From assembly GCA_028284155.1 (NCBI GenBank), contig JANQSF010000069.1:1-64000 (forward strand): a stretch of DNA of 64,000 nt, given 5' to 3'. This document shows, piece by piece, positions 1 to 64,000 of this stretch. Under the pieces are notes generated by a model. The model did not search any database. It was not told the origin of the DNA and worked only from the letters and a program-made list of their open reading frames with translations. How positions within the stretch are numbered: position 1 is the stretch's first letter; each line of letters begins with the position of its first letter. This stretch comes from Phycisphaeraceae bacterium (GTDB lineage: Bacteria > Planctomycetota > Phycisphaerae > Phycisphaerales > Phycisphaeraceae). The translations under genes and the position numbers were made by a program.

Positions 1-4
1 GTCA

Positions 5-1792
5 TCAAACTACCTGGGATCGATCATGCTCGCCTGCGCCCTGCTGTGGTACCGAAGACTCAGGCGTCAGGGGAAAGTGCCTGATTTGAGATAGTTTCTT
101 ATACATCAGCGCTGCTTCAAGTCGAGCAAGATCATTACAGGGGTGTCCCGGACCACTGTGAACATAGTCGATAAAACACGGATCGCGGTCATCGCGAACG
201 AGAATGTTCATCAGGTGAACATCTCCGTGGACTACGGCACAGTCTTGAAGCGGCCGTACGATTTCCGCGGCGCGTGAAGTTAATCCTGGAATGTCAATGG
301 CGCGGCTGCCGGTATCTTCGATCGTCCATTGAATACCCTTGCCGGCTAGATCAGTTAACGTGGTTGCGATCCATGTGTACCCCGCACCATCGTCATCAGC
401 GGATTTTGTGTTGAGAGTAGCCAGCTTATCAGCGGCCCTTTCGATGGCCACGGTCAGGTCTTCTTCATTGGGTGCTTGTTCGCCCCATGAGCCTAGCTCA
501 GCATTCATTGCTTTTTCGAGTTGGGCATCTAGTGTAGGAGCAGGTGATCCGGGTACGCCCGGTGTATCGACCAAGGTAAAGATAATGGCGGCAGCGTCCC
601 CGTGATAGTGCAATTCGGGACAAGTCCGCCCGTCCCAGCCACTGGCATACTTGTAATACGTCTTCATCTCCTCCCGTAAACGTCCAGCGTCGTCAATCTT
701 CATGACGAAGCCAGAGCCACCATCATTAGGGCTCGCCAATAGCACCTTGGCATAAGAACGCCCCTGAACAAAGAACGAGGTGTGTAGCTGTTCAAGCTTC
801 AGGCCTTGGTCGAAGCGATTTCCTCTTACATGTTTGGTGGCTGCGATTCGGACAAGCAGGCCCTCTGAGGAACTGATCTCATGGGGGTGGAATCTAGTAC
901 TGGTTGAGGCATCAAGAAGCGTGGAGATTCCCTCGATGGACTGAATGTCGGTGGGAGAGAGGCGGCAACCGCTCCCTTGACAGAAGAGGGACGCGTCGAT
1001 GTCGGCATAACAGAGATCCCGGCGCATTTGATGTATTTGGGCCGCAACGTTCGCTTCTAGGCCATCGACATCTAGCCGGAGAAAGAGTACTGAAGATAGT
1101 TTCAGTAATCGAAGCATGATGGTCTCATGTTCCGATACTGCATACCGAGTCCACAATGAGGACGCGACGACGATGCCTGCGAGACCGGAACGGAGTATTG
1201 TTTCGAGGTCGCCGATGTTTTCTAATCGAAGTGGCGTTATACCTGCTCGCTTGAGGAGGTGGGTGTTAGAAGCGTGTTCTTGTTCCGTACCGAGAAGCAG
1301 CACAGCCCGTTGAGGCGCGCTGTTGTTCTCGTTGAGTCCCTCAATGGTCGAGGGCGATGAAGGGAGAACGGGTGTCGCCGGCACAGACTCCGGCCCTGTT
1401 GTGGTTGAAAGACTTGAATCAGACTGTCCGGGGTGTACCTTGGGACGAAGCCCCTCGGGCAAATGGGCCATGACGGCGTTCTTTGACGCTGGAAGAAGGT
1501 TCGCAGCATGCGCAGCGATTTCCTCGAAATCCGAATGGATTAATTGAAGGCTACCAAGGACGGCCTCGATTCGGCGTGCCCTTTCCCGGTCCGACAATGA
1601 GATCGCACCGTCGATTGCAGTCACTATGTCTGAAAGCTTCGGTCGTAGATCTGGCCCGTCCGTGATAAACGATTTCGCAAGGGCACGAACTGCAGATTCG
1701 AAGACTTCGACGGCGAGACTCGTCAGATCATCAAGATTCGGGCGTTGTGGGTCCATCGTGAGCATTGCCTTGGGTGGCAAGTAGTGGGCCAT
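5..1792 (-). CDS. APH-fold kinase fused to a receiver-like domain
   Basis: About 595 residues. The N-terminal ~100 residues are helical and unrecognised. A middle segment starting with the strand RAVLLLG has alternating strands and helices like a response-regulator receiver, but I see no convincing phosphoacceptor Asp. The last ~270 residues are an aminoglycoside-phosphotransferase/choline-kinase fold. A candidate ATP-binding Lys lies in FVMKID, the Brenner motif is HGDVHLMN and the metal-binding motif is FIDY. The C-lobe after FIDY is only about 50 residues, shorter than usual, so a late truncation is possible; the stop lies 5 bp inside the window edge. The start is uncertain. ATG at 1792 (AAAGGA just upstream) is preferred over GTG at 1825 and ATGs at 1765 and 1756. 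All overlap the end of the upstream ATPase gene, so the two are probably translationally coupled. Substrate is unknown; it could be a small molecule, nucleotide or protein. Confidence 0.75.
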   Translation of the reverse strand: MAHYLPPKAMLTMDPQRPNLDDLTSLAVEVFESAVRALAKSFITDGPDLRPKLSDIVTAIDGAISLSDRERARRIEAVLGSLQLIHSDFEEIAAHAANLLPASKNAVMAHLPEGLRPKVHPGQSDSSLSTTTGPESVPATPVLPSSPSTIEGLNENNSAPQRAVLLLGTEQEHASNTHLLKRAGITPLRLENIGDLETILRSGLAGIVVASSLWTRYAVSEHETIMLRLLKLSSVLFLRLDVDGLEANVAAQIHQMRRDLCYADIDASLFCQGSGCRLSPTDIQSIEGISTLLDASTSTRFHPHEISSSEGLLVRIAATKHVRGNRFDQGLKLEQLHTSFFVQGRSYAKVLLASPNDGGSGFVMKIDDAGRLREEMKTYYKYASGWDGRTCPELHYHGDAAAIIFTLVDTPGVPGSPAPTLDAQLEKAMNAELGSWGEQAPNEEDLTVAIERAADKLATLNTKSADDDGAGYTWIATTLTDLAGKGIQWTIEDTGSRAIDIPGLTSRAAEIVRPLQDCAVVHGDVHLMNILVRDDRDPCFIDYVHSGPGHPCNDLARLEAALMYKKLSQIRHFPLTPESSVPQQGAGEHDRSQVV

Positions 1793-3674
1793 ACTTCCTT
1801 TGACGCAATCTGAATGCTTCAGCACCGCCCTCTAGTATTGCGAGTATGGGCTCCTTGGCGGACTCAACATCGCCCTCGAGCGGTGCGGCTGCCCGGCTCG
1901 GCGATTTCATCGACATGACAACGATATGGTCAGCCTCACCGAGAACGGGGATATTGGCGTTGTGTGTGACAAAGACCAACTGTCGTTTTTGTTTAAGAGC
2001 GCTGATCTGTTTTATCAAGGTTTCATAGATGAACCTATTGTCGAGATCATCTTCTGGCTGATCAAACATCAGCGGGTAATCCGCCGGGCGTAGAATCAAA
2101 GGCAATAGTGCGGTAGCCATCTGTCCCTTAGACAACTGACTGAGAGGTTTCGGAACGCCGTCAACGAACATGGTTATCTCAAGCCAATCATCGAAGATCG
2201 CAGTTTCAACTTGGTAAAGCGAAGCATTATCAATCAGAAATGCGACGAGACGAGCCATCTGTCCCAAATCTCTACCCAGTACTTCGGCAAGACGATTCGA
2301 GTCTCCTGATTCGACAATGTCCACCAGATCACATGGGCGAACTCTTTCAGCTAAGTCTGCCGACACATCGTCTTGATTATGCAATCGAGAGCCACGGAGA
2401 AGCTGCCCCACAAGATCTTGATACGCCTTCGATCTTGTGCCTTGATGCAATGTGAGAAGAACAACGTTCCCAAAAGTGGCGTTGATCTGTTCGACCTGCT
2501 CGATGCGGAGTTGATATAGAGTGTCACTGATCAATTCAATGCGCTGGCGTAACTTCTGGCGTTGGGTGACAAGGGACTGGTGCTTGTCGAACAGTCCCGC
2601 AAGCTGAGTCTCAGCCGCTGTCAAGTGTTGTATTTGACGTTTAATTCCATCCTCTTGTTTCAGCGATTCAGTTACTTGCTCCTCTTTCTGAAGGAGTTCG
2701 TAGTATGGTTTCGATTGATTCTCAAAACGTGTCGCTAGGTCAGACAATAGAGAATCTGGATCGGGTTGGGCACCCACGATCATTGCGTCGCCCATGGATG
2801 CCAATGCGTCGGCAAACGAGCGAACTAGCTGGGCCAGAGACTGAGTCTCGAGTGTGTCGGTCGTTTCGAGTTCTTGTGCCGATTGAATGAAGCTGGGCGC
2901 TTCATCGATAAAAGGCTGCAACTCTGCGATGACTTCTTCACGTCTTGCAACAATTTGGCGCGCTCTTTGCAGAATTGCCTCTCGACGTTGAAACGCTTCC
3001 CGCTCCGTGCTCATCTCCTGCGAGAGCTCGGGACGTTCTTTCTGGATTTGCGCCAATTCCGCCCTATAGCCTTCAAGGTGCTTGACTTGTCCTTTGAGAT
3101 CCTCGATATCATTTCGAAGTTGCCGTATTTGTGGTCCTAGGGAGCTGAGTTCGTCCGCCAGTTGACGGCGCTCGCTCTTGAGTGCCTCGACTCGCTGCCG
3201 ATTAGGTTGGTCGATCAGGTCCAGTCGTTTTGATCCGTCTTCGGCGATTCTCTGTAGGTCCCCTTGAGAATAGATCTCCACGCAAGTCAATACGGAAGTA
3301 GGGTCCGCAAGCTCCTTAACACCATCCCGGAACACTCTCGGGGGTTCGTTGCCAGATCGTTCAACGCTCAATTCTGAACGCTGGCCTGCCTGATTGTCAT
3401 AAGCCTGAACCAGAGCTGCTCCGCCCTCCAGCGTCGCGCGGATCAATCCCTTGGATGAGGGGCCGTCTTGTGGCTGATCCTTGTTCGACGAATCCTGGAG
3501 CAAGAGCTCGACTCGAGAAGGATCGCAATTGAATGCGTACCGAATGGTCTCGACGATTGTTGATTTGCACGTCCCGCGCGCACCAATAATGCATGTAAGC
3601 TGGTTGTGAAAGCGAACCGGTGAATCCTCTAGGTATCCAGCTGAGACTTTCAGTTCCTGGATGTATAGAGCCAT
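1731..3674 (-). CDS. SMC/ABC-type ATPase with long coiled coil
   Basis: About 647 residues with the split ABC architecture of RecF/SMC-like ATPases. Walker A (GARGTCKS) is near residues 31-38. A Glu-, Gln- and Arg-rich coiled coil runs roughly from 150 to 400. The C-terminal part carries the signature-like LSKGQ, Walker B with LMFDQPEDDLDN, and an H-loop THNANIPVLGEAD. These C-terminal motifs resemble the AAA ATPases of TrlF-like and other phage-defence systems. Walker A is unusual: the Gly before the catalytic Lys is Cys, read from the TGC codon. ATG at 3674 is chosen because it immediately precedes the conserved ALYIQELKV strand; TTG at 3686 is the alternative. It overlaps the following kinase gene, which suggests a two-gene module. 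Activity as a nuclease regulator or DNA-end sensor is inference only. Confidence 0.8.
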   Translation of the reverse strand: MALYIQELKVSAGYLEDSPVRFHNQLTCIIGARGTCKSTIVETIRYAFNCDPSRVELLLQDSSNKDQPQDGPSSKGLIRATLEGGAALVQAYDNQAGQRSELSVERSGNEPPRVFRDGVKELADPTSVLTCVEIYSQGDLQRIAEDGSKRLDLIDQPNRQRVEALKSERRQLADELSSLGPQIRQLRNDIEDLKGQVKHLEGYRAELAQIQKERPELSQEMSTEREAFQRREAILQRARQIVARREEVIAELQPFIDEAPSFIQSAQELETTDTLETQSLAQLVRSFADALASMGDAMIVGAQPDPDSLLSDLATRFENQSKPYYELLQKEEQVTESLKQEDGIKRQIQHLTAAETQLAGLFDKHQSLVTQRQKLRQRIELISDTLYQLRIEQVEQINATFGNVVLLTLHQGTRSKAYQDLVGQLLRGSRLHNQDDVSADLAERVRPCDLVDIVESGDSNRLAEVLGRDLGQMARLVAFLIDNASLYQVETAIFDDWLEITMFVDGVPKPLSQLSKGQMATALLPLILRPADYPLMFDQPEDDLDNRFIYETLIKQISALKQKRQLVFVTHNANIPVLGEADHIVVMSMKSPSRAAAPLEGDVESAKEPILAILEGGAEAFRLRQRKYGPLLATQGNAHDGPTTPES

Positions 3675-3952
3675 GCGGGAGTCCAATTCCTATGTGGGAC
3701 GTTACACCGATACTATGTTCCATATCTGCACGCGAAAAGCCTCAAAATTGCCGCAATGGCGGCCGCGAATAGAACTCCCGCTGCAACCAGCCCTCGCGGC
3801 AACCCGATGCGCGAACGACAACGGCAAGTGAGTCGCGGACAGACGTGAAGACGGAGACAGAGAGTGTTGCCCAATCCATTTCACATGTTACCAACGTAAG
3901 ACCAAGGTGTTCAACTCGTCAATCTTCTGTTGGTAATCAGGCGCGCGTCACA

Positions 3953-5110
3953 CTATGCCGCAAATAGCCCAGCGCGTTGCAGCCAATTGAATCGTGGTCT
4001 GTACTTCAACACTTGTTTCCCCTTCGTGCAATCACGTCTGGAAGCAGAAATGCCCGTTGTCGGAGCGATTAACAGGCGTGGTGCCGCCACTTGACCGTCA
4101 CTCAACCAACTCGGCAAGACAGCCATTCCGTTCCGCTCGAAGTGAATCTCTGTTTGTCTACGAAGGTTCTCGGCGTGCCCCACAAACAACGGCGCCTCCG
4201 GCCCAAGAAAAGCGTAAAGTCCACAAACTCTGGGAATGGTGCGAACCGACACGGAATCAGTAGAGCCAAGGTCATCAAAATCACCGAACTCAATCCTCGG
4301 CGAGCCTGAGATCGACCGGCCCGCTTTGCGCAGCGTCAGTGCCGCCCAATGATAATCAAACGTGCTATAACCCGGCGCGAGACACTTGGCGATCTGATCG
4401 AACACTTCCCGTAGGCGCGGCTCACATAGGACCTTGTCAATCGAAACATCCCGCTGGTGTTCTTCCCACTCCCGCTGCTTCACAATCCGAGCAGCTATTT
4501 CGCTCGCGTATGCGAACTCATCAAGGCGCGACCGCTCAATTGAATATGACTTGGGCCGTTCGGCCGGGGGTAGCTTCTTGTTCTTACGCCCATAGAGAAG
4601 TGTCCACCGAAGCTCAAAAGCGCTCGCCTGGGCTCCCAATTCCCAGCATCGACGTAAAAACAGACTGTCGAACTCCGGGTCGGCAATGACGCGGTCTACA
4701 GACGCCCCGCCACGCGTATCCAGATACGCCCGCCCGGCGACATCCACCAGGGAGAGTAACCTTTCCTGGCTTGGAACAGGAAACTGCGCTGGCCCCTTAG
4801 ACACTGCTGACTCATCCTCGCTCGACGTCACGGGGCCAAAGAGGCAAGCATCGATTACCTCATGCTCCCCACTCACTTGTCGGTCACCAAACAGTGTTGG
4901 GGACGGCACACATCCGTCCAACCGATCATCCAGCTTGTCAAGAATCCGGGCCGGATCGCAAAGTTCATCTGGCACGTCATCAGAGTCATCCGAACTCGAG
5001 ATACAAGGCTTGACGTACCCGGCGTTGCACAAAGCATCGAATACTGTGGTTTCGGTAGCCTGCGGCAGCTCGATTGGGGTCGGTGTATCAGGCATGGTGG
5101 GGTTATTCAC
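3953..5110 (-). CDS. GIY-YIG-like domain protein, unknown role
   Basis: About 385 residues. The first ~90 are acidic and low in complexity. The middle has two similar helical blocks (around FELRWTLLYGRKNKKL and FDYHWAALTLRKAGR), which may be an internal duplication. The last ~90 residues (297-385) match the GIY-YIG pattern: GLYAF, then LFVG in place of YIG, NLRRQ with the conserved Arg, then a His, and a terminal RPRFNW like the conserved Asn region. The second Tyr is Phe, so catalytic competence is uncertain. GTG at 5110 has GAAGG upstream; ATG at 5095 is the alternative. It follows the ECF sigma gene by about 20 bp on the same strand and is probably co-transcribed with it. GIY-YIG domains occur in nucleases, and also in degenerate form as binding modules. 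Confidence 0.6.
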   Translation of the reverse strand: MNNPTMPDTPTPIELPQATETTVFDALCNAGYVKPCISSSDDSDDVPDELCDPARILDKLDDRLDGCVPSPTLFGDRQVSGEHEVIDACLFGPVTSSEDESAVSKGPAQFPVPSQERLLSLVDVAGRAYLDTRGGASVDRVIADPEFDSLFLRRCWELGAQASAFELRWTLLYGRKNKKLPPAERPKSYSIERSRLDEFAYASEIAARIVKQREWEEHQRDVSIDKVLCEPRLREVFDQIAKCLAPGYSTFDYHWAALTLRKAGRSISGSPRIEFGDFDDLGSTDSVSVRTIPRVCGLYAFLGPEAPLFVGHAENLRRQTEIHFERNGMAVLPSWLSDGQVAAPRLLIAPTTGISASRRDCTKGKQVLKYRPRFNWLQRAGLFAA

Positions 5111-5129
5111 GGCTTCACCTTCGCTGTTG

Positions 5130-5813
5130 TCATGCAACCTGGGCCGGGTCGCTTTGAACGTCGGCAAGCACTTTCTTGAAGGACCTGTAGCGGATCTGAC
5201 GGTAGTTGTCGTGAGAGACGCCATGCATCTCACAGAGTTCTTCGATCACATCGGCTGGAACATCGAACTCTTTTGTTTCCTTGTTGTACCAATCGAGTGA
5301 GGACACCAGAACGTGGCGGTCACGATCAGACAGTCGCGCCAGCGAGGTTGCCGCCCTGCACGCAACCTCCTTCCAATCAGGGACGCGTCCGTCGTCGAGC
5401 GAAACGCTGGAGGTGACAGGCGCTAGGTGACGCCGATGGTCTTCGTTGTGGCGCTCCGCCAGAACAGCCGACTCCTTTGCGTCGTCCTGGATGCGTTGGA
5501 GGCAGAGCCGGGTCACGATCTTACACAGCCACGGTCGAGCGCTACCACCCGCACGGTCGGCCGCATCGGCGTTGAATGTCTCCGCTCGGTCGTGAGCGCG
5601 AATGAACGCTTCGTGCACCGTGTCCGCAACGCCCTCGTCGCCGCCCAGCCGCCCCTTGAAGCGAAGGGCGCATTTGTAGACGGACGTCACGTGCCGCTTG
5701 TACAGCACGCTGAACGCGGCTCTTCGCTGGTCCGGGGGCTTCTTTCTCGCCCCAATGACGGCCAGCAACTGACCATCACTCGCCTGGTTCTTATCGGCCG
5801 TCATATCGGGCAT
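5130..5813 (-). CDS. ECF-type RNA polymerase sigma factor
   Basis: 227 residues, in the size range of ECF sigma factors. A region-2-like segment (FSVLYKRHVTSVYKCALRF, then VADTVHEAFIRAHDRA) is followed by a linker. A region-4-like helix-turn-helix segment follows (LARLSDRDRHVLVSSL, then GVSHDNYRQIRYRSFKKVL). It is transcribed divergently from the ubiquitin-like operon across 190 bp that contain a long inverted repeat. No anti-sigma gene is adjacent; the next gene downstream is the GIY-YIG-like protein. This placement suggests a dedicated regulator of the island, possibly of both arms. Family assignment rests on motif shape only, and the subgroup cannot be named. Confidence 0.8.
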   Translation of the reverse strand: MPDMTADKNQASDGQLLAVIGARKKPPDQRRAAFSVLYKRHVTSVYKCALRFKGRLGGDEGVADTVHEAFIRAHDRAETFNADAADRAGGSARPWLCKIVTRLCLQRIQDDAKESAVLAERHNEDHRRHLAPVTSSVSLDDGRVPDWKEVACRAATSLARLSDRDRHVLVSSLDWYNKETKEFDVPADVIEELCEMHGVSHDNYRQIRYRSFKKVLADVQSDPAQVA

Positions 5814-5869
5814 CGCGTAGCGGCTCCTGCTCGTCGCGCCAACGTCCTGTTCTACCCGTCCCCACTAGG

Positions 5870-5930
5870 TATACGCCCCACCGTGACAACTTCGCCACCG
5901 GTCCGGAATGGTGTCACGCTGGGGCGTACA
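5870..5930. promoter_or_regulatory. 19-bp inverted repeat between divergent operons
   Basis: The left arm TATACGCCCCACCGTGACA (5870-5888) and the right arm TGTCACGCTGGGGCGTACA (5912-5930) are complementary at 17 of 19 positions, with a 23-bp spacer. They lie between the ECF sigma gene (minus strand) and the Ubl gene (plus strand). Each arm places a GTGACA-like element facing the other, so the symmetric structure could give one promoter in each direction or form an operator. Function is inferred from position. Confidence 0.55.
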
Positions 5931-6003
5931 GGTTTGTGAATCGACAGCCCAGCGGGCATCGCCAAGCCCCCGGATCAAGAACTACTTCCAGAGGAACTGA
6001 CAA

Positions 6004-6252
6004 ATGGCCAGTTTCCGTGATTGTAAAGGGCACGGGCCCAAGTACTTCGTCAATATTGAAGGCAAGAAGCACCCCTGGAACAAGGACACTATCACGACCG
6101 AAGAAATCGCCGAGTTGGGTGGCTGGGATGTGGCCGTCGGCGTGATCGAAGTCGACCGCGACAATAACGAGCGGACACTGGCACCGGGCGAGGTCGTGCA
6201 ACTCAAGCCCGGGCACGGATTCGCGAAGAAGGTGAGATGGAAGAGGGGATGA
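6004..6252 (+). CDS. Ubiquitin-like modifier protein (bacterial Ubl)
   Basis: 82 residues, a single beta-grasp-like unit. It resembles the repeat unit of bacterial multiubiquitin-domain proteins: VNIEGKKHPWNKDTITTEEI, a GGWD turn, an IEVD strand, ERTLAPGEVVQLKPG and a terminal KKVRWKRG. The chain ends in Gly, as expected for a modifier activated by an E1 without prior trimming. The usual multi-repeat arrangement is reduced to one copy. ATG at 6004 is preceded by AGAGGA. The E2-like gene overlaps its end by 16 bp and the JAB and E1 genes follow in tight array, so it is the likely substrate of that machinery. Target proteins are unknown. Ubl identity is strong from sequence pattern plus context, but no structure search could be made. 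Confidence 0.85.
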   Translation: MASFRDCKGHGPKYFVNIEGKKHPWNKDTITTEEIAELGGWDVAVGVIEVDRDNNERTLAPGEVVQLKPGHGFAKKVRWKRG

Positions 6253-6644
6253 ATCGCAACGAACGCATCCAGCACGAGTTGGTGATGTTGCGCTCGCGAT
6301 TCCCGGGCCTCCACGTCCACGGCGACTGGGCCTGCATCCCCGGGTTCGCCTTGCCGGGGGGATGGGCTCCAAGCCCCATCAATGTCGTATTCCACATCGA
6401 CCCCGGCTACCCCGGCAAAGCTCCGTACGGAATCTATGTGCCCGTGGGACTCCGCCACAATGGCGAGAAGCCTCTGCGCTACAACGAACCGGCCAAGAAC
6501 AAGCCGCCTTTTGATGGCCAATGGGCAGTGCTCTCCTGGGCACCCGAAGACGGCCAATGGCAACCCAAGGACAACATTTCCGAGGGATCAAACCTGATGA
6601 ATTGGGCCCTGAGTTTTTCTGAGCGATTTCGTGGGGGGCGGTGA
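6237..6644 (+). CDS. E2-like protein (Prok-E2_E type)
   Basis: 135 residues resembling the bacterial E2 family often annotated Prok-E2_E. It has a HGDWACIPGFALPGGW block, then INVVFHIDPGYPGKAP (the E2-like beta-meander with Pro-rich turn), VGLRHNG, and a W-rich segment leading into NLMNWALSFSERF. The only Cys is early, in DWAC, and not in the canonical position after the beta-meander. Classical thioester transfer is therefore not evident. ATG at 6237 has GAAGGTGAG just upstream; ATG at 6249 is possible. It overlaps the Ubl gene by 16 bp and the JAB gene by 14 bp, which indicates coupled translation. The likely role is in Ubl transfer or as a scaffold; the chemistry is uncertain. Confidence 0.75.
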   Translation: MEEGMNRNERIQHELVMLRSRFPGLHVHGDWACIPGFALPGGWAPSPINVVFHIDPGYPGKAPYGIYVPVGLRHNGEKPLRYNEPAKNKPPFDGQWAVLSWAPEDGQWQPKDNISEGSNLMNWALSFSERFRGGR

Positions 6645-7167
6645 ATTGCAACCACCAGTAGACATCCGATTGGACGACCGCCTGTATGCCAGTCTGCTGC
6701 AACACCTGCTGCCGCCCGGCTCACCGTACGAAGAAGCGGCTTTTCTCTTCGCGGATGTACATGATGACAACACTTTCGTCGTTCGGGACTGGGCGCCGAT
6801 CGCCGCCGATGAGTTTCATCATCGGTCTCCTTACTATCTCGAATTGGCGGATGACACGCGTGCACGTGTCATCAAACGGGCACACGACCTGGGCGCCTCG
6901 CTCGTCGAGGTCCACTCCCATCCGTGCTACCACGCCGTGTTCTCAGAGTCCGACATTGCCGGCTTCCATGAGTTTGTCCCTCACGTGATGTGGCGACTCA
7001 AGAGCCGCCCGTATATGGCGATCGTGTTTAGCCCGGGCGCGTTCGACGGGCTTGTGTGGCTCGATGCCCCCGACCGGCCAGCCGCCCTCGGGCACATCGT
7101 TATTGGTGACTTGAAGCTTGCACCAACTGGCCTGAGTCTCGCACGTTGGGAGGTGCCGAGTGAGTGA
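6631..7167 (+). CDS. JAB/JAMM metallopeptidase, Ubl-specific isopeptidase candidate
   Basis: 178 residues with a clear JAMM zinc site: EVHSHP at residues 93-98 followed by SESD at 105-108, giving H95, H97, S105 and D108. The first half has the expected strands (EEAAFLFADV, VVRDWAPI). JAMM enzymes of this kind hydrolyse isopeptide bonds to ubiquitin-like proteins or trim their C-termini. Here the modifier already ends in Gly, so removal of conjugates is the more natural job. The GTG start at 6631 overlaps the E2-like gene; TTG at 6646 is an alternative. Its 3' end overlaps the E1 gene by 8 bp. Confidence 0.85.
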   Translation: MGGGELQPPVDIRLDDRLYASLLQHLLPPGSPYEEAAFLFADVHDDNTFVVRDWAPIAADEFHHRSPYYLELADDTRARVIKRAHDLGASLVEVHSHPCYHAVFSESDIAGFHEFVPHVMWRLKSRPYMAIVFSPGAFDGLVWLDAPDRPAALGHIVIGDLKLAPTGLSLARWEVPSE

Positions 7168-8023
7168 TGTTCGACACCATCGCAGTATCGAGCTCTTCGG
7201 ACCGGTAGGTCAAGACGCCTTGCGCCGCACCCGCGTTGCCGTCGTGGGCATAGGCGGCCTCGGGACTCACGTCGTTCAGCAACTCGCCTTCTTGGGGGTC
7301 GGTACCATTGCCGCCATGGACCACGAGGATCTCGACGAGACAAACCTTAACAGATATGTCGGGGCGCGACACGACGACCCCATCCCAGGGACACCGAAGG
7401 TCGATATCGCTGAACGCACCGTTCGTGGAATCGACGAAGGCATCACGGTAGTCAAGATTCGGGAGCCGCTCGTCAGTGAAAGGGCGTTTTCGGCTGTCAA
7501 GGCCAGCGATTGGGCATTCGGTTGCGTGGATACCGACGGCCCACGATTCATTCTGAACGAACTCTGCGCGGCGTATGGCATTAAGTACGTTGACCTCGCC
7601 ACCGACGTGGAGCCCGGCCCACCGCTCAAATACGGTGGCCGGGTCTTCGTCTCCGACAACGGCGACGGATGCCTGTCCTGTCTCCAGATGTTGGACATGA
7701 AACAAGTCAACTGGTATCTGGCTGGCGAAGGACAGCGGGAAGACCTAGCAAACATCTACGGAGTGTCGCGCGACCTCCTCGGCCGGTCCGGACCTTCGGT
7801 CGTGTCTATCAATGGTGTCGTCGCGTCTCTTGCGGTAACCGAGTTCATGGTCGGCTGCACTGGTCTGCGTTCGCCGCGACGGCACATGGTTTATGATGCG
7901 ACTGATAGCAAGGTGCGCATCAGCTTGGACCAGCCCGTTGAGGGCTGTTGGTATTGCAAGGTGATGCGCGGCACTGGGGTTAATGCAGATGTGGAACGAT
8001 ACTTGGCCACGAACGCATCGTGA
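7160..8023 (+). CDS. ThiF/MoeB-type E1-like activating enzyme
   Basis: 287 residues. The adenylation domain shows the Rossmann nucleotide loop GIGGLG (30-35), the DETNLNRY segment with the conserved Asn and Arg, and FGCVDTDGPRF. Two CxxC pairs (C171/C174 and C263/C266) form the zinc-binding pattern usual in ThiF/MoeB/HesA proteins. A Ser-rich SINGVVASLAVTEF helix follows the region where thioester-forming E1s carry their catalytic residue. It should adenylate the C-terminal Gly of the Ubl at 6004. The GTG start at 7160 is fixed by the 8-bp overlap with the JAB gene. It is the last gene of the operon; tRNA-derived and repeat sequence follows. Confidence 0.88.
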   Translation: MSDVRHHRSIELFGPVGQDALRRTRVAVVGIGGLGTHVVQQLAFLGVGTIAAMDHEDLDETNLNRYVGARHDDPIPGTPKVDIAERTVRGIDEGITVVKIREPLVSERAFSAVKASDWAFGCVDTDGPRFILNELCAAYGIKYVDLATDVEPGPPLKYGGRVFVSDNGDGCLSCLQMLDMKQVNWYLAGEGQREDLANIYGVSRDLLGRSGPSVVSINGVVASLAVTEFMVGCTGLRSPRRHMVYDATDSKVRISLDQPVEGCWYCKVMRGTGVNADVERYLATNAS

Positions 8024-8036
8024 CTTCGAATCATTA

Positions 8037-8100
8037 CACTACATAATCGGTCGATTCTGCACTACATAGGTCGATTTGTCATTCCGGCCATTTTGTAGTG
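8037..8100. repeat. Short direct and inverted repeats beside tRNA fragment
   Basis: CACTACATAATCGGTCGATT (8037-8056) recurs as CACTACATAGGTCGATT (8060-8076), differing by a 3-bp gap. TGTAGTG at 8094-8100 is an inverted copy of the first seven bases. Such clusters next to a tRNA 3' end resemble arm-type recombinase or excisionase sites, but no integrase gene is present in the window. Confidence 0.5.
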
Positions 8101-8137
8101 ATAAATCACAACTATCTTATTTTCAGAAATCTAGGAA

Positions 8138-8179
8138 AGCGGGCGAAGGGACTCGAACCCTCAACATTCAGCTTGGAAG
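8138..8179 (-). tRNA. tRNA-Gly(TCC) 3'-half fragment, probable attachment-site scar
   Basis: Read on the minus strand, this has an anticodon loop CTTCCAA, a T-arm GAGGGTTCGAGTCCCTT and the acceptor strand CGCCCGC plus a discriminator T. The 5' half (acceptor GCGGGCG and D-arm) is absent upstream. It is therefore not a functional tRNA. The break near the anticodon loop is typical of sites where tRNA-targeting integrases recombine. Confidence 0.7.
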
Positions 8180-8260
8180 AAACGTACAGCGCTCCGGCCA
8201 ATTCTGGCCGTAAGTTGTTACTTCACAGGCGATCATAGCCACGACATAGCGATTCGCAAA

Positions 8261-8290
8261 TTGTCGCATTCTGTCGCACGGTGTCGCGGT
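8261..8290. repeat. Three 10-bp phased repeats with TGTCGC core
   Basis: Three consecutive 10-nt units, TTGTCGCATT, CTGTCGCACG and GTGTCGCGGT, place the core TGTCGC exactly one helical turn apart. This looks like a cooperative protein-binding array upstream of the RNA-repair operon. No regulator can be assigned. Confidence 0.45.
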
Positions 8291-8464
8291 ATTCGCAGCC
8301 GTGAATTGGCAGCGTCTGTCACAGTTTCGACGCTTGCAGAATCGCCCCTGCGATCAATCAGCACATACGCATTGGCGACATGTCGCCCGACTCAATACCA
8401 CTGAATGAGGTGGGATCGCTCGGCCTCGTCACCTCGCCTTGGCAATTGACCTTTTGGCGGATTT

Positions 8465-8486
8465 TGACAGTTGCACACTGAGTGTG
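8465..8486 (+). promoter_or_regulatory. TTGACA element with adjoining inverted repeat, upstream of hen1
   Basis: TTGACA at 8465-8470 is followed closely by CACACTGAGTGTG (8474-8486), an inverted repeat with 6-bp arms around one base. No good -10 box lies at the standard spacing, so this is more likely an operator near the start of the Hen1 operon than a complete promoter. Confidence 0.3.
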
Positions 8487-8526
8487 GCGAGCGACAATAC
8501 CATTGCTATGGCCAAGGCCCGAACCG

Positions 8527-9939
8527 ATGCTGCTGACGATCACCAACAGCTCGCCCCAGGCGACCGATCTCGGTTACCTGCTTCACAAGCACCCCGACAA
8601 GGTGCAGGCTTTCAGTCTGTCCTACGGCAAAGCTCACGTTTTCTACCCCGAGTCCTCCTCTGACCGTTGCACGGCATGCCTGCTGCTCGACATTGATCCG
8701 GTGGGCCTTGTCCGCAATCGACGCGGTCCCTCCGGAGAAGGTCGAAGCCTGGACCAGTATGTCAACGACCGACCTTATGTCGCATCATCTTTCCTGAGCG
8801 TCGCTCTCGCCAAAGTCTACGGGTCGGCTCTGTCGGGTCGCTGCAACGACAAACCGCAACTGATCAGCACACCGCTTGATTTGACTGTCACGGTGGATGT
8901 TGTGCCTTGCCGCGGCGCGAACGATGACGGCCAGGTTATCCGCGAGCTATTCGAACCACTCGACTACACGGTCGAGACCGTCCATCACCCACTTGACGAG
9001 AAGTTCTTGCAGTGGGGTGAAGGGCCGTACTTCTCCGTCACGCTTCGAGCACGGAAGCCCCTGAGCGAGATGCTCACGCATCTGTATGTCCTGTTGCCCG
9101 TACTCGACAACGACAAGCACTACTGGGTCGATAAGGACGAGGTTGAGAAACTTCTCGCCCGCGGTGAGGGCTGGTTGCAAGGCCATCCGGCAAAGGAACT
9201 CATCACCAATCGGTACCTGCGGTACCAGCGTTCGCTGACCCGCGACGCCCTAGCTCGACTCACCACTGAGGAACAGGTGGACCCCGATGCAGACGCTGAA
9301 GCACATGACGAGCAGGAAGAAGCTATCGAAAGCCCATTGAGCTTGAACGACCAGCGCCATGCCGCGGTCGTGGCTGCTCTTAAGGCCAGCGGCGCCAAAC
9401 GTGTACTCGACTTGGGTTGCGCCCAAGGAAAGCTGCTTCGTCGACTCCTTGACGAGAGACAGTTTGAGCTGGTGGCTGGGATGGACGTGTCTCTGCGCGC
9501 TCTGGAACACGCCGAGCGTCGGCTTAAGCTGGACCGTCTGCCAGACCGCCAACGTCAACGCGTTCAGTTGCTTCACGGCTCACTGATGTATCGAGACCAG
9601 CGGCTTAATGGCTTCGATGCTGCGTGTCTGGTTGAAGTGATCGAACACCTCGACCCACCGCGTTTGGCCGCGATGGAGCGTGCAGTCTTCGAGTTCGCGA
9701 AGTCTCCGACGGTCGTCCTGACCACGCCAAACGTCGAGTACAACGTACGCTTCGAGACGCTGCCCGCAGGACAATACCGTCACCGGGACCACCGTTTCGA
9801 GTGGACACGCGAGCAGTTCCAGTCGTGGGCTACGGAGTTGGCGGAACGATTCGGGTACACCGTTCGTTTCCTTCCTGTCGGAGACAATGACGCCGAAGTC
9901 GGCAGCCCAACGCAGATGGGGGTTTTCGAGCATGCGTAA
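8527..9939 (+). CDS. hen1: Hen1 3'-terminal RNA ribose 2'-O-methyltransferase
   Basis: 470 residues, the usual length of bacterial Hen1. The N-terminal half matches the Hen1-specific domain: MLLTITNSS start, then DLGYLLHKHPDKVQ, RCTACLLLDIDPVGLVR and SLDQYVNDRPYVASSFLSVA. The C-terminal half is an SAM-dependent methyltransferase with VLDLGCAQGKLL and the metal-binding EVIEHLD plus the downstream HRDHRFEW histidines. Hen1 methylates the 2'-OH of the 3'-terminal nucleotide at the cleavage site before Pnkp seals the break, which blocks renewed cleavage by ribotoxins. ATG at 8527 is chosen because it begins the conserved MLLTI strand. The next gene overlaps its stop by 8 bp. Confidence 0.92.
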   Translation: MLLTITNSSPQATDLGYLLHKHPDKVQAFSLSYGKAHVFYPESSSDRCTACLLLDIDPVGLVRNRRGPSGEGRSLDQYVNDRPYVASSFLSVALAKVYGSALSGRCNDKPQLISTPLDLTVTVDVVPCRGANDDGQVIRELFEPLDYTVETVHHPLDEKFLQWGEGPYFSVTLRARKPLSEMLTHLYVLLPVLDNDKHYWVDKDEVEKLLARGEGWLQGHPAKELITNRYLRYQRSLTRDALARLTTEEQVDPDADAEAHDEQEEAIESPLSLNDQRHAAVVAALKASGAKRVLDLGCAQGKLLRRLLDERQFELVAGMDVSLRALEHAERRLKLDRLPDRQRQRVQLLHGSLMYRDQRLNGFDAACLVEVIEHLDPPRLAAMERAVFEFAKSPTVVLTTPNVEYNVRFETLPAGQYRHRDHRFEWTREQFQSWATELAERFGYTVRFLPVGDNDAEVGSPTQMGVFEHA

Positions 9940-11374
9940 GCCGAATGTCCCTACTGCTGCCGTCGCTCCGTATTCACTTCCCCTCGACGAACGTGAGTTC
10001 GAACAGGCTCTGTCCGTTGGCCACGGCCGTGCATGGTTGCACCTATCCCAACATGGCATTGGAACCGTCCGGGGAATCGTCAAAAACGCCCTCCTGCACA
10101 GTTTGGCCTACGACACGCAGTGCGAAGGTGATCGGAGCCAATGGATGATCGGGATGATCGATGAGGCCGGCGCTGGTCGCGACCTCTATCCTGAGTTCAT
10201 CGAGCATGCACATGACGCACCCGTAGATGATCACGACTTCTGGCACCTTTCTCAACGAGGCACACTCCTCGGAACTTTGGCATCGAGGGGCCTGGACGGG
10301 GCGAGAGCCGCTCTCGACCGCTTGTTTCACGAAGGCCGAAAACAGCACCCGAACGAACTCCTTGGCGCGCTCGACATCATCAAAGTCAATGGCGACAAAG
10401 GCCTTCTACAAGTGTGTGCAGTGTTGGGCAACGAGGCACACGAGAACAGTGATGACACAGTCGACGACTGGTTCCTGAACGACTTCGATGAAGATCGAGG
10501 GGACAGTGCTGCCGTCAAGGTGCTTCAAGCAGAGCGCCACCATAGTCAGGGTATCGACCGGTACCTATCGACTAGAGAAACCATGCTGGCGGCGAGACAA
10601 GCCGACAAGCAGGCCAAGACGCGGACGTCGCAACTCGACGAGACAACGCCCAAGATATCAGACTACGCCAAAGTACCACGAGCATTCCACAATCTCCCAG
10701 TAGAGAAGGTCATTGATTGGGTTCGCGATGCTCCCCAAATAGAGGGTCAGTTTCCCAGCAGCGTTGAAGGTCGCGGTTGGCTGCGGCGTTGGGGGATTAA
10801 AGCGAACGAGACGGCCTTGGAGGAGGTCTTGAGCACTCTCGACAAGACTGACTCTGCAATCGAACAACGCCGCTACTTGAGCATTTTTTCTGGGCGTCCG
10901 ATGCCCCAAGTCTCCGATCGGGTTGTTCAGCTTGCTGAATCCGGCGATGAACGAGTTCGATCTCGTGCATACGCGGCTCTAAAGAACGTATCAGACCCAC
11001 GGGTCCGAGCCGTAGGTTTGAGATCGCTCATCCCGGAACGAATCAAGAACGGGGCACTTGAACTGCTGCAGTCGAGTTACGCCCTCGGCGACCATGAGGC
11101 TATTGAAGCCGCGCTTATTGTGCCCGACGATGCGGATGATCTTCACTCTGTGGTTTTTGATCTTGCGGATGTGTGTGCCACGGCTAAACACCCAGAATGT
11201 CTTGCATTGATGCTGTTCGTCTACGAGTACTCCCCTTGTGGCAATTGCCGTGGAAAAGTGGTTGCAACCATGGCTGAACTTGGCGTCGCGCCAACTTGGC
11301 TTTCCGACGAAGGTCGATTTGACGCGATGGAAGACATTCGCGGTAGGTTCGGAGGGCCAAGACTTGAGGATTGA
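9932..11374 (+). CDS. Unrecognised HEAT-like protein between hen1 and pnkp
   Basis: 480 residues, mostly helical. The N-terminal half has no motif I recognise. It contains FEQALSVGHGRAWLHLSQHG and a DFWHLSQRGTLLGTLA segment with a repeated W-HLSQ theme. From about residue 330 there are HEAT-like helical pairs (DERVRSRAYAALKNVSDPRV, RVRAVGLRSLI), ending in a CGNCRGKVV segment. ATG at 9932 overlaps the hen1 stop by 8 bp, and its own stop lies inside the pnkp start region (11-bp overlap). It is therefore translated as part of one RNA-repair operon. HEAT-repeat proteins usually bind other proteins or nucleic acid. A role as adaptor, damaged-RNA sensor or regulator is inference. Confidence 0.75.
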   Translation: MRKPNVPTAAVAPYSLPLDEREFEQALSVGHGRAWLHLSQHGIGTVRGIVKNALLHSLAYDTQCEGDRSQWMIGMIDEAGAGRDLYPEFIEHAHDAPVDDHDFWHLSQRGTLLGTLASRGLDGARAALDRLFHEGRKQHPNELLGALDIIKVNGDKGLLQVCAVLGNEAHENSDDTVDDWFLNDFDEDRGDSAAVKVLQAERHHSQGIDRYLSTRETMLAARQADKQAKTRTSQLDETTPKISDYAKVPRAFHNLPVEKVIDWVRDAPQIEGQFPSSVEGRGWLRRWGIKANETALEEVLSTLDKTDSAIEQRRYLSIFSGRPMPQVSDRVVQLAESGDERVRSRAYAALKNVSDPRVRAVGLRSLIPERIKNGALELLQSSYALGDHEAIEAALIVPDDADDLHSVVFDLADVCATAKHPECLALMLFVYEYSPCGNCRGKVVATMAELGVAPTWLSDEGRFDAMEDIRGRFGGPRLED

Positions 11375-13937
11375 CCTTCCTGAACTCTCACTTGTCACAC
11401 TCATCGGAGCTACCGGCTCTGGGAAGTCATCCTTTGCGCGCAACCACTTTGGTCCGTTCGAAGTAGTGTCTTCTGACTTTTGCCGCGGTCTGGTCTCAAA
11501 CGACGAGAACGACCAGACGGTCTCCAATGAAGCGTTCGACCTGCTGCATTCGATCATCCATCAACGTCTCCGACTCGGCCGCCTGACGGTTGTGGATGCG
11601 ACTAACGTTCGCCCTGAAGACCGCAAACATCTGGTACGCATTGCCCGCGAACACCACGTGTTGCCGGTGGCCGTCGTCTTCGACATTCCCGAGAAGGTTT
11701 GTCACGAGCGCAACGCCAGCCGTCCGGACCGCGACTTTGGACCACACGTCATCCGCAATCAGCGGTCGGCCATGAAACGGAATCTGCGAGGTCTCAAACG
11801 GGAAGGCTTCCGACACATCTTTACGTTTAAGAGTGTCGAGGAGGTCGACGCGGCAACGACCGAGCGTCAGCCGCTCTGGAACAACAAGAAGGCGGTCACG
11901 GGTCCGTTCGACATCATCGGTGACGTACACGGTTGCTGCTCGGAACTGATCACCCTGCTCAACGCGTTGGGCTATCAGGTCACTGAGACAGATCGTGAAG
12001 ACGGGTTGAAGTTTCAGGTGACTCCACCCGATGGGCGAACAGCGGTTTTCGTCGGCGACCTCGTCGACCGCGGCCCTCGGGTCGCCGACACGTTGAAGCT
12101 GGTGATGGCGATGCACGCCGATGGCGTCGCCCACTGTGTTCCCGGCAATCATGATGTGAAGCTGCTCCGGAAGCTCCGAGGAAAGAACGTTCAGATCACC
12201 CATGGTCTCGACGTGACGCTTGCAGAACTGGAGAAGGAAGACGCGGACTTTAATGACGCTGTCGTACAGTTCATCGACGGTTTGGTGAGCCACTACGTTT
12301 ACGACAATGGTCGGCTTGTGGTTGCTCACGCCGGCCTGATACAAAGCATGCAAGGCCGTGGCTCCGGCAAGGTCCGGGAGTTCTGCCTCTACGGTGAGAC
12401 GACCGGTGAGACCGACGAGTTCGGGCTGCCGATTCGGTACAACTGGGCTGCTGAGTACAGGGGCTCGGCGATGGTCGTCTACGGGCACACGCCAGTGCCG
12501 GAACCCGAATGGCTCAACCACACCATCAACATCGACACCGGTTGTGTGTTTGGAGGCAAGTTGACCGCCCTTCGCTACCCCGAGAAGGAGTTGGTTAGCG
12601 TTGATGCCGAGGCGATGTACGCCGAACCGGCGAAGCCGTTCCTTGACGAAGACCAAAAACACGGCGTGCTCAGTGCCCAACACGCGGTCGATGATGTGCT
12701 TGATCTCACTGACGTCTTTGGCAAGCGGATCATCGACACCAGGCTTCAGAAGGCGGTGACGGTCCGGGAAGAAAACGCTGCTGCCGCTCTCGAAGTCATG
12801 AGCCGGTTCGCGGCCAACCCGAAATGGCTAATCTATCTGCCACCGACCATGTCACCCTGTGAAACGAGCGAGCGTCCGGAGTTTCTCGAACACCCCGAAG
12901 AAGCATTTACCTACTACCGTAATCAAGGCGTGCCGCGTGTCATTTGCGAGCAAAAGCATATGGGGTCGCGAGCCGTGGCAATTGTCTGCCGAAATGAGGA
13001 TGTCGCTCGCGAGCGGTTCGGCGTCGTCGGCGAGGGCATCGGCATTGTGTACACGCGTACAGGTCGCCGGTTCTTCGATGACGTCGAGTTGGAGCAAGCC
13101 TTGCTTCACGAAGTGCGGGCGGCTGCCGACACCTGCCGACTGTGGGATGACCTTGGTACGGATTGGATGTGTCTCGATTGCGAACTCATGCCGTGGTCGG
13201 CCAAGGCTCAAGAGTTATTGCGCCAGCAATACGCTGCTGTCGGGTCAGCGGGGCGCCATGCGCTCGCGGCGAGCGTCGCTGCATTGACTACCGCCCAGGC
13301 TCGCATGGGCGAGCCGGCCGCAATGTTGTTGGCCGACATGCAAACTCGCCAAGACAGCTTGAAGGCCTACACCACCGCCTATCAGCACTATTGCTGGCCC
13401 GTCGAATCCTTGAGTGACTTGAGGTTGGCCCCTTTTCACCTGCTTGCCACTGAAAAACAGGCGCATGTCGACAAGGACCATCGTTGGCATATGGCGTGGT
13501 GCCAGAAACTCGCCGAACACGGGAGCGACGTCGTCATGGGTACGGCCTGCCACGAAGTCGATGTCACCGATGAGTCAAGCCTCGCCGCGGGTATGGAGTG
13601 GTGGCTCACACTGACCGGTGAAGGTGGCGAAGGCATGGTCGTGAAGCCCTTGGACTTCATCGTCCGCGGTAAGCGGGGACTGTCGCAACCAGCGGTCAAG
13701 TGCCGCGGCCGCGAATACCTGCGCATCATCTACGGTCCCGAATACACCACGCCGGTACACCTTGACCGGCTCCGCGCACGAGGGCTTGGCCGCAAACGCG
13801 GGCTGGCGCTTCGCGAGTTTGCTCTTGGCATTGAAGCACTGGAGCGGTTCGTTCGACGGGAGCCCTTGCGGCGCGTGCACGAGTGCGTGTTTGGCGTCCT
13901 CGCCTTGGAGAGTGAGCCTGTTGACCCGAGGTTGTGA
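11364..13937 (+). CDS. pnkp: Polynucleotide kinase-phosphatase-ligase Pnkp (RNA repair)
   Basis: 857 residues with all three modules of bacterial Pnkp. The 5'-kinase has P-loop GATGSGKS at 15-22 and SSDFCRG just after. The metallophosphoesterase has IGDVHG near 185-190, VGDLVDRGP, PGNHD, AHAG and GHTP, and acts as 2',3'-phosphatase. The C-terminal ligase domain carries the nucleophile motif EQKHMGSR. Numbering matches the known clostridial enzyme closely. The start is TTG at 11364: GGAGGG at 11351-11356 lies 7 nt upstream and the protein then begins at the conserved strand before the P-loop. It heals and seals RNA ends, with full ligation known to need Hen1, the first gene of the operon. Confidence 0.95.
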   Translation: MRIDLPELSLVTLIGATGSGKSSFARNHFGPFEVVSSDFCRGLVSNDENDQTVSNEAFDLLHSIIHQRLRLGRLTVVDATNVRPEDRKHLVRIAREHHVLPVAVVFDIPEKVCHERNASRPDRDFGPHVIRNQRSAMKRNLRGLKREGFRHIFTFKSVEEVDAATTERQPLWNNKKAVTGPFDIIGDVHGCCSELITLLNALGYQVTETDREDGLKFQVTPPDGRTAVFVGDLVDRGPRVADTLKLVMAMHADGVAHCVPGNHDVKLLRKLRGKNVQITHGLDVTLAELEKEDADFNDAVVQFIDGLVSHYVYDNGRLVVAHAGLIQSMQGRGSGKVREFCLYGETTGETDEFGLPIRYNWAAEYRGSAMVVYGHTPVPEPEWLNHTINIDTGCVFGGKLTALRYPEKELVSVDAEAMYAEPAKPFLDEDQKHGVLSAQHAVDDVLDLTDVFGKRIIDTRLQKAVTVREENAAAALEVMSRFAANPKWLIYLPPTMSPCETSERPEFLEHPEEAFTYYRNQGVPRVICEQKHMGSRAVAIVCRNEDVARERFGVVGEGIGIVYTRTGRRFFDDVELEQALLHEVRAAADTCRLWDDLGTDWMCLDCELMPWSAKAQELLRQQYAAVGSAGRHALAASVAALTTAQARMGEPAAMLLADMQTRQDSLKAYTTAYQHYCWPVESLSDLRLAPFHLLATEKQAHVDKDHRWHMAWCQKLAEHGSDVVMGTACHEVDVTDESSLAAGMEWWLTLTGEGGEGMVVKPLDFIVRGKRGLSQPAVKCRGREYLRIIYGPEYTTPVHLDRLRARGLGRKRGLALREFALGIEALERFVRREPLRRVHECVFGVLALESEPVDPRL

Positions 13938-14007
13938 CCACCACGATCCTCAGTGCGATTCGAGTAAGATCATGTATGTCACGCGAAACGACCTGTCCGC
14001 CACCAAT

Positions 14008-14079
14008 TCCGGAGTAGATCAATGGTAGATCACTCGGCTCTGGACCGAGAGGGTGCTGGTTCGAATCCAGCCTCCGGAT
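14008..14079 (+). tRNA. tRNA-Gln(CTG)
   Basis: A complete 72-nt cloverleaf. The acceptor is TCCGGAG/CTCCGGA (7 perfect pairs), the D-stem GATC/GATC, the anticodon stem CTCGG/CCGAG with loop CTCTGGA (anticodon CTG), and the T-arm GCTGG/CCAGC with loop TTCGAAT. The first pair T-A is typical of tRNA-Gln. CCA is not encoded. It lies 70 bp after pnkp on the same strand, directly before and overlapping the next open frame. Confidence 0.93.
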
Positions 14080-16439
14080 TTCATCCGGCCAACCCCAGTT
14101 ATGCCGTATTCCAGCTTGCGCGCGCGCTAACGACGGCCCATGAGCATGACGACCCTGACACCCGAGAACGAGCAAAGGAGAAAGCCACCAAGTGGCAGAC
14201 TGTCTTTGAGAAGATGCTCAACGGTTCCTTGGAGGTTGGCACAAGGACACCTGTGCCCGACACTCCAGAGTGGGTCACGCTGGAGGTTGTCACGGGCGGC
14301 TTCGCCACTGGAGCATTCTTAGCAGGAGGCCCGCTTACCGATCATGAGCGCGCCCTGACTGAACGTCTGGCGCTGCGCGGCAATGACATTCGGCTGCAAT
14401 TGAACCGGTACTTTCTGACAGACCAAGGTCTGTCAGAGCTACAAGACGCGCTTCGATCCGGTCGGTTCGAGATTGACGTTCCTGAAGAAGGTGCGTTGTT
14501 GGTTGTCGCCTGGCTATTAATCAACGGCCACGCACAGAGCGCTCGCGACCTGCTAGACCGAATTGCACCATTCTTTACCACGTTGCGATTCTTTCCGCTG
14601 CTTGTTGACCGTCCCCGTCGTTTCGGATCGCGCGTATTCATTCAAGATGTCAAGACGACCATCCGTAAGCTTGATGCCATCCCTCCCAACCAAGCCATTC
14701 TGACCCAGCGCGAAGCACTTCAGGTTTGGACGCCACTCTATGATGAATTGGTCGCGCTCCTCCTAGAAACGGTGGAGGGTGACCCGCCCGCGTTGCGGCG
14801 CAATCATGCAGCTGGTGGCTCAGAGGACCAGCACGTATCTGGAGGCTGGCCGTGCCAGCAGTACTCAAATGGTTGGCCTGAGAGAGCGCAACCTCTGCTG
14901 CAGCGTATCAGAGCAAGCCAAAGCGAACACAAACTCTCCGCCAAGCCCTCGCATCGCAAATCGAACTTCGCCCAGTTGATCCCACTATTCGAGAAGTGTG
15001 TCACCGATCCTGCATCGCTGAGCGGCCGCGAAGTTGGCCGTATCCGGCTCTCGTTGGCTCGGTACGTCGCCAAGCGAGGTCTACCTAACGGCGCGGAGTG
15101 CAGACAACGCAGAGAGAAGCAACACGAGCAGGCCCAAACGCCCGTTTATAGCGACATTGCGAAGGCGGTCGTGCCTCGACTTCGCCACTTCCCAGGTGAT
15201 CAGGGATTGGAACAAGTCGACCCCGTCCTTGCACCGCTGAACGCCGATGAAGCCCGAGTGTGTGGGCTCCGTTCAGATTCTCCCCTTCCCGAACCAATTC
15301 GACGCCGGATTGAGCGGTGCTTGTGTGAAACGGTCGAGATACTCGTGGAGCGCGGCCTCATCACCTCGGGCGACATGCTCGCCGAGGTGCTCCCCCAGAT
15401 GACGTCGGGCTTGCGCGCCGCGGGCATTGCTGACCCGTTGTTGCGTCAACTCTATGCTGCGATCTATAGGGCTTTTCGCCGTCGACGTTCTTTGCTGCTT
15501 CTCAATCTGCAGAGCCAGGTCAAGATTGAAGAGCTTCCTTGGGTCCAAGCGGTGGAATCCTTCCGCCGAGAAGACATCTCAACACGCGACTTGACACGAC
15601 AAACGCTTGAAGAAGTGTCCTGCCTCGCCCTGAGTTCGTTTCCCCACGCCATTCTTCCCAACAAACTCCTTCAGGAGATACGGGCGCTCGCAAAAGGTAC
15701 CGCGATCGATATACCCGTCGTTGACGAGCTTGCCGCGGATATTTTTATGGGCGAGTTCTCGCCGAAGTTCCTTGCCGCCGCCAAGATTGCAGCGGACCTG
15801 TTGGCTGACTCGTTGTATGCGCGCTATTACGGCGTCGACTATGCCGAGATTCAATCACTGCCCGATGCGCCCAAATCGACCACCCGACGCTGGCCGTTTA
15901 GCCTCGCGCGTTCTACAACGCCTGAGTTTGCTGGACTGTGCATGTCGCGTGCCGGCGTAAAACAGTTGAGCTGGGACCCAGCCACGAACGGCATGGTCAT
16001 CGAACAGCAGCAGATCCTCACGACGCAGAACCTTGCGCCGCTATTCGTTCGGCTAAACCTTACTGATTTGCTGGAGCCCCAGCTACCTGAGATGGCAAGA
16101 GTTTGTTTCGATTGGATTTGTCGCAGACTGCAAGTGAAAGCAACCAAGTGGCACGCACGCCTAATCATGGTCAAAAACACAGCCTATGCGTGGCGGCAGA
16201 TGGTGTTCTATTTGTCATTGCTGACTGAGTCGCAACAAGCCGCGTTCCTGTCCTGGGCAGATGAGCAACTGGCTTCTCAACGGCCTGCGTTTCGGGACAC
16301 ATTTCAACCAGCACTTGACGGATTGCGATCTGCCTTACAAGGCGACGGCTCCAAGCCAGGTGGAAAACTCCGTCGGGGGCGACAGTTTCTTGGTTGGTCG
16401 AAGAAGAAGCATTGGCTCTTGGAAGGTCGAAGTCAGTAG
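14022..16439 (+). CDS. Large conserved-hypothetical protein; start unresolved, overlaps tRNA-Gln
   Basis: 805 codons from the first ATG, which lies in the D-loop of tRNA-Gln; the first 19 codons are simply translated tRNA (the giveaway is DREGAGSNPASG). After the tRNA, no ATG, GTG or TTG appears in frame until ATG at 14214. Yet the protein already looks conserved before that: YAVFQLARAL, and just after it VGTRTPVPDTPEWVTLEVV and GGFATGAFLAGGPL. From memory these resemble an uncharacterised family found in actinobacteria and planctomycetes. No catalytic motif, signal peptide or membrane segment is evident. The gene was either truncated when the tRNA was placed upstream, or starts inside the tRNA or at a rare start codon. 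Position suggests a link with the RNA-repair operon. The function is unknown. Confidence 0.7.
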   Translation: MVDHSALDREGAGSNPASGFHPANPSYAVFQLARALTTAHEHDDPDTRERAKEKATKWQTVFEKMLNGSLEVGTRTPVPDTPEWVTLEVVTGGFATGAFLAGGPLTDHERALTERLALRGNDIRLQLNRYFLTDQGLSELQDALRSGRFEIDVPEEGALLVVAWLLINGHAQSARDLLDRIAPFFTTLRFFPLLVDRPRRFGSRVFIQDVKTTIRKLDAIPPNQAILTQREALQVWTPLYDELVALLLETVEGDPPALRRNHAAGGSEDQHVSGGWPCQQYSNGWPERAQPLLQRIRASQSEHKLSAKPSHRKSNFAQLIPLFEKCVTDPASLSGREVGRIRLSLARYVAKRGLPNGAECRQRREKQHEQAQTPVYSDIAKAVVPRLRHFPGDQGLEQVDPVLAPLNADEARVCGLRSDSPLPEPIRRRIERCLCETVEILVERGLITSGDMLAEVLPQMTSGLRAAGIADPLLRQLYAAIYRAFRRRRSLLLLNLQSQVKIEELPWVQAVESFRREDISTRDLTRQTLEEVSCLALSSFPHAILPNKLLQEIRALAKGTAIDIPVVDELAADIFMGEFSPKFLAAAKIAADLLADSLYARYYGVDYAEIQSLPDAPKSTTRRWPFSLARSTTPEFAGLCMSRAGVKQLSWDPATNGMVIEQQQILTTQNLAPLFVRLNLTDLLEPQLPEMARVCFDWICRRLQVKATKWHARLIMVKNTAYAWRQMVFYLSLLTESQQAAFLSWADEQLASQRPAFRDTFQPALDGLRSALQGDGSKPGGKLRRGRQFLGWSKKKHWLLEGRSQ

Positions 16440-16969
16440 GCTTCTCTGTTCCTGACGCGGACAGTGTTCGAACTCACGGCCCTAGTCCACGTCCGGCAAT
16501 TCCATCACGGCGTTGACCGTAGAGTCGCTTCGCCCTCATCGTTTCGCCCAACGGACGTGTTTCACCACGTGGTGAAACACGCCACTTCAGTGAAACCAAC
16601 TCTGAGATCCCGGGACAGTGGCATTCGCCTGCCCCCACCAGACGGCGAGAATCGTACGTCAAGCCGTCACTTCAAATGACTTGCAGTGGCATCCGGCGGG
16701 TTGAGAAAAAACCGCCGGGGGCCATCACGGGAATCTGGGGGCTGATGGTGAAGGCCTCGCAGAGGATTGGGGATTGCCGATGCGAATGCCTGTGTGAGCC
16801 CCTCCGATTCGGGACCGATCCGGCAGATGGGGGTCTGGGGCCGGCATCTATATAAGTGGGTTGGGTGATGTGTGCCGTTGTCGTCCGCCCTCGTCGGGGC
16901 CATGGGCCTGCGGCCTCATCGGGTGAGCCCCGACGACGACGGCCGAAAACGGCAGGTAACCCGTCCGTG
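16440..16969. other. Gene-free stretch with a long palindrome
   Basis: 530 bp between two convergent units. Apart from the 26-bp palindrome near its start I see only short frames with no protein-like composition. It is probably the edge of the accessory region. Confidence 0.5.
16556..16581. repeat. 26-bp perfect palindrome
   Basis: Both 13-nt halves are exactly complementary; the left half is CGTGTTTCACCAC. There is no loop, so as DNA it fits a dimeric-protein operator or recombinase site better than a terminator, and no T-run follows. It lies 117 bp after the large hypothetical gene. Confidence 0.6.
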
Positions 16970-17410
16970 TCATGGTTCCTCGGTGAACCAGGACGAGAGA
17001 TTGATCACAGCGCTACGCATGGCATCGGTCGATTCGACGACCTTACGGCTCAGTACTTCGACCAAATCCTCTTGATTGGGCTGGCCCAGTGCCAACCGGT
17101 AGAGCAACCGCTGCTCTTTCATCCAAGACAGCCAGTTTGCCTGCTCGCTGGTGGGGAGATCGAATGCGTAACGATGCACTCCACCTCCCTTGCATACCCA
17201 CCATGGCGCCAAGCCCGATTCATCGGTCAGTCGTTCACCGGCCAGTCGCTCGATGGATGACCAAGGGCTTTCGTCATCGGCACGCGCCAATGCCGCGTCG
17301 GCGCTGAGGTCATCGGCCACCGCCCGTCGGATGGATAGTCCGCCGAATCGCTGAATGCGTCCCTCACGCTGTTCCAGATCGACCGGGTTCTGTCCCTCGG
17401 AAATGTCCGA
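16970..17410 (-). pseudogene. C-terminal remnant of an SNF2-type helicase
   Basis: 146 codons are open downstream of an in-frame TAA at 17411-17413. The remnant begins SDISEGQNPVDLEQREGRIQ, which is helicase motif VI (QREGRIQR) of the SNF2-like helicases seen in DISARM-type and related defence loci. It continues with PWWVCKGG, LPTSEQANWLSWMKEQRLLY and RLALGQPNQEDL, the typical C-terminal tail of that family. The rest of a protein of about 1000 residues is missing: the upstream side ends within 30 bp at the neighbouring coiled-coil gene. GTG at 17320 would give a 116-residue product but would lack motif VI, so I call it a remnant. Confidence 0.75.
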
Positions 17411-17439
17411 TTACGCGCCACAGAGGTGTGCGACGCTCT

Positions 17440-18411
17440 TCAGTCAAACACGGGCTGCAACAAGAACTCGTGCTGGTAGTAAGCGATGTTGTTCACTTCC
17501 AGCTCGCCCGACTTGGTCCGTTCGGATGGTCTGCTGCCGCTGGCGACGTCCTGGACCAAGGCGGTGAGGTCGACTTCGTTTGTGTGGATGGTCTCGCCCG
17601 GGTAGCTTCCCTTTAAGACAATCCGGAAAGTCGCCTTGGGTTCGATTTCGGCCAGGGGGATATCGAGGTGACTGCCGGGAAACGTATCTGCCCCGGACCG
17701 GGCGATGGGCATGTCGGGGGCGTTGAAGGCCTTCCACGCTTTGCCATTGATGAAGACGGTGGCTTCGTAATGGGGTTTCCTGTCGGCCCATCGACCGCGT
17801 CCTTTCTGGTCCGAGGTGTGGACACGAAGAAAGGCGATCCGTGTCCAGGTCACTCGTACGGCGACAGGCTTCGGCGCGTCTAGGTTGCTCTGGAGCACGT
17901 CGGTAGCCGTTTTCAGTCCGACCTGTACGGAGGCTGACTCCATGAAGCTCCGGGCGGCGCTCCTGGCCAGTGTGTCCGTCGGCGATTTGTCTAGCAACGT
18001 AAACATCCGTTTGATCTGTGCGTCCCGTTCGAGCAGCTGTGCTTGCGCGGTGTTCAGCTTGTCAGCGGTCGCCTTGGCGGCCTTGCGGGATTCATTAGTC
18101 GTCTGCGCGGCGAGCCTCTGCTCCTCCAAGGCATGTCGCTTTTCGTTGAGCGCAACCTCGCTCCTTTGCAAAGCCAGCGATTCCTGCGTTCGGGACGCAT
18201 TGAGCTTGTCACTCTCCCGTCCGGCGTAGTACTCACCGACACCGACCATTCCTGCCACCAAGAGCACGATGGCTGTGAACCAAGGGACGCCAGTCTCGGT
18301 GAGGGAGCGCCACGTGCTGGTCAACCGCTTGTTCTCGTGCTCGAGTTTTCGGTTTTCGAGTTCCTTCTGTCGAATCTCGAGTTCGTGTAGTTTTTTCGGG
18401 GTGTCCGGCAT
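17440..18411 (-). CDS. Membrane-anchored coiled-coil protein, unknown
   Basis: 323 residues. A charged N-terminal coiled coil (KLHELEIRQKELENRKLEHE) is followed by one membrane segment (WFTAIVLLVAGMVGVGEYY, about residues 45-65). A long Ala-, Glu- and Gln-rich coiled coil runs to about 165. The C-terminal domain is beta-rich and contains VRVTWTRIAFLRVH and EATVFINGKAWKAF. ATG at 18411 is chosen because the frame upstream is Arg- and Pro-rich and not protein-like. The C-terminal part is probably outside the cytoplasm. No family recognised. It ends next to the helicase remnant, so this is where the older chromosomal sequence seems to resume. Confidence 0.7.
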   Translation of the reverse strand: MPDTPKKLHELEIRQKELENRKLEHENKRLTSTWRSLTETGVPWFTAIVLLVAGMVGVGEYYAGRESDKLNASRTQESLALQRSEVALNEKRHALEEQRLAAQTTNESRKAAKATADKLNTAQAQLLERDAQIKRMFTLLDKSPTDTLARSAARSFMESASVQVGLKTATDVLQSNLDAPKPVAVRVTWTRIAFLRVHTSDQKGRGRWADRKPHYEATVFINGKAWKAFNAPDMPIARSGADTFPGSHLDIPLAEIEPKATFRIVLKGSYPGETIHTNEVDLTALVQDVASGSRPSERTKSGELEVNNIAYYQHEFLLQPVFD

Positions 18412-18526
18412 GGTTGGCCCTTCGTAGGGACGTTGTCGGCGAGGAGGTTGGGGGCTGACGCGTTGGCATGGAGGAATCACGGAATCGTGTGGGTGCTCAC
18501 AACGGCCGGCGTACAGCGTGCGCGAC

Positions 18527-19429
18527 CTAGTCGTCGTCCTCGTCGGCGATGTCGAATCGCGCAATGAGTGGCAGGTGATCGGACACCTGCAGCGAATAGC
18601 CCTTTAGCGTGTAGCGCATTGCCCGGTGAAGCGGGAAGATCCGCAGGCTGCCGTCGATGTATTCCTGAGTGTGTTCGGCGCTGACCGCGTAGCCGTCGAG
18701 GAGGTTACCGATCCGGCCGCCGCTGATGTGCGTGCCCTGGTCCGCCAGGTCGATACTGGAGATGAATTCGAGCTTGCCGTCCGGATTCAGTTTTTCGAAG
18801 TTCTCCTGGTCGTGACGCGGGTGCCCGGACCGCTTGGGGATCATGTTGTAATCGCCGACTACCAGGAAGTCCTGCTCGGGTCCGTTGTCGTGCTGGTCAA
18901 TCCACGCGGCGATCGCCGCGCATTGCGCGGACCGTTCTCTCCGGTCTTGAGCGCTCCGGCTGGATTTCAGGTGCACGCCGATTAAGAAGAAGTCGAACTG
19001 GCCGATCTTGACCTTGGCTCTGACCGCGTTGCGGCAATTCGGGTTGTTCAGGTTGGAGCCGGGAATGATCCCCGCGTCTGTAACAGTTACGCCCTGCTTG
19101 AATAGAATGGCGATCTTCATGTCGTCTGGCTGCTCAGCGCCGGTGGGCATGATCAACTGATAGTCGGAGCCCCATTCATTCAGCAGGTCAACCACCGCTT
19201 GGAATTTCTCATGGGGCAGGACTTCTGACAAAACGATGATCTCGGCATCGATGTAGCTGAGTCCGGTGGCGATCCGTTCGGCGCGGGCATCGGTGATCGA
19301 CGGTATCCCCTTGATGTTCCAGCACGCCACGGTGGCGGTCATGTCCTTCGGTACGGCGGCCACCGACGGCGCGGCCAAGGCGAGGGCCGCCGCGGTCAAC
19401 AAGACATGTATTGTGCTGGTGCGTGTCAT
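18527..19429 (-). CDS. Secreted endonuclease/exonuclease/phosphatase-family hydrolase
   Basis: 300 residues. The signal peptide is clear: MTRTSTIHVLLTAAALALAA then PSVAA. The mature part follows the EEP (DNase I-like) order: ACWNIKG with the conserved Asn, VLSEVL with the metal-binding Glu, FLIGVHLKSSRS, VVGDYNMIP with the Asp and Asn pair, and a terminal SDHLPL with the catalytic Asp-His. Substrate (DNA, RNA, phosphoester or lipid) cannot be told. ATG at 19429 is preferred to ATG at 19456 because it gives a standard signal peptide. It lies 115 bp upstream of the coiled-coil membrane gene in the same direction. Confidence 0.85.
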   Translation of the reverse strand: MTRTSTIHVLLTAAALALAAPSVAAVPKDMTATVACWNIKGIPSITDARAERIATGLSYIDAEIIVLSEVLPHEKFQAVVDLLNEWGSDYQLIMPTGAEQPDDMKIAILFKQGVTVTDAGIIPGSNLNNPNCRNAVRAKVKIGQFDFFLIGVHLKSSRSAQDRRERSAQCAAIAAWIDQHDNGPEQDFLVVGDYNMIPKRSGHPRHDQENFEKLNPDGKLEFISSIDLADQGTHISGGRIGNLLDGYAVSAEHTQEYIDGSLRIFPLHRAMRYTLKGYSLQVSDHLPLIARFDIADEDDD

Positions 19430-19687
19430 GACGGAGTCCCTAGAGGGCAGGTACAAGCGTGTTATGGTTGGCGTCGATCGAATGATCCCCGGTTGACGGA
19501 AGGCGCGCCCCTCCCCAAGACCTATGCATCAGCGGGCGGGGCCGTGCGCACTGCTGTGAAGTCGATCGCTTAGGCTGCCACGCGCGCACGGTTTGTATGC
19601 CGTCGCCATAGGCAATGGTGTGGTGTCGCACATGCCAGGTCCGTCGCGTCAGAGCGGCAGCGGACCGGCGAGACGCACCGACGTCCT

Positions 19688-20377
19688 TTGAGTCAAACTT
19701 CGGAGCTACGCAACGTGGAGTCGACCCTTGAGATTCTGGGCATACTCTTCTTCATGTTGCTGGTGCTTTCCGCGGCGGTTGAAGTGGTCCTGGAATCGTT
19801 CCGGGGGTTGCTGGAACGGTTCGGCGTAACGTGGATGAAGAGCAAGGTTTCGCTGGAGCAGTCCTTGGCGCTCGCCAAGGAATTCCTACCCAGCGACGCG
19901 GCGGGTCAAGCGGAGGTGATGGCGCGGGTCGAGGCGGTCAAGGCGGCGGCGGGGCAACTTGGGGAGACGGTGACGACGAAGCTGTTGGCATTGGACGAAC
20001 TGAAGAAAAACCTAGAGGGCGGTGGATTGCCGGTGGACGCGCTCGGGCAGCTGAACGCTGTTGCGGCGCAGGTGAGTCTGGAATTGACTCGGAACGAGCG
20101 CGCGCGCGTTTTCACGGTCCGCTTCCTGGCCGCCGTGTTGGGGTGCTTGTTGGTTTGGATGTCGCACTTTCATGTTTTCGAACTGGTCGCCAACACCGAG
20201 ATAGCGCGCTCCCTAATGTCGCAGACGACCCGAGACGCGTTGAAGGGGGAGGTGGTCAATATCTTCGCGGGCGGCCTAGCCGCTGGCGCCGGCAGTTCAT
20301 ATTGGCATGATCAGTTGGACAAGGTCCGTTCTTTGAAGGCGGCTGCTGGGAATATCAAGACCCTGCGGTCGCGATGA
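19688..20377 (+). CDS. Small integral membrane protein, unknown
   Basis: 229 residues. A strong hydrophobic segment sits near the N-terminus (LEILGILFFMLLVLSAAVEV, residues 14-33). An amphipathic central domain of about 100 residues contains LDELKKNLEGGGLPVDALGQ. A second hydrophobic segment follows (FLAAVLGCLLVWMSHFHVFE), then a Gly- and Ala-rich one (IFAGGLAAGAGSSYWHD). The TTG start at 19688 gives a full first membrane helix. It stands alone on the plus strand, divergent from the EEP hydrolase. No family recognised. Confidence 0.65.
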   Translation: MSQTSELRNVESTLEILGILFFMLLVLSAAVEVVLESFRGLLERFGVTWMKSKVSLEQSLALAKEFLPSDAAGQAEVMARVEAVKAAAGQLGETVTTKLLALDELKKNLEGGGLPVDALGQLNAVAAQVSLELTRNERARVFTVRFLAAVLGCLLVWMSHFHVFELVANTEIARSLMSQTTRDALKGEVVNIFAGGLAAGAGSSYWHDQLDKVRSLKAAAGNIKTLRSR

Positions 20378-20759
20378 TCCCAGAGACGGTAAGCCGGGGT
20401 CAGGGGCCAGCCAGGTGTGTAGCGGACATATGGCTGTGAGACCGGATTGGATCACGAACCAACACGAAACATGGTCCGTTCCGCGCTTGCGCTTGCCGGT
20501 TGTGAATGTTGTATATGTAAGCATCGATGCACGCAATTCCCACAGAAACACGGCGCCATTTTGATACCGTTGTCAAAGTATATACAACTTCTACTCTGAT
20601 TCGACATAGAAACACCCGGTCTGTTAGCGAATCTCCCACTCTTGCTGTGGCGTACGTCCCCCCAATGCGGACTCACGTCTCCCAAAGCAGTCACAGGACG
20701 ATGCCTTAAGGCGGCGCCGTTTTGCGGCACGCACAAACAACGGGCCCGCCCTGAGTGCG
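20378..20759. other. Intergenic stretch without gene
   Basis: 380 bp between convergent genes. Composition is more AT-rich in the middle (around 20570-20600). I see no convincing coding frame and no clear terminator. Confidence 0.4.
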
Positions 20760-20954
20760 TCAGGCTTTTTTGAAGTGAGACTGACGCATGATGCCCTTCT
20801 TGCCGTTGATCAGCTCGACCCGGCGGAAGCCACTTCTCGCGTTGCCGCCACGCAGTTTAAGACGGGTGCCCGCAGCGATGTTTTCGACTCCGCTTCTGGT
20901 CAGTAGCTTTGCCCCTGGCTTCGTGACGTAAGGGTACTCACTTGCATTCGGCAT
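20760..20954 (-). CDS. Small SH3b-like protein, hypothetical
   Basis: 64 residues, basic. The pattern VTKPGAKLLTR, AAGTRLKLRGG, FRRVELINGKKGIMRQSHF resembles a bacterial SH3 fold: a strand, a charged turn, a strand, then NGKKGIM as in the usual G-W-V/I-x-x-x-L end. ATG at 20954 has a GGGG upstream. It lacks a signal peptide. It lies about 70 bp downstream of the lipoprotein pair and could be the last gene of that unit. The call rests on a short match. Confidence 0.5.
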   Translation of the reverse strand: MPNASEYPYVTKPGAKLLTRSGVENIAAGTRLKLRGGNARSGFRRVELINGKKGIMRQSHFKKA

Positions 20955-21025
20955 GGCTGGCCCCGATCGGTTTGAGTCCGTTGTTCAGAAACGCCTTTTA
21001 CAGGAAGCATGCAAACCCTGTCAGG

Positions 21026-22813
21026 TCAAGTCTCGTCCTCTCCAGCTTCGCTCTCTACTGTTGCCGGTTCCGCTTTGTCGAGTTTGTTCGCGGCCGCCTT
21101 GATCTTTTCCTGAACCTTGCTCGTATCAGAGTAATCTTCGGTGTCGAGCAGGGTACGCAGCGCTTCCTGCAGCTTTTCCCTTTCCCCCTTGGCCTTGGCG
21201 AGCGCGTCGTCGCGCTGGTTTCGGAGGTTGATCAGATTGGTGTCCGCCTGGGTACCCTGCGCCGCGCCGGTCGGTAGGCCGTAGACGTCGGCAAGCGCGA
21301 AAAACGCCTGTTGGAAAAGCTGGCCGTTCGCGACGACGAACTTCGTGGGGTCGAAAGCCGAGCTTTTGAGGATCGGCTTGCCCATGTTTTCGAAGTAGAT
21401 GACCACGTCGTGGTTACCGGTGCGGCCCTTGCTGTAGGCCTCGGCGAAACGCTGCCAGCGCTCGGGCTGGTCCGGCTTGGTGATCACGTCAATCGCCTTG
21501 ACGGTCATCACGCTCTGCATGACTTCGTTGACGATCGGGCCGAGATTGACATCCGCCGTCAAGGCCGAGTATGTCACTTGGTAGCCGGCCTTGGCGGTAG
21601 TTTGAATGGCTGCGACGAGCGTGCCGGCGTCGGACAGGAATAATTCGTCAGGCAGACCGAGGAAGAGGTATTTAAGGTGGTTTGCGTCTGTGATCGACGT
21701 CGCCCTCGCGACCGTGTGCTCATTGAGCGTTACGCCCCATTCCGCCACAGTTGGTCCGAAGGAATCGTCCCTAAGCGCCTCAAGGATCGCATTGACGACT
21801 TCTCGGCTGGATGCGTAAACCTCCTTATATCTGCCAAAGTCTACTTCCTCACCTTCGTCTAGCATGATCTTCAGTTCGAGCACATGCTGAAAGGCTGCGC
21901 TCGTGGCAAGTGCCAGCTGTTCTTTCACGCTCCTGTTCTCACTCTTCTCGATAACAGATTCAAGCAGGTCGCTCAAGCCTTCGCCTTCTCGGAAGGCCTC
22001 CAGTATCTTGCCTTTCAGAGCCTCTCCGATCATTGCTTCCGCCGCTGCCTTTTCGATACCCTTGTCTATGGCGGCGGAGGTCGCTCCCGCGACCTCGCGA
22101 AGATAGCTGCCCGGCAGGCCGGACTGGGATAGGCTTGCCAACGCATCGCGCAATGCACTGATTCGTACGCGCAGGTCCTCGAGGTCTTGCTTTGCGGGCT
22201 TGGTCTGCGCCTTGGCCTGCTTCAAACGTATGTCGAACAGATTCCACTGCCTCAGCACGGCGTCCTGCTTCGTCAGCCAGGCCCGCAGGCTGTCGACCGT
22301 CTCCTGAGCCTGTTTATCGACCTCGTCTTCTTCATCCCCGTTATCTGCACCATCGGCGACAGCGGCGGCGTTCGGGGTAGCGTCGCCAGGGTCCTCGTCA
22401 TTGACTTCGCCCCGTGGCGCCAGCAGTTGATCCAACCCATCGACAAACTCACCCGCCCGCACACGCTGATCGGCGAGTGCCTGCATTGGACCATCCAACT
22501 GCGTGGCGATGGCCTGGAAACTTCCGATGTCGTCCAGTTGCATCTGCTGGATCTGGCGGCGCAGCGCGGTCTCTCGGCTGAGCTTGAATCGTGCGTTATC
22601 CTTGTCGTCAGGGATATAGACATCGACCTCAACCCCAATCTTGGACTCTGTCGCAACCTGTGTGGCGATGAGCGTAGCCCCTGTCGTTCCGGCGATGGCG
22701 ACGGCGACCGTTTCACCTGTCGTGCTGCAGCCGGCAATTGGGATGACCAATGGCAACAGCAGCGCCATGAGGCATGAATTCCGAGCGGTATTGAAGCTAG
22801 TCCTGTATTTCAT
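21026..22813 (-). CDS. Large lipoprotein with helical domains, unknown
   Basis: 595 residues. A lipoprotein signal sequence ends in IPIAGC (Cys29). A Gly- and Ala-rich stretch (VAVAIAGTTGATLIATQVAT) follows and might insert in a membrane. Then come an acidic Asp- and Glu-rich linker near 140-160, long amphipathic helices, and a domain with GNHDVVIYFENMGKPI and KFVVANGQLFQQAFFALADV. The C-terminus is a charged helix. The start overlaps the end of the upstream lipoprotein gene by 4 bp (ATGA), so the pair is one translational unit. Both carry lipoboxes and probably work together at the periplasmic face. No family recognised. Confidence 0.7.
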   Translation of the reverse strand: MKYRTSFNTARNSCLMALLLPLVIPIAGCSTTGETVAVAIAGTTGATLIATQVATESKIGVEVDVYIPDDKDNARFKLSRETALRRQIQQMQLDDIGSFQAIATQLDGPMQALADQRVRAGEFVDGLDQLLAPRGEVNDEDPGDATPNAAAVADGADNGDEEDEVDKQAQETVDSLRAWLTKQDAVLRQWNLFDIRLKQAKAQTKPAKQDLEDLRVRISALRDALASLSQSGLPGSYLREVAGATSAAIDKGIEKAAAEAMIGEALKGKILEAFREGEGLSDLLESVIEKSENRSVKEQLALATSAAFQHVLELKIMLDEGEEVDFGRYKEVYASSREVVNAILEALRDDSFGPTVAEWGVTLNEHTVARATSITDANHLKYLFLGLPDELFLSDAGTLVAAIQTTAKAGYQVTYSALTADVNLGPIVNEVMQSVMTVKAIDVITKPDQPERWQRFAEAYSKGRTGNHDVVIYFENMGKPILKSSAFDPTKFVVANGQLFQQAFFALADVYGLPTGAAQGTQADTNLINLRNQRDDALAKAKGEREKLQEALRTLLDTEDYSDTSKVQEKIKAAANKLDKAEPATVESEAGEDET

Positions 22814-23601
22814 GACCCACTCCCGTTCTTCATGCCTTCGAGCACGCCTTTGAGCACTCTTATGGCGTCATTCAATTCGGCATCCATAGACTGCTCGTTC
22901 ACGGCTGGCGCGTCGAAGATGACTCCGGCGGCTTGCAGCGATGCAATGACTGCCTGAATCAGCTTGCGTTTGCGTGCGGTAGCGTCGTCATCGGGCTTGA
23001 TGCCGTTTGCCGCATCTGTCAGTGCCTTTTGTGCAGCTTCGTTGGCCTTCTCGGCCTGCTTGGCGTTGCCTTGTGCGCTGATGAGGCCCGTGTACGCATC
23101 CTGACCTGCGGCGGCACCGATGATTCGGGCCATCGCCTGCCCGGTTGTTCGGCTCTGGGAGAAGGCCGAGATCTGTGAGGCGATCGCGTCGGCGTTGGAC
23201 CCATAGAGAATGGTGAATCGCTGGTTTTGCTCAACCTGTCTCACACGACCAGTCACGGGATTGACCTCCAACACGACGTTGGCCGGGTCGTTTGGGATTC
23301 TCTTGCGTGTGACGGCCTCATTTGGTTTCACCATGCCAAATAGACTCTGTAATGCCGACGCGTCGTAGAAGCCAGTCTGCAAGTTCGTCCGGCTCAAGCG
23401 CGACTCGCCCGTGACCTTGACGCGGTAGAATTTCAAGACCGGTTCCTTATCATCTAGGTCAGCGGCTGCGAAGTAGCTGGTCATAGAGGCTTGGTTGCAG
23501 CCAGCGGCGTTCAGCAAAACAGCCAGCACTACGAAGACCAGTCCATTGGTATGGCGGCGTGGTCCGTCGGGGCACTTTTCGTCATCATTGCAGGTGCACA
23601 C
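22810..23601 (-). CDS. Lipoprotein, partner of the downstream lipoprotein
   Basis: 263 residues from a GTG start that places a hydrophobic run and the lipobox LLNAAGC at the N-terminus. The frame is open further upstream to 23721, but that extension is Cys- and Lys-rich and would put 74 residues before the lipobox Cys. The mature part contains VNPVTGRVRQVEQNQRFTIL and an Ala- and Lys-rich helix (QGNAKQAEKANEAAQKALTD). It ends SMDAELNDAIRVLKGVLEGM. It overlaps the next gene by 4 bp. Function unknown. Confidence 0.6.
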   Translation of the reverse strand: MCTCNDDEKCPDGPRRHTNGLVFVVLAVLLNAAGCNQASMTSYFAAADLDDKEPVLKFYRVKVTGESRLSRTNLQTGFYDASALQSLFGMVKPNEAVTRKRIPNDPANVVLEVNPVTGRVRQVEQNQRFTILYGSNADAIASQISAFSQSRTTGQAMARIIGAAAGQDAYTGLISAQGNAKQAEKANEAAQKALTDAANGIKPDDDATARKRKLIQAVIASLQAAGVIFDAPAVNEQSMDAELNDAIRVLKGVLEGMKNGSGS

Positions 23602-24618
23602 TGTGATGTCCTTGCTATCGCCCGCTCTGCGTTGTAGTAGTTGAGATTGGCCAGTACTTTTCAACGCCGTGACATGCTTATCTTTGTCTAAACAAGACTT
23701 AAATGTCCTCCGGTCAAGCATTGGTTGCGCTCCCTCTGATGATGAGAAAAGGGGGACACAGTCCTAGTTACGCGACACAGTCTTATGGCGTATGAACGAA
23801 CGCAAGGAACCGTGCGCGGAATTCCTCGACAATGCTGTCAGTTCTTTGTCGTTTGCTTGCAGAATAGCTGCTCTATGCCTGAACGGAGCCGAGCCGCAGT
23901 GGCATGGGTGCAATCAATCTGGAGTTCCTGTCTAGTCTGGGATCCGACAATCGACAATTCTTGGGGGTCGTGTGCTTCAAACCTCACGACATATACGACC
24001 GAGAGGCAGGCAATGAGAAGCTAAGAGCTCGGCAATCTCAGACCGGCCAAAACTGGAAGAGATCAATTAGGTCCTGCTCTTGAGGGAAGACTCGGCGGCA
24101 TTAGTCCATGCGACCGACATGCCGTCGATAATTGTGATGGTCCGATCCATACGTTTGTCCAAACTCGGTTTGATACTGGGCACGTGACGCTTACAGCGTT
24201 GCGTCGCACGCGATGGACCCAACACATTGCACGCCCGGCGTTCAGTGACGATATGGCGTCTCGACGTGTCACGCACGTCATGGACCGCAAGCCGTCGCTT
24301 GGCCGGGCTCATGCCAAGCAGAACGTTGTCCTAGTTCGAGTTGACAAATCGACCCCAGCTGAGGAGCCCGCCGTGGCCGCGAGGGGTGAAGGTGCTCCAC
24401 TCAAGGCACGTATGCGCCGTGCCAATTGAGCTTGCGTAAGCGGACGCAGTGGTGTCCGACGCTACGGCGTGTGGTCGTCAAGTCCTCAGCGGCTGACGGA
24501 TGGGGCATCGCGAGGCCCCTCCTTCATTGCGTTGCCAGAACGCTGGTATTGTGTGGAGGCTTGACCGGGTAGAATGCGCCGGGGCGTCCATGTCCTAGTC
24601 AACCGGGTGATAGTGCTT
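23602..24618. other. 1-kb stretch without a supported gene
   Basis: Frames in this stretch are short and have basic, irregular composition with no initiation signal. It separates the lipoprotein pair (minus strand) from the sigma factor-kinase pair (plus strand), so it should contain the promoters of both. I could not pick a convincing consensus. Confidence 0.4.
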
Positions 24619-25386
24619 ATGAGTACCGAGGATGGTTCAGGTCCGAATGCAAGTGGTCCTCTGACACGCTGGGGCGACATCCGTGCAGCCAAAGACAGTT
24701 CTAACCCTCGTAGTCGAGAGGCCTTGGCACAGTTGATCGAGCGCTACGAGCCGGTCCTGAGACTCTTTTATCGTGGTGTGTTTCCGCACGTGCCTCGGTT
24801 GGACGAAGACGATCTGATTCAGAGTTTTCTCACGGACTACTTTGTCGCGCAGCGCCTGCTGGAATCGGCGGACCGTTCCCGAGGGCGCTTCAGGAGTCTG
24901 CTGTTTACGGCGTTCCGTAATCACGTGTTAATGGAATTGCGACGGGACAAGCGGTTACGTGTGGTCGTGGGATTGGATAACTTCGAAACAGCCGGGCAGT
25001 CGCAGGCGTCGGTTGGAGGTATTACGACAAACCAGGAGACTGTCGCGTGGGCACGTTACGTGCTTGACGAGACGCTGCGTCGCTTGGAGGTCGACTGCCG
25101 CAGTCGTGGGCGCACGCACGTGTGGGAGGTCTTTCGACGCCGCCTCATTGTGCCGGCGTGGGAAAGTATGCCGGCTGCGGGGCACGACGTGCTGGCTCAG
25201 GAGTTGGGCCTTGCCGACGCAAGGCAATCGGAGAACCTGTTGAAGACGGCCAAGCGGCGATTCCGGCAGTTGCTTGTCGTCTTGATGGGTGAACTGGGGG
25301 TCTGTGAGGATGAAGTTGACCGGGAAGTAATGGATTTGTTGAAGACTTTCGGCGAGGTGCGCACGTTTTTGCCCGGCGAGGACTAA
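24619..25386 (+). CDS. ECF-like sigma factor paired with Ser/Thr kinase
   Basis: 255 residues. Region 2-like sequence: LIERYEPVLRLFYRGVFPHV, then DEDDLIQSFLTDYFVAQRLL, which matches the planctomycete type with a DLxQ-F motif, then GRFRSLLFTAFRNHVLMELR. A region-4-like end has AQELGLADARQSENLLKTAK and RRFRQLL. ATG at 24619 is chosen because the extension upstream is short and basic. The kinase-WD40 gene follows after about 70 bp on the same strand. ECF-type factors with adjoining Ser/Thr kinases are a known planctomycete arrangement in which the kinase is thought to control the sigma factor. Confidence 0.75.
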   Translation: MSTEDGSGPNASGPLTRWGDIRAAKDSSNPRSREALAQLIERYEPVLRLFYRGVFPHVPRLDEDDLIQSFLTDYFVAQRLLESADRSRGRFRSLLFTAFRNHVLMELRRDKRLRVVVGLDNFETAGQSQASVGGITTNQETVAWARYVLDETLRRLEVDCRSRGRTHVWEVFRRRLIVPAWESMPAAGHDVLAQELGLADARQSENLLKTAKRRFRQLLVVLMGELGVCEDEVDREVMDLLKTFGEVRTFLPGED

Positions 25387-25454
25387 TTAGATTCATGGGG
25401 ATAACCCCATTGTGTGTCCGACACTGATGGACGTGACGAGACCGGGGATTCCGG

Positions 25455-28385
25455 GTGACGGCCATGCCAATGCAACCGGACATGTCGACCGCAGCAGATA
25501 TCCCCGTCGTCGAGGGATTCGTTGTCGGGCGACTGATCGGTGTCGGCGGGATGGGGGAGGTATGGCAGGCGGTCCAACTGGATACGCGCCGCACGGTCGC
25601 GCTCAAGGTCATTAGTCAGGACGCGATTGCGTCACCCGAGGCGGCGACACGGTTCAGGACCGAGATCGAGGCGGCGTCGCGGCTGGATCATCCCGCGATC
25701 GCGCGCGTCTTTGAAAGCCGCGTGTACGGCGGCACATTCTGTTATGCGATGGAGTTCGTCGACGGGGTACCCATCGACGAGTATGTGCGTGAGAAGACGT
25801 TATCCGCTGATGCCGTCCTGGAGTTGGTGGCGGCGGTCGCAGATGGTGTGCAGCATGCTCATCTGCGTGGTGTGATGCATCGTGACCTCAAACCCAGCAA
25901 CATCCTTGTACGCCCCGACGGCTCACCCGTCATCGTCGACTTTGGCGCGGCCAAGTTTTTGGAAGAGCCGAACGTCGGCGATGCCGCCCTCACCCGACCT
26001 GGTTGTGACGTCGGCACGTTGCGGTATATGTCGCCTGAACAGGCGGCGGGCCGGTCCGAGGAGGTGGACGCGCGTTGCGACGTGTATGCGCTAGGTGTTC
26101 TACTTTACGAATTGTTAGCCGGTGAATCACCGTATGAGGCGTCGGACTGTCAGACGGAATACGAACTGCGCAACGCGATTGTAGAAGGTCGCCGCGTCTC
26201 GCTCCGTCGACGCGGCGTGGGCGCGGGCAGGGCGCTTGAAGCGGTGGTCGACAAGTCGCTGCGGCATGGCGTGGAAGCGCGGTATCAATCGGCCGGCGAG
26301 TTGTCGGACGACTTGCGACGTGTGCTGCGGCGCGAGCCCGTCCATGCGCGGCAACTGAAGCTGCGCCACTTGATTCAGAGTTGGGTCGTGAAACGCCGCA
26401 AGGCGGTGATGGTCGGCATGTTGGTGCTAATCGTCGCGGCGGCAGGTGTGCAACTTGGCTGGCGGTGGTTTCATGGCCAGCGAGCAGATCGCCGCGAGAC
26501 CGCGATGGTGATGAGCCTTCAGAGCGCCGCGCGACTGGTCGACGAGGGCAACTCTGCTGATGCGCGGGCCCAACTGGAGACATTGCCGCGTTGGAGTCAG
26601 AACTGGTTGAGCGAGCACCTGCTGCTTCAGGCGGATTCGAGCGCGCGGTCGCTCGCAGGGGAAACTATCCGCGGCGTCGAGCTGATGGCCGATGACCGAC
26701 GGGTCGTGGTGGTCGAAGAAGGTGGATTAACTCGTCAGTGGGATGCGGTCACGGGCCGCATTCTGTCCGAGACCCTTTTGCCTTACGACTTTCGTCTCTG
26801 TGCGGTATCTCCGTCCGGGCGGTATGTTGCGGCGGTAAGCAACGGCCGGCTTGACATCATCGAGCTGGCCACGGGTCAGGTCGTTGCTACACGTGACGGC
26901 ATACTTGGCCCGGTCCGCAAGATCGCTTGGCGCCCGGATGAGGAGGGACTGGGGATGCTCACCGAGCGAGGCCGATTCGATCTGATGGATCGCCACTCGC
27001 TTGCGACGGTATCGGAGTTGCGACTGGAGCACGAAGTGAACTCGTTCGCCTTCGGACCAGGACGGGGTGAGCTCACTGTGGCCGGCGACCGCGTTTCAAC
27101 ATACGAAATCTCGAAAGGTACCGTCCGGGCTTCCACGCCACCGGATGCTGGCCGCCTTGTCACCATTTGTGATGGCGATGGCGCGAGCCGCGTGTTAACA
27201 GGCGGCCACTGGGGGCACGTGACTCTCTGGGACCGGCATGAGACGTCGACTGATGCCAGACGGACTTACCGCGAGGCGGGCAGCACGGTTACGGCGTGCG
27301 TGCTCGATCCACAAACTGGTATGGTGTTTGGGGGTACGCAGCGTGGGCAGATCGTCGTTTGGCGGAAAGCTGATCCGAGGCCGGCCTTTGTGCTGAACGG
27401 ACACGCGGGGTCGGTCCGCTACTTGCGGTTGTCGTCCGACGGAAAGCGATTGGTCTCGGCAACCAAGTGGGCGGTGAAGGTTTGGGAGTTGGATGACACG
27501 GTCGCGGTAGAGGTCCGCGGTGCGGGGACGACACTCGTTGTCGCGGGCGCGTTGAGTCCGAAGGGCGACCGATTCGCGGTGGGCTACTCAGACGGTCGCG
27601 TCGAGCTAATTGACGTCGCAACGGGGCTTGGGCCGGCGCTGCCGGAATTCGGTGAGATTGCCAGTTCCCTGCGCTTCTCGCACAGTGGGGAAAAGATCGC
27701 TCTAGCGCTGACGGACGGGCGTGTGCTTGTCCACGATCTCCGTCGCGGTGGTACTGAAGAGATCCAGCCGGCAGTGACTGTGCAGGCCGAACAGCTGTTT
27801 TTCTCTCACGACGACAGCCTGCTCGCGTTCACCACAGGCGGCCGTGTGGACGTGTACCCCGCATCGGGCGGACCGGCCGTATTGAGCTGCGTTGGGCACG
27901 CATTGACATGGCAGTTGCTGGACGGTCGTCCGCGCCTTTTGGTCTCGCGTTCCAGCCCACCGGACGGTCACGCCAGGTTGGTCGCTGTGGACACAGCGAC
28001 GCGGCAAGAGGTGGAATTGGCCCAGTTGGCAGATGCGAGGGCAAATGGGATGGTGGCCGGCGTGGGCGAAGAAGGCGAGGAGCTGTTGGTTATTGCGCTG
28101 TCGGATAACAAGCTCCAAGTGATTGAGGTCCGACCGGACGAAGCAGCCACACGTTACATCACAGCCCCCGGCCCGCGCGTGGTCGCCTTGACGGTCACGC
28201 GGACCGGGGACTTGATGTTTACAGCCGGAGACGGTGTTCGCGCACGAACGCTACGGTCCGGTCTGGAGGTATTGACACTGTCGCGCAAACGTCGCGACGT
28301 ATTCATCAACCTGGACTTCTCTGCCGACAACCGACTGTTGGGCGCTCTGGGGGACAACCGCTACGTCGTTTGGCGCTCAAGGTGA
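25455..28385 (+). CDS. Ser/Thr protein kinase with membrane anchor and WD40-like sensor
   Basis: 976 residues. Kinase domain: G-loop GVGGMGEV at 29-36, ATP-binding K51 in VALKV, catalytic HRDLKPSN at 142-149, DFG at 162-164, and [13 protein letters not shown]. It is therefore an active-type PknB-like kinase. One membrane helix ([19 protein letters not shown]) lies near residue 320. The remaining ~630 residues are WD40-like beta-propeller repeats with W/F-D endings ([24 protein letters not shown]), expected outside the cytoplasm. The GTG start at 25455 has GGGGA 6 nt upstream; ATG at 25464 is close. The likely role is to read an envelope signal and phosphorylate the adjacent sigma factor; the link is inferred from position. 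Confidence 0.9.
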
Positions 28386-28391
28386 CCTTGG

Positions 28392-28745
28392 TCAGACACA
28401 GTCAGTGATGGTGGCTTCGGCGGCGGTGCAGTCCGTGCCCGAGCTCGTCTTCTTGCAGTACGTCCCTCGGGGGTCGCTCGGCGGTGCCGTAGTCTTGCGG
28501 AAGACGTGCAGGCCGTTGCAGCTGCTGCCGGCACTCATGTACCGGATCGTCAGTTGCCAGTCGACAATATCGTCGCCGTCTTTGATGGCCACGCACTTGC
28601 CGACGAGAAAGTCGCCGCCGGAAACCTTGTTGTATTCCGGTGGGTCCGCCGTGCTGTCGAGCTCCAACTCATTGCTTGGGCCACTGCAGTTATTGCCGCC
28701 GACTTCGTCAAGGATGGCAAGGACTCGGTCTGGTAGGGTCGACAT
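28392..28745 (-). CDS. Small Cys-rich protein, hypothetical
   Basis: 117 residues. It begins MSTLPDRVLAILDEVGGNNC and has six Cys (in NNC, GKC, SSC, TYC, TDC and TDC) with a single DDIVDWQLTIRYM strand region. ATG at 28745 is used because the upstream extension is irregular. It converges on the kinase gene with 6 bp between the stops. The leader-like first 20 residues and the Cys-rich core recall small secreted or ribosomally made peptides, but no maturation genes lie nearby. Unrecognised. Confidence 0.55.
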   Translation of the reverse strand: MSTLPDRVLAILDEVGGNNCSGPSNELELDSTADPPEYNKVSGGDFLVGKCVAIKDGDDIVDWQLTIRYMSAGSSCNGLHVFRKTTAPPSDPRGTYCKKTSSGTDCTAAEATITDCV

Positions 28746-29070
28746 ACAAGCGCTCCTCAAAAAGAAACAGGATGGGAATCCGGCGTGCGACTGACGCGCC
28801 GGCACGAGACGTGATGGGCCCCGAGACTCTCTCACGTCAGTTATGCCGGCTTGATCTCTATCGTGCGCACGTTTGGGTTAGGTATTCAGCGCCCTGCCGT
28901 AATTGGCGTATTTCGTCTTGTGGAAGTAAGGCACCAATAGGGAGTTGCGCGCTTATGTCCTCAAACAGGGGGATCACCCCATCACCTGAAGAAAAAGGTC
29001 GACGGTGTTCTGATTTGTGCGCGGTGTGGTACACTCATACATCATGTGAATTCGCCGTTCCGGAGAGACA
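28746..29070. other. Intergenic stretch upstream of PEP-CTERM-type gene
   Basis: 325 bp between divergent genes. It contains a TACACT element at about 29029-29034 that could be a -10 box for the downstream gene, and GGAGAG just before its ATG. Nothing else is recognisable. Confidence 0.35.
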
Positions 29071-29778
29071 ATGATGCCTCGATCGATGCCGATGTCGTTG
29101 GTGTGCTTGTGTGTGGCCCTTTCGGTCGTGGAAGGTGAAGCGGCGACTATCACGTCAGTCATCCAAGTTGTCGGCGATGGCGTCACCGAGACCATGGTCA
29201 GCGTGCCAGATACCTTGGACCCGAACGACGACAACACGTCGTTCTCATTCAACTTCGCCCAGTACCGTTTACGGCTGGACGAAGTGACAACGGTCGATAT
29301 CGAATTCGGCACGGCCGATTCGGGCGGCACGACGGAGTACGACTTATTCGTGACCCTCGACAACCGCACCGACGTGGAGTGGTTAGGCTTGATAGCGGAA
29401 CTGGGCCGTGGCGTGGGTCCGCAGTTCGTGCCGTCCGGCCTGGACGGCCTGAGCTTCGACACTGATGAGAACGATCCAACGGCAGAGCGTGATAGTGTGG
29501 TGGACTCGCGAAGCTTCCTGCTCTTGGAACACCTAGACGATCAGATGGAGTGGGGGATGGGGTTGGTGCCATCGCCCGGTTCAGACGATTTGGCCTTTAC
29601 ATTCGATCTCCCTGACCTTGATGGTTCCGGGGCGTTTACGCTCCGGTTCGAACCGGTGGTCGAGTCGGAGCCGCCCGTGCCGGAGATGTCAACGGTTTCG
29701 GTTCTGGCCTTTGCGTGGTTGTTGGGGGCCGTGTCGGCGCGCGGCCGCCGGACGAAGCGCGCTCGCCCCGGAGGTTGA
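29071..29778 (+). CDS. PEP-CTERM-type exported protein
   Basis: 235 residues. An N-terminal signal peptide (MSLVCLCVALSVVEGEAA) is followed by a beta-rich body with Asp-rich segments. The C-terminus is tripartite as in PEP-CTERM sorting signals: VPEMS, then the hydrophobic helix VSVLAFAWLLGAVSA, then the basic RGRRTKR. The motif is VPEM where the consensus is VPEP. Such proteins are normally sorted and cleaved by an exosortase; no exosortase lies in the window. Two adjacent ATGs (29071 and 29074) follow GGAGAG. Confidence 0.75.
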   Translation: MMPRSMPMSLVCLCVALSVVEGEAATITSVIQVVGDGVTETMVSVPDTLDPNDDNTSFSFNFAQYRLRLDEVTTVDIEFGTADSGGTTEYDLFVTLDNRTDVEWLGLIAELGRGVGPQFVPSGLDGLSFDTDENDPTAERDSVVDSRSFLLLEHLDDQMEWGMGLVPSPGSDDLAFTFDLPDLDGSGAFTLRFEPVVESEPPVPEMSTVSVLAFAWLLGAVSARGRRTKRARPGG

Positions 29779-30233
29779 CCGAGACACTTCCAGCTCTATT
29801 ACTATTGAAGTAAAAGAGTTCCCCTTTTACCCCGGAAGGGCTCGGTTCGGGCATTGCCTGGGCCGGGCCTGTTCTATCCGCCATAGGACCGGCAAATCCC
29901 CCCACCGGTCTTTTGCTGACCAGCAGGGGGCCGGAAGAACGCAGCGGCCCCCGGTCGCGCTACGGCTCTCCGACTAGACATATGCAATTGTGTGGTGGAC
30001 CGTGCGCAGCTTGGTTCCCGCGAGCTGGCCCGCTACATTGACTGGGATTCGCGCCCGCCTCGTCTCTGTTTGTCGGTCTGAAGGGCCATAGGCGCCCTGT
30101 TATCTTCGGTAGGCCCTGGCACGCCAGCAGAAACTCTCACTCAGACTGGATCAAGTTCTACCGGGCAGGTCAGCCCGTGCTCCGGCAGGGGGCTTATTGT
30201 TATACTGTCCGTTCACTACTTCGCCCCCGGAAG

Positions 30234-30268
30234 CCCTCGACTTGGCCTCGGCCGGGTCGGGGGTTTTT
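30234..30268 (+). terminator. Strong hairpin with T-run
   Basis: CCCTCGACTTGGCC pairs with GGCCGGGTCGGGGG (14 positions, including three G-T wobbles), then TTTTT. Pairing to the base of the loop leaves only 2 nt, so the innermost pairs must open. A TATACT box lies about 30 bp upstream, so the unit could be a short transcript. Confidence 0.6.
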
Positions 30269-30305
30269 GTTGACCGCTTGCGATGGCGCTACTGTGAGTG
30301 TTGAG

Positions 30306-30322
30306 CTGGCCCTTCTGGCCAG
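30306..30322. repeat. Hairpin CTGGCC/GGCCAG
   Basis: A 6-bp perfect stem with a 5-nt loop (CTTCT), second in the series of stem-loops. Confidence 0.45.
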
Positions 30323-30328
30323 GGCACT

Positions 30329-30353
30329 ACACCCCGGTCCTCCCCCGGGGTGT
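30329..30353. repeat. Hairpin ACACCCCGG/CCGGGGTGT
   Basis: A 9-bp perfect stem and a 7-nt loop TCCTCCC, followed by TTGTGTG, which is T-rich but not a clean terminator run. Similar in core to the hairpin at 31382-31417. Confidence 0.5.
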
Positions 30354-30421
30354 TTGTGTGCGCACTGTCTGAGCGCAGCGAGCATAGGTAGAGCGGAGAG
30401 GCCGTCGTGTTCTTTCTCGTG

Positions 30422-30448
30422 GACTGCGCGTTGCAACGGCGCGCAGTC
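30422..30448. repeat. Hairpin GACTGCGCG/CGCGCAGTC
   Basis: A 9-bp perfect stem enclosing TTGCAACGG, without a T-run, so more like RNA structure than termination. Confidence 0.5.
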
Positions 30449-30485
30449 TGTCTCCGGGGCGGCCACTCCTCAGCGTCCCGGGGAG

Positions 30486-30516
30486 CCCCGGCCAGTGCGA
30501 CTTGGTCGGGGTTTTT
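30486..30516 (+). terminator. Hairpin with T-run closing the structured stretch
   Basis: CCCCGGCCA pairs with TGGTCGGGG (8 Watson-Crick pairs and one G-T), with loop GTGCGACT, then TTTTT. It is a good intrinsic terminator on the plus strand. Confidence 0.65.
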
Positions 30517-30813
30517 AAGTCGGCCGTCGGCCGTGGCGATACCCACCTCGTCGACTCAACTGACAAGCGTCCTGCTCCAGCGTAACGGGGCGATTGTTGT
30601 GCGCGCCGTGCACGAAAGGATCATCTCCAGAGAGGGGGGTTTGGAGCTGCCGAGAAGGAGTGAGTCGACGATGGGAAGGTGTCAATCGTCAGTCCTGCGG
30701 ACACTGACATAGAAGAAACGACTCCGGTTCGAGAACTAAGGCTGGCGTGGGAGTTTCTCAATTAGTGTCGGTAAGATTGAGAAGGGGCCAACCGAACTGA
30801 GAGTCGAGCTGCT

Positions 30814-31221
30814 TTAGTAGCGGTTGATCATCACGTGGATGATGTGACCGAGCGTTGCATGCCAGGCCACTTCGGTCTCGTGGCTCCAATGCAGGTCGAA
30901 CTCTGCGGCCGTCTTGATCAAGGACGACCGCCATGATTCATAAAGGTGAGGACGGACATCGAGGTGGTCGCGGTCGTGACTCTCCGCCCTCTCGCGCAGG
31001 TCATGCAGCGACTCGTGGTCTCCAGATGCCGCGCCAGCCGCCAGCAAGAGCGACTTCAACAGGAGTCGGCCGTGGACCTTCATGTCGGTGTGAAGAAACA
31101 TTTGCTTGATCTCGTCCGACGACGCCAAGAAGTGGCGATGGAAAGTCGGAATGAACCGGTCGTTTTCGGCGCACCTGTTAAGACTGAGCAGGAAGAGGTC
31201 TGAATGGCTGGTATCGTCCAC
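30814..31221 (-). CDS. Single-domain globin
   Basis: 135 residues from a GTG start preceded by GGGGG. The frame is open to 31290, but that extension is not globin-like. The globin pattern is clear: FLLSLNRCAENDRFIPTFHR with the helix-A/B region, FLASSDEIKQMF, DMKVHGRLLLKSLLLAA with a distal-side His, and AESHDRDHLDVRPHLYESW with the proximal-His region HDRDHLDV. It ends EVAWHATLGHIIHVM. Haem-binding globins of this bacterial type serve in oxygen or NO chemistry or sensing; no partner domain is attached and no operon neighbour is present. It lies opposite the giant gene, sharing the 670-bp upstream region. Confidence 0.85.
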   Translation of the reverse strand: MDDTSHSDLFLLSLNRCAENDRFIPTFHRHFLASSDEIKQMFLHTDMKVHGRLLLKSLLLAAGAASGDHESLHDLRERAESHDRDHLDVRPHLYESWRSSLIKTAAEFDLHWSHETEVAWHATLGHIIHVMINRY

Positions 31222-31381
31222 AGCAACCCCCGGAGTGCTTGTGTGTGGCCGTCTACCCTGAAGTATGCTCGTATGGGCGGCCCCGAGCAACGAATGCGCC
31301 GTTTCCGCTCAGTTCTTGTGCAATGGAATTGGCGACGTTTGGCGGCACCTCCACAGCCCTCGAACTCCAGTTCTGTAGACT

Positions 31382-31417
31382 CCAACAAACCACCCCGGCA
31401 TGAACCGGGGCTGTTGG
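31382..31417. repeat. Two-tier hairpin
   Basis: Outer stem CCAACA/TGTTGG encloses an asymmetric internal loop and an inner stem CCCCGG/CCGGGG with loop CATGAA. It is followed by TGTTTAGG. It could terminate transcripts approaching the giant gene or be a leader structure. Confidence 0.45.
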
Positions 31418-31588
31418 TGTTTAGGTTGTAGTGGTCACGACGGTCGATGGCGCCACGGTCGCGTCACACTGAGTAGACACATCAGCGGCAATCAGTCTGG
31501 CCCACTATGACTGTGGTAGCGGGTTTTCCCGGTAGTTGGTGTTGACGTGATTCTCACACGTTTCTTTGTTAACAAGCAGCAGACGCTG

Positions 31589-31617
31589 TTGACAAGTCTG
31601 GTGAATCTCATTCTAAT
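31589..31617 (+). promoter_or_regulatory. Sigma70-like promoter for the giant gene
   Basis: TTGACA (31589-31594), a 17-bp spacer, then TCTAAT (31612-31617). It is the best consensus match in this part of the window, 272 bp upstream of the giant gene's ATG. Confidence 0.55.
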
Positions 31618-31888
31618 CACTTGCGTCACTGGGGAGTTGGGTCAGAGTGGGACCTGACTGATGCCGTTCTTTGTGCAACCGATGGTCCGGTTTTTCGACC
31701 GCCCTTGTGCGGGACGTTGCGGTACAGGCAGACTCTCCGGCTCGTTCGAGCGTCAAAGTTCTCTACCGATTTCATTTGAATACTCACGCAAAGGTGCGTC
31801 TTTGTGCGCACGGTTTGTGCGGTGCACTCCTTAGTAGAACAGGAGCCCAACGCCGGTTCATGACGGCGTTTCATTCTGGAGGTTTTGC

Positions 31889-34800
31889 ATGTCGTTCTCG
31901 TCCCGTTTGTTCGAAAAAGCCCGGTATTCCCGCTTCAATCTGAGGCAGCGCCTCAAACGCTGGCAACAACGTCGTCGGCGGCGTGACGTGATCCGTCAGG
32001 CCGGCCGCGCGCACATTCTGGACCAGTTTGAGCCACGAATTCTGTTGTCGAGCGACTTTGTCAATCATTGGCCGCAGGTTGAAGCCACCGTGGAGTTGGA
32101 AGACGGCACCATTGTGGCGGCGCTCGACAGCGGCAGCGGGGACTTCGAGGTCGCACAGTTTGGTGCGGACGGTCAGTTCGCCCCGTCTTTCGGTACCGGT
32201 GGTCGAATCAGTATCGATATCGACGTCACGTGGGACTTCGCGGCCTCCATCACGTTGGATGAGAACGGCCGTTATGTCATTGGAGGATTCGCCGGGGACA
32301 GTGAGGGCATCGGCGACTCGGTCAGCATCCGCGTGTTGTCAGACGGGACACTGGACCTGACCTACGGGGTGGCCGGCCGCGAGTATCACGAGTCTGACCC
32401 GGCCGCGACACCATTTACAGGGCAATGGGGCCCGTTCCCGACGCTGTACTCCCTGTCGAGCGCGGCGTTCCCCCTGGCGCCTGTTGGTGGCGGTGGGGCC
32501 ATGATGATGATGGGCGGCCCGGTGACGGTCGTGGACGACGGCGACGCGGGCTATTCGGATGTCGGCAACTGGGAGGCGCGCAGCAACGTCGAGGCCTATC
32601 AGGGCGACTGGCGCCGCAACGTCAAAGGCAGCGGGACGGAGATCGCCACGTGGCAGTTCACAGACGTGCCGGCCGGCTGGCAGGACGTGTACGTGACCTG
32701 GAAGGACAATACGAACCGGGCGGTCGACGCTGAGTACACCATCTACGACGGCGACGCGGCAACGGGTCAGTTGGAGGGCGTGACCGACGTGAACCAGACC
32801 GTCGCGCCGGACGACGTTCTATACGACGGCTCCTGGTGGCGGAAGCTCGGGACGTTCGACGTTCAGAACGGGACGCTGACCGTTGAACTGAGCGACGACT
32901 TTGAAACAGGCACGTATTTGTCCGGTGACGCGGTGCGCTACGAGGCGGCTGCGGGCGCACCGGCGGCGCCCACACTCGTGGACGACGGCGACCTGGACTA
33001 CAGCGAGACGGGCATCTGGAATCCGACCACCGGTACGACGGAGCACTATGACGGTGACAAGCGCAAGGCTTTGCGCAGCGATACGGCCACGTCAACGGCG
33101 TCATGGACTTTCGAAGACGTGCCGGTTGGCTGGGTCGAGGTCTACACCACGTGGAAGTCAAGCACCAATCAGGTGACCGATGCGCCGTACACCGTTTTTG
33201 ACGACACGACGGCGCTGGGAACGATCGACGTCAACCAGCAGTTGTCACCTTCAGACGGGTGGTTTGACGGCGTGCAGTGGCACAGCCTCGGCGTCTTTGA
33301 AGTCAACAGCGAGTCGTTGGTCGTGGAATTGACCAACGCGTCTGACCACCTCGGCGTTCAGTACGTCATCGCGGACGCCGTCCGTTACGAGACGCGCACG
33401 GGTTCAGCCGCGCCAGCGATGCTCATCGACGACGGCGACCTTGGATTCAGTGACACGGGCGGGTGGGAGTCCAAGGATCAACTGGACTCCCATGAAGACG
33501 ACCTGCGCCGCATCGCGCCCGGCGGGACATTGGAGTCGGCGACGTGGTCGTTCGACGGGCTGGCTGTCGGCGAGTACGAGGTGCTTGCAACCTGGCGCGC
33601 CAGTTCCAGCCGAGTGACCGACGCGCCGTTCACCATCTATGACGGCGCGACGCCGATCACCACGATCGATGTCAACCAGCAGGTGGCGCCGTCGGACGGC
33701 CTGTTCAACGGCGTGCAGTGGCACAGCCTGGGCCAATTCACGATCACGGGCGACGAACTGAACGTCGAACTGACCAATGACGCGTCAGGTGGCGGTTCCT
33801 CGTGGGTGATCGCCGACGCGGTGCGCCTGGAGGCGATTCAGGTGACACCGACCGTAACCGTCGAGGCGACGACTGCGTCAGTCGATGAAGACAGCGCTTC
33901 ACCCGGCGTCTTCACCGTCACGCTCGCGGAGATGGTCGGCGCACCGGTTGACGTTCATTACACGGTCGGCGGAACGGCGACTTCGGTCGACGATTACGCG
34001 GCGTTGACCGGCACGGTGACCGTGCCCGCAAACACACTCACGGCGACGGTCGACGTATCGCTGGTCGATGACACATTGTTTGAGCCGGACGAGACAGTGA
34101 GCGTGAGTCTGTCAGCCGACGCGGCGTACATCCTCGGCGCGACTACCGACGCCGAACTGACCATCATCGACAACGAGCCGGAGGGCGAAGCGACGCTCTA
34201 CGGCGCGCCGAGCATCGAGGAGGGCGTTGAATATGTCCTGAACATCACGACGAGCGATTACGGCATCACCGGCGGCACGGTCGACTGGGGCGACGGCGCG
34301 ACGACACCGATCGACGCGGGTGTAAGCGAGTACCTGCACACCTATGCCGACGGGGGCGCGACGTACGACATCACCGTTCTGGTCGACGGTGACAACGGCG
34401 CGACATATCAAGCCGGAAACTTCATCGCCGAGCCGTGGCGACGCGTGACGGTGACGGACGTGGCGCCGACCCTGGTCGAGCCAGACGACACACTGGCCCT
34501 TCGCGATGTGACATACACATTGCCCTTGGCCGTGACCGAACCGGGTCAGGACACGGTCACGTCCTGGCTGGTCGACTTCGGCGACGGTTCGGCCGTGCAG
34601 CAGGTCGATGCCCCGGCCACGTCGGCGGACCACACCTACACCGCGGAAGGCGACTACCCCGTCACCGTCACGGCGATAGATGAAGATGGCTCGCACGACC
34701 TGGCCCCGTTCGACATCACCGTGGCCGACCTCAAAGTTACGGGCGCCTCGGAGGTGGACGAGGGCGACTCCTACACCGTTGGCCTCGCCGCGACGCCGGG

Positions 34801-37800
34801 CGTGACCGTCACCAACTGGCACGTCGACTGGGGCGACGGCAACGTCGAGACACTGGCCGGTTCGGCCACCGACGCCTCCCACACCTATCCGGACGGCCCG
34901 CTGCGGCTGGCAGTTAGCGTGACGGCGGACATCGTCGGCGAGACGGAGCCCGTGGACGCGGGTCAGTTGATCGTCGATGTCGTCAACGTGGCACCGACCG
35001 TGACCGTTTCCGGCCCGACCCAGGCTTTGGCCGGAGAGACGTACACGCTCAACGTGTCAGCAACAGGCGAGGTGGGTGGTGACACGATCGAAGAGTGGAC
35101 CATCTTCTGGGGCGACGGCACGTCGGACACGTTCCTCACCGACGAAGCCACCTTCGACGTCGAGCACGTGTATCTCAGTGGCGGCGACTTTGTGATCGGC
35201 GCCGTGGTGCAGGACGACGACGGGGCATACCTTTCCAATGAACTGACGGTTTCGCTACCCGACCGGCAGATCAGTGCACCGGAAGGCGGAGCCACGGTTG
35301 ATGAGGGTTCGACGTTTACGATTTCACTCTACTCGGATGACGACCTTGAAGTGACATCGTGGGACATCGACTGGGGCGACGGCGAGCCCGCCGACACACT
35401 CGACGCGGCCAACGGCACGTTCGACCACGTGTACGCCAATGGCACGGTCGTTCGCACAATCACCGCGACGCCGAGCAGTGACACGCAGACCTATGCGGCC
35501 GTGACACTGGACGTGACGGTCAACGACGTCGCGCCCACGGCCGTCCTGTCCGGCCTGCCCATCGCCGCGCCGAATGACCCTTACACATTGAATCTCCTGT
35601 CAACTGACCCTGCGGCAGATTCATTGCGTTGGGAGATCACGGTCACCCACGACGCGACACAGAACGCGCAGAACATCACCGTCAACGACGGCAGCCCGAG
35701 TGTGGACGTGACGTTCACAGCCACCGGTGCCCACACGATCACGGCGACGGTGTACGACGACGCCGAGAGCATTTCTGTCATCGCCACCCCCGAGCATGTC
35801 GAGGTCGAGACGGCCGGCGCGGCCGTCACCGGCCCCGCGCAGTCCGATGAGGGCGAGTCCTACATTCTGGAACTTAACGCCGCCGGCTTCGTCCCCTCGC
35901 AATGGGTCATTGACTGGGGCGATGGCGTGGTACAGACCATCAACGGCCACCCCGCGCAGGTTGAGCATACCTACGCGGACGATGCGCAATCGGTGGACAT
36001 CGACGCGACAGCCTACGACGGCGCGACGCCGTACGCCGCGACCACGGTGACGATCGATGTGGAGAACGCAGCGCCAACTGTCGAGATCGAAGGCGCACCG
36101 CTGGCCCTGGTCGACGGCACGTACGACCTAGGTCTTGCCACGAACAACGTCGGTGACGACACGATCACACAGTGGACGATCGATTGGGGCGACGGCACGG
36201 TCGAGAACTTCACCCAGGAGCCGACCGCCGAGTCCCATACTTACACCAGCGCGGGAAGTTACACGATCAGTATCGACGTGACGGATGAAGACGGGACGCA
36301 CATAGACGTCGCACAACTTGCTTTGGACGCAGCCGACTTCATCGTGACGGGCCCCTCGGAAGTTGAGGAGGGGTCGCAACTCACGCTCGACGTTGCCTTC
36401 TCCGCCAACTTCACGCCCGACACGCTCGTCGTGGACTGGAAGGACGGCACGGTCGACAGCTTCGACGACACAGACGGCGACCCAAACAACGACATCCCCA
36501 CCACGCTGAGCCACACCTACGCCGACGGAACGCAGGTCTTCAGTATCGACCTGACGGCGACAGACGCGTCGAGCAACGACATTGTTCAGACGCACGACGT
36601 CACCGTCCTAGATGTGGCGCCGACCGCCACGGCATTGAGCCCCAACCGCGTGGACGAGGGGACATCGTTTGCCATCGACTTGGCCTACAGCGATGTCGGT
36701 GACGACGCTTTTGACAAGTGGGTGATCGACTGGGGTGACGGCTCAGCGACTCAAGAGATCACATCCGTCGAAGCACCCGGTGGCACAGCCAATGTGGCAC
36801 ACGCGTTCCCGGACGGGCCAGCCAACCACATCATCCGCATCAAGGCCGTCGACGCGGACGGTCTCGAAACGCTCGTCAGCGTCGATCTGGTTGCCGACCC
36901 CGACGACGTGAGCTTCGCGGGCCTCGCGGACGTGGGTCTCGGCCTCGACGCGAGAACGGTTCACAAGATTGCCGACGCGGGTGACGGCACGTACATCGTG
37001 GCCGGCTCGAACGACGTGCCGGGTGAAACATTCAACTTCGCGGTCTACCGCTTCGACGCGGACGGCAGACAACTGGACGTGTTCGACCCGGTCGATTCCG
37101 GGGGCGACGACTTTGCCAAGAGCGTAACGGTGGACAGCCAGGGCCGAGCGGTGGTGGTCGGCTACCTGACTGGAGGCGGCGACACCGACATCCTCGTGGC
37201 ACGCTACAACACGGACGGCACACTCGACACGACGTTTGACAGTGACGGCTTCGCGGTGATCGAGTTGGGCGGCAATGAGTTCGTCTACGACGTGACAACA
37301 CACGTCAACGGTGACGGCGATGACGTAATCACACTGGTCGGCGCGACGGACGTCAACGGCACGTTTGACATCGCCTTGCTGCGTCTCAACGAAGAGGGCA
37401 CGCCCGACGAACTGTTCGGCCTGAACGGCGGCGTTATCACCGACCTGACCGATACGGTCAGCGCCAACGAAGTCGGCTACGCGCTCGAGATCGACGCCGT
37501 CGGCCGAATCGTGGTCGCCGGTTCGACCTATGCGGATGCCGCCCGCGACGTCGCCCTGTTGCGCTACCACGACGACGGCTCGCTTGACGAAAGATTCGGC
37601 ACGGGCGGTTCGATCATCACCGACTTTGGTGCCACAACGGGGGGCGAGGTCGTAACGGACGTGCTGGTTGACGGAAGCCGCATCCTCGTGGCGGGCTACT
37701 CCGACACGCCTGGCATCCTGGACGACAACGCCTTCCTGTTGGCATCCTTTACTGACGATGGCGGCGTTGACACATCGTTCGGCACCGACGGCCGAGTCTT

Positions 37801-40800
37801 CGCCGACATCGGGCCTGGGCGCGACGAGGCGTTCAGTGTTTCGCTCGACAGCGACGGCCGCTTGCTCATTGCCGGCCACTCGCGACGCGCCGACAACGTA
37901 GAGCTTGACCCTGCCATCGCAAGGTTCAACCCCGATGGCACGCTCGATACAACGCTTAACGGCACGGGCATGCTGACTGGTGAGTGGTCGGGTACGGAAG
38001 ACTACACGTACGGATTAGTCCAAGGGGGGGACGGCCGATTCCTTCTACCAAGTGTTAATCCGTTCGGGGGAACCGGAGAGCCGACTATTGCGGTGTTCAC
38101 AACTCAGGGGATTTCGCAGAGTGTCGTTTTGGTTGTGGATGTGCTTCCCCAGATCCTAATCGCGGGAGACGATCAAGTAGACGAAGGGGTGTCGTATGGC
38201 TTGACACTTGTGGTGTTGGATCCTGGCCACGATCCTATGGCGGAGTGGACGGTCGACTGGGGAGATGAAGTGATTGAAACGTATCCTGGTGGTCAGACAG
38301 GCGTCAGCCATGTCTATGACGTGTCCCACTCATTAATTGATGCAGAAGGTTTTGAGATTGTCGCAACTGTCGTGGATCAAGCGGGAGGAGAAACACTCGC
38401 TTCCAAGTCGATCACGGTGGTAAATCAGTCGCCAGTTGCCCCGCATGGCTTGGTGGGCGCACTAACTGCCGACGGTGAGTACGACGTCCAACTGACTTGG
38501 CCGGCTTCAGTTCGAGCAGATGGCTACCTCGTCTATCGGAGGGTCTTGTTCGGCAATATCGAGCGGATTGGGACAGTAGGTGCAGTGGCAGAGCCCTCAT
38601 TCTTAGACGAGTACGAGAAGCTCACGCCAAGGACAGATTACGACTACTTTGTGACAACGGTGCATGCTGCACAGGAAAGCCAACCGTCCAATGTGGCGTT
38701 TGTCAAGACTAAGCCGAGAACACCGATTGCGCCAACGAATGTAGCGGGCAGTCGTCCGGAGGTTGGAACAGCCAATGTCGAATTGACATGGTCACCCGCA
38801 CCTGAGGCGCACGGTTACAGGGTGTACCGCTCCTCAGATGGCCAAGATTCCGTGTTGGTCTCAAACGGAATTGTCGAGGACACATCCTTCACTGACACTG
38901 ACCTTAGTTCGAGCATCAGATACACATACGAAGTAACCACAGTCTACTATAACTTAGAGAGTGAAACTTCTGATCAAGTGGTCGTCTTGGAGGCGCCAGA
39001 TGACATATCGCTTGAACACGACGGCACAACGATTACGATTGATTTTGCAAGTGTCCCCAATGTGGATCCTGAAGAGAGTTACCTGCTCTACCGCAACGAC
39101 GGGACGATCGAAGCTCCCGTCTGGACGGAAGTTGATCGCGTTTCTAGCAACTCGGCTGAGACATTGTTTTCCGAAGCCGGTCGAGGCGAGTACCGGGTGA
39201 CGGCCGTCCACTCTTCCGGTCCAGAGAGCTTGCTCTCGGACGCCAGCGTTCTCGTACGTATCGATAATCCGGGCACGCCAGAATCCGATAGTGATGGCGT
39301 AGATGGCACTGGCGTTCATGTCACCTGGACGGCAGTAAAAGAAGCCGACAGCTATGACCTATATCGTGACGGAGCTCTCTTTGCGGAATCGATTGTGCCT
39401 GGCGATGATGATGGGGATGGGCTACTCACGTTTAAGGATCAGTGGATCGATGGAAACAAAGCCTACGAGTATCAGGTCAAAGCGCGGCTTGAGGGTGGTG
39501 AGTCAGTCTCAAATGAGGTGGAGGCCGACGAAACTGCGCCTCTTCCGCCATTCGACGTTGTTGCCAGTCTTTCCGTCGGAGGAAGTGGCCCGTCTGTAAG
39601 CCTTTCTTGGGATGATTCTTGGACGGGAGCGTTTCGGGCTGAATACGCTAGCGATCCAGATAGCACAACGTGGACGGATTTGGAAGGCGATGTCGATGAC
39701 TTCATCGGCTACGGTGAGACTCTGTACTACCGCGTGGTGGCAATCAATGTCAACGACTTGGAGAGCCCACCGTCCAGGATTGTCAGAGTTGACGCGCCGC
39801 CACTGTTGACGGCGCCGGACCCCGTCCCCGAAGCCGCTTACATCCGTAATTTTCATTGGGCTCCGGCTAGCCAGGGAGACATCTACTGGCGGCGTGTGCC
39901 GAGGGCCGAAGGGTATCGGATCTATTGGAGAATTGACAACTCGGACGACTGGACCCAGTTGCCCGGCGGCGACGTAATAGACGATCCCACAGCGGGCCTT
40001 TGGATGTCCCTGGAAGACGTGCTGATCGACGTTGACGAAAACGATGTCGAACAACTCTTGATCATCGCGTACAACGAGGCGGGCGATAGTGTGGAGACCA
40101 TGTCTACTCCGCCTGCGAGTGATATCGATGGAACGTCCATGATTTCAACGACAACGTGGGATCCGTGTACGTCGGGCATTGTGCATGGCGGGCCAAACAG
40201 CATCGGCCTGAGAGGCCCATTCGGCAATTACGTTCGAGTCAATGATGAGGACGCAGACTGGGACGGCATACCTGATTTTGACGATTTAGATGCCCCGCAG
40301 GACTTTATGACCGACTTTGAATTGGTTTATGGAGGCTTGCCGCCTTCGGCGATGCGCGTGGACTACGACTCCGATTTTGTGCGGCTCAGACACAATGGGA
40401 CGGTTATTGGCGATGACGTTGAGTTCTCCGGTACGACTTTCAAGATCGAAGGGATCGCCCCAGCGACAAGCACTTCGCTAACGATATCGATCAAGTTGTA
40501 CGACGGAACCTGGAGGGACGATCAGATCATCGTTCCAGTAACTGTCTACGACATTAATATCAAAGAAGGTGCTGAACAGATAGTGGTGCGAGAGGGCGAT
40601 GTCGACAACGACCAGGTGCCGGACTCATCAGACGGATTCGATTGGGATCGTCGATCGACCTCCGAGGGAGAGGCGGTCGTCGATGCGGATGACGATAGTG
40701 CGGAACTACTGTCGCCCTTTGAAATAGAGGTATTGCCGGCGGGCATCTTTGGGGCTGGGAGTTTCCGAGTCGAATACAACGGCTTCGATCCGGACAATGT

Positions 40801-43800
40801 TAGTCGGGCCGCACCAGCGATAGCAGATACCGCATTCACTTTTGGTACGGATGGTGCGATTGTCCCGCAGAGTCGTTTCCGACTTTGGCAGGCGAGCGAG
40901 ATGTCGGTCGAGTCGGTTCGGGGCGGCGGCAACTACATCGTGCCAACAAAGCTCGGAGACGAATACGCTGCACCGCCCGATCAGAACAAAAGACCTGCCT
41001 TCTACAGCGCGTCAGAACTTGGTATCGGGGGGGTCACTCAGTGGTTTGGGCAAGGGACAGCGGAGGGTGGGGAGTTCTTGCGTATGCTGGTCGACCCTGA
41101 CGGGCCGGACGGCGTCCTTGATTTCTTCTCGGGTGACGCACACCGGCCGACAGTTCGCGACCGATTGGTGGCGATCGTCGATACGACTTTTGTCGCAGTC
41201 AATGACGATGACGATGACGCAGATGGCATCGTGGATTTCGCGGACTTAGATGTTGCCGCGGCCGCGAATCAATCAACTGAATTTCTGCCCTTGTATATTC
41301 CTTTGCCTTACGGCCTCTCTGATCCGGGCCGAGCCGTTTCTCATTTGCGATTCACATATAAGGAGTCGAATCCAATCAATGTGTACCCAGAGCCCGATGG
41401 AGACTATCAGTACTATCGATTGGACGGACAGGATGATATCGACGGCACATTTGACGAGGATGATGGCGCATTTCGAATCTGGACAAAACCTGAAACGGTC
41501 GCTCGTAATGCGAACAGTGACTTTATCCCAAGTCTGACCTCGGTTGATGTGTCTGGTCTTCAATCATTGAGTGACCCAGACGGTACTGGGTTGCGCGTAA
41601 TCAGAGTGTATGTGGAGTCCGTTCGTCCCTATGAATTTGCGGATGATGATCTGATAACCGTCGAATGGTCAGTCGATGAAACGATTTGGACCGGAATCGA
41701 TTTTGACGCAGAGACGCCTCAGTCGCAGTCCGAGATGACGATTGGAGCGATTTCGGGTGACCTAGTTGTCGACTCTACGAACGACAGCCAGTCAGGAAGC
41801 CATGATCCGTTGGAACCGAGCGCTGCGAAAGCCATCGCTATTGACAACCAGAATGAAATGCCACAGACCGGACAGCCAGGGCTGATTGTGGACCTTCATC
41901 GGGGCGATGCGGATGCTGACGGAATACCGGATTACGCGGACATGCTGTTACAAGCGCCGGACGATGATGAGCCACAACCGCGAGAAGACTTAACGCCGGT
42001 CGTGATCGAACTGAGGGGGTTCGATGAAGTCTCGCTAGCCGAGGCAAGGATACGTATCTCATATTCAGCTTCTGATCCAGCCGGCATACGAAAGACTGGC
42101 TCGGGAGCGAGCAATGATCCTCATATCCATCTACTTGACGGTGAGATCAGTCCTGGTGAATTCGAGGATGACGCGGGATTCCTCAGACTTTGGACAGCTA
42201 AGAACTCAACCGGGATTCCAGACGAATTGATGTTCGATCCCTTCTTTGTCGGTCAATCGACAGAAACGAGTTGGTACGTTCCTCCGACGGGATTAGAGTC
42301 TTCACGCCCATATTATGAGGCTTCGTGGCCTTCGCTAGGACTCCAGGGTAACCGAATCACCCTATTTGCAGAAGGAGTGCGCCCAAGCACAAAGATCGCA
42401 GATCAGATCATACACATCGAAGTCGATCCAGATGGAGACGGCCCGGCGTCATTCATGGCACTAGACGACGTCGCCATTACTGTGTCCCTTGGCAATCTTG
42501 CGATCGATTCAAACAATGACAGTGATGGACTGCTATTTGACCAGTCCAATGCCGCCGACGAAGCGGCCGAGGGCCGGACGGGAAGTCCAGGAAAACTGAT
42601 TTTAGTAAATGACGGCGACAAAGACGGAGATGGATTCCCTGATCTGGTGGATGGATTCACTAACAGTTTGATCCCGCCCGAGGAGTTTGAAAACGTGTCT
42701 GAGTGGCTTGTGCCGATGGTCATTGAGCTACCAGACTTTGAGGATCAGGACGCACTTGATGATGTGCGATTGAGTTTTGGCTATGACGCATCAGACCCGA
42801 ATGAGATCGGATTGCTCGATAGCGACACCATTGGGTTTACGTTGCCTGGATCACTCCGGATTTGGACCATTGGGGATGGCTTTTCGACGAGAGATGGTGA
42901 TGACTTGTCATTGGGCGGCGACTATGTTGCACCGGATACGGACTACGCTCTGGATGACTTCTTCAATGAGGTGGAACAAGGCTCAGACGGAATCCATCGC
43001 CTGAAGGTCTACGTCGAAGCAGTTCGGCCAAGTGAAACACTCGGCGATCTGTCCATTGAGGCACGGATCAAACTCAGCCCATCGGCAGAAACCGCCATTC
43101 CTTTCGACACCGTGAAGCTTACAGCCGTTCGTGCGCTTGCGGCTGATCTACAGCATGGGCCGGTGAATCTGCTAGATGGTACAGTTGAAGTCAACGAACA
43201 CGACCTACTGGCTACCAGCTTTGATATACCTTGGTCAGTATCGCGAACCTATTCCAATCGGCCAACGAACCTATCCAACGATACGCTCGGCGAGGGTTGG
43301 AGTTGGGGCTTACCCCAACTGCAGCAGATGACGAATGCGATTGTCGTCCAACAGGACGGCGCTGATTTGTTCTTTGATCTTGACAGCAGCATCGGATCGT
43401 ATAGTCCACGATTTGCCCGACTTGCTCAATTGGAGTGGGCGGCGGGGGATGATTACCGGCTGATCGATGAGAGTGGGACTCAGTGGTTGTTCAATGGTTT
43501 TGACAGTGAAGTAGCCGGACTACGGGGGACACTAAAGGAGATTACAGGCCCATCGGGCAAAGTGACCACGATACATCGCGATTCAACGAACGGCCGCATC
43601 ATGCGCGTTGATCGAGGTGATGGTCAAGAACGTTTCGTCTATCACTATTTCGACGAGAGCAGCCAGTTCGGTGGGCTGATCAGATCCGTAGCACTTGAAA
43701 GGCAGGTGCGCGCGAACGCATGGACTACGATTGGATCGGCGTCATACACATACTACGGAGACGCCGAGGACGGTGCCCCGTACGCAATGCACCGCGGATT

Positions 43801-46800
43801 GAAGCAAGTCGACACGTTCAATGCCGATGGCGTCCTAGCGGACACCAAGCTCTATCGATACTCTGCCAGCAGTAGTGGTGCGCAGCCTCGGTTGGCGCTG
43901 ATCTTTGGCAATGAGGGATTAGAGCGATTGAAATATTCAGAGTCGATCACTGCTCCGAGCGACAAGCTCAAGAAGTATGCGGATATCGAAATCATCTATC
44001 AAGAACCGGACTCAGAGGAGGCCTCCGACTACGAACGTGTGGCTACGGTACTTACCCGTGGAGGCGGAGCAAGCGTCCTTCAAGGTGATGAAGTCGATAG
44101 GCAGGCTGATACGCGGTCAAGCGCCACGTATTCCTATACCACGACGGAAGATCCCAGCATTGGCCCAAACATCTGGTATAGCGCAACGTCCGTAAATGAC
44201 CAGGCAGGTGCGGTCGCAACCACCTATGTCAACGGTGCGGGCCAACCCATGCTGTCAGTGGTTGAGGGAGCCAATGAGGTGTTTTATGACTTTACTCAGT
44301 ATGACAATCAGGGCCGTCCGATTCTGCTGGCAGACTCAACAGCGGTTAGTATCGGTAGTCTGAATCCTCATGACCTGTTGCAACAGGAACCCGACCTACT
44401 GGAGTACAGTGGAGGCCCTGGAGGCGATTATGAGCTATTACACGACGACCGTGGACTAGTAACAACACTCACCTACTTTGCAGGAGAGACGACTGCAACG
44501 TCCGGCGATCCTGGGGATGTCGACGGCCTACTGCAGTTCGTGGATATCCACCATGGTGAGTTCGGTGCGTCGATTCCGCAAGAAGACATACAGTACGTCA
44601 CGACGTCTGTCGCTGGTGTTGACATCTTCCATACCGGTTCGACAACGGCATACCGCGACACAGTGTCGCGATCTCAACAGTCGGGTATCACTACCCAATT
44701 CAAGTATGACTTTTCCCAGGCGCACATCAATTCAATTAGGACATTGCTGCCGATTGTCAGCGCTAGCGAACACGGTGATGGTACACAGGTCGTCCTCTGG
44801 GAGCAGTATGACGAATACGGTCGATTAACAGAGCAGGCTGTTGAAAGCTACCAGTCACCCGGTGACGTTGGGGTAATTCCCCCCACGGACGTACATGGGA
44901 AGGTTGCTTTTGCGTACGATGATTTTACGGGCGGCCAGACCCTTCAGTCTGTCGATCCGGATGTTCTCAATCTACGCACCAAGACTGTGTATGACGTTGA
45001 GGGCCGCCCGGTTGCTATTACTGATCCTGGCGGACTCGCAACTTCCATTCGCTACATCGACGACGTTCCTGACCGCGACCGTGCCCGCCTGGTTGAGACG
45101 ACGACCGGAACGTCTATATCGCGTGTCCTCCATGATTTACGCGATGGTGTCACTTACTCGGCGTCATATGCGCTTGATTCGGACCAGACTGCTCTAAACG
45201 GTTCACGTGAGCGTGTACTTTCGTTTGGCCGCGAAGAGTATGATCTCGGCGGTCGCGTTGTTCACCTTGATGAGTATGGCAAGGTGGTCGATGCAGATTC
45301 GTGGCGAATGTCGCCGTTTGCTGACATTACCTCTGTTACGCAAGACCTCCTGGCGAATGAAGGTGATCACCAAGGCAGCGACCGTATCATCGCCGAGCCG
45401 CTTTCCAGTGACCCATACACGCCGTTCGCGAGCCAGCCCTACTACTTCCGTACGATTCAGCGTTACGACGCGGCCGGCAATTTGGAGAGGGCGGTCAATG
45501 CCGTCGGCACACATCGTAGGACTCAGTACGACGCCCTGGGTCGCCCAACGCTCGAGCAGATTGGCTTGAGCGCGAACGAATTGTACGACGTGACAAGCTA
45601 CGAGTACGACCCCGCAGGTAACCTTGAACGTGTAACCCAACACCCCGGTGATGGGGCGCCAGATCGGGTGAGAGAGTACCTTTACGATTGGCGGGGAAGA
45701 CTGGTTGTTCGTCTTTCACCGACCGGGGGCGAGACCCATTCGTTCAACTATGGCGCGCCCCATGTTTATTTGGATTACGACAACTTGGGCAATGTCGTTG
45801 CGGAAAGCAGTTACAGCGCAACCTCTAACATCAGCCCGGCAGGAAGTGAAGACGCGCCAATCAAACCGGCCAGCGACGAACTTCGTGGCTTGGTCAGACA
45901 CCACTTCGACGCGCTGGGCCGAGAGTATCTAACGGACAGAATCGCCGTCCATCCTGTCCACAATGGAACAGAGATCGTCGGATCGGACTATGACGAAGTA
46001 GAATCGGAATCTTTGAGAACATACAGATGGTTCAATGAGAGAAGCCTGCCGATCAAGGAACAGACTCCGGGCGGTCTCTCAACGAAGATCCAGTACGATC
46101 AGGCGGGGCGCGCGACAGTCGTGTCTCTGACGGACCATGGCGCCGACTCGCCAACTGATGCAGAATCGGCGGCAAATCTGGACGGGGACATCGTGTTGCA
46201 GCAAACGCTGACGCAATACGACGCCAACGGCAACGCCCTCCTGTTAACAACACACTCGCTCCTGCCGGACAAACAGTCATCGGCATCAAGTGAAACGTGG
46301 GATCAGATAGACGCAATCGAGTTCGACGACTTCTATCGGACAAACCATGTCGCCAATTGGTTCGACAGCGAAGGCCGAAACATCGCCACGGTCAACTATG
46401 GTACGAATCCGGACGGCCTACTCGATCCGGACAACCTATTGGACCGCCCGCCCGCCCGCGACGCCGCCCACATCGACAACAAGCTTCTGTTGAGTACGAC
46501 GGAGTACGTGAACGGCACGTCGCTACCGAAGCGGACGGTCGATGCAAGAGGGGTCAGAACGGACTACAAGTACGATTCGTTGGGGCGTGTTCAACTGCGT
46601 AGCAAGGGGACGTCCGTCCACCGAGCGTTGACAGTCGACTCCGTCCGACAAGAGACAGTCTACCGCTACAACGGCATTGGCCAGATTGTTGCGGAGCGTC
46701 AAAGCACAGACGACGAGTTAACCAGTGTCCGGTACTTTGATTATGACTCGAGTCCGTATTCGAACGACTGGTTATACCGAACCGGCACAAGTAAGTTCGA

Positions 46801-49387
46801 GACGACGGATTCCGACCCGTGGGACCACGGCCTAGACGGTGTTGTCCATACAACTTACAACGCTGTGGGAGAAACAGTCTGGCGCGAAGATCGAAACAAG
46901 GTGATCCACGTCTACTCGTTTGACGCTGCCGGGCGACCGATCGGTGAGTCCGTGTTCGTGCCTTCTGAAATCAGCATGACGGCTGAGACATTCTTTGACA
47001 GCATCCCTGACGAAATCTTCTCGGATGACGAAGATTTCCTGATCGGCACAGACAATTCGATCCAGCAATTGGTGTTTGGTTTCGACGAGTTCGGTCGCCC
47101 GCGGTATTTCGCATCATATAGCTTCAACGAAACGGTCGATCCCGATGATCCTGAGCAGCCAGGCCCGGTGAGTTCAGTCATCCGCCAATACAACGGCTAC
47201 GACCAGGTCATCGCAGAAACTCAGTCCGGGCCACGGCTGGAGCAGGACGCGTACGGTGACACGTTCAGCCATGTCGTGAACTACACCTACAGCGCACCAT
47301 CTGCTCTGGCCAATCACAGCCGCCTGGTCACCATCGACTACAACACGGGGACGGGTGCGCTAAATACTGTTGTCAATCTGCAATACGACTCACCCTTGAG
47401 TGACGCGATCAGCCGTATCGACTCAATCAAGGATCAAGACCAAAACACCATTGAGACGTACCAGTACCTAGGCCTTTCCGAGATCGACAGTCGCGTGCTG
47501 CCGACGCCGGAGTTGCAGTACACACGCGTCTTGGACCGGTTCGGTCGAGTGGTTGAGGACGAATGGTCCAGTTCAACCGATCCTCAGGCGGACGCCAAGG
47601 ATCATTTCAAGTATTATCTGGACGCGAACGGCAATGTCATCGCCCGGGAGAACCTGGTCAATCCCAATTACAGCGAGCACTTCTACCGCCTCGACGCTTC
47701 GGATCGGCCGACCCGATTCATGCGAGGGAAACTCACAACCGATGCCAACGGCCTGCCGGTCATCGCCAAGCCTTGGCTGAAGTATCTGTTCCAATGGCAG
47801 GCGAACGGCTCGCCGGAAGGCTTGGCGACCGACCACCGGGGACAGCCGATCTTCAACAACATCGCGTTGCCCAGCAGTGGCGATCAGACCCGTCGACCAC
47901 GCCGCGATGACGAGACAACCCTGGCGAATGCGATGGACGCCTGGGGCCGACTCGCGGTTGCCGGTTGGGTTGAGCGTGACTTGATGTTCGACGATCTAGA
48001 ACGCGCTAACCGCTACGCATACGATGCGTTGAATCGACAGATCGGCTCATTGAACGACGGGCTCTACATAGTCTCAACCGGCGGCCAGGTGTTGATCGAA
48101 GCGGAGCCGGATGACCAGAGCAATGGAGTCGTCGCGGGTACGGTCTACATCTATTCGCCCGTCGATGGCCGATTGATCGCACGGATTCGGCCGGATGGCA
48201 GCGGCGGTGTGACGCGGCACTACGCGCTTCAGGACGCCCGTGGCAACGTTTCGGCCGTGGCAGACGCGTCAGGAACAGTTCTGGAACGCTACACCTATGC
48301 GGCATATGCAGGCGTTCTGAGTGGCCGAAATCCTGTGCGGGCATTGGACATCCGCTCGGCCAATTTCAAGCGGATCAGCCCGGACGATCCGTTCGAACCC
48401 AGTGCGATCGATTGGGTGCACACCTATCGCGGCGATCGTTACGACGTCGTGATTGACGGGTTCCACCATGCGGGCGGCAACGGTGGCCGTGCGTTTGATC
48501 TGACAACCGCGTCATTCTTACAGGCTTCTGACACAACACCAGGCCAAGTGTCATTGCAGGAGATCGCGCAGGATCTGGCTTACTACCAGCGGTGGGATAC
48601 CGGCCTGATGCTCGGGCAAATCGGCGTGGTCGTTGTCGGCGGCATCGCCATCACGTTATTGACGGGCGGCGCGGCTGCACCGCTGCTGGCGAAGGCCGGT
48701 GTGACAGGTATCGCAGCCTATGTCGGTACACAAGGAGTGTTGGCAGCCGGCGAAACGATTGTTGAAGGCGCAACGGCCAATCTTGTTGGTGACGATACCT
48801 TCAACCCGTTCACGTCATTTGCCAAGAACCTCGGCCTCAATCTGGCAACAGGTGGTATCGGTGGCGGCTTGAAAGCAGGCCGTGGGGCTGTGAGAGAACT
48901 TGGCAAGTTCGCGACACGTCAATTGATCGAGATTCCCGTTGAGACGGCTTTCGACGTGGTAACCCGTGATGTTGACGTCCAAACTGCGCTTGCCATTAAC
49001 ACGATCGGTAGCGTTGGGGGAGAGGCATTGGTCACTGGACTACGCGCGGGCGTACGAGGACTTGCAAAGAAATATGCAAAGAATCGTTGCTTCGTTGCGG
49101 GCACGCCGGTCCATCTCCAACAACTCGTAAGGCAGGGTGGATTCAGACGTCCCGAGCTTGGCGGTCTTGTGCCATTACCCTTTGTGGATGACGATTCGTT
49201 CATTTCGCGCGAAGCAGTAGCTGCCGGCGTCGCGGCATTGGGCATCCTTGGCTGGCTACATGCAGGTGGACGTCAGCGTCGCAGAGACCTGTTTGCTGTT
49301 GCGAGACGACAGCGACGTCGGATGTTGTTATGTGGCAGAGAGACATTCTGGTGGGAAATGGACAGTACAACACCTGAACAACTCTAG
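31889..49387 (+). CDS. Giant LEPR-XLL surface protein: PKD, FN3 and Rhs/YD repeats, Hint N-half
   Basis: 5832 residues; ATG preceded by GGAGG. Approximate order:
- Basic N-terminus with the LEPR-XLL-type motif FEPRILLSS (47-55), found on exported planctomycete giants.
- Delta-60-like repeats.
- Three golvesin/CBM-like repeats (214-650).
- A Calx-beta domain (652-766).
- About a dozen PKD-like units with W-DWGDG (768-1671).
- Further delta-60-like repeats (1673-2074).
- One more PKD unit, then FN3 domains (2181-2748).
- Asp-rich DxDxDGIPD calcium-type units (2781-3741).
- Rhs/YD core (from 3754) ending near HTYRGDRYDVVIDGFHHAGG.
- A hydrophobic Gly- and Ala-rich pre-toxin segment.
- RCFVAGTPV, the N-terminal motif of a Hint domain, with Cys at 5734.
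Only about 100 residues follow that motif, and no Hint C-terminal block is present. Composition becomes less GC-rich after about 38.0 kb. It is probably a cell-surface polymorphic-toxin carrier. Confidence 0.85.
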   Translation: MSFSSRLFEKARYSRFNLRQRLKRWQQRRRRRDVIRQAGRAHILDQFEPRILLSSDFVNHWPQVEATVELEDGTIVAALDSGSGDFEVAQFGADGQFAPSFGTGGRISIDIDVTWDFAASITLDENGRYVIGGFAGDSEGIGDSVSIRVLSDGTLDLTYGVAGREYHESDPAATPFTGQWGPFPTLYSLSSAAFPLAPVGGGGAMMMMGGPVTVVDDGDAGYSDVGNWEARSNVEAYQGDWRRNVKGSGTEIATWQFTDVPAGWQDVYVTWKDNTNRAVDAEYTIYDGDAATGQLEGVTDVNQTVAPDDVLYDGSWWRKLGTFDVQNGTLTVELSDDFETGTYLSGDAVRYEAAAGAPAAPTLVDDGDLDYSETGIWNPTTGTTEHYDGDKRKALRSDTATSTASWTFEDVPVGWVEVYTTWKSSTNQVTDAPYTVFDDTTALGTIDVNQQLSPSDGWFDGVQWHSLGVFEVNSESLVVELTNASDHLGVQYVIADAVRYETRTGSAAPAMLIDDGDLGFSDTGGWESKDQLDSHEDDLRRIAPGGTLESATWSFDGLAVGEYEVLATWRASSSRVTDAPFTIYDGATPITTIDVNQQVAPSDGLFNGVQWHSLGQFTITGDELNVELTNDASGGGSSWVIADAVRLEAIQVTPTVTVEATTASVDEDSASPGVFTVTLAEMVGAPVDVHYTVGGTATSVDDYAALTGTVTVPANTLTATVDVSLVDDTLFEPDETVSVSLSADAAYILGATTDAELTIIDNEPEGEATLYGAPSIEEGVEYVLNITTSDYGITGGTVDWGDGATTPIDAGVSEYLHTYADGGATYDITVLVDGDNGATYQAGNFIAEPWRRVTVTDVAPTLVEPDDTLALRDVTYTLPLAVTEPGQDTVTSWLVDFGDGSAVQQVDAPATSADHTYTAEGDYPVTVTAIDEDGSHDLAPFDITVADLKVTGASEVDEGDSYTVGLAATPGVTVTNWHVDWGDGNVETLAGSATDASHTYPDGPLRLAVSVTADIVGETEPVDAGQLIVDVVNVAPTVTVSGPTQALAGETYTLNVSATGEVGGDTIEEWTIFWGDGTSDTFLTDEATFDVEHVYLSGGDFVIGAVVQDDDGAYLSNELTVSLPDRQISAPEGGATVDEGSTFTISLYSDDDLEVTSWDIDWGDGEPADTLDAANGTFDHVYANGTVVRTITATPSSDTQTYAAVTLDVTVNDVAPTAVLSGLPIAAPNDPYTLNLLSTDPAADSLRWEITVTHDATQNAQNITVNDGSPSVDVTFTATGAHTITATVYDDAESISVIATPEHVEVETAGAAVTGPAQSDEGESYILELNAAGFVPSQWVIDWGDGVVQTINGHPAQVEHTYADDAQSVDIDATAYDGATPYAATTVTIDVENAAPTVEIEGAPLALVDGTYDLGLATNNVGDDTITQWTIDWGDGTVENFTQEPTAESHTYTSAGSYTISIDVTDEDGTHIDVAQLALDAADFIVTGPSEVEEGSQLTLDVAFSANFTPDTLVVDWKDGTVDSFDDTDGDPNNDIPTTLSHTYADGTQVFSIDLTATDASSNDIVQTHDVTVLDVAPTATALSPNRVDEGTSFAIDLAYSDVGDDAFDKWVIDWGDGSATQEITSVEAPGGTANVAHAFPDGPANHIIRIKAVDADGLETLVSVDLVADPDDVSFAGLADVGLGLDARTVHKIADAGDGTYIVAGSNDVPGETFNFAVYRFDADGRQLDVFDPVDSGGDDFAKSVTVDSQGRAVVVGYLTGGGDTDILVARYNTDGTLDTTFDSDGFAVIELGGNEFVYDVTTHVNGDGDDVITLVGATDVNGTFDIALLRLNEEGTPDELFGLNGGVITDLTDTVSANEVGYALEIDAVGRIVVAGSTYADAARDVALLRYHDDGSLDERFGTGGSIITDFGATTGGEVVTDVLVDGSRILVAGYSDTPGILDDNAFLLASFTDDGGVDTSFGTDGRVFADIGPGRDEAFSVSLDSDGRLLIAGHSRRADNVELDPAIARFNPDGTLDTTLNGTGMLTGEWSGTEDYTYGLVQGGDGRFLLPSVNPFGGTGEPTIAVFTTQGISQSVVLVVDVLPQILIAGDDQVDEGVSYGLTLVVLDPGHDPMAEWTVDWGDEVIETYPGGQTGVSHVYDVSHSLIDAEGFEIVATVVDQAGGETLASKSITVVNQSPVAPHGLVGALTADGEYDVQLTWPASVRADGYLVYRRVLFGNIERIGTVGAVAEPSFLDEYEKLTPRTDYDYFVTTVHAAQESQPSNVAFVKTKPRTPIAPTNVAGSRPEVGTANVELTWSPAPEAHGYRVYRSSDGQDSVLVSNGIVEDTSFTDTDLSSSIRYTYEVTTVYYNLESETSDQVVVLEAPDDISLEHDGTTITIDFASVPNVDPEESYLLYRNDGTIEAPVWTEVDRVSSNSAETLFSEAGRGEYRVTAVHSSGPESLLSDASVLVRIDNPGTPESDSDGVDGTGVHVTWTAVKEADSYDLYRDGALFAESIVPGDDDGDGLLTFKDQWIDGNKAYEYQVKARLEGGESVSNEVEADETAPLPPFDVVASLSVGGSGPSVSLSWDDSWTGAFRAEYASDPDSTTWTDLEGDVDDFIGYGETLYYRVVAINVNDLESPPSRIVRVDAPPLLTAPDPVPEAAYIRNFHWAPASQGDIYWRRVPRAEGYRIYWRIDNSDDWTQLPGGDVIDDPTAGLWMSLEDVLIDVDENDVEQLLIIAYNEAGDSVETMSTPPASDIDGTSMISTTTWDPCTSGIVHGGPNSIGLRGPFGNYVRVNDEDADWDGIPDFDDLDAPQDFMTDFELVYGGLPPSAMRVDYDSDFVRLRHNGTVIGDDVEFSGTTFKIEGIAPATSTSLTISIKLYDGTWRDDQIIVPVTVYDINIKEGAEQIVVREGDVDNDQVPDSSDGFDWDRRSTSEGEAVVDADDDSAELLSPFEIEVLPAGIFGAGSFRVEYNGFDPDNVSRAAPAIADTAFTFGTDGAIVPQSRFRLWQASEMSVESVRGGGNYIVPTKLGDEYAAPPDQNKRPAFYSASELGIGGVTQWFGQGTAEGGEFLRMLVDPDGPDGVLDFFSGDAHRPTVRDRLVAIVDTTFVAVNDDDDDADGIVDFADLDVAAAANQSTEFLPLYIPLPYGLSDPGRAVSHLRFTYKESNPINVYPEPDGDYQYYRLDGQDDIDGTFDEDDGAFRIWTKPETVARNANSDFIPSLTSVDVSGLQSLSDPDGTGLRVIRVYVESVRPYEFADDDLITVEWSVDETIWTGIDFDAETPQSQSEMTIGAISGDLVVDSTNDSQSGSHDPLEPSAAKAIAIDNQNEMPQTGQPGLIVDLHRGDADADGIPDYADMLLQAPDDDEPQPREDLTPVVIELRGFDEVSLAEARIRISYSASDPAGIRKTGSGASNDPHIHLLDGEISPGEFEDDAGFLRLWTAKNSTGIPDELMFDPFFVGQSTETSWYVPPTGLESSRPYYEASWPSLGLQGNRITLFAEGVRPSTKIADQIIHIEVDPDGDGPASFMALDDVAITVSLGNLAIDSNNDSDGLLFDQSNAADEAAEGRTGSPGKLILVNDGDKDGDGFPDLVDGFTNSLIPPEEFENVSEWLVPMVIELPDFEDQDALDDVRLSFGYDASDPNEIGLLDSDTIGFTLPGSLRIWTIGDGFSTRDGDDLSLGGDYVAPDTDYALDDFFNEVEQGSDGIHRLKVYVEAVRPSETLGDLSIEARIKLSPSAETAIPFDTVKLTAVRALAADLQHGPVNLLDGTVEVNEHDLLATSFDIPWSVSRTYSNRPTNLSNDTLGEGWSWGLPQLQQMTNAIVVQQDGADLFFDLDSSIGSYSPRFARLAQLEWAAGDDYRLIDESGTQWLFNGFDSEVAGLRGTLKEITGPSGKVTTIHRDSTNGRIMRVDRGDGQERFVYHYFDESSQFGGLIRSVALERQVRANAWTTIGSASYTYYGDAEDGAPYAMHRGLKQVDTFNADGVLADTKLYRYSASSSGAQPRLALIFGNEGLERLKYSESITAPSDKLKKYADIEIIYQEPDSEEASDYERVATVLTRGGGASVLQGDEVDRQADTRSSATYSYTTTEDPSIGPNIWYSATSVNDQAGAVATTYVNGAGQPMLSVVEGANEVFYDFTQYDNQGRPILLADSTAVSIGSLNPHDLLQQEPDLLEYSGGPGGDYELLHDDRGLVTTLTYFAGETTATSGDPGDVDGLLQFVDIHHGEFGASIPQEDIQYVTTSVAGVDIFHTGSTTAYRDTVSRSQQSGITTQFKYDFSQAHINSIRTLLPIVSASEHGDGTQVVLWEQYDEYGRLTEQAVESYQSPGDVGVIPPTDVHGKVAFAYDDFTGGQTLQSVDPDVLNLRTKTVYDVEGRPVAITDPGGLATSIRYIDDVPDRDRARLVETTTGTSISRVLHDLRDGVTYSASYALDSDQTALNGSRERVLSFGREEYDLGGRVVHLDEYGKVVDADSWRMSPFADITSVTQDLLANEGDHQGSDRIIAEPLSSDPYTPFASQPYYFRTIQRYDAAGNLERAVNAVGTHRRTQYDALGRPTLEQIGLSANELYDVTSYEYDPAGNLERVTQHPGDGAPDRVREYLYDWRGRLVVRLSPTGGETHSFNYGAPHVYLDYDNLGNVVAESSYSATSNISPAGSEDAPIKPASDELRGLVRHHFDALGREYLTDRIAVHPVHNGTEIVGSDYDEVESESLRTYRWFNERSLPIKEQTPGGLSTKIQYDQAGRATVVSLTDHGADSPTDAESAANLDGDIVLQQTLTQYDANGNALLLTTHSLLPDKQSSASSETWDQIDAIEFDDFYRTNHVANWFDSEGRNIATVNYGTNPDGLLDPDNLLDRPPARDAAHIDNKLLLSTTEYVNGTSLPKRTVDARGVRTDYKYDSLGRVQLRSKGTSVHRALTVDSVRQETVYRYNGIGQIVAERQSTDDELTSVRYFDYDSSPYSNDWLYRTGTSKFETTDSDPWDHGLDGVVHTTYNAVGETVWREDRNKVIHVYSFDAAGRPIGESVFVPSEISMTAETFFDSIPDEIFSDDEDFLIGTDNSIQQLVFGFDEFGRPRYFASYSFNETVDPDDPEQPGPVSSVIRQYNGYDQVIAETQSGPRLEQDAYGDTFSHVVNYTYSAPSALANHSRLVTIDYNTGTGALNTVVNLQYDSPLSDAISRIDSIKDQDQNTIETYQYLGLSEIDSRVLPTPELQYTRVLDRFGRVVEDEWSSSTDPQADAKDHFKYYLDANGNVIARENLVNPNYSEHFYRLDASDRPTRFMRGKLTTDANGLPVIAKPWLKYLFQWQANGSPEGLATDHRGQPIFNNIALPSSGDQTRRPRRDDETTLANAMDAWGRLAVAGWVERDLMFDDLERANRYAYDALNRQIGSLNDGLYIVSTGGQVLIEAEPDDQSNGVVAGTVYIYSPVDGRLIARIRPDGSGGVTRHYALQDARGNVSAVADASGTVLERYTYAAYAGVLSGRNPVRALDIRSANFKRISPDDPFEPSAIDWVHTYRGDRYDVVIDGFHHAGGNGGRAFDLTTASFLQASDTTPGQVSLQEIAQDLAYYQRWDTGLMLGQIGVVVVGGIAITLLTGGAAAPLLAKAGVTGIAAYVGTQGVLAAGETIVEGATANLVGDDTFNPFTSFAKNLGLNLATGGIGGGLKAGRGAVRELGKFATRQLIEIPVETAFDVVTRDVDVQTALAINTIGSVGGEALVTGLRAGVRGLAKKYAKNRCFVAGTPVHLQQLVRQGGFRRPELGGLVPLPFVDDDSFISREAVAAGVAALGILGWLHAGGRQRRRDLFAVARRQRRRMLLCGRETFWWEMDSTTPEQL
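32528..33836 (+). repeat. Three golvesin/CBM-like protein repeats
   Basis: Within the giant gene, three units of about 145 codons each begin VDDGD or IDDGD. They share a W-SF-D-V core (ATWQFTDVPAGWQDVYVTWK in the first), a DVNQ(T/Q)V segment and an A-VRYE end. They encode carbohydrate-binding-like modules. Confidence 0.7.
34190..36900 (+). repeat. Tandem PKD-like repeat array
   Basis: Roughly twelve units of 70-90 codons within the giant gene. Each carries a variant of (V/I)DWGDG and a following (H/V)TY. Adjacent units alternate between two subtypes, which suggests duplication of pairs. PKD domains act as extracellular spacers. Confidence 0.75.
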
Positions 49388-49451
49388 GCGAATCATGGAT
49401 ACTGACTGAGTCTTCATATACTGTGAATGAAGCATTAAACAGGAGTGCATT

Positions 49452-50666
49452 GTGCAATACCCAGTCACAACCTCTAAACTAATGGTACTTGGTGGCCACT
49501 CAGCTATGACCTATGGCCGAACCCTTCTTCTCGTGCTGAGCCTTGTTGTTGCTGGCATTGTGATGTGGCGGCCGGGGACAGGCAATTCTGTGGATGAGGC
49601 AACGGTGGCCTTGCTCGGGGTTGACTCCACGCACGACAGGCAGGTCGGCCCCCGTACGGAGGCTATTGAGACCGTTCGTCTTGGCATGCGTGTGCGTGGT
49701 CGTAATCCATTGTTTACCGACCGTGAACGTGCCTCTTGGCAGGAGCCCGATTTCTCGTCTTGGCGGGCCGTTTCGCTGACGATGAGGAAGTCGAATGGCG
49801 GCCAGTTGGACGTCCGACTGCTGCGTCCGGCGTCCTGGCTGGCGCGCCAGAATGCGGAAGTTGGGTCAACTGTCGAGCTCGATCTTCCAGAGATGGGGGC
49901 ATCGGGTCCGGCGCTGGTGACTGTAATCGAAGACGCGCCGCCGATCGAGGAACGAGCGGAAATCGACGGTGGCAGCGTGGTGACGGGTCGGTTCGCTCAC
50001 ACTTCCGGGGCCGACGAACAGTTGGTGTCATTGCATGTCGAGGATGGCAACGAGCCGATCACGGGTACGAGCAACCACCCGTTTTGGAGCGAGGACCGTC
50101 AGGCGTTCGTCGAGGCGGGCGAACTCAAGCCTGGCGAGCGTGTGCGGACGGCACACGTCGGAGTCGTGCGTGTGACCAAGACGGAACGTGGACCGCCAGC
50201 CTCGCGTCGGGTGTACAATCTGGAGGTGTACGGGGAGCATGTGTACTGGGTGGGAAGCCAGGGCGTGCTTGTACACAACAATTGCCACCTTGTCCCACTA
50301 ACAGCAGGTGATGATGGCGTTGTGGTGGCCGGAAGGGTGATAGTAAGGAGATTCGATTCTAAACAAAAAATCAAGCGCGCTAAAAAGCATGGCATAGCAA
50401 TCGATCCCAACATGGCACCCGACCGTACACCAGCCATTCCAACAACTACAACGAGTATAGATCCCGTGAACCCCAACACGATTAGAAAATTGACTGCTGC
50501 TCAAAGGATCGAGGCATTCATTGATATCGATGTCACTGGCAAGCGACTCCTTGTTACCAAGACGAAAGCTGGTGTTACGGAGATACGCGTACTAGATGAC
50601 ATTGATGCAAGTGATATCGTCAATAGTGGCAGGGTTCGCAAGTCGCGGTTGTCAACCGAGGACTAG
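49452..50666 (+). CDS. Hint C-half with N-terminal membrane segment and C-terminal toxin-like tip
   Basis: 404 residues. GTG at 49452 has AGGAG six nt upstream, and an in-frame TGA at 49428 closes the frame, so this is a separate gene 64 bp after the giant one and in another frame. A hydrophobic helix (TLLLVLSLVVAGIVMW, about residues 24-39) precedes a beta-rich domain with SNHPFWSEDRQAFVEAGELK (His209) and VYNLEVYGEHVYWVGSQGVL. This is the C-terminal Hint block, ending in VHNNC (H275, N276, N277, C278). The N-terminal Hint Cys motif is missing here but ends the preceding protein. Residues 278-404 form an unrecognised, less GC-rich tip with FDSKQKIKRAKKHGIAIDPN and RIEAFIDIDVTGKRLLVTKT. Its position is that of a polymorphic toxin. 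Confidence 0.8.
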   Translation: MQYPVTTSKLMVLGGHSAMTYGRTLLLVLSLVVAGIVMWRPGTGNSVDEATVALLGVDSTHDRQVGPRTEAIETVRLGMRVRGRNPLFTDRERASWQEPDFSSWRAVSLTMRKSNGGQLDVRLLRPASWLARQNAEVGSTVELDLPEMGASGPALVTVIEDAPPIEERAEIDGGSVVTGRFAHTSGADEQLVSLHVEDGNEPITGTSNHPFWSEDRQAFVEAGELKPGERVRTAHVGVVRVTKTERGPPASRRVYNLEVYGEHVYWVGSQGVLVHNNCHLVPLTAGDDGVVVAGRVIVRRFDSKQKIKRAKKHGIAIDPNMAPDRTPAIPTTTTSIDPVNPNTIRKLTAAQRIEAFIDIDVTGKRLLVTKTKAGVTEIRVLDDIDASDIVNSGRVRKSRLSTED

Positions 50667-50669
50667 ATT

Positions 50670-51098
50670 GTGAAGTCTGCGATTCAACAACTAGCGGATT
50701 ACGGCGATCAGGAACATTGGTCGTCTGTGCCATTGGTTGCAGTTCATCCGTTGTCTGATCAGATCGACCTATTGAACCGGCTTGGCATCTCATCGAATGA
50801 TTGTATCCGATGCGATTGCTACGTTGTGCTTGGCGGCGAACTCATTTTTATGGAAATCGAAGCAGTGCGAGATAAGCCTGCTCGAGTGTGGCATCTGTGG
50901 CGACACGACGTTGTTCCTGCAAATGTGTTTTCAATCACCACTCATGAGTGTCCATTGAGGACGCAGTCTGTCACATTAGCTGTCAACACCTTGGCCAATT
51001 GGATTCAAGAACATGCATTGGTACTAGTGAATGGACCGCCTAAACCTCAATGTATCATTCAGAGAGATATTTGCATCCGAGGTAATCACGGTCAGTGA
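50670..51098 (+). CDS. Candidate immunity protein for the adjacent toxin tip
   Basis: 142 residues, beginning GTG 3 bp after the stop of the Hint-toxin gene. No signal peptide or membrane segment; mixed alpha/beta with YVVLGGELIFMEIEAVRDKP and RVWHLWRHDVVPANVF. Several Cys (DCIRCDC) lie near residue 45. Immunity proteins of Rhs-type toxins are small, cytoplasmic and encoded directly after the toxin, which fits. No family recognised, so the role is inferred from position only. The gene is less GC-rich than its downstream neighbours, as the toxin tip is. Confidence 0.6.
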   Translation: MKSAIQQLADYGDQEHWSSVPLVAVHPLSDQIDLLNRLGISSNDCIRCDCYVVLGGELIFMEIEAVRDKPARVWHLWRHDVVPANVFSITTHECPLRTQSVTLAVNTLANWIQEHALVLVNGPPKPQCIIQRDICIRGNHGQ

Positions 51099-51135
51099 AT
51101 CTTAATCAAGCAGGCACGCAAATGGGAATGCGCTA

Positions 51136-51726
51136 GTGATAGAGTCAGTTCAACTTGTTGTAATTGAAGGTCGTGGTTGCAATCGCTTCTTACGATCCTG
51201 GTCCACACGTTTTGCGAATAGAAGGATAATTTCAGTATCCGACTTTCCAGATCACTTGGCATGCCATCGCAACCGTGTGTTCAAGTGGTTTCGCGACGAA
51301 TGCACACTCCCTTGGTTACTCACGATTGACGACGACATGGTTCCGTTGTCCGAAACGGACGAGCTAGTCCACAAAGACGCACCGATTGTGGCCACAAGGG
51401 CCTGGGCGAAGACCGGCGCCGAGTCGCACACCGGCCCAGGCGAGTTCAGTATGGCTTGCCTCAAGGTGCATCGCAGCGTCGTCGAGGCGATCGAGCCGCC
51501 ATGGTTCGCGTTCGAGTACACCGACGATGGTGCCGCCCAGACATCCTGTGAGTGCGGTTACTTCGCACGCAAGGCCCGGGCGGCGGGCTTCGAGTGCGTC
51601 CATGCGGGCAAGATTGGCCATCGGATCACCGTCACGGTCGTGCCGGGCGAAAACGGCCCCGAGATGATCTTCGACCCGGCCATGGCCAGAATCAACAAGC
51701 AGTTCCTGAGTCGGAACAAGCCGTAA
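51136..51726 (+). CDS. GT-A-like glycosyltransferase domain protein, short
   Basis: 196 residues. It has the nucleotide-sugar-binding DDD motif (PWLLTIDDDMVPL), an FSMACLKVHRSVVEAI segment, and CECGYFARKARAAGFECVHA with the usual D/E-x-FxxxAxxAG helix, ending in GHRI. It is shorter than most GT2 enzymes and the first strand is poorly matched. The acceptor is unknown. The GTG start at 51136 follows the candidate immunity gene by 37 bp. Composition returns to GC-rich in its second half. Its place after the toxin-immunity pair may be coincidental. Confidence 0.6.
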   Translation: MIESVQLVVIEGRGCNRFLRSWSTRFANRRIISVSDFPDHLACHRNRVFKWFRDECTLPWLLTIDDDMVPLSETDELVHKDAPIVATRAWAKTGAESHTGPGEFSMACLKVHRSVVEAIEPPWFAFEYTDDGAAQTSCECGYFARKARAAGFECVHAGKIGHRITVTVVPGENGPEMIFDPAMARINKQFLSRNKP

Positions 51727-51817
51727 CGCCGCCTCGGAATCAGGTAGACTGGACGAAGTGTCATCGGGGTGTGTGGTCTTCCGGTGCGGGCTTGATTGCT
51801 TGTCGATGGAGCTTCCT

Positions 51818-54640
51818 ATGCCACAAACCGCATGCCCTCACTGCAACAAGGAATTTCGCGTCAAGGCCGAGTATGTCTCTCGCCAGGTGAAGTGCCCCAA
51901 CTGCAAGACGCCGTTCGTAATCGAGACGTTGACCGGGAGCGATCCGTCTGTGCGAAGTGATCAACCCGGCCACTCGCCGTCCCAGCCGATCCCCAGTACA
52001 CCAACGGCGCAACCGGATCCCACATCGGCGTCGGGCCGTTCCTCAAAGCCTGTAGGGCGCTGGGTCGTCATCGGGATCTTCGGGTTCGTGTTTCTCGGAG
52101 CGGTCGTATGGGGTGTCGTTGCGCTCTTGGGCCCGGATGATCAGGATACAAAGCCCAAAGTGGCCAGCAATGACTCGCGCAGTGGTGATCGTGACGACCT
52201 GTCGAGTCGAAGTAACACCCCGGACACAGAGAAGACTTCGAGCCTTGGTGACCCGAAGACACCGTCGTTACCTCAAGTGATCGATAAATCGAATGACTCA
52301 AGTGACCAGCCGGCAACACCAACGCCGACGCTCGACGGTAATAGTGACAAATCCGGACAAGACTCCCCGACTCCAACGCCCACAGACGAATCCTCGACGT
52401 CCCAAGAAAAGGACTCTACAAACACCGGGCAATCGCCACCCGAAGATAAGCCGGTGGCAACGCCACCTGAAGCAATCCATGAGCCGGAATTGGTCAGGAT
52501 ATTGAAACACGCCAATAGCTTGGAGCGCAAAAGGTACTTTGAATCACTCAGTGAGGAATCAATCGAGCAGTGGCTGGACCGGATGCCGGAATTCCAAAAG
52601 TTGAGTTGCACAGGCCCGGACTTGGAGTTGCGTCGCCGAATTGCAAAAGTGTATTGGGCAAACCTGTACGACAAGGTGAATACACAAGGTGCAGTCCCGG
52701 ATTTGCCCAAGGACTTCTATACACGGGTGCTCGGGTTTGGCTTGGACGGGCGCGTGTCTGACGCAGACGTGCGTTCAAGCTTCTATGGTTTCCTAATTGC
52801 TCTTTGGGAACACGTGCCCCGTGTTAATGAAGCGGAGGCAGTATTTCACACGATCATCGGGCAAATCGACAAGGAGATTAGTCTGGCTCGTGCGAATCAG
52901 TTTCTGCGCGTGCTGATGCCGCACGCGACTCAGTCCACAGCCGAGTATCTCGCCGACCTAGTCGCAACAAACGCGTCGCCTGTGGTTCGAGAGGTCGCGT
53001 TGGGTTACCTGATTCAATTATTGAAGAAGCAAGAGGCTTGGCCCGTCATGACGCGACTTACCAAGCGGCCGCAGAAGCACACCGTCTCACTTATTTATCG
53101 ATTGCTTGTCGACGTGCCTTCATTGACACAGCCCGATGTGGCTGTCTTGCTCGCTCACGAGGATGTTGAGGTTCGGACGGCCGCGCTGCGATATATCTTC
53201 AGAAAAGCGGGCATTGACGGCGAGGTGCATGAAGGCATAGCCGAACAACTCCGTCTCGCGGCCGCCGACTCGGACTTTGTAATCAGTCGAGTGGGGGCGA
53301 GATTGCTCGCGAAGGCTGAAGGAAAGCCGAACGTTGTTTTGCCAGATTGGCCGGTTGGGGCAGGGCAAGTTGGGATTTCTGATCTGCTCAAAGGCGTCAG
53401 TCATGACGATTGGATGCGAATACTCACATCGCCAGATCAAAGCACAGCGTCTCGCCGGTTGGCGTTTGGGGGTATCACGGTGTCTCCGCCCGGAGCGCCA
53501 CGCACATCGACCAGCCGGCTGAACCTGCCGTTGTCGAGAGTGGGAGGGTACGCCAATACTGTCATGGGCATTCTTGAGGATGAGCGGGAGCCGCTGGCCG
53601 TTCGTATTGCGGCGGCCAAAGAGTGGCGGAATCTATATGGTCACAGGAGCGTTGCGTCGCTCACGCCACGGTTGAGGGTGGTTTGGGAATCGGAAGGCAA
53701 CAGCGCAATCGCCATAGCATTGACGCGAGCATTGTTGTCCCGGCCGCTCGATCCGAAGACGGCACTGATTTATAAGCGTCGAAAGCCTCGCGGTGCCGGG
53801 TTCACTACTGATAATGACGCCATTGCGGCGCTTCGCAATCCGAAGATCCACCCGATCGAATTTGAGATGGCAATCCGCCAGTTGCAGCTATTCCGACAGA
53901 TGCCCGTCTTGAAGGCGATCGGCGAGCCGCCAGCGGAATTCAACGGACCGTTTGTTGAGCCCGCGCGTGGAGTCCCTTCGAACTTCCCCGGGTTCCTGGA
54001 CATCATGGGCAGACTGATTGTTCATCCTGACCGGAAGACCCGGCAGATGGTCGCCAACGCATTGGCGAGTTGCGGTCCGGAGGCCAAATCCGTTGTGCCC
54101 GCATTGATCAAGGCCATCGACACCTACTGGTATGACCCCGACCTGCGGTATGTCCTGTTTTGCATTGATCCAGACAATGCGGACACGCGAAAGCAATGGG
54201 AGTGTTTGGCCCATCAAACGCACGGCAGCAGTCAAACCGGACGTAATCTAAGTCTGACCGTCAAAATGACCCTCGCTCGAAAAGGGTCGATCCCTCATCT
54301 CATGCGAGTCATTGAAGAAACTTGGAATGCTTATGATCCTCATCGAAAGAACATCGTGGATGTGCGATTGTCAAGTATGCCATATCCACTGCCGCAACTG
54401 GCAACTGCATCGTGGGATGCCAAATCAATCAAGCGCATCGATCGACTCCCCGATATAGTCACGACCGCTCTGGTGAGGGCCGATCATGGCGAACGGATGC
54501 GAACACTCAGGTTCATTGCGTGGCTTGGGCCGATAGCGTGGAGCGCGGTGCCGCAGGTCCAAACATCGCGAGATGCGATGGATAAGCGGTTGAATCAGTA
54601 CGCAGTCGAAGTACTAGCAGCGGTCATCCCTTCGGACTGA
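51818..54640 (+). CDS. Zinc-ribbon, membrane-anchored HEAT-repeat protein
   Basis: 940 residues. N-terminal MJ0042-type zinc ribbon: CPHCNKEF then VKCPNCKTPFVI. A Pro- and Ser-rich linker precedes one membrane helix (VVIGIFGFVFLGAVVWGVVA). A long Ser-, Thr- and Pro-rich acidic tract with repeated TPTP and DKS is followed by about 700 residues of HEAT-like helical repeats (EVRTAALRYIFRKAGIDGEV, RQMVANALASCGPEAKSVVP). The architecture is common in planctomycetes; the function is unknown. ATG at 51818 is chosen from GGAG 6 nt upstream and the ribbon position. It follows the glycosyltransferase-like gene by about 90 bp. Confidence 0.8.
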   Translation: MPQTACPHCNKEFRVKAEYVSRQVKCPNCKTPFVIETLTGSDPSVRSDQPGHSPSQPIPSTPTAQPDPTSASGRSSKPVGRWVVIGIFGFVFLGAVVWGVVALLGPDDQDTKPKVASNDSRSGDRDDLSSRSNTPDTEKTSSLGDPKTPSLPQVIDKSNDSSDQPATPTPTLDGNSDKSGQDSPTPTPTDESSTSQEKDSTNTGQSPPEDKPVATPPEAIHEPELVRILKHANSLERKRYFESLSEESIEQWLDRMPEFQKLSCTGPDLELRRRIAKVYWANLYDKVNTQGAVPDLPKDFYTRVLGFGLDGRVSDADVRSSFYGFLIALWEHVPRVNEAEAVFHTIIGQIDKEISLARANQFLRVLMPHATQSTAEYLADLVATNASPVVREVALGYLIQLLKKQEAWPVMTRLTKRPQKHTVSLIYRLLVDVPSLTQPDVAVLLAHEDVEVRTAALRYIFRKAGIDGEVHEGIAEQLRLAAADSDFVISRVGARLLAKAEGKPNVVLPDWPVGAGQVGISDLLKGVSHDDWMRILTSPDQSTASRRLAFGGITVSPPGAPRTSTSRLNLPLSRVGGYANTVMGILEDEREPLAVRIAAAKEWRNLYGHRSVASLTPRLRVVWESEGNSAIAIALTRALLSRPLDPKTALIYKRRKPRGAGFTTDNDAIAALRNPKIHPIEFEMAIRQLQLFRQMPVLKAIGEPPAEFNGPFVEPARGVPSNFPGFLDIMGRLIVHPDRKTRQMVANALASCGPEAKSVVPALIKAIDTYWYDPDLRYVLFCIDPDNADTRKQWECLAHQTHGSSQTGRNLSLTVKMTLARKGSIPHLMRVIEETWNAYDPHRKNIVDVRLSSMPYPLPQLATASWDAKSIKRIDRLPDIVTTALVRADHGERMRTLRFIAWLGPIAWSAVPQVQTSRDAMDKRLNQYAVEVLAAVIPSD

Positions 54641-55575
54641 CGCGCACAGTGGCCAATCGCGAACCAATCCTTAGACGCTGGCGACACCGGCCCTGAATGG
54701 GTACTTGTTGGTAGGCCGAGTCCCCGCAGACGACGTCAAAAGAGCAGTCTAACCGAGGGATTCCTTGGAGGGGAGCGCGCCCTCAAAGCGCCCTCACGTA
54801 CCATCGCAAGACAGTAAGAAATGGTGGGAGGATAGGAAAGATTCGAGATTATCCAAGTCGTTGTCGTCGTGACCTGCCCCCAATTTATGTACCACTGGTT
54901 ATGAGAGTCTGTGTGTGGGATGGTGTCGCATGCTGGGCCGTAGCGCAGGCGAAGGTAGGTGCGACATGACTGAAAGAGAGGCTGTCGATGGGCACTTTTG
55001 AGCGCCGAGAGAATAGGTTGTGCCGTGCTCTAGCCAAGTGTCACTGACACTTATTTAGGGCGCTTTCGGGCTGTTTGTAGGGTGTTCGTTCGGATTGGGT
55101 TAGGCGCACGAAAAGCACCTGTTTTATAGCACAATCCCTCGTTTTGTTGCTGTTTGCCGGTCACGTCTGAACGACGTTTTAAATGCCGTGCTCTACTAAC
55201 TGAGCTACCTAGCCAGAATGGGTCAGGTGCGGTCCGTTGATCGGCCTGCCAACCTTGCATGCCTGATCGCCGATCCGCTTGGGTCAAGGTTAGCACGCCG
55301 TCGCGAAAATGCAAGGGTTTGAGACTTGCAAACGTCATGCTGTGCGGGCGGACCGATCCGGATGCGATTGACGTACCGATAATGCGATTCCCGTCGCCGG
55401 CCCAGCCTTGTTTGACGCTCGCCAACCAAGGAACCGATAAGCGGTTAGATATCGTACAGGTTGTTATACTTGTCGCCGCTTCGACAGGTCGCGGCTGCCA
55501 GGGCCGCGGATCGCTGCTGGGTTCGCCCGGCGCGACAATCAGGCCTGTCGGCCGACGACTCATGCTGCCGTGACC
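54641..55575. other. Gene-free stretch with half-tRNA
   Basis: About 930 bp without a supported gene. It contains TGACCTGCCCCCAATTTATG (from 54870), which resembles the end of an IS3-family element. TGTCGCA/TGCGACA arms lie 29 bp apart at 54924-54966, and a 5' tRNA fragment is at 55172-55214. No transposase remnant was found. Confidence 0.45.
55172..55214 (-). tRNA. 5'-half tRNA fragment, not functional
   Basis: Minus strand: acceptor 5' strand GGCTAGG, D-arm GCTC/GAGC with loop AGTTAGTA, then an imperfect anticodon arm CGGCA/CGTCG around TTTAAAA. No T-arm or matching CCTAGCC acceptor strand follows. Identity is uncertain because the anticodon arm has a mismatch. Confidence 0.55.
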
Positions 55576-56505
55576 ATGTCAAGACATTGGGTCAGCCATC
55601 TTGCCCTCGTACTCGTCGTCCTCGGCTGGTCTGGAACGGCGTGCGCAACAGACGTGGCCGTCTTGCTCAGCGCCGAGGTCAAGCAGTACCGCGACGCCGT
55701 CGAAGGGTTCCAGGACGCCACGAAGTATCGGATCGTCGCGACACACGACATGCGTGCCGACCTAGCCCGCGGCCGACAACTCGTTCGGCAGATCGAACAA
55801 AACGACAGGCCCGACCTGATCTACGCCGTCGGCATCTACGCGCTGCAGGCAGTCGTATCAGCGAAGCCGCGCACGCCGGTGGTCTTCTCGATGGTGATGA
55901 ACCCGCCGAGCATCACACGCGCCGGCGCGGTGGACGTGACCGGCGCGAGCATGAATGTCTCGACGCTGCAGACGCTCCAGCTCATCCGACAACTCAACCC
56001 GAATATCAAGAAGGTCGGCGCGATCTATGACCAGAACATGACCGGCTTTTTGATCGAAAAGGCCCGTTCGGCTGCTGAGCAACTGGGTGTTGAACTGGTG
56101 GCCAAGAAGGTGCAGACGCCGGCCGAGGCCATTGCGGCGCTCGGCCAACTCCAGAAGCAGGGCGTTGAAGCGTTGTGGATGATGCCCGACCGCTTCGTCC
56201 GCAGCCGGGCTGTGTTGACGCAGATGATCCTCATGTCGTACCGACAGAAGATCCCGCTCGTCGGGCTAACGCGCCGTCACGCCGAATATGGTGCGCTGAT
56301 TTCACTATCATGGGAATCGAGCAAGGACATCGGGCGGCAGGCGGGCGGCGTTGCCAAGGACATCATCGCGGGCAAGGCCCCCAAAGACGTGCCGTTTACA
56401 ACCGCGCGGGAAATCAACATCGTCGTCAATCTCAAGGCAGCGCGCAAACTGGGGATCACGGTGCCGAAGGCCGTACTCGCCGCGGCGGACAGTGTCATCA
56501 AGTAG
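55576..56505 (+). CDS. ABC transporter substrate-binding protein (PF04392-like)
   Basis: 309 residues with a signal peptide (HLALVLVVLGWSGTACA). The mature protein follows the ABC-substrate-binding family related to TrpX: DVAVLLSAEVKQYRDAVEGF, then QIEQNDRPDLIYAVGIYALQ, then TPVVFSMVMNPPS, and IKKVGAIYDQNMTGFLIEKA. It ends INIVVNLKAARKLGITVPK. ATG at 55576 is preferred to GTG at 55570. No permease or ATPase gene is adjacent. The gene instead heads a run of co-directional genes with an outer-membrane protein and a sensor kinase, so it may feed a sensor more than a transporter. Confidence 0.85.
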   Translation: MSRHWVSHLALVLVVLGWSGTACATDVAVLLSAEVKQYRDAVEGFQDATKYRIVATHDMRADLARGRQLVRQIEQNDRPDLIYAVGIYALQAVVSAKPRTPVVFSMVMNPPSITRAGAVDVTGASMNVSTLQTLQLIRQLNPNIKKVGAIYDQNMTGFLIEKARSAAEQLGVELVAKKVQTPAEAIAALGQLQKQGVEALWMMPDRFVRSRAVLTQMILMSYRQKIPLVGLTRRHAEYGALISLSWESSKDIGRQAGGVAKDIIAGKAPKDVPFTTAREINIVVNLKAARKLGITVPKAVLAAADSVIK

Positions 56506-56550
56506 TTATCTGAACGAAGCGTGTCATATCCGACCAGGGCGGATCAATTC

Positions 56551-58086
56551 ATGGACAGTTCAATGCAATCGAGGTGCACGGGGCGCATGGTCGGAGCGGC
56601 CACGTGGCGGTTCCTGATCGGTGGTTTGGTTGCCGTATCGACCCTGCTCAGTGCGGCATCGGGGTTGTGGGCGCACGGCGAAGACGAGCACGGAAACGCC
56701 ATCATCAACGACCACGTTTCAGGCGACCTGCGCAATATCGTGCGCGATCTTTACGGCGGCGACGGGATCACGCTCAGCGAGGAGAGCGGGTTCGGACACG
56801 ACGCGCACTTCACGGCTGGTTCATTGGAGGGGTTAGGGAATCTGAACGCGGCGTTGTCTTCCAGCCTCGTCCTGCCCTCATTCAATTCGGTACGTAGCGG
56901 GTTCGTGCTCGACTTGGAAACGGGCGTACCGATCCGCCAGTCTGACACGCTCGGCCCGTTGATGGCCGAAGACGCGACGACCCTGGGTCAGGGCAAGCTC
57001 AGCCTCGGCTTCAGCTACACGCGCGTTGACTTCGACCACTTCGAGGGGAAACGCCTCAGCAAGCAATCGCTCCTACTTGATCACCCCGACTCGAATGGTG
57101 ACGGTGTGCGTGCCCCATTTCAGCCGTTTCCGGGCGGGCCGACGCTCGACTTCGAATTGGAGCAGATCCTGATCGACATCGACATCGAGTTGGAGCAGGA
57201 CATCTTCGCGATCTACGGCAGTGTTGGGCTGACGCCAAACTGGGATATCGGCATTATCGTGCCGATCGTCCGGACGCGGGCGACGGCCAAGGCGCACGCA
57301 AGGATCATCGATCCGTCGCCGGAAACGCCCAGCCCGCACTTCTTCGATGCGGGCTCCGACCCATCCTTTTCGAGCACCGGTGGCACGAAGACGGGCATTG
57401 GTGATGTCATCATCCGGACAAAGTACACGCTCTACCGAAGTGAGCCCGTTCGGCCGAACGACGGCGGGCTGGATGGATTGGGGCCCGTGCCCGACCTGGG
57501 CCTGAACGGCGACGGTTTGCCGGACGGACTCGACGCGCCGGGTGCTGACAATGACTTGGTCGATCTGCCGCCGGAGCTGCGCGACGTTCAGCCCGACCCT
57601 GCGCAGAACGTGCCCGACGGGCTGGATGCGCTGGAGGACGGCTTTAGTTGGTCCGACCTGATGCCCGACTTGGCGATCGGCGGGCAACTCGTGCTGCCGA
57701 CGGGCGATCATCGGAACCTGCTTGGTACAGGCAAGACGCGGATCGCGGCCGTGCTGATCGCTTCTAAGCGTTTCGGCAAGATCACGCCGCACATCAACCT
57801 TGGCTATGAGTTCGTGCCGAACGACCACGAACTCAACAGCGTGCGTTACATCCTTGGTTTTGATGTGGCACTGCACGACCGAGTGACGCTGGCGGCCGAC
57901 CTGTTGGGGCGGTGGGAGCACAGCGGCGATGACATCGGCGACCACCAGGTCGACGTCGCGGTGGGCGTCAAGTTCAACGTGTGGGAGACTGTCAACCTCA
58001 ACATGAACGTACTCGTGCCGGTCAACAAGGACGAGGGCCTCCGGGCGGATGCGATCTGGTCGGTCGGTTTCGACGTGACGTTCTGA
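56551..58086 (+). CDS. Outer-membrane beta-barrel protein
   Basis: 511 residues. Signal sequence RFLIGGLVAVSTLLSAASGL ending AHG. Alternating strands follow: LGQGKLSLGFSYTRVDFDHF, AIYGSVGLTPNWDIGIIVPI, GDVIIRTKYTLYR, LAIGGQLVLPTGDHRNLLG, DVAVGVKFNVWETVNLNMNV. The last residue is Phe, the usual barrel end. The pattern resembles the MetA-pathway/transporter-like outer-membrane family (PF13557). A Gly- and Asp-rich insertion (GLDGLGPVPDLGLNGDGLPD) would form a large loop. ATG at 56551 is a compromise among several near starts. It is 45 bp after the substrate-binding gene and 19 bp before the kinase gene. Confidence 0.75.
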   Translation: MDSSMQSRCTGRMVGAATWRFLIGGLVAVSTLLSAASGLWAHGEDEHGNAIINDHVSGDLRNIVRDLYGGDGITLSEESGFGHDAHFTAGSLEGLGNLNAALSSSLVLPSFNSVRSGFVLDLETGVPIRQSDTLGPLMAEDATTLGQGKLSLGFSYTRVDFDHFEGKRLSKQSLLLDHPDSNGDGVRAPFQPFPGGPTLDFELEQILIDIDIELEQDIFAIYGSVGLTPNWDIGIIVPIVRTRATAKAHARIIDPSPETPSPHFFDAGSDPSFSSTGGTKTGIGDVIIRTKYTLYRSEPVRPNDGGLDGLGPVPDLGLNGDGLPDGLDAPGADNDLVDLPPELRDVQPDPAQNVPDGLDALEDGFSWSDLMPDLAIGGQLVLPTGDHRNLLGTGKTRIAAVLIASKRFGKITPHINLGYEFVPNDHELNSVRYILGFDVALHDRVTLAADLLGRWEHSGDDIGDHQVDVAVGVKFNVWETVNLNMNVLVPVNKDEGLRADAIWSVGFDVTF

Positions 58087-58105
58087 GCCAGGCAGGGGAT
58101 CCGTT

Positions 58106-60595
<2,490 letters not shown>

Positions 60596-60628
60596 TGATG
60601 GACGACACGACGAAGTAATGCAAGACCG

Positions 60629-61006
60629 ATGGCCAAGATCCTGATTGTCGAAGACAATGAGCTGAACCGCGACATGCTCAGCCGGCGGCTGGAGCGTCGC
60701 GGCTTTGACGTGGTCATCGGGACGGACGGCCAGCAGGGCGTGGACATGGCCGCGTCGGAGCGGCCGGCGTTGATCCTGATGGACATGAGCCTGCCGGTGG
60801 TCGACGGCTGGGAGGCGACCCGCCGAATCAAAGCCGACCCAGCAACGCAGTCCATTCCGATCATCGCCCTGACTGCGCACGCGATGTCGGGCGACCGGGA
60901 AAAGGCGATCGAGGCCGGCTGCGACGACTACGACACCAAGCCCGTCGAACTGGATCGCCTGCTGACTAAGATCAACTCTTTCCTGGAGGCGGACGCGCAT
61001 CCGTGA
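60629..61006 (+). CDS. CheY-like single-domain response regulator
   Basis: 125 residues, one receiver domain: ILIVEDNELNRDML with the acidic pair, phosphoacceptor Asp in LILMDMSLPVVDGWE, ALTAHAM with the conserved Thr, and the Lys in YDTKPVE. There is no output domain, so it works through protein contacts or as a phosphate shuttle. It lies 33 bp after the hybrid kinase and overlaps the next gene by 4 bp (GTGA). Confidence 0.9.
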   Translation: MAKILIVEDNELNRDMLSRRLERRGFDVVIGTDGQQGVDMAASERPALILMDMSLPVVDGWEATRRIKADPATQSIPIIALTAHAMSGDREKAIEAGCDDYDTKPVELDRLLTKINSFLEADAHP

Positions 61007-62268
61007 GTATCGAATCACAGGACAACCTGGTCGGCCGACTGCTCGTTGTCGATGACAACGAGATGAATCGCGACATGCTTTCGCGTCGGCTGACACGTCG
61101 TGGTCACGACGTGCTGACGGCGGCGGACGGTCAGGAGGCGCTGGCTATGGTCGAACGCGAGTCGTTCGACGTCATCTTGCTCGATGTCATGATGCCCGGC
61201 ATCACCGGGCTGGACGTGCTGCGGCAGATCCGCCGGACGCATGACGGCACGTCGTTGCCCGTGGTGATGGTGACAGCCAAGGATGCGAGTTCGGACGTGG
61301 TCGAAGCGCTCGAAGCCGGCGCGAATGATTATGTCACCAAGCCGCTGGACTTCCCCGTCGTGTCGGCGCGCGTTAGAACGCAGATCACGTTGAAACGGTC
61401 GGTCGACCAGATCTTGCATCTGGAGGAGAACCTCAAACGCCACAACGCCGAACTGGAGCGGATCAACCAGCGCATGCGCACCGACTTGGAGGCCGCGGCG
61501 CGGGTGCAGCAGTCCGGTCTGCCGTCGAGCCTGCCCGCGGTCGAGGGGTTCGGCTTTGCCTGGGCGTATGAGCCGTGCGAGCAACTCGGCGGCGATTCGT
61601 TGAACATCTTTCGGCTGGACGACAAGCACATCGGGCTGTACGTGCTCGACGTGAGCGGCCACGGCGTGCCGGCCGCGTTGCTGTCCGTGACGCTCAACCG
61701 CGAGTTGCGGCCCCGTCGCGACGGATCGTCATTGGTGACAGAGGTGACGGAAGCGCCGCCGGGCTACGCGATCACGAAACCGGGCGACCTGGTGGCCAAA
61801 CTCAATCGCAACTACCCGATGGTCAACGCGTCCGGACGATTCTTCACGGCGATTTACGGGCTGCTCGATGTCGAGACCCGCCGCCTGCATTTCGTCGGCG
61901 CGGGTCACCCGCCTCTCGTCCATGTAAACGGGCCGGACAAACGGTTGAATGAATGCGATTCTTCGGGCTACCCGGTCGGCCTGGTCGAAGACGCGGCCTA
62001 CGAAGAGAGCACGATCGAATTGCAGCCCGGTGACCGAGTCTATCTCTACTCGGACGGCCTGATCGAACAGCCGAATGTCGATGGCAAGATGTTTGGCCGA
62101 TCGCAATTGATCGACGCAATGCTGGCGACGCACCATCAGCCGCTGGGTGAGAGCGTCGATTCATTGGTCGGCCACGTGCGTCACTGGGCGAACGGTGACG
62201 ACATCCGCGACGACCTGTCGATTCTGGCGCTTGAGGTGCGTGAGGAATCGGCGGGTTTTTCGATTTGA
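61003..62268 (+). CDS. Response regulator with PP2C/RsbU-type phosphatase output
   Basis: 421 residues. Receiver (1-130): LLVVDDNEMNRDMLSRR, ILLDVMMPGITGLDVL, MVTAKDASSD and the Lys in YVTKPLDF. A coiled linker (RHNAELERINQRMRTDLEAA) joins a SpoIIE/RsbU phosphatase domain. That domain has GGDSLNIFRLDDKHIGLYVL, DVSGHGVPAALLS with metal-binding Asp, FFTAIYGLLD, FVGAGHPPLVHV and YLYSDGLIEQ. It probably dephosphorylates an anti-sigma antagonist, as in partner-switching stress responses, but no STAS or anti-sigma gene is visible here. The GTG start overlaps the CheY gene by 4 bp. Confidence 0.9.
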   Translation: MSIESQDNLVGRLLVVDDNEMNRDMLSRRLTRRGHDVLTAADGQEALAMVERESFDVILLDVMMPGITGLDVLRQIRRTHDGTSLPVVMVTAKDASSDVVEALEAGANDYVTKPLDFPVVSARVRTQITLKRSVDQILHLEENLKRHNAELERINQRMRTDLEAAARVQQSGLPSSLPAVEGFGFAWAYEPCEQLGGDSLNIFRLDDKHIGLYVLDVSGHGVPAALLSVTLNRELRPRRDGSSLVTEVTEAPPGYAITKPGDLVAKLNRNYPMVNASGRFFTAIYGLLDVETRRLHFVGAGHPPLVHVNGPDKRLNECDSSGYPVGLVEDAAYEESTIELQPGDRVYLYSDGLIEQPNVDGKMFGRSQLIDAMLATHHQPLGESVDSLVGHVRHWANGDDIRDDLSILALEVREESAGFSI

Positions 62269-62274
62269 TCTATT

Positions 62275-63021
62275 CTACGACGCCCGTTGCTTTCTTCGTT
62301 CTTCGAGGCGTTTCTGGTGTCGGTCCATCTCTCCGGGGTCGAAAGACATGTTCCGCCGAAATGACCTGTAGGCACCGCGCCATGAGAATCGCCAAGTTCG
62401 TTGTGTTGCATCGACAAATTCGGCCAATCCAAATCCGACTAAGCGGTTGACCATTTTGCGATCGAGTTGTTCGAACTCTGATAATGCTCTGCTTTCACTC
62501 AGTGTCACAGCAGCCTCCGGATGCCTTTCCAGTCGTTGTTCATGAAACTCCGCTAACTCTTCAAACGTTGCCTTGATCACTGTGTCAGTAACAATGAGTT
62601 CCGAAACATCCTTCGTTGTGAAATGGTCACAGGTTTGACAATAAGTACCGTCATTCATGCGACTGATCATGTACGTTTTGTTGAAGTCAACTCCGGCAAT
62701 CTTTCCTCCACCCACCCAGGCAAAGGTCCGATGATCCGGTGCGAGCCAAGCGGTGACGGTACACGAGTAGACACCTTGTCGCTCTTGTTCTCGCCAGCCG
62801 AGTAATGTGTAGTTGCCGTCCCGCGCCGCTTGATTCATATCGCGCGTGTAGGTGTTGATTCGTGCGGGTTCGGGTTCACGGCATGGCATCAATTCTCCAA
62901 CGACGCGGCGCTCGAACCTACAGACGAGAACAAACACAGCGCAGTATGCAATCACGGCGGCCGCGATCAAGCTGACCACGCCACCAGCGACGATCCAGAA
63001 CCAGTGAGCCAGTCCGATCAA
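62275..63021 (-). CDS. Small membrane protein coupled to Gfo/Idh oxidoreductase gene
   Basis: 248 residues from a TTG start. One long N-terminal hydrophobic stretch (FWIVAGGVVSLIAAAVIAYC and beyond) precedes a soluble domain containing YTLLGWREQERQGVYSCTVT, GTYCQTCDH and a basic C-terminus. The start codon TTG at 63021-63019 overlaps the stop TGA of the upstream gene (63020-63018), so translation is coupled. The frame upstream of this start is antisense-like Arg- and Pro-rich sequence within the oxidoreductase gene and is rejected. No family recognised. It converges on the phosphatase gene with 6 bp between stops. Confidence 0.65.
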   Translation of the reverse strand: MIGLAHWFWIVAGGVVSLIAAAVIAYCAVFVLVCRFERRVVGELMPCREPEPARINTYTRDMNQAARDGNYTLLGWREQERQGVYSCTVTAWLAPDHRTFAWVGGGKIAGVDFNKTYMISRMNDGTYCQTCDHFTTKDVSELIVTDTVIKATFEELAEFHEQRLERHPEAAVTLSESRALSEFEQLDRKMVNRLVGFGLAEFVDATQRTWRFSWRGAYRSFRRNMSFDPGEMDRHQKRLEERRKQRAS

Positions 63022-64000
63022 ATACTCGACAACGCATATCCCTCGCGCTGCGGGCGTGAACGCCAACTGTTCGCTTCGGCGTCGCCGGGGAACTCCCACT
63101 TGACCGGGTCCCACTTCAGCGCCCGGCCGTGCCAGTACGCGAGGTTGACCAGGTGACAGACCGTCACGCTGCGCGAGCCGATCTCGACGTCGCAGATCGG
63201 GCGTTTGCGGGAGTGGATGCACTCGATCCAGTTGTTGCGGTGGCCGGTGTTCGCGTACAGGCGCACGTCTTTCTCGGCCAGCGGTTCAGTCAGGATCGAT
63301 TCAGGGTCGCTCTTCAACTGGCCACGGTTGACCCACAGGCTGCCGCGCTCGCCGATGAAGCGGATGCCGTTGCCGTTGGTCTTGTGCGTCGCGACGACCT
63401 TGCCGTAGTCGGGGTGGTCGTAAATGACGCGGGCGCCCTGCGTGTCGCCTTTCTTTTCCGGTGGCAGGATCTTGACCGGGCCGGACTCGTCCATGCCCAG
63501 CGCCCACTGTGTGATGTCGAAGTGGTGCGCGCCCCAGTCGGTGACGTGGCCGCCGGAGTACTCGCGGTAGTCGCGCCAACCCGGGTTGAATGGGTAGCTG
63601 CGCGGGTTGCCGCGCCGGCAGAGGACTTCGTTCCATTCACGCGTCGGTGCCTGGCCGAGCCAGCGGTCCCAGTCGAGGCCGGGCGTGAGTTCCTGGCCCG
63701 GTAGGTCGCAGGGCTTGCTCGTTCGGCCGATGTGTACGTCGACCTCCTTGATCTTGCCCAGACGTCCCGACCGCACATACTCCGCCGCGGCGCGGAAGCG
63801 CGGGATGCCGCGCAGATGTTTACCGAGATTGTTGCTGCGCTCGTGGTGCTCGCTGCGCTGCTGGCTGCCCGTCTGAAACACGCGTTTGTACTTGCGGACG
63901 ACCTGGATGGCCTTGTGCGCCTCGTCGATCGTGAGCGTCAGCGGCTTTTCGCAGTAGACGTCCTTGCCGGCCTTGCACGCGTCGATGATGATCGCGGTGT
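63018..64000 (-). CDS. Gfo/Idh/MocA-family oxidoreductase, N-terminus beyond window
   Basis: About 326 residues are visible, and the gene continues past the right edge. The visible start, AIIIDACKAGKDVYCEKPLT, is the hallmark EKP motif after the Rossmann half. It is followed by QTGSQQRSEHHERSN, IKEVDVHIGRTSK, GLDWDRWLGQAP and GGHVTDWGAHHFDITQWALG, typical of planctomycete sugar-dehydrogenase-like members. The end HLVNLAYWHGRALKWDP is also standard. It should use NAD(P) to oxidise or reduce a sugar-like substrate that cannot be named. Any Tat signal would lie outside the window. Confidence 0.9.
   Translation of the reverse strand, partial: TAIIIDACKAGKDVYCEKPLTLTIDEAHKAIQVVRKYKRVFQTGSQQRSEHHERSNNLGKHLRGIPRFRAAAEYVRSGRLGKIKEVDVHIGRTSKPCDLPGQELTPGLDWDRWLGQAPTREWNEVLCRRGNPRSYPFNPGWRDYREYSGGHVTDWGAHHFDITQWALGMDESGPVKILPPEKKGDTQGARVIYDHPDYGKVVATHKTNGNGIRFIGERGSLWVNRGQLKSDPESILTEPLAEKDVRLYANTGHRNNWIECIHSRKRPICDVEIGSRSVTVCHLVNLAYWHGRALKWDPVKWEFPGDAEANSWRSRPQREGYALSSI

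What the first reader, a model, noticed from the sequence alone, without database searches (positions are those of the whole stretch)
5130..8023. Ubiquitin-like conjugation operon divergent from its own ECF sigma factor
Single-unit Ubl, E2-like, JAMM peptidase and ThiF/E1-like genes overlap end to end, a full modifier-conjugation-removal set. Related bacterial operons are known from comparative genomics, and some act against phage. What I have not seen described is the head-to-head ECF sigma factor and a GIY-YIG-like gene on the other side of a shared regulatory region. That suggests inducible conjugation under a dedicated sigma factor.
Basis: partly seen in the sequence, partly recalled or inferred. 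Interest (0 to 1): 0.78.

Follow-up and report, generated by a model that had tools for sequence, protein, structure and literature searches.

The report
Ubiquitin-like operon with sigma-factor switch
A bacterium, probably a planctomycete, carries a complete ubiquitin-like protein-tagging operon of the known 'Bub' kind facing a sigma factor that probably switches it on through a matching pair of DNA signals, and related genomes keep similar sigma factors, usually with a protein-cutting enzyme, beside such immune-type operons.

Summary
Four overlapping genes (6004-8023 +) encode a single Ubl, an E2-like protein, a JAMM peptidase with an intact motif and an E1. They form a Bub operon: Ubl, E2 and E1 match solved Citrobacter BubA, BubB and BubCD best. 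The E2 has Ser where other E2s have the catalytic Cys. The head-to-head sigma gene is real. The 'GIY-YIG' gene is a degraded GIY-YIG relative (Arg>Gln, Glu>Lys).

The sigma association recurs. Of 20 other Bub loci in the phylum, four have a Pfam-confirmed sigma gene, a small gene and an M78/IrrE peptidase; four more have that layout with a weak or unrecognised first gene. M78 lies at 12/20 Bub loci against 0/34 controls. GIY-YIG was found beside Bub only here.

The intergenic region holds two outward copies of TGTCACG-N6-CGTA. Such a divergent pair also lies between sigma and bub in two other genomes (one a variant), and one copy precedes a type II CBASS operon. A sigma-based controller of such operons is not described in the papers I could read; the main Bub papers were not available. 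Mechanism is inferred.

The parts
6004..6252 (+). Single-domain ubiquitin-like modifier (BubA-type), C-terminal Gly82
   Evidence: Multi_ubiq 26.9 bits; beta-grasp model, best matches BubA and multi-ubiquitin proteins; Gly82 invariant in 11 homologues
6249..6644 (+). E2-like protein (BubB-type), Ser96 at the catalytic Cys position
   Evidence: Model pLDDT 90 matches BubB, TM 0.70; profile E 1.5e-24 to BubB; Ser in 13 of 14 homologues, Cys in one
6631..7167 (+). JAMM/JAB peptidase (BubC-type); start may be TTG 6643
   Evidence: Prok-JAB 30.5 bits; E, HSH and SxxD motif residues intact in six homologues
7160..8023 (+). ThiF/E1-type adenylating enzyme (BubD-type), two CxxC zinc pairs
   Evidence: ThiF 117 bits; best solved relative Citrobacter BubCD, E 3e-17
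5130..5813 (-). ECF-type sigma factor, head-to-head with the operon
   Evidence: Sigma70_r2 32.1 bits; region 4 not detected by Pfam in this copy; homologues in L065, L080, L084, L078
3953..5095 (-). Protein with two helical repeats and a degraded GIY-YIG domain; putative sigma partner
   Evidence: Homologue L033 hits GIY-YIG 30.6 bits; catalytic Arg>Gln, Glu>Lys, YIG>FVG
5870..5888 (-). TGTCACGGTGGGGCGTATA element pointing to the sigma gene
   Evidence: Inverted repeat; only two matches in 64 kb, 0.03 expected
5912..5930 (+). TGTCACGCTGGGGCGTACA element pointing to the bub operon
   Evidence: Inverted repeat; same divergent pair in L065 and, as a variant, L133

Best explanation
The locus is a Bub operon, with BubC and BubD as separate genes, controlled by an ECF-type sigma factor encoded head-to-head with it. 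The E1 adenylates the Ubl at its C-terminal Gly; the Ubl passes to the E2, probably on Ser96 instead of a Cys, and on to a target; the JAMM peptidase removes it. The sigma factor drives its own gene and the operon from two outward copies of TGTCACG-N6-CGTA in the shared 190-bp region. A partner encoded after sigma holds it in check: in most relatives a small protein that an M78/IrrE-like peptidase would destroy under stress, by analogy with CapH+CapP; here a protein with a degraded GIY-YIG domain. Shown by sequence or model: gene identities, Bub relationship, intact JAMM, Ser at the Cys position, recurrence of sigma and M78 beside Bub, and the DNA element. Inferred: the chemistry, sigma acting on the element, the inhibitor role, stress induction and any immune function.
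For: Bub identity. Ser at the E2 active site. Sigma plus small gene plus M78 beside Bub: Pfam-confirmed sigma in L059, L065, L066, L133. M78 at 7 of 13 Bub loci against 0 of 34 control loci, Fisher 2.7e-5, and 12 of 20 with a second sample. Element; pair between sigma and bub in L065 and, as TGTAACG-N6-CGCA, in L133; none of 2000 shuffles gives both copies in any of the three. An exact copy lies about 110 bp before the type II CBASS operon of L080, whose following sigma gene is a homologue; one-mismatch copies 33-44 bp before the sigma genes of L078, L080 and L084. Only three copies in the whole genome, two of them here.
Against: The spacing between TGTCACG and CGTA (6 bp) is about 10 bp shorter than in ECF promoters such as ECF41 (n16), so the element could be an operator. 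It is absent at loci with more distant sigma genes (L059, L060, L061, L064, L132). Region 4 of the window sigma is not recognised by Pfam. L084, L078, L079 and L141 have related sigma genes without a Ubl operon. GIY-YIG beside Bub is a single case.
Confidence: 0.62

Rival explanations
1. The Bub operon is real, but sigma and the GIY-YIG protein are a self-contained two-gene module that merely lies next to it, and the operon has its own promoter.
For: Sigma-like plus GIY-YIG-like tandem pairs occur without a Ubl operon in L030, L032 and L034. ECF genes are common: 3 of 18 random loci hold one. Related sigma modules also stand alone (L084, L141).
Against: Matching outward elements point at both gene sets here, in L065 and in L133; an element also precedes the CBASS operon beside the L080 module. 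Head-to-head sigma and bub recurs in L065 and L133.
Confidence: 0.2
2. The TGTCACG-N6-CGTA element is an operator for a DNA-binding repressor or for the sigma partner, not a sigma promoter; control is by de-repression as with CapH+CapP.
For: Short spacing (for the usual one); ACG-N6-CGT core is a dyad; several Bub loci in the same phylum use HTH plus M78 (L043, L135, L136, L138), and plasmid CBASS and Bub loci do too.
Against: No HTH repressor gene was recognised at the window, L065, L080 or L133 module; sigma is the only family common to the loci with the element. Both half-sites resemble ECF half-sites.
Confidence: 0.15
3. The four genes serve sulfur transfer or a cofactor pathway rather than protein conjugation.
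For: The E1 also matches ThiF and MoeB, and JAB peptidases occur in sulfur-carrier operons (PMC1779556).
Against: An E2-fold protein matching BubB is present; the Ubl matches BubA and multi-ubiquitin proteins before ThiS or TtuB; no biosynthesis genes adjoin.
Confidence: 0.03

Closest known systems
Bub operons (bacterial ubiquitination-like), e.g. Citrobacter BubA, BubB, BubCD (PDB 9ea4, 9eae, 9ea8; Gong et al. 2025 and Ye et al. 2026, cited in PMC13373217)
   Same: Ubl, E2, JAMM, E1 in the same order; E2 and Ubl models and profiles match BubB and BubA; Ser at the E2 active-site column as in BubB
   Different: One Ubl domain instead of several; JAMM and E1 are separate genes; controller is an ECF sigma factor, not CapW, CapH+CapP or CapK+CapS
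CapH+CapP controllers (HTH repressor plus IrrE-like peptidase; PMC13373217)
   Same: In relatives of this locus a peptidase of the M78 family lies at the same place beside Bub and CBASS operons
   Different: A sigma gene and a small gene stand where the HTH repressor would be; in the window itself there is no peptidase but a degraded GIY-YIG protein
ECF41 sigma factors (PMC3426412)
   Same: Half-sites TGTCAC and CGTM; sites before the sigma gene and an adjacent target gene
   Different: Spacer of 6 instead of 16 bp; no C-terminal ECF41 extension was looked for; different target genes
GIY-YIG nucleases linked to DNA methyltransferases (L028, L031, L033 here)
   Same: Same domain layout by alignment
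   Different: Window copy has lost catalytic Arg and Glu and sits behind a sigma gene

Membership tests
Bub operon | Adjacent Ubl, E2-like, JAMM and E1-like genes | tested here: met
Bub operon | E2 of the BubB type | tested here: met
   Best structural match BubB, TM 0.70; profile E 1.5e-24
Bub operon | Ubl of the BubA/multi-ubiquitin type | tested here: met
   one domain only
Bub operon | JAMM and E1 of the BubCD type | tested here: met
   E1 best hit BubCD E 3e-17; JAMM weak, E 0.046, but only BubCD
Bub operon | Protein conjugation by the published Bub chemistry | not testable with these tools
   Papers not held; needs biochemistry
Bil (ISG15-like) system | E2 and E1 closest to Bil proteins, Cys as E2 nucleophile (Cys from general knowledge) | tested here: not met
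   Best matches are Bub; Ser in the Cys column
ECF sigma factor | Sigma region 2 | tested here: met
   32.1 bits, cut-off 24
ECF sigma factor | Sigma region 4 | tested here: inconclusive
   No Pfam match in the window copy; sub-threshold in homologues L065, L084; aligned region present
ECF sigma factor | Promoter with -35 and -10 blocks at usual spacing | tested here: not met
   TGTCACG-N6-CGTA, 6 bp between blocks against n16 for ECF41
CapH+CapP controller | HTH repressor plus M78/IrrE-like peptidase | tested here: not met
   Neither is in the window next to the operon (no HExxH in the GIY-YIG protein)
GIY-YIG nuclease | GIY-YIG fold by homology | tested here: met
   Homologue L033 above cut-off, alignment
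GIY-YIG nuclease | Catalytic Arg and Glu | tested here: not met
   Gln and Lys in the window copy

The most novel reading that the evidence does not exclude
A new class of controller for Bub and CBASS operons in planctomycete-type bacteria: an ECF sigma factor silenced by a small partner that an IrrE-like peptidase destroys under stress, reading promoters about one helical turn shorter than usual. In the window a degraded GIY-YIG nuclease has taken the place of small partner and peptidase.
Probability: 0.35. Interest if true: 0.8.

Novelty: new variant of a known kind. Interest (0 to 1): 0.62.

Why it matters
Bub operons resemble eukaryotic ubiquitination, but what triggers them and whether they act against phage is open (PMC13373217). 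[quoted passage not shown] A sigma factor with its own DNA element, found at Bub operons and a type II CBASS operon, would be a positive switch of another kind, and the element gives a direct way to look for genes switched on together with Bub. Ser in place of the E2 Cys, and no conserved E1 Cys apart from C122 and the zinc pairs, would also make these proteins a test case for conjugation that does not use the usual thioesters.

Tried and rejected
Plain sigma adjacency as evidence: rejected, ECF genes also lie in 3 of 18 random loci. GIY-YIG as a conserved partner of Bub: searched in 300 order and 264 phylum genomes; no homologue whose surroundings were read lies beside Bub (the four distant phylum hits were not read in context, but their genomes are not among those with a Bub E1 hit). 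Homology of the N-terminus of the GIY-YIG protein to the small protein of L065 and L080 (VPDELCDPARILD against LPKELRDPEMILN): 5.3 bits, 3 of 2000 shuffles with one model and 72 of 2000 with another; not claimed. First genes of L060 and L132 as sigma: not supported by Pfam or hhalign. E1 relatives in viral contigs: none. Sigma on plasmids: no match. The papers on Bub chemistry (PMC12885553, PMC12145246) are not held.
Full report
WHAT IS THERE. The four genes are real and overlap end to end: Ubl 6004-6252, E2 6249-6644, JAMM 6631 (or 6643) to 7167, E1 7160-8023, all on +. Pfam places the Ubl (Multi_ubiq, 26.9 bits, cut-off 24.5), JAMM (Prok-JAB, 30.5, cut-off 25) and E1 (ThiF, 117 bits); the E2 is below cut-off. 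On the other strand lie a sigma gene (5130-5813, Sigma70_r2, 32.1 bits) and a 380-aa gene (3953-5095) without a Pfam match. The window lies in a 7.2-Mb genome of 161 contigs.

WHICH SYSTEM. The E1's best solved relative is Citrobacter BubCD (E 3e-17); the JAMM's only hits, weak, are also BubCD. The E2 model (pLDDT 90) matches BubB first (TM 0.70) and canonical E2s next; a 12-member profile finds BubB at E 1.5e-24. The Ubl model matches Citrobacter BubA and other multi-ubiquitin proteins, and its profile finds four such structures at E 1e-11 or better. This is a Bub operon. JAMM and E1 are separate genes in the window, L008, L059, L060, L061, L069, L132 and L133 and fused in most other Bub loci fetched.

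ACTIVE SITES. The JAMM motif is intact in six homologues. In the E2 the column of the catalytic Cys holds Ser in 13 of 14 homologues and Cys in L067. Ser96 directly follows the strand before the active-site loop in the model, and BubB has Ser there too. In the E1 the only Cys in all 11 sequences is C122 in FGCxD; the other conserved Cys form two CxxC pairs that most fused forms lack. Transfer through an ester on Ser96 is inference. Gly82 of the Ubl is invariant, terminal here, and followed by two residues in L060.

THE GIY-YIG GENE. Homologues occur in 16 other genomes of the order; one in L033 hits GIY-YIG at 30.6 bits. Some are next to or fused with DNA adenine methyltransferases (L028, L031) and keep the catalytic Glu, as L033 does. 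In the window the Arg and Glu positions hold Gln and Lys, and YIG reads FVG; the three copies that follow a sigma-like gene (L030, L032, L034) have also lost the Glu. The sigma-linked copies therefore look like degraded nucleases in another role. None was found beside another Bub operon.

DOES THE SIGMA ASSOCIATION RECUR. Yes, with a different partner. L065 and L133 have sigma, a 123-aa gene and an M78/IrrE-like peptidase in one direction, head-to-head with the Bub genes. L059 has these three genes upstream on the same strand, L066 downstream on the other strand. L061 and L064 have the layout with only a weak sigma match, L060 and L132 with a first gene that neither Pfam nor hhalign recognises. 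Four more loci have an HTH gene with an M78-type protein, the CapH+CapP layout (L043, L135, L136, L138; the HTH of L043 is read from its sequence only). M78 lies at 7 of 13 Bub loci against 0 of 34 control loci (Fisher 2.7e-5) and at 12 of 20 when seven more readable loci are added. The M78 profile was trained on members from Bub loci, which may favour this contrast. All eleven peptidases of such sigma or sigma-like modules have HExxH. An Agrobacterium plasmid has a gene with sigma region 4, a small gene and an M78-UvrD fusion upstream of its Bub genes, so the layout is not confined to the phylum.

CLOSEST SIGMA HOMOLOGUES. Four of 391 other genomes in the phylum sample hold a homologue at E 1e-13 or better. 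One is L065. One, in L080, is followed by a small gene and M78 and sits directly after a type II CBASS operon (cyclase-like gene, E2-E1, JAMM, SAVED protein; the cyclase call is from sequence reading). The other two (L078, L079), and L084 found by profile, have no Ubl operon beside them.

THE DNA ELEMENT. The 190-bp shared region holds an inverted repeat, TGTCACGSTGGGGCGTAYA, one copy pointing to each gene set. Allowing three mismatches these are the only matches in 64 kb, 0.03 expected. L065, AT-rich and distant, has TGTCACG-N6-CGTA in both directions between sigma and bub. With the pattern fixed from these two, L080 gave an exact copy about 110 bp before its CBASS operon, and one-mismatch copies lie 33-44 bp before the sigma genes of L078, L080 and L084. 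L133 has an inverted repeat with TGTAACG-N6-CGCA in both arms. With the pattern relaxed at two positions, none of 2000 dinucleotide shuffles of the window, L065 or L133 region holds both copies; relaxing it was done after seeing L133. In the whole genome TGTCACG-N6-CGTA occurs three times, two of them here. The element was not found at L059, L060, L061, L064, L132 or L141, whose sigma or sigma-like genes are more distant.

READING. Sigma is the one family common to the loci that have the element; TGTCAC and CGTA resemble ECF half-sites (ECF41: TGTCACA-n16-CGTC); and copies stand before sigma's own gene. An autoregulated sigma that also drives the operon is the best reading. The 6-bp spacing does not fit usual ECF geometry and stays unexplained; an operator is the main rival. 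CapP is activated by ssDNA and cleaves the repressor CapH (PMC13373217); by analogy the M78 peptidase may remove a sigma inhibitor. How the GIY-YIG protein would replace it is open.

NOVELTY. [quoted passage not shown] that paper does not contain the term ECF. Searches of the held library found no sigma controller of Bub or CBASS, but the main Bub papers are not held. I file it as a new variant of a known kind: the conjugation set is a known kind, the controller looks new.

Noticed in passing
window 8132-8180: 3' half of a tRNA (anticodon loop reads like Gly UCC, antisense) about 120 bp after the E1 stop. Near-identical 45-48-bp copies lie at G000:C107:44380 and 21296, and an 82% copy at 16689: a possible scar of tRNA-targeting integration.
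   Followed up: partly
window 8482-9939 and 11238-13937, +: Hen1-type RNA 3'-end methyltransferase (TIGR04074, 701 bits), then an unknown HEAT-like gene and a gene that reads like a Pnkp RNA-repair enzyme (not scanned).
   Followed up: no
window 5-3686, -: TCAD9 plus phosphotransferase protein (50.9 bits, cut-off 40) and a TrlF/Ppl-like ATPase lacking the N-terminal part of the family model (283 bits, cut-off 350; padloc Ppl 79 bits). Many plasmid Bub operons also carry a phosphotransferase gene.
   Followed up: no
L030 2507-4191, L032 8414-10098, L034 7733-9423: Tandem pairs of a sigma-like gene and a degraded GIY-YIG gene, overlapping by one base or so, with no Ubl operon beside them.
   Followed up: partly
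L080 7021-13809, -: Type II CBASS operon followed by sigma, small gene and M78, with the window's DNA element before the first gene.
   Followed up: yes
L085 3568-6966, +: M78 peptidase domain fused to a UvrD-type helicase just upstream of a Bub operon on an Agrobacterium plasmid.
   Followed up: no
L084 5641-9829: Sigma, small gene and M78 module head-to-head with two genes of repetitive SPFH-like proteins instead of a Ubl operon (SPFH read from sequence only).
   Followed up: no
L069 6423-7463, +: Ubl and E2 fused in one protein on a Candidatus Tenderia plasmid, with separate JAMM and E1 genes.
   Followed up: no

Follow-up and report, generated by a model that had tools for sequence, protein, structure and literature searches.

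The gene that reads as tRNA-Gln(CTG) in the window, by which is meant the whole 64,000-nucleotide stretch of Phycisphaeraceae DNA analysed here, is, judging from related loci, more aptly assigned to a separate family of tRNA-like RNAs, which are encoded together with a dedicated partner protein. As comparison of these loci shows, the tRNA-shaped RNA and the all-helical protein make up a two-part cassette that has been kept together over great distances and moved between phyla, and it is very probable that the cassette is a single functional unit. Its placement before one protein, its swappable anticodon and its occasional repair neighbours suggest that the RNA is a tRNA look-alike directed against tRNA-cutting enzymes. 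The RNA is apparently widespread in bacteria and undescribed; a literature search that mostly fell short of subscription papers and preprints found no description of the RNA-protein module.

The RNA gene and the start of the protein gene in the window

The RNA gene (14008–14079, + strand) was recognized by ARAGORN and by the tRNA model of Rfam (RF00005, 69.8 bits, E = 5.6e-14, 10 kb searched), which was the only Rfam model above threshold in positions 8000–18000, the Y RNA models giving no match there. As the preliminary description had stated, it follows the end of pnkp by 70 bp on the same strand. The pnkp gene (11367–13937, +; TIGR04075, 1425 bits, and PF16542), whose product combines 5′-kinase, phosphatase and ligase, and hen1 (8482–9939, +; TIGR04074, 700.9 bits, and PF12623), which encodes a 3′-terminal ribose 2′-O-methyltransferase, are members of the bacterial RNA-repair cassette. 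An ORF that lies between the two and overlaps both (9887–11374, +) is HEAT-repeat-like by a weak match (PF13646, E = 0.001, below the curated cut-off); strong relatives of it are absent near other copies of the module.

The window copy has the shape of a decoding tRNA, a cloverleaf with standard helices and a 7-nt anticodon loop, CTCTGGA (14038–14044, +), in which column entropies and a census of loops place the variable segment 34–37, here CTGG, at 14040–14043 (+). No CCA is encoded. Position 73 is T (U in the RNA) and the pairs 2-71 and 3-70 are C-G, features that we take to be unlike those of E. coli tRNA-Gln. Because separate housekeeping tRNA-Gln genes of ordinary appearance stand elsewhere in the source genome (CTG at C34:3348 and TTG at C61:22439), the window gene is an extra copy. 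The same genome contains, beside its housekeeping set, a dense array of about 30 tRNAs (L051, G000:C107:287823-298880), in which most anticodons occur once each and several class II members look degenerate. It also contains two adjacent tRNAs (L018, G000:C83:65312 and 65439) with the serine anticodons GCT and ACT, which are unlikely to be normal tRNA-Ser because the long variable arm is missing from their bodies.

The partner-protein ORF as readable here (14022–16439, +) would encode 805 residues if begun at an ATG within the D-loop of the tRNA-like RNA. This ATG, at 14022, is the sole in-frame start before the conserved region and the next Met is codon 65, in agreement with the earlier remark that no usable start lies outside the tRNA until that codon. 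The conserved part of the protein (14088–16436, +), from ANPSYAVFQLARAL... through the C-terminus, was delimited by tblastn and by alignment of relatives. Homology starts about 8 nt past the tRNA, at query residue 3–4 of 785, so the sequence right behind the tRNA is conserved coding sequence, as had been supposed, and the relatives do not begin at the equivalent of codon 65. A GGAG in the acceptor stem (14011–14014, +), 7 nt upstream of the ATG, is a candidate Shine-Dalgarno sequence for the window genome only, where there is no other start. That the gene starts inside the tRNA, one of the possibilities raised earlier, may hold for this genome but does not extend to the family: at 81 of the 83 loci with a tRNA-like RNA, an in-frame start precedes the conserved N-terminus in the stretch that separates it from the RNA, and only the window and one further locus (L155) have none. 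Because the spacer between RNA and gene measures 9 nt in the window instead of the roughly 50–90 nt of its relatives, the native start of the window gene was probably lost along with the spacer. The lack of a start codon is thus genuine in the sequence but confined to the window genome, and an assembly error may lie behind it.

Linkage of the RNA to the partner gene

The partner protein has about 785 residues, and tblastn identified relatives with 43–57% identity in about a dozen of 392 same-phylum genomes and with 32–40% identity on plasmids of Streptomyces, Embleya and Curtobacterium. A profile scan of GTDB 220, with one genome per species, yielded 445 loci that encode relatives, and the locus analyses use the best 80 of these, namely the most similar ones. 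Among the 80, ARAGORN detected a same-strand tRNA a short distance upstream at 66, and at two others (L152 and L153) the tRNA-like RNA was seen by eye and by the covariance model. With one locus at a contig edge (L156) left out, the RNA lies close upstream on the same strand at 68 of 79 testable loci, in nine phyla. The tRNA is therefore not unlinked in relatives, and it is an ancestral partner of the gene. The other 11 of these 79 loci have no RNA and are clustered on the protein tree (3 changes, compared with 10.4 in shuffles), so that the protein can do without it; the RNA-less relatives show that the protein either has some function without the RNA or has adopted another RNA.

The covariance model of the tRNA-like RNA, R1, scores the window copy at 89.2 bits and the next-best tRNA of the source genome at 67.6 bits. 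In the 392 same-phylum genomes, seven matches reach at least 81 bits and all of them lie beside the partner gene, as does the tRNA-like RNA of one further genome (G072, 79.5 bits), and the closest ordinary tRNAs are three tRNA-Asn(GTT) at 80, 80 and 77 bits. Matches at E ≤ 1e-15 in 12 further genomes occur only beside the gene, save for one ordinary tRNA-Asn. Because the ordinary tRNAs nearest to R1 are tRNA-Asn(GTT), descent of the tRNA-like RNA from tRNA-Asn is suggested, although 67 of 77 copies have C or U, not G, as the discriminator.

The cassette is patchily present, in 7 of 199 Pseudomonas, 14 of 392 same-phylum and 12 of 343 same-family genomes, with some copies on plasmids and others chromosomal. 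A search for an empty site with the joined flanks of one Pseudomonas locus found no genome with both flanks together. Two module loci (L111 and L112, in genomes G391 and G235) are situated about 1–8 kb from large tRNA arrays.

Structure of the RNA and variation of its anticodon loop

The conserved body of the RNA reads TCCGGGGTAGTTCAGCGGTAGAAC.CTCGGCT[34-37]ACCGAG.GGGCGCTGGTTCGAATCCAGCCCCCGGA. In an alignment of 48 sequences, pairing holds in 99.7% of the cells and two-sided changes occur at 17 of the 21 pairs; pairing and compensatory changes far exceed those in shuffles and slid controls. By column entropies, C32-U33 is invariant and 34–37 is the most variable unpaired run (1.6–2.1 bits). 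A decoding tRNA would be expected to keep its anticodon among orthologues, whereas 25 triplets are found among 78 nonredundant copies at the same locus (CTT 12, TCG 8, CTG 7, TCC 5, TGA 4, CCG 4 and others, including TCA, which as UCA would read a stop codon). The loop has 7 nt in 69 of the 78 copies, 6 nt in eight and 5 nt in one. Nine tandem sets, with two or three copies before one gene, were found by pattern, and the loops differ within all nine.

The loop CTTA of Pseudomonas is unchanged over 81–98% protein identity while identity in the 80 nt upstream drops to about 50–75%, which argues that the loop is not free to drift. Where loops do switch, two to four adjacent bases change together in a nearly constant RNA body (CTTA/CTGG, GATA/TCAA and CCGG-T/TGAG-A). 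Wholly neutral drift of the loop is disfavoured by both the conserved CTTA and these multi-base switches, and the constancy in Pseudomonas implies that rapid arms-race turnover is not general. We infer from these patterns that the loop encodes a specificity which is generally maintained but now and then replaced by another.

Order of transcription

In Pseudomonas, a conserved footprint of the form TTCACA-17-GACAAT, recognized by eye in otherwise divergent sequence, ends about 11 nt before the tRNA-like RNA; an automated count of TAnnnT gave no sharp peak across all phyla. With this promoter footprint before the RNA and the gene on the same strand, the favoured arrangement is a single transcript that would carry the RNA first and the gene after it, which was the last of the three explanations offered in the preliminary description.

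The partner protein

Searches of Pfam (including TROVE), NCBIfam, PADLOC, PHROGs and PDB sequences gave no match to the partner protein, PADLOC thus offering no model of a defence-system protein, and no recognized nuclease, kinase or other catalytic domain was detected by family or structure searches. A confident AlphaFold2 model is almost wholly helical (pLDDT 91.4, pTM 0.87), and the C-terminal half modelled alone reaches a pLDDT of 87.0. Foldseek returned no match at E ≤ 1e-3 for either the whole model or the C-terminal half. With VIA-align, the whole model reached at best Z 7.6 (48 residues) and the C-terminal half Z 4.9 (115 residues of a karyopherin); these matches reflect no more than a common arrangement of helical repeats and exclude no family. 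Relatives are absent from viral contigs, searched with the single protein and with the profile, from phage records and from PHROGs, so that, as far as those collections show, this is not a phage gene.

RNA-repair neighbours

RNA-repair clusters of three types occur next to the cassette: Hen1-Pnkp, Hen1-RlaP-Thg1-Pnkp and RtcR-rsr-rtcB-rtcA. It follows hen1-pnkp in the window and at L116, and at L121 it is divergent to a cluster of hen1, DUF5677, two rlaP, a kinase, thg1 and pnkp; hen1 and pnkp are thus both present beside it at these three loci. At L142 (the same locus as L240), it is flanked by rtcA-DUF6847 and by a second rtcB; rsr-rtcB-rtcA lies upstream of it and rtcR is divergent, and the order is the same at L241 and L242, where DUF6847 was undetected. 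Between L240 and L241 the flanking DNA is 86–88% identical on both sides, whereas the cassette proteins share only 51% identity and the loops differ (TGTT and GGT), which indicates an exchange of the cassette at this position or its rapid divergence there. The two rtcB genes that flank the cassette in these Undibacterium-type operons are different, with about 53% identity.

Repair neighbours were seen in four independent lineages, compared with roughly 0.1–0.2 expected by a rough hand estimate that assumes each repair system to be present in 10–50% of genomes, an interval of 20 kb in a 6-Mb genome and about 70 independent loci. Most copies of the cassette stand alone among ordinary genes with no RNA-repair neighbour, and PADLOC revealed no consistent defence island around them. 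The earlier idea that the tRNA is part of the repair locus thus finds support in kind, since RNA-repair genes adjoin the cassette in several lineages, but does not describe most copies. Isolated matches of 46–60 residues to the Pnkp C-terminus were found at L083:7831-8013 and L084:6197-6334, in genomes with no full Pnkp match. At L082:10805-10878 (genome G019), an ordinary-looking tRNA-Ala(TGC) follows a partial pnkp at a distance of about 0.5 kb, on the opposite strand.

Possible function of the cassette

As a tentative reading, to which we assign a probability of roughly 0.4, the RNA would be a bait or specificity element for anticodon damage that is bound by the protein. Transcription would begin with the RNA, which would undergo tRNA-like trimming and then be bound by its partner; instead of decoding, it would display the loop of a particular anticodon. 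If an enzyme that cuts anticodons, whether colicin-like, phage-triggered or a self enzyme, attacks that kind of anticodon, the bait could compete with the real tRNAs, or the bound protein could sense cleavage of the bait, or both, and the sensing protein would then act by recruiting repair or by arresting growth. The loop would be swapped on a change of threat, extra copies would broaden the range, and linked Hen1-Pnkp or RtcB-RtcA-Rsr would mend the cut RNAs. The cassette might then be a widespread immune or damage-sensing ribonucleoprotein that has a tRNA mimic of its own and derives its specificity from the mimic's exchangeable anticodon loop. Conceivably, the bait mirrors the attacked tRNA and is coupled to RNA repair, with some genomes keeping arrays of baits. 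In favour of the bait are the linkage, the covarying structure, the anticodon-centred change, the differing tandem loops, the repair neighbours and the patchiness; against it are the 11 of 79 RNA-less loci, the majority of loci without repair genes, the constancy of the loop within Pseudomonas, and the lack of a consistent defence island and of a recognized catalytic domain.

The linkage and the patchiness could also be explained if the protein were a growth-inhibiting, tRNA-directed toxin that is titrated by the upstream tRNA-like RNA in the manner of type III toxin-antitoxin systems. The RNA gene does lie directly upstream of the protein gene, with tandem copies and a patchy horizontal distribution, and nearby repair genes could reverse the damage. 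This explanation is nevertheless unlikely: a titrating antitoxin should have near-identical repeats, whereas the tandem copies differ exactly in the loop; a nuclease-like fold was not found in the protein; and 11 of the 79 testable relatives among the best 80 of 445 have lost the RNA, a loss that a toxin gene could not tolerate.

Somewhat less likely still, the tRNA-like RNA could be a regulatory leader, the 5′ end of the mRNA, whose recognition by RNase P/Z or by the encoded protein itself would set the amount of protein made. The Pseudomonas promoter footprint just before the RNA, the short spacer and the location of the window's only start within the tRNA-like RNA are consistent with such a role, and on Streptomyces plasmids an ATG stands 2 nt past the end of the tRNA-like RNA, so that a leaderless mRNA would result after processing. 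A leader would leave the varied anticodons and the differing tandem loops unexplained, and reverse complements of the loop show no enrichment in the spacer or at the beginning of the coding sequence (59 observed against 54.5 expected).

If instead the RNA were aminoacylated according to its anticodon, the protein could be a tRNA-dependent enzyme that transfers amino acids to a substrate. The full cloverleaf, the T-loop TTC (56 of 77 copies) and the encoded CCA (35 of 77) would suit a charged adaptor, and the common anticodons CUU, UCG, CUG and UCC are those of anticodon-reading synthetases. Such a role is rather improbable, since the C or U discriminator is unsuited to most of those synthetases, and loops of 5–6 nt, the stop-reading UCA and serine anticodons on a body without a long arm do not fit it. 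An ordinary extra tRNA-Gln that serves translation and stands beside the gene by chance, as its passing ARAGORN and Rfam might suggest, is very improbable in view of the same linked gene in nine phyla with a changing anticodon, the absence of the RNA elsewhere in those genomes and the housekeeping tRNA-Gln(CTG) and (TTG). An insertion that severed the start of an unrelated gene, akin to one of the options in the preliminary description and suggested by the missing start codon between tRNA and gene, is scarcely credible when nearly all relatives share the position of the tRNA-like RNA and the lost spacer accounts for the missing start.

If the interpretation of the cassette is correct, it comprises a non-coding RNA that is derived from a tRNA but uses its anticodon for changeable recognition instead of decoding, together with a dedicated partner protein; the pair is present in at least nine phyla and has been annotated so far as stray tRNAs and a hypothetical protein. 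Should the RNA indeed be a bait, it would represent a new principle in tRNA conflicts and offer a direct test of what RNA-repair operons repair. Under any mechanism, the strict pairing makes both partners immediately testable.

Comparison with known systems

Phage tRNAs evade anticodon nucleases by changes in the anticodon loop (van den Berg et al., eLife 2023, PMC10264068), and they share with the present RNA the anticodon loop as a possible arena of conflict with tRNA-cutting enzymes. Unlike them, the module is chromosomal, or in some cases on plasmids, is tied to one protein and did not turn up in searches of viral contigs and phage records. Type III toxin-antitoxin systems (ToxIN and TenpIN) likewise place a structured and sometimes tandem RNA upstream of one gene and are mobile and patchy, whereas the module has a tRNA fold, differing loops and a large helical protein. 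The ToxN fold is not among the matches of that protein, for which a check of the ToxN/AbiQ fold gave no sequence match and no Foldseek match at E ≤ 1e-3, although a missing fold match excludes nothing.

The Hen1-Pnkp cassette is immediately upstream of the module in the window and at L116. As it is known, that cassette contains no tRNA-like gene, most Pnkp loci of relatives (L076–L081) have none, and the tRNA-like module usually occurs without Hen1-Pnkp.

The nearest known system, in spirit, is the YrlA/Rsr pair of the rtc operon. In the rsr-yrlBA-rtcBA operon, YrlA, with its tRNA-like domain, and Rsr, of the Ro60 kind, likewise combine the gene for a tRNA-mimic RNA in or beside a repair operon with a dedicated binding protein, a binding that is presumed here for the partner protein. 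It has been suggested that YrlA might competitively inhibit an anticodon nuclease (Hughes et al., PMC7790460). The partner protein has no sequence relationship to Rsr, which is itself encoded alongside it in the Undibacterium-type operons (L142); the present RNA differs from YrlA in forming a plain and complete cloverleaf, the anticodon of which is freely exchanged.

What the first reader, a model, noticed from the sequence alone, without database searches (positions are those of the whole stretch)
49085..50290. Hint self-processing domain split across two genes
CFVAGTPV ends the giant protein's recognisable sequence. The matching C-terminal Hint block (NHPFW, EHVYWVGSQGVL, VHNNC) begins a different gene, in another frame, with its own AGGAG-GTG start and a membrane segment. 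In the usual polymorphic toxins both halves are in one chain and cleavage frees the toxin. A split form could allow release only when the two proteins meet, or let the small gene act as an exchangeable cartridge.
Basis: partly seen in the sequence, partly recalled or inferred. Interest (0 to 1): 0.82.

Follow-up and report, generated by a model that had tools for sequence, protein, structure and literature searches.

The report
Naturally split membrane-anchored Hint toxin
In this planctomycete bacterium the self-cutting domain that normally frees a toxin from a giant surface protein is divided between two neighbouring genes, each with its own membrane anchor, and the same division recurs in relatives, so it looks like a real two-part device rather than a broken gene.

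Summary
ORF1 (5,832 aa) ends with the first ~11 Hint residues (CFVAGTPVHLQ), a hydrophobic segment, a basic stretch and a stop. ORF2 (404 aa, AGGAG-6-GTG) has a second hydrophobic segment, the rest of Hint and ~128 more residues. Modelled, ORF2 residues 67-276 match solved inteins from residue 12-14 (top rows) to the end. In fused relatives the two segments form an insert in one chain. The same split occurs at 12 distinct loci, window included; between two isolates the N-half tail has dN/dS 0.15. Cysteine-less cassettes are common: complete genome G421 has 15, with several different C-termini, and one near-complete cysteine half. Unlike most CDI orphan modules, 60 of 64 cassettes have a start codon before TM2. 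Best reading: a natural split Hint, cut where engineered 'S1' split inteins are cut, reassembled in trans outside the membrane to release, or possibly ligate, a toxin. Reassembly is inferred, not shown. New variant of a known kind.

The parts
31889..49387 (+). ORF1: giant launcher protein (5832 aa) with golvesin-C, PKD, Calx-beta, fn3, DUF5122 and RHS-repeat matches; ends just after the N-terminal piece of the Hint domain
49088..49120 (+). Hint N-piece CFVAGTPVHLQ: catalytic Cys and the first ~11 residues of the Hint/intein fold
   Evidence: length inferred, where ORF2 begins at intein residue 12-14 in the top rows
49214..49264 (+). TM1: hydrophobic segment (AVAAGVAALGILGWLHA), followed by basic GRQRRR
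   Evidence: hydropathy and counts of K/R
49265..49387 (+). basic, probably cytoplasmic tail of ORF1, ending at TAG 49385
49441..49445 (+). AGGAG Shine-Dalgarno sequence, 6 nt before GTG 49452
49452..50666 (+). ORF2: cassette protein (404 aa)
49521..49568 (+). TM2: N-terminal signal-anchor-like segment (TLLLVLSLVVAGIVMW)
   Evidence: predicted helix 20-38
49650..50279 (+). Hint C-half (ORF2 residues 67-276), ending in the catalytic His-Asn
50280..50663 (+). C-terminal region, presumed toxin (about 128 aa), no recognised family
   Evidence: toxin role inferred from position
50670..51098 (+). ORF3 (142 aa), opens 3 nt after the ORF2 stop; presumed immunity gene
   Evidence: role inferred from position, no family match

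Best explanation
This is a natural split Hint (bacterial intein-like) domain of a polymorphic toxin system. In fused relatives a two-helix membrane hairpin is inserted about 10 residues after the catalytic cysteine, so Hint is assembled outside the membrane while the hairpin's loop lies in the cytoplasm. In the split form the chain is cut in that loop: the giant protein keeps Cys + TM1 + a basic tail, and a separately translated cassette supplies TM2 + the rest of Hint + the toxin, with a presumed immunity gene behind it. The two proteins are proposed to meet at the outer face of the membrane, where the short cysteine strand completes the Hint fold; Asn cyclisation then frees the toxin or, less surely, joins it to the stalk. 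One launcher could thus use different cassettes. Shown here: the split, its recurrence, purifying selection on it in one species pair, start signals of its own in the window, retained catalytic residues. Inferred: membrane topology, expression, assembly in trans, cleavage, toxicity.
For: Twelve distinct split loci, window included, among them single-contig genome G351, the TBK1r chromosome, Rhodopirellula sp. SM50, Stieleria sedimenti and Roseiconus nitratireducens. SM50 against S. sedimenti: dN/dS 0.15 from Cys to stop, 0.145 for the last 48 residues, 0.145 for the cassette. Catalytic residues kept in cysteine-less cassettes: T206, H209, H263 and N276 invariant and H275 at least 90% in 20 full-length cassettes (window plus 19 of the 29 listed). 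Window ORF2 model: residues 67-276 align with inteins from residue 12-14 (top rows) to the end; C. thermocellum BIL Z 11.8, 122 aligned, 2.2 A. Fused relative: by aligned ranges C13 is intein residue 1 and N384 the last residue, Z 17.3, 137 aligned, 2.0 A; loop of low confidence. K/R before TM2 exceed those after it in 40 of 56 cassettes and 18 of 21 fused forms. Start codon before TM2 in 60 of 64 cassettes; start plus SD in 22 of 64 against 6.9 expected. G421: 13 cassettes analysed, dN/dS 0.15 over the first 25 codons. Engineered inteins split after 11-12 residues can trans-splice (PMC3620165, abstract and passages).
Against: No biochemistry. SD was found at only 5 of the 12 split loci (window, L078, L084, L100, L150), not at L097, L104, L115, L124, L134, L189, L192. 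46 of 67 cassettes had nothing N-half-like within about 1.5 kb upstream (some lie near contig ends), and 4 of 64 have no start codon before TM2. G359, with 22 C-half matches, shows no N-half (210 contigs). The one near-complete N-half of G421 sits in a fused protein whose TM2/Hint differs, by eye, from the cassettes. Some engineered S1 C-inteins cleave without splicing or spontaneously, so the N-piece may not be needed. Several split loci are from MAGs.
Confidence: 0.6

Rival explanations
1. The cassettes are a silent store, like CDI/Rhs orphan modules: they matter only when recombination puts one behind the launcher, and a split launcher is one whose own C-half was lost.
For: Tandem cassettes with small ORFs between them, closely alike in a genome; fused and separate C-halves from one genome often cluster on the tree, which suggests exchange; most cassettes are not beside a launcher; some are decayed or lack a start; only 5 of 12 split loci show SD.
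Against: CDI orphan modules mostly lack translation start signals (PMC3150448, passages); here 60 of 64 have a start codon before TM2, similarity common to nine cassettes starts at the start codon and SD sites are enriched. The one launcher tail tested is under purifying selection. The near-complete G421 launcher differs by eye in TM2/Hint from its cassettes.
Confidence: 0.2
2. The cassettes are independent membrane-anchored toxins: TM2 exports them and the C-half releases the toxin by Asn cyclisation without any cysteine piece, so the ORF1 tail is irrelevant.
For: Own start, TM2 and C-terminal region; many cassettes far from any launcher; some engineered S1 C-inteins cleave spontaneously.
Against: Does not explain why a split launcher keeps Cys, TM1 and tail under purifying selection just upstream of a cassette, nor why the missing part is just the first strand.
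Confidence: 0.15
3. The window shows a recent disruption or an assembly error of a normally unbroken gene.
For: Fused homologues exist (23 ORFs of the fused-long class); the host is a 161-contig assembly; raw reads were not seen.
Against: No single indel joins the frames; ORF2 has a well-spaced SD; eleven other loci have the same split, in isolates too.
Confidence: 0.05

Closest known systems
PT-HINT / A-type bacterial intein-like (BIL) domains of polymorphic toxins (PF07591)
   Same: Hint fold, catalytic Cys, TxxH and His-Asn, placed before a variable C-terminal region (Zhang et al. 2012, PMC3482391, passages)
   Different: Here Hint is interrupted by a two-segment membrane insert after ~10 residues and, in the split form, made by two genes
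Atypically (S1) split inteins, natural and engineered
   Same: A short N-piece with the first nucleophile and a long C-piece; engineered N-pieces of 11-12 aa (PMC3620165, abstract and passages); natural ones about 15-25 aa (PMC11923092, passages)
   Different: Both halves carry their own predicted membrane anchor; many C-pieces per N-piece in some genomes; +1 residue is S, T or C in only 37 of 99 relatives of all classes
Orphan cdiA-CT/cdiI and Rhs toxin cassettes
   Same: Arrays of constant-start, variable-end modules, with small ORFs between them
   Different: CDI orphans mostly lack start signals (PMC3150448, passages); here 60 of 64 cassettes have a start codon before an export/anchor segment and the border lies inside Hint

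Membership tests
PT-HINT (PF07591) | match over the curated cut-off | tested here: met
   ORF2 40.8 bits against 27.7, profile positions 44-137 only; no Pfam match in the ORF1 tail
PT-HINT / BIL | Hint fold with Cys1 and terminal Asn at the intein positions | tested here: met
   AF2 model of a fused relative: Z 17.3 to 2lwy; by aligned ranges C13 at intein residue 1, N384 at the last. For the window itself the halves lie on two chains; no complex was modelled
PT-HINT / BIL | Cys and His-Asn in one polypeptide | tested here: not met
   Cys in ORF1, His-Asn in ORF2, different frames
Split inteins | two separately encoded pieces that together cover the fold | tested here: met
   ORF2 covers inteins from residue 12-14 (top rows) to the end; ORF1 supplies CFVAGTPVHLQ
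Split inteins | trans-splicing (ligation of exteins) | not testable with these tools
   needs protein; a +1 S/T/C is present in only 37 of 99 relatives
CDI/Rhs orphan modules | toxin fragment without translation start signals | tested here: not met
   window ORF2 has GTG with AGGAG; 60 of 64 cassettes have a start codon before TM2; SD in 22 of 64 against 6.9 expected
CDI/Rhs orphan modules | cognate immunity gene directly downstream | tested here: inconclusive
   a small ORF follows (window ORF3; small ORFs in the G421 array), no family match for ORF3
Polymorphic toxins | constant N-terminal region with variable C-terminal toxin | tested here: met
   13 G421 cassettes share start, TM2 and Hint C-half and show about ten different C-terminal beginnings, some shared, two cut short; toxicity not tested

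The most novel reading that the evidence does not exclude
A natural membrane-anchored split intein-like system that arms a giant surface protein after translation: one launcher exposing a ~11-residue Cys strand is joined in trans by any of a set of cassettes, and the reassembled Hint releases, or by trans-splicing ligates, interchangeable toxins, so that warhead choice is made at the protein level rather than by recombination.
Probability: 0.25. Interest if true: 0.92.

Novelty: new variant of a known kind. Interest (0 to 1): 0.74.

Why it matters
If the halves work in trans, polymorphic toxins gain a way to change warheads without rearranging DNA, and natural S1-type splits would exist on membrane-anchored partners outside the cytoplasm. 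It would also give a source of short-N-piece split inteins, and make testable why some planctomycetes keep rows of toxin cassettes with a single launcher.

Tried and rejected
Recent break or sequencing error: rejected as the main reading (no single indel joins the frames; same split elsewhere). Close relatives: of 61 genomes searched (own included), 4 had a C-half match; the 36 others of the window's own family had none. The ORF1 tail matched 2 of 392 phylum genomes, its own and G327; that hit leaves out the Cys block and I saw no Hint motif in the ORFs listed for its locus, so I dropped it as chance. ORF2 found no confirmed relative in viral contigs (single-protein query, close relatives only). 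72 plasmid records matched below 60% identity (20 listed); not examined for splits.

Internal start sites in fused genes: a first control gave 9 of 22 against 1.0 expected, but it was not matched for composition; with synonymous-codon shuffles it is 9 against 5.3 (P 0.03) and 5 against 2.5 for strict SD (P 0.08), so I make no claim that fused genes also express the C-half. For cassettes the same early control (2.4 expected) is replaced by shuffles of the upstream 20 nt (6.9 expected). In 'split pairs' means nine pairs (5 with SD against 1.05 expected), L074 among them, which I do not count as split; L104, L134, L189 and L192 were checked apart (no SD).

Trans-splicing as the general outcome: not supported by the +1 residue (37 of 99 S/T/C); a review says A-type BIL domains cleave but cannot ligate (PMC7765530, passages), while titles in the reference list of PMC4031507 report splicing or ligation by BIL domains lacking a C-flanking nucleophile (those papers not read). 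Left open.

Not counted as split: L074 (G288, launcher breaks after TM2), L152 (degenerate Cys block, contig edge), L194 (no C-half seen). L084 and L165 are one locus, counted once. In the family survey only matches fetched as loci were inspected.

Literature: seven searches aimed at split or orphan Hint toxins, planctomycete toxins or split inteins. In what they listed (all hits for 25, 74, 75, 94; 15 of 51, 15 of 861 and 10 of 54 for 39, 42, 95) no title or abstract start reports a split Hint in a toxin. Only open-licence PMC papers are held; beyond passages of PMC3150448, PMC3482391, PMC7765530, PMC4031507, PMC3620165 and PMC11923092 I read none.

Full report
WHAT IS THERE. ORF1 (31889-49387, 5832 aa) is a giant protein with golvesin-C, PKD, Calx-beta, fn3, DUF5122 and RHS-repeat matches. 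Its last 99 residues are CFVAGTPVHLQ..., a hydrophobic segment, GRQRRR and a short tail ending at TAG 49385. ORF2 (49452-50666, 404 aa) is in another frame, has AGGAG 6 nt before its GTG, a hydrophobic N-terminal segment, the remaining Hint motifs (TSNHPFW ... VYNLEVYGEHVYWVGSQGVLVHN) and a C-terminal region of about 128 residues without a known family. ORF3 opens 3 nt after it. PF07591 matches ORF2 from profile position 44 to the end, and this is the only match at E <= 0.001 in the 7.2 Mb assembly. The frames cannot be joined by one indel: ORF1's frame first stops at 49385, ORF2's frame last stops at 49428.

WHERE IT LIVES. The window is contig 159 of an assembly of 161 contigs. A same-order genome, G050, has a contig of 29,479 bases, the length of JAHCJI010000021.1 of Phycisphaeraceae bacterium TGS_PLA1; I infer that the window is from that order of Planctomycetota. 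Relatives of ORF2 are patchy (own genome included in each count): 4 of 61 near genomes, 32 of 400 in the order, 55 of 392 in the phylum, the best at 50% identity in a 10,696-aa ORF of G106.

THE FUSED FORM EXPLAINS THE ANATOMY. In related unbroken proteins the Cys block is followed by a hydrophobic segment (TM1), a K/R-rich stretch, a loop, a second hydrophobic segment (TM2), and only then the rest of Hint. A profile of the C-half over 99 loci plus the window's own gave 172 ORFs with a match: 23 'fused-long', 10 'fused-plain' (no long insert), 52 separate with TM2 and no Cys (window and one duplicate included), 13 without TM, 48 fragments, 20 other, 6 at contig edges. AlphaFold2 of a fused relative (L126; 13 sequences; mean pLDDT 70) gives a confident Hint core that includes the Cys strand, two long helices (45-76, 134-160) and a loop (78-133) of low confidence. 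Against solved structures its best match is the C. thermocellum BIL domain (Z 17.3, 137 aligned, 2.0 A, 36% identity); by the aligned ranges model C13 falls on intein residue 1 and N384 on the last. K/R are more numerous before TM2 than after it in 40 of 56 cassettes (5 ties) and 18 of 21 fused forms (1 tie), which suggests that Hint is outside and the loop inside. The K/R excess after TM1 was a selection criterion and proves nothing by itself.

THE SPLIT IS ONE STRAND. AlphaFold2 of window ORF2 (20 sequences, mean pLDDT 69) gives a good Hint C-half; residues 67-276 align with solved inteins up to their last residue, starting at residue 12-14 in the top rows (for 2lwy: 12-135, Z 11.8, 122 aligned, 2.2 A); some lower rows start at 16-23 and one at 7. 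The missing first ~11 residues are CFVAGTPVHLQ of ORF1. This is the place of engineered S1 split inteins, whose N-piece is 11-12 aa and some of which trans-splice (PMC3620165, abstract and passages); natural atypically split inteins have about 15-25 aa N-pieces (PMC11923092, passages).

THE SPLIT RECURS AND IS SELECTED. Scanning the loci for Cys + TM1 + basic stretch gave 36 rows: 24 with the C-half in the same chain (L117 among them), 11 without (10 distinct; L084 and L165 are one), and L074, broken after TM2 (for L097, L115 and L124 the listed C-half lies upstream of the Cys, so they count as split). In the 10 distinct the N-half ends 70-132 residues from the Cys and a separate ORF with a hydrophobic segment and a Hint C-half follows. 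Two more came from a family survey in which 33 of 160 genomes matched the N-half (only matches fetched as loci were inspected): L189 (same genus as G351, cassette with another Hint subtype; launcher bodies differ) and L192. Total 12, window included. TBK1r, SM50 and Stieleria sedimenti share the split; for SM50 against S. sedimenti dN/dS is 0.15 from Cys to stop, 0.145 for the last 48 residues, 0.145 for the cassette and 0.32 for its first 70 residues; TBK1r is 45-48% identical (dS over 1, saturated). On the C-half tree these three lie in a supported clade of 13 separate forms with no fused member, and 8 cassettes of G421 and G288 form another; elsewhere fused and separate forms mix (several long branches, bootstrap not settled).

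CASSETTES. Complete genome G421 has 25 C-half matches, one near-complete N-half (in a fused protein) and one 37-position N-half fragment. Fifteen cassettes with TM2 are seen, one without its start Met; 13 that fit one N-terminal pattern share start, TM2 and C-half and show about ten different C-terminal beginnings, some shared, two cut short; dN/dS over pairs is 0.15 for the first 25 codons and 0.11 for the C-half. In nine cassettes (eight G421, one G288) the similarity common to all begins at the start codon, though three also share upstream sequence. Of 64 distinct cassettes 60 have an in-frame start codon before TM2 (53 ATG, 2 GTG, 3 TTG, and two counted as 'none' by the script because it took an upstream hydrophobic stretch for TM2, though their ATG is seen); 4 have none. 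A start with SD before TM2 occurs in 22 of 64 against 6.9 expected (12 against 2.2 for SD of 5 nt or more). At the split loci SD is found in 5 of 12. Most CDI orphan modules lack start signals (PMC3150448, passages). Against the model: 46 of 67 cassettes had nothing N-half-like within about 1.5 kb upstream, and 3 of 14 genomes with C-halves showed no N-half.

MECHANISM. In polymorphic toxins Hint is thought to release the toxin (Zhang et al. 2012, PMC3482391, passages). Cysteine-less cassettes keep T206, H209, H263 and N276 without exception and H275 at 90% or more in 20 full-length sequences (window and 19 of 29 candidates), so they look catalytic. I propose that the launcher's Cys strand completes the fold at the outer face of the membrane and Asn cyclisation frees the toxin. 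Ligation to the stalk is possible but less likely in general (+1 residue S/T/C in 37 of 99). Whether the large half can cleave alone is the main open point: some engineered S1 C-inteins do. Nothing here shows expression, assembly, cleavage or toxicity.

NOVELTY. The parts are known (PT-HINT, split inteins, orphan toxin cassettes); their combination, a Hint with a membrane insert naturally split at the S1 place with separately started, anchored cassettes, was not reported in any paper listed by my searches as far as titles and abstract starts show (some listings capped). I file it as a new variant of a known kind.

Noticed in passing
L097, L115, L124 (giant ORF about 400 aa before the Cys): These split launchers also contain a second stretch matching the Hint C-half profile some 395-417 aa upstream of the Cys, perhaps an older Hint copy or remnant.
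   Followed up: no
L069:5958-7079: Third Hint cassette region of G106 is interrupted by a TAA inside the C-half, so it is probably decaying.
   Followed up: partly
window 31889-32200: The giant begins with a very basic stretch and FEPRILLSSD, which resembles the LEPR-XLL start known from planctomycete surface proteins (name recalled, not tested).
   Followed up: no
window 25455-28385: A protein kinase with WD40-like repeats lies about 3.5 kb upstream of the giant gene.
   Followed up: no
window 51758-54640: 960-aa ORF with a HEAT-repeat match over the cut-off, downstream of the cassette.
   Followed up: no
L201:6288-12931: Downstream of the G837 split launcher lie further cassette pieces, two with nearly the same TM2 sequence but different C-termini.
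   Followed up: partly
L159: A contig binned as Myxococcota (IP29b_bin.29) carries a C-half-like Hint; a planctomycete bin bears the same sample prefix, so it may be a binning error.
   Followed up: no
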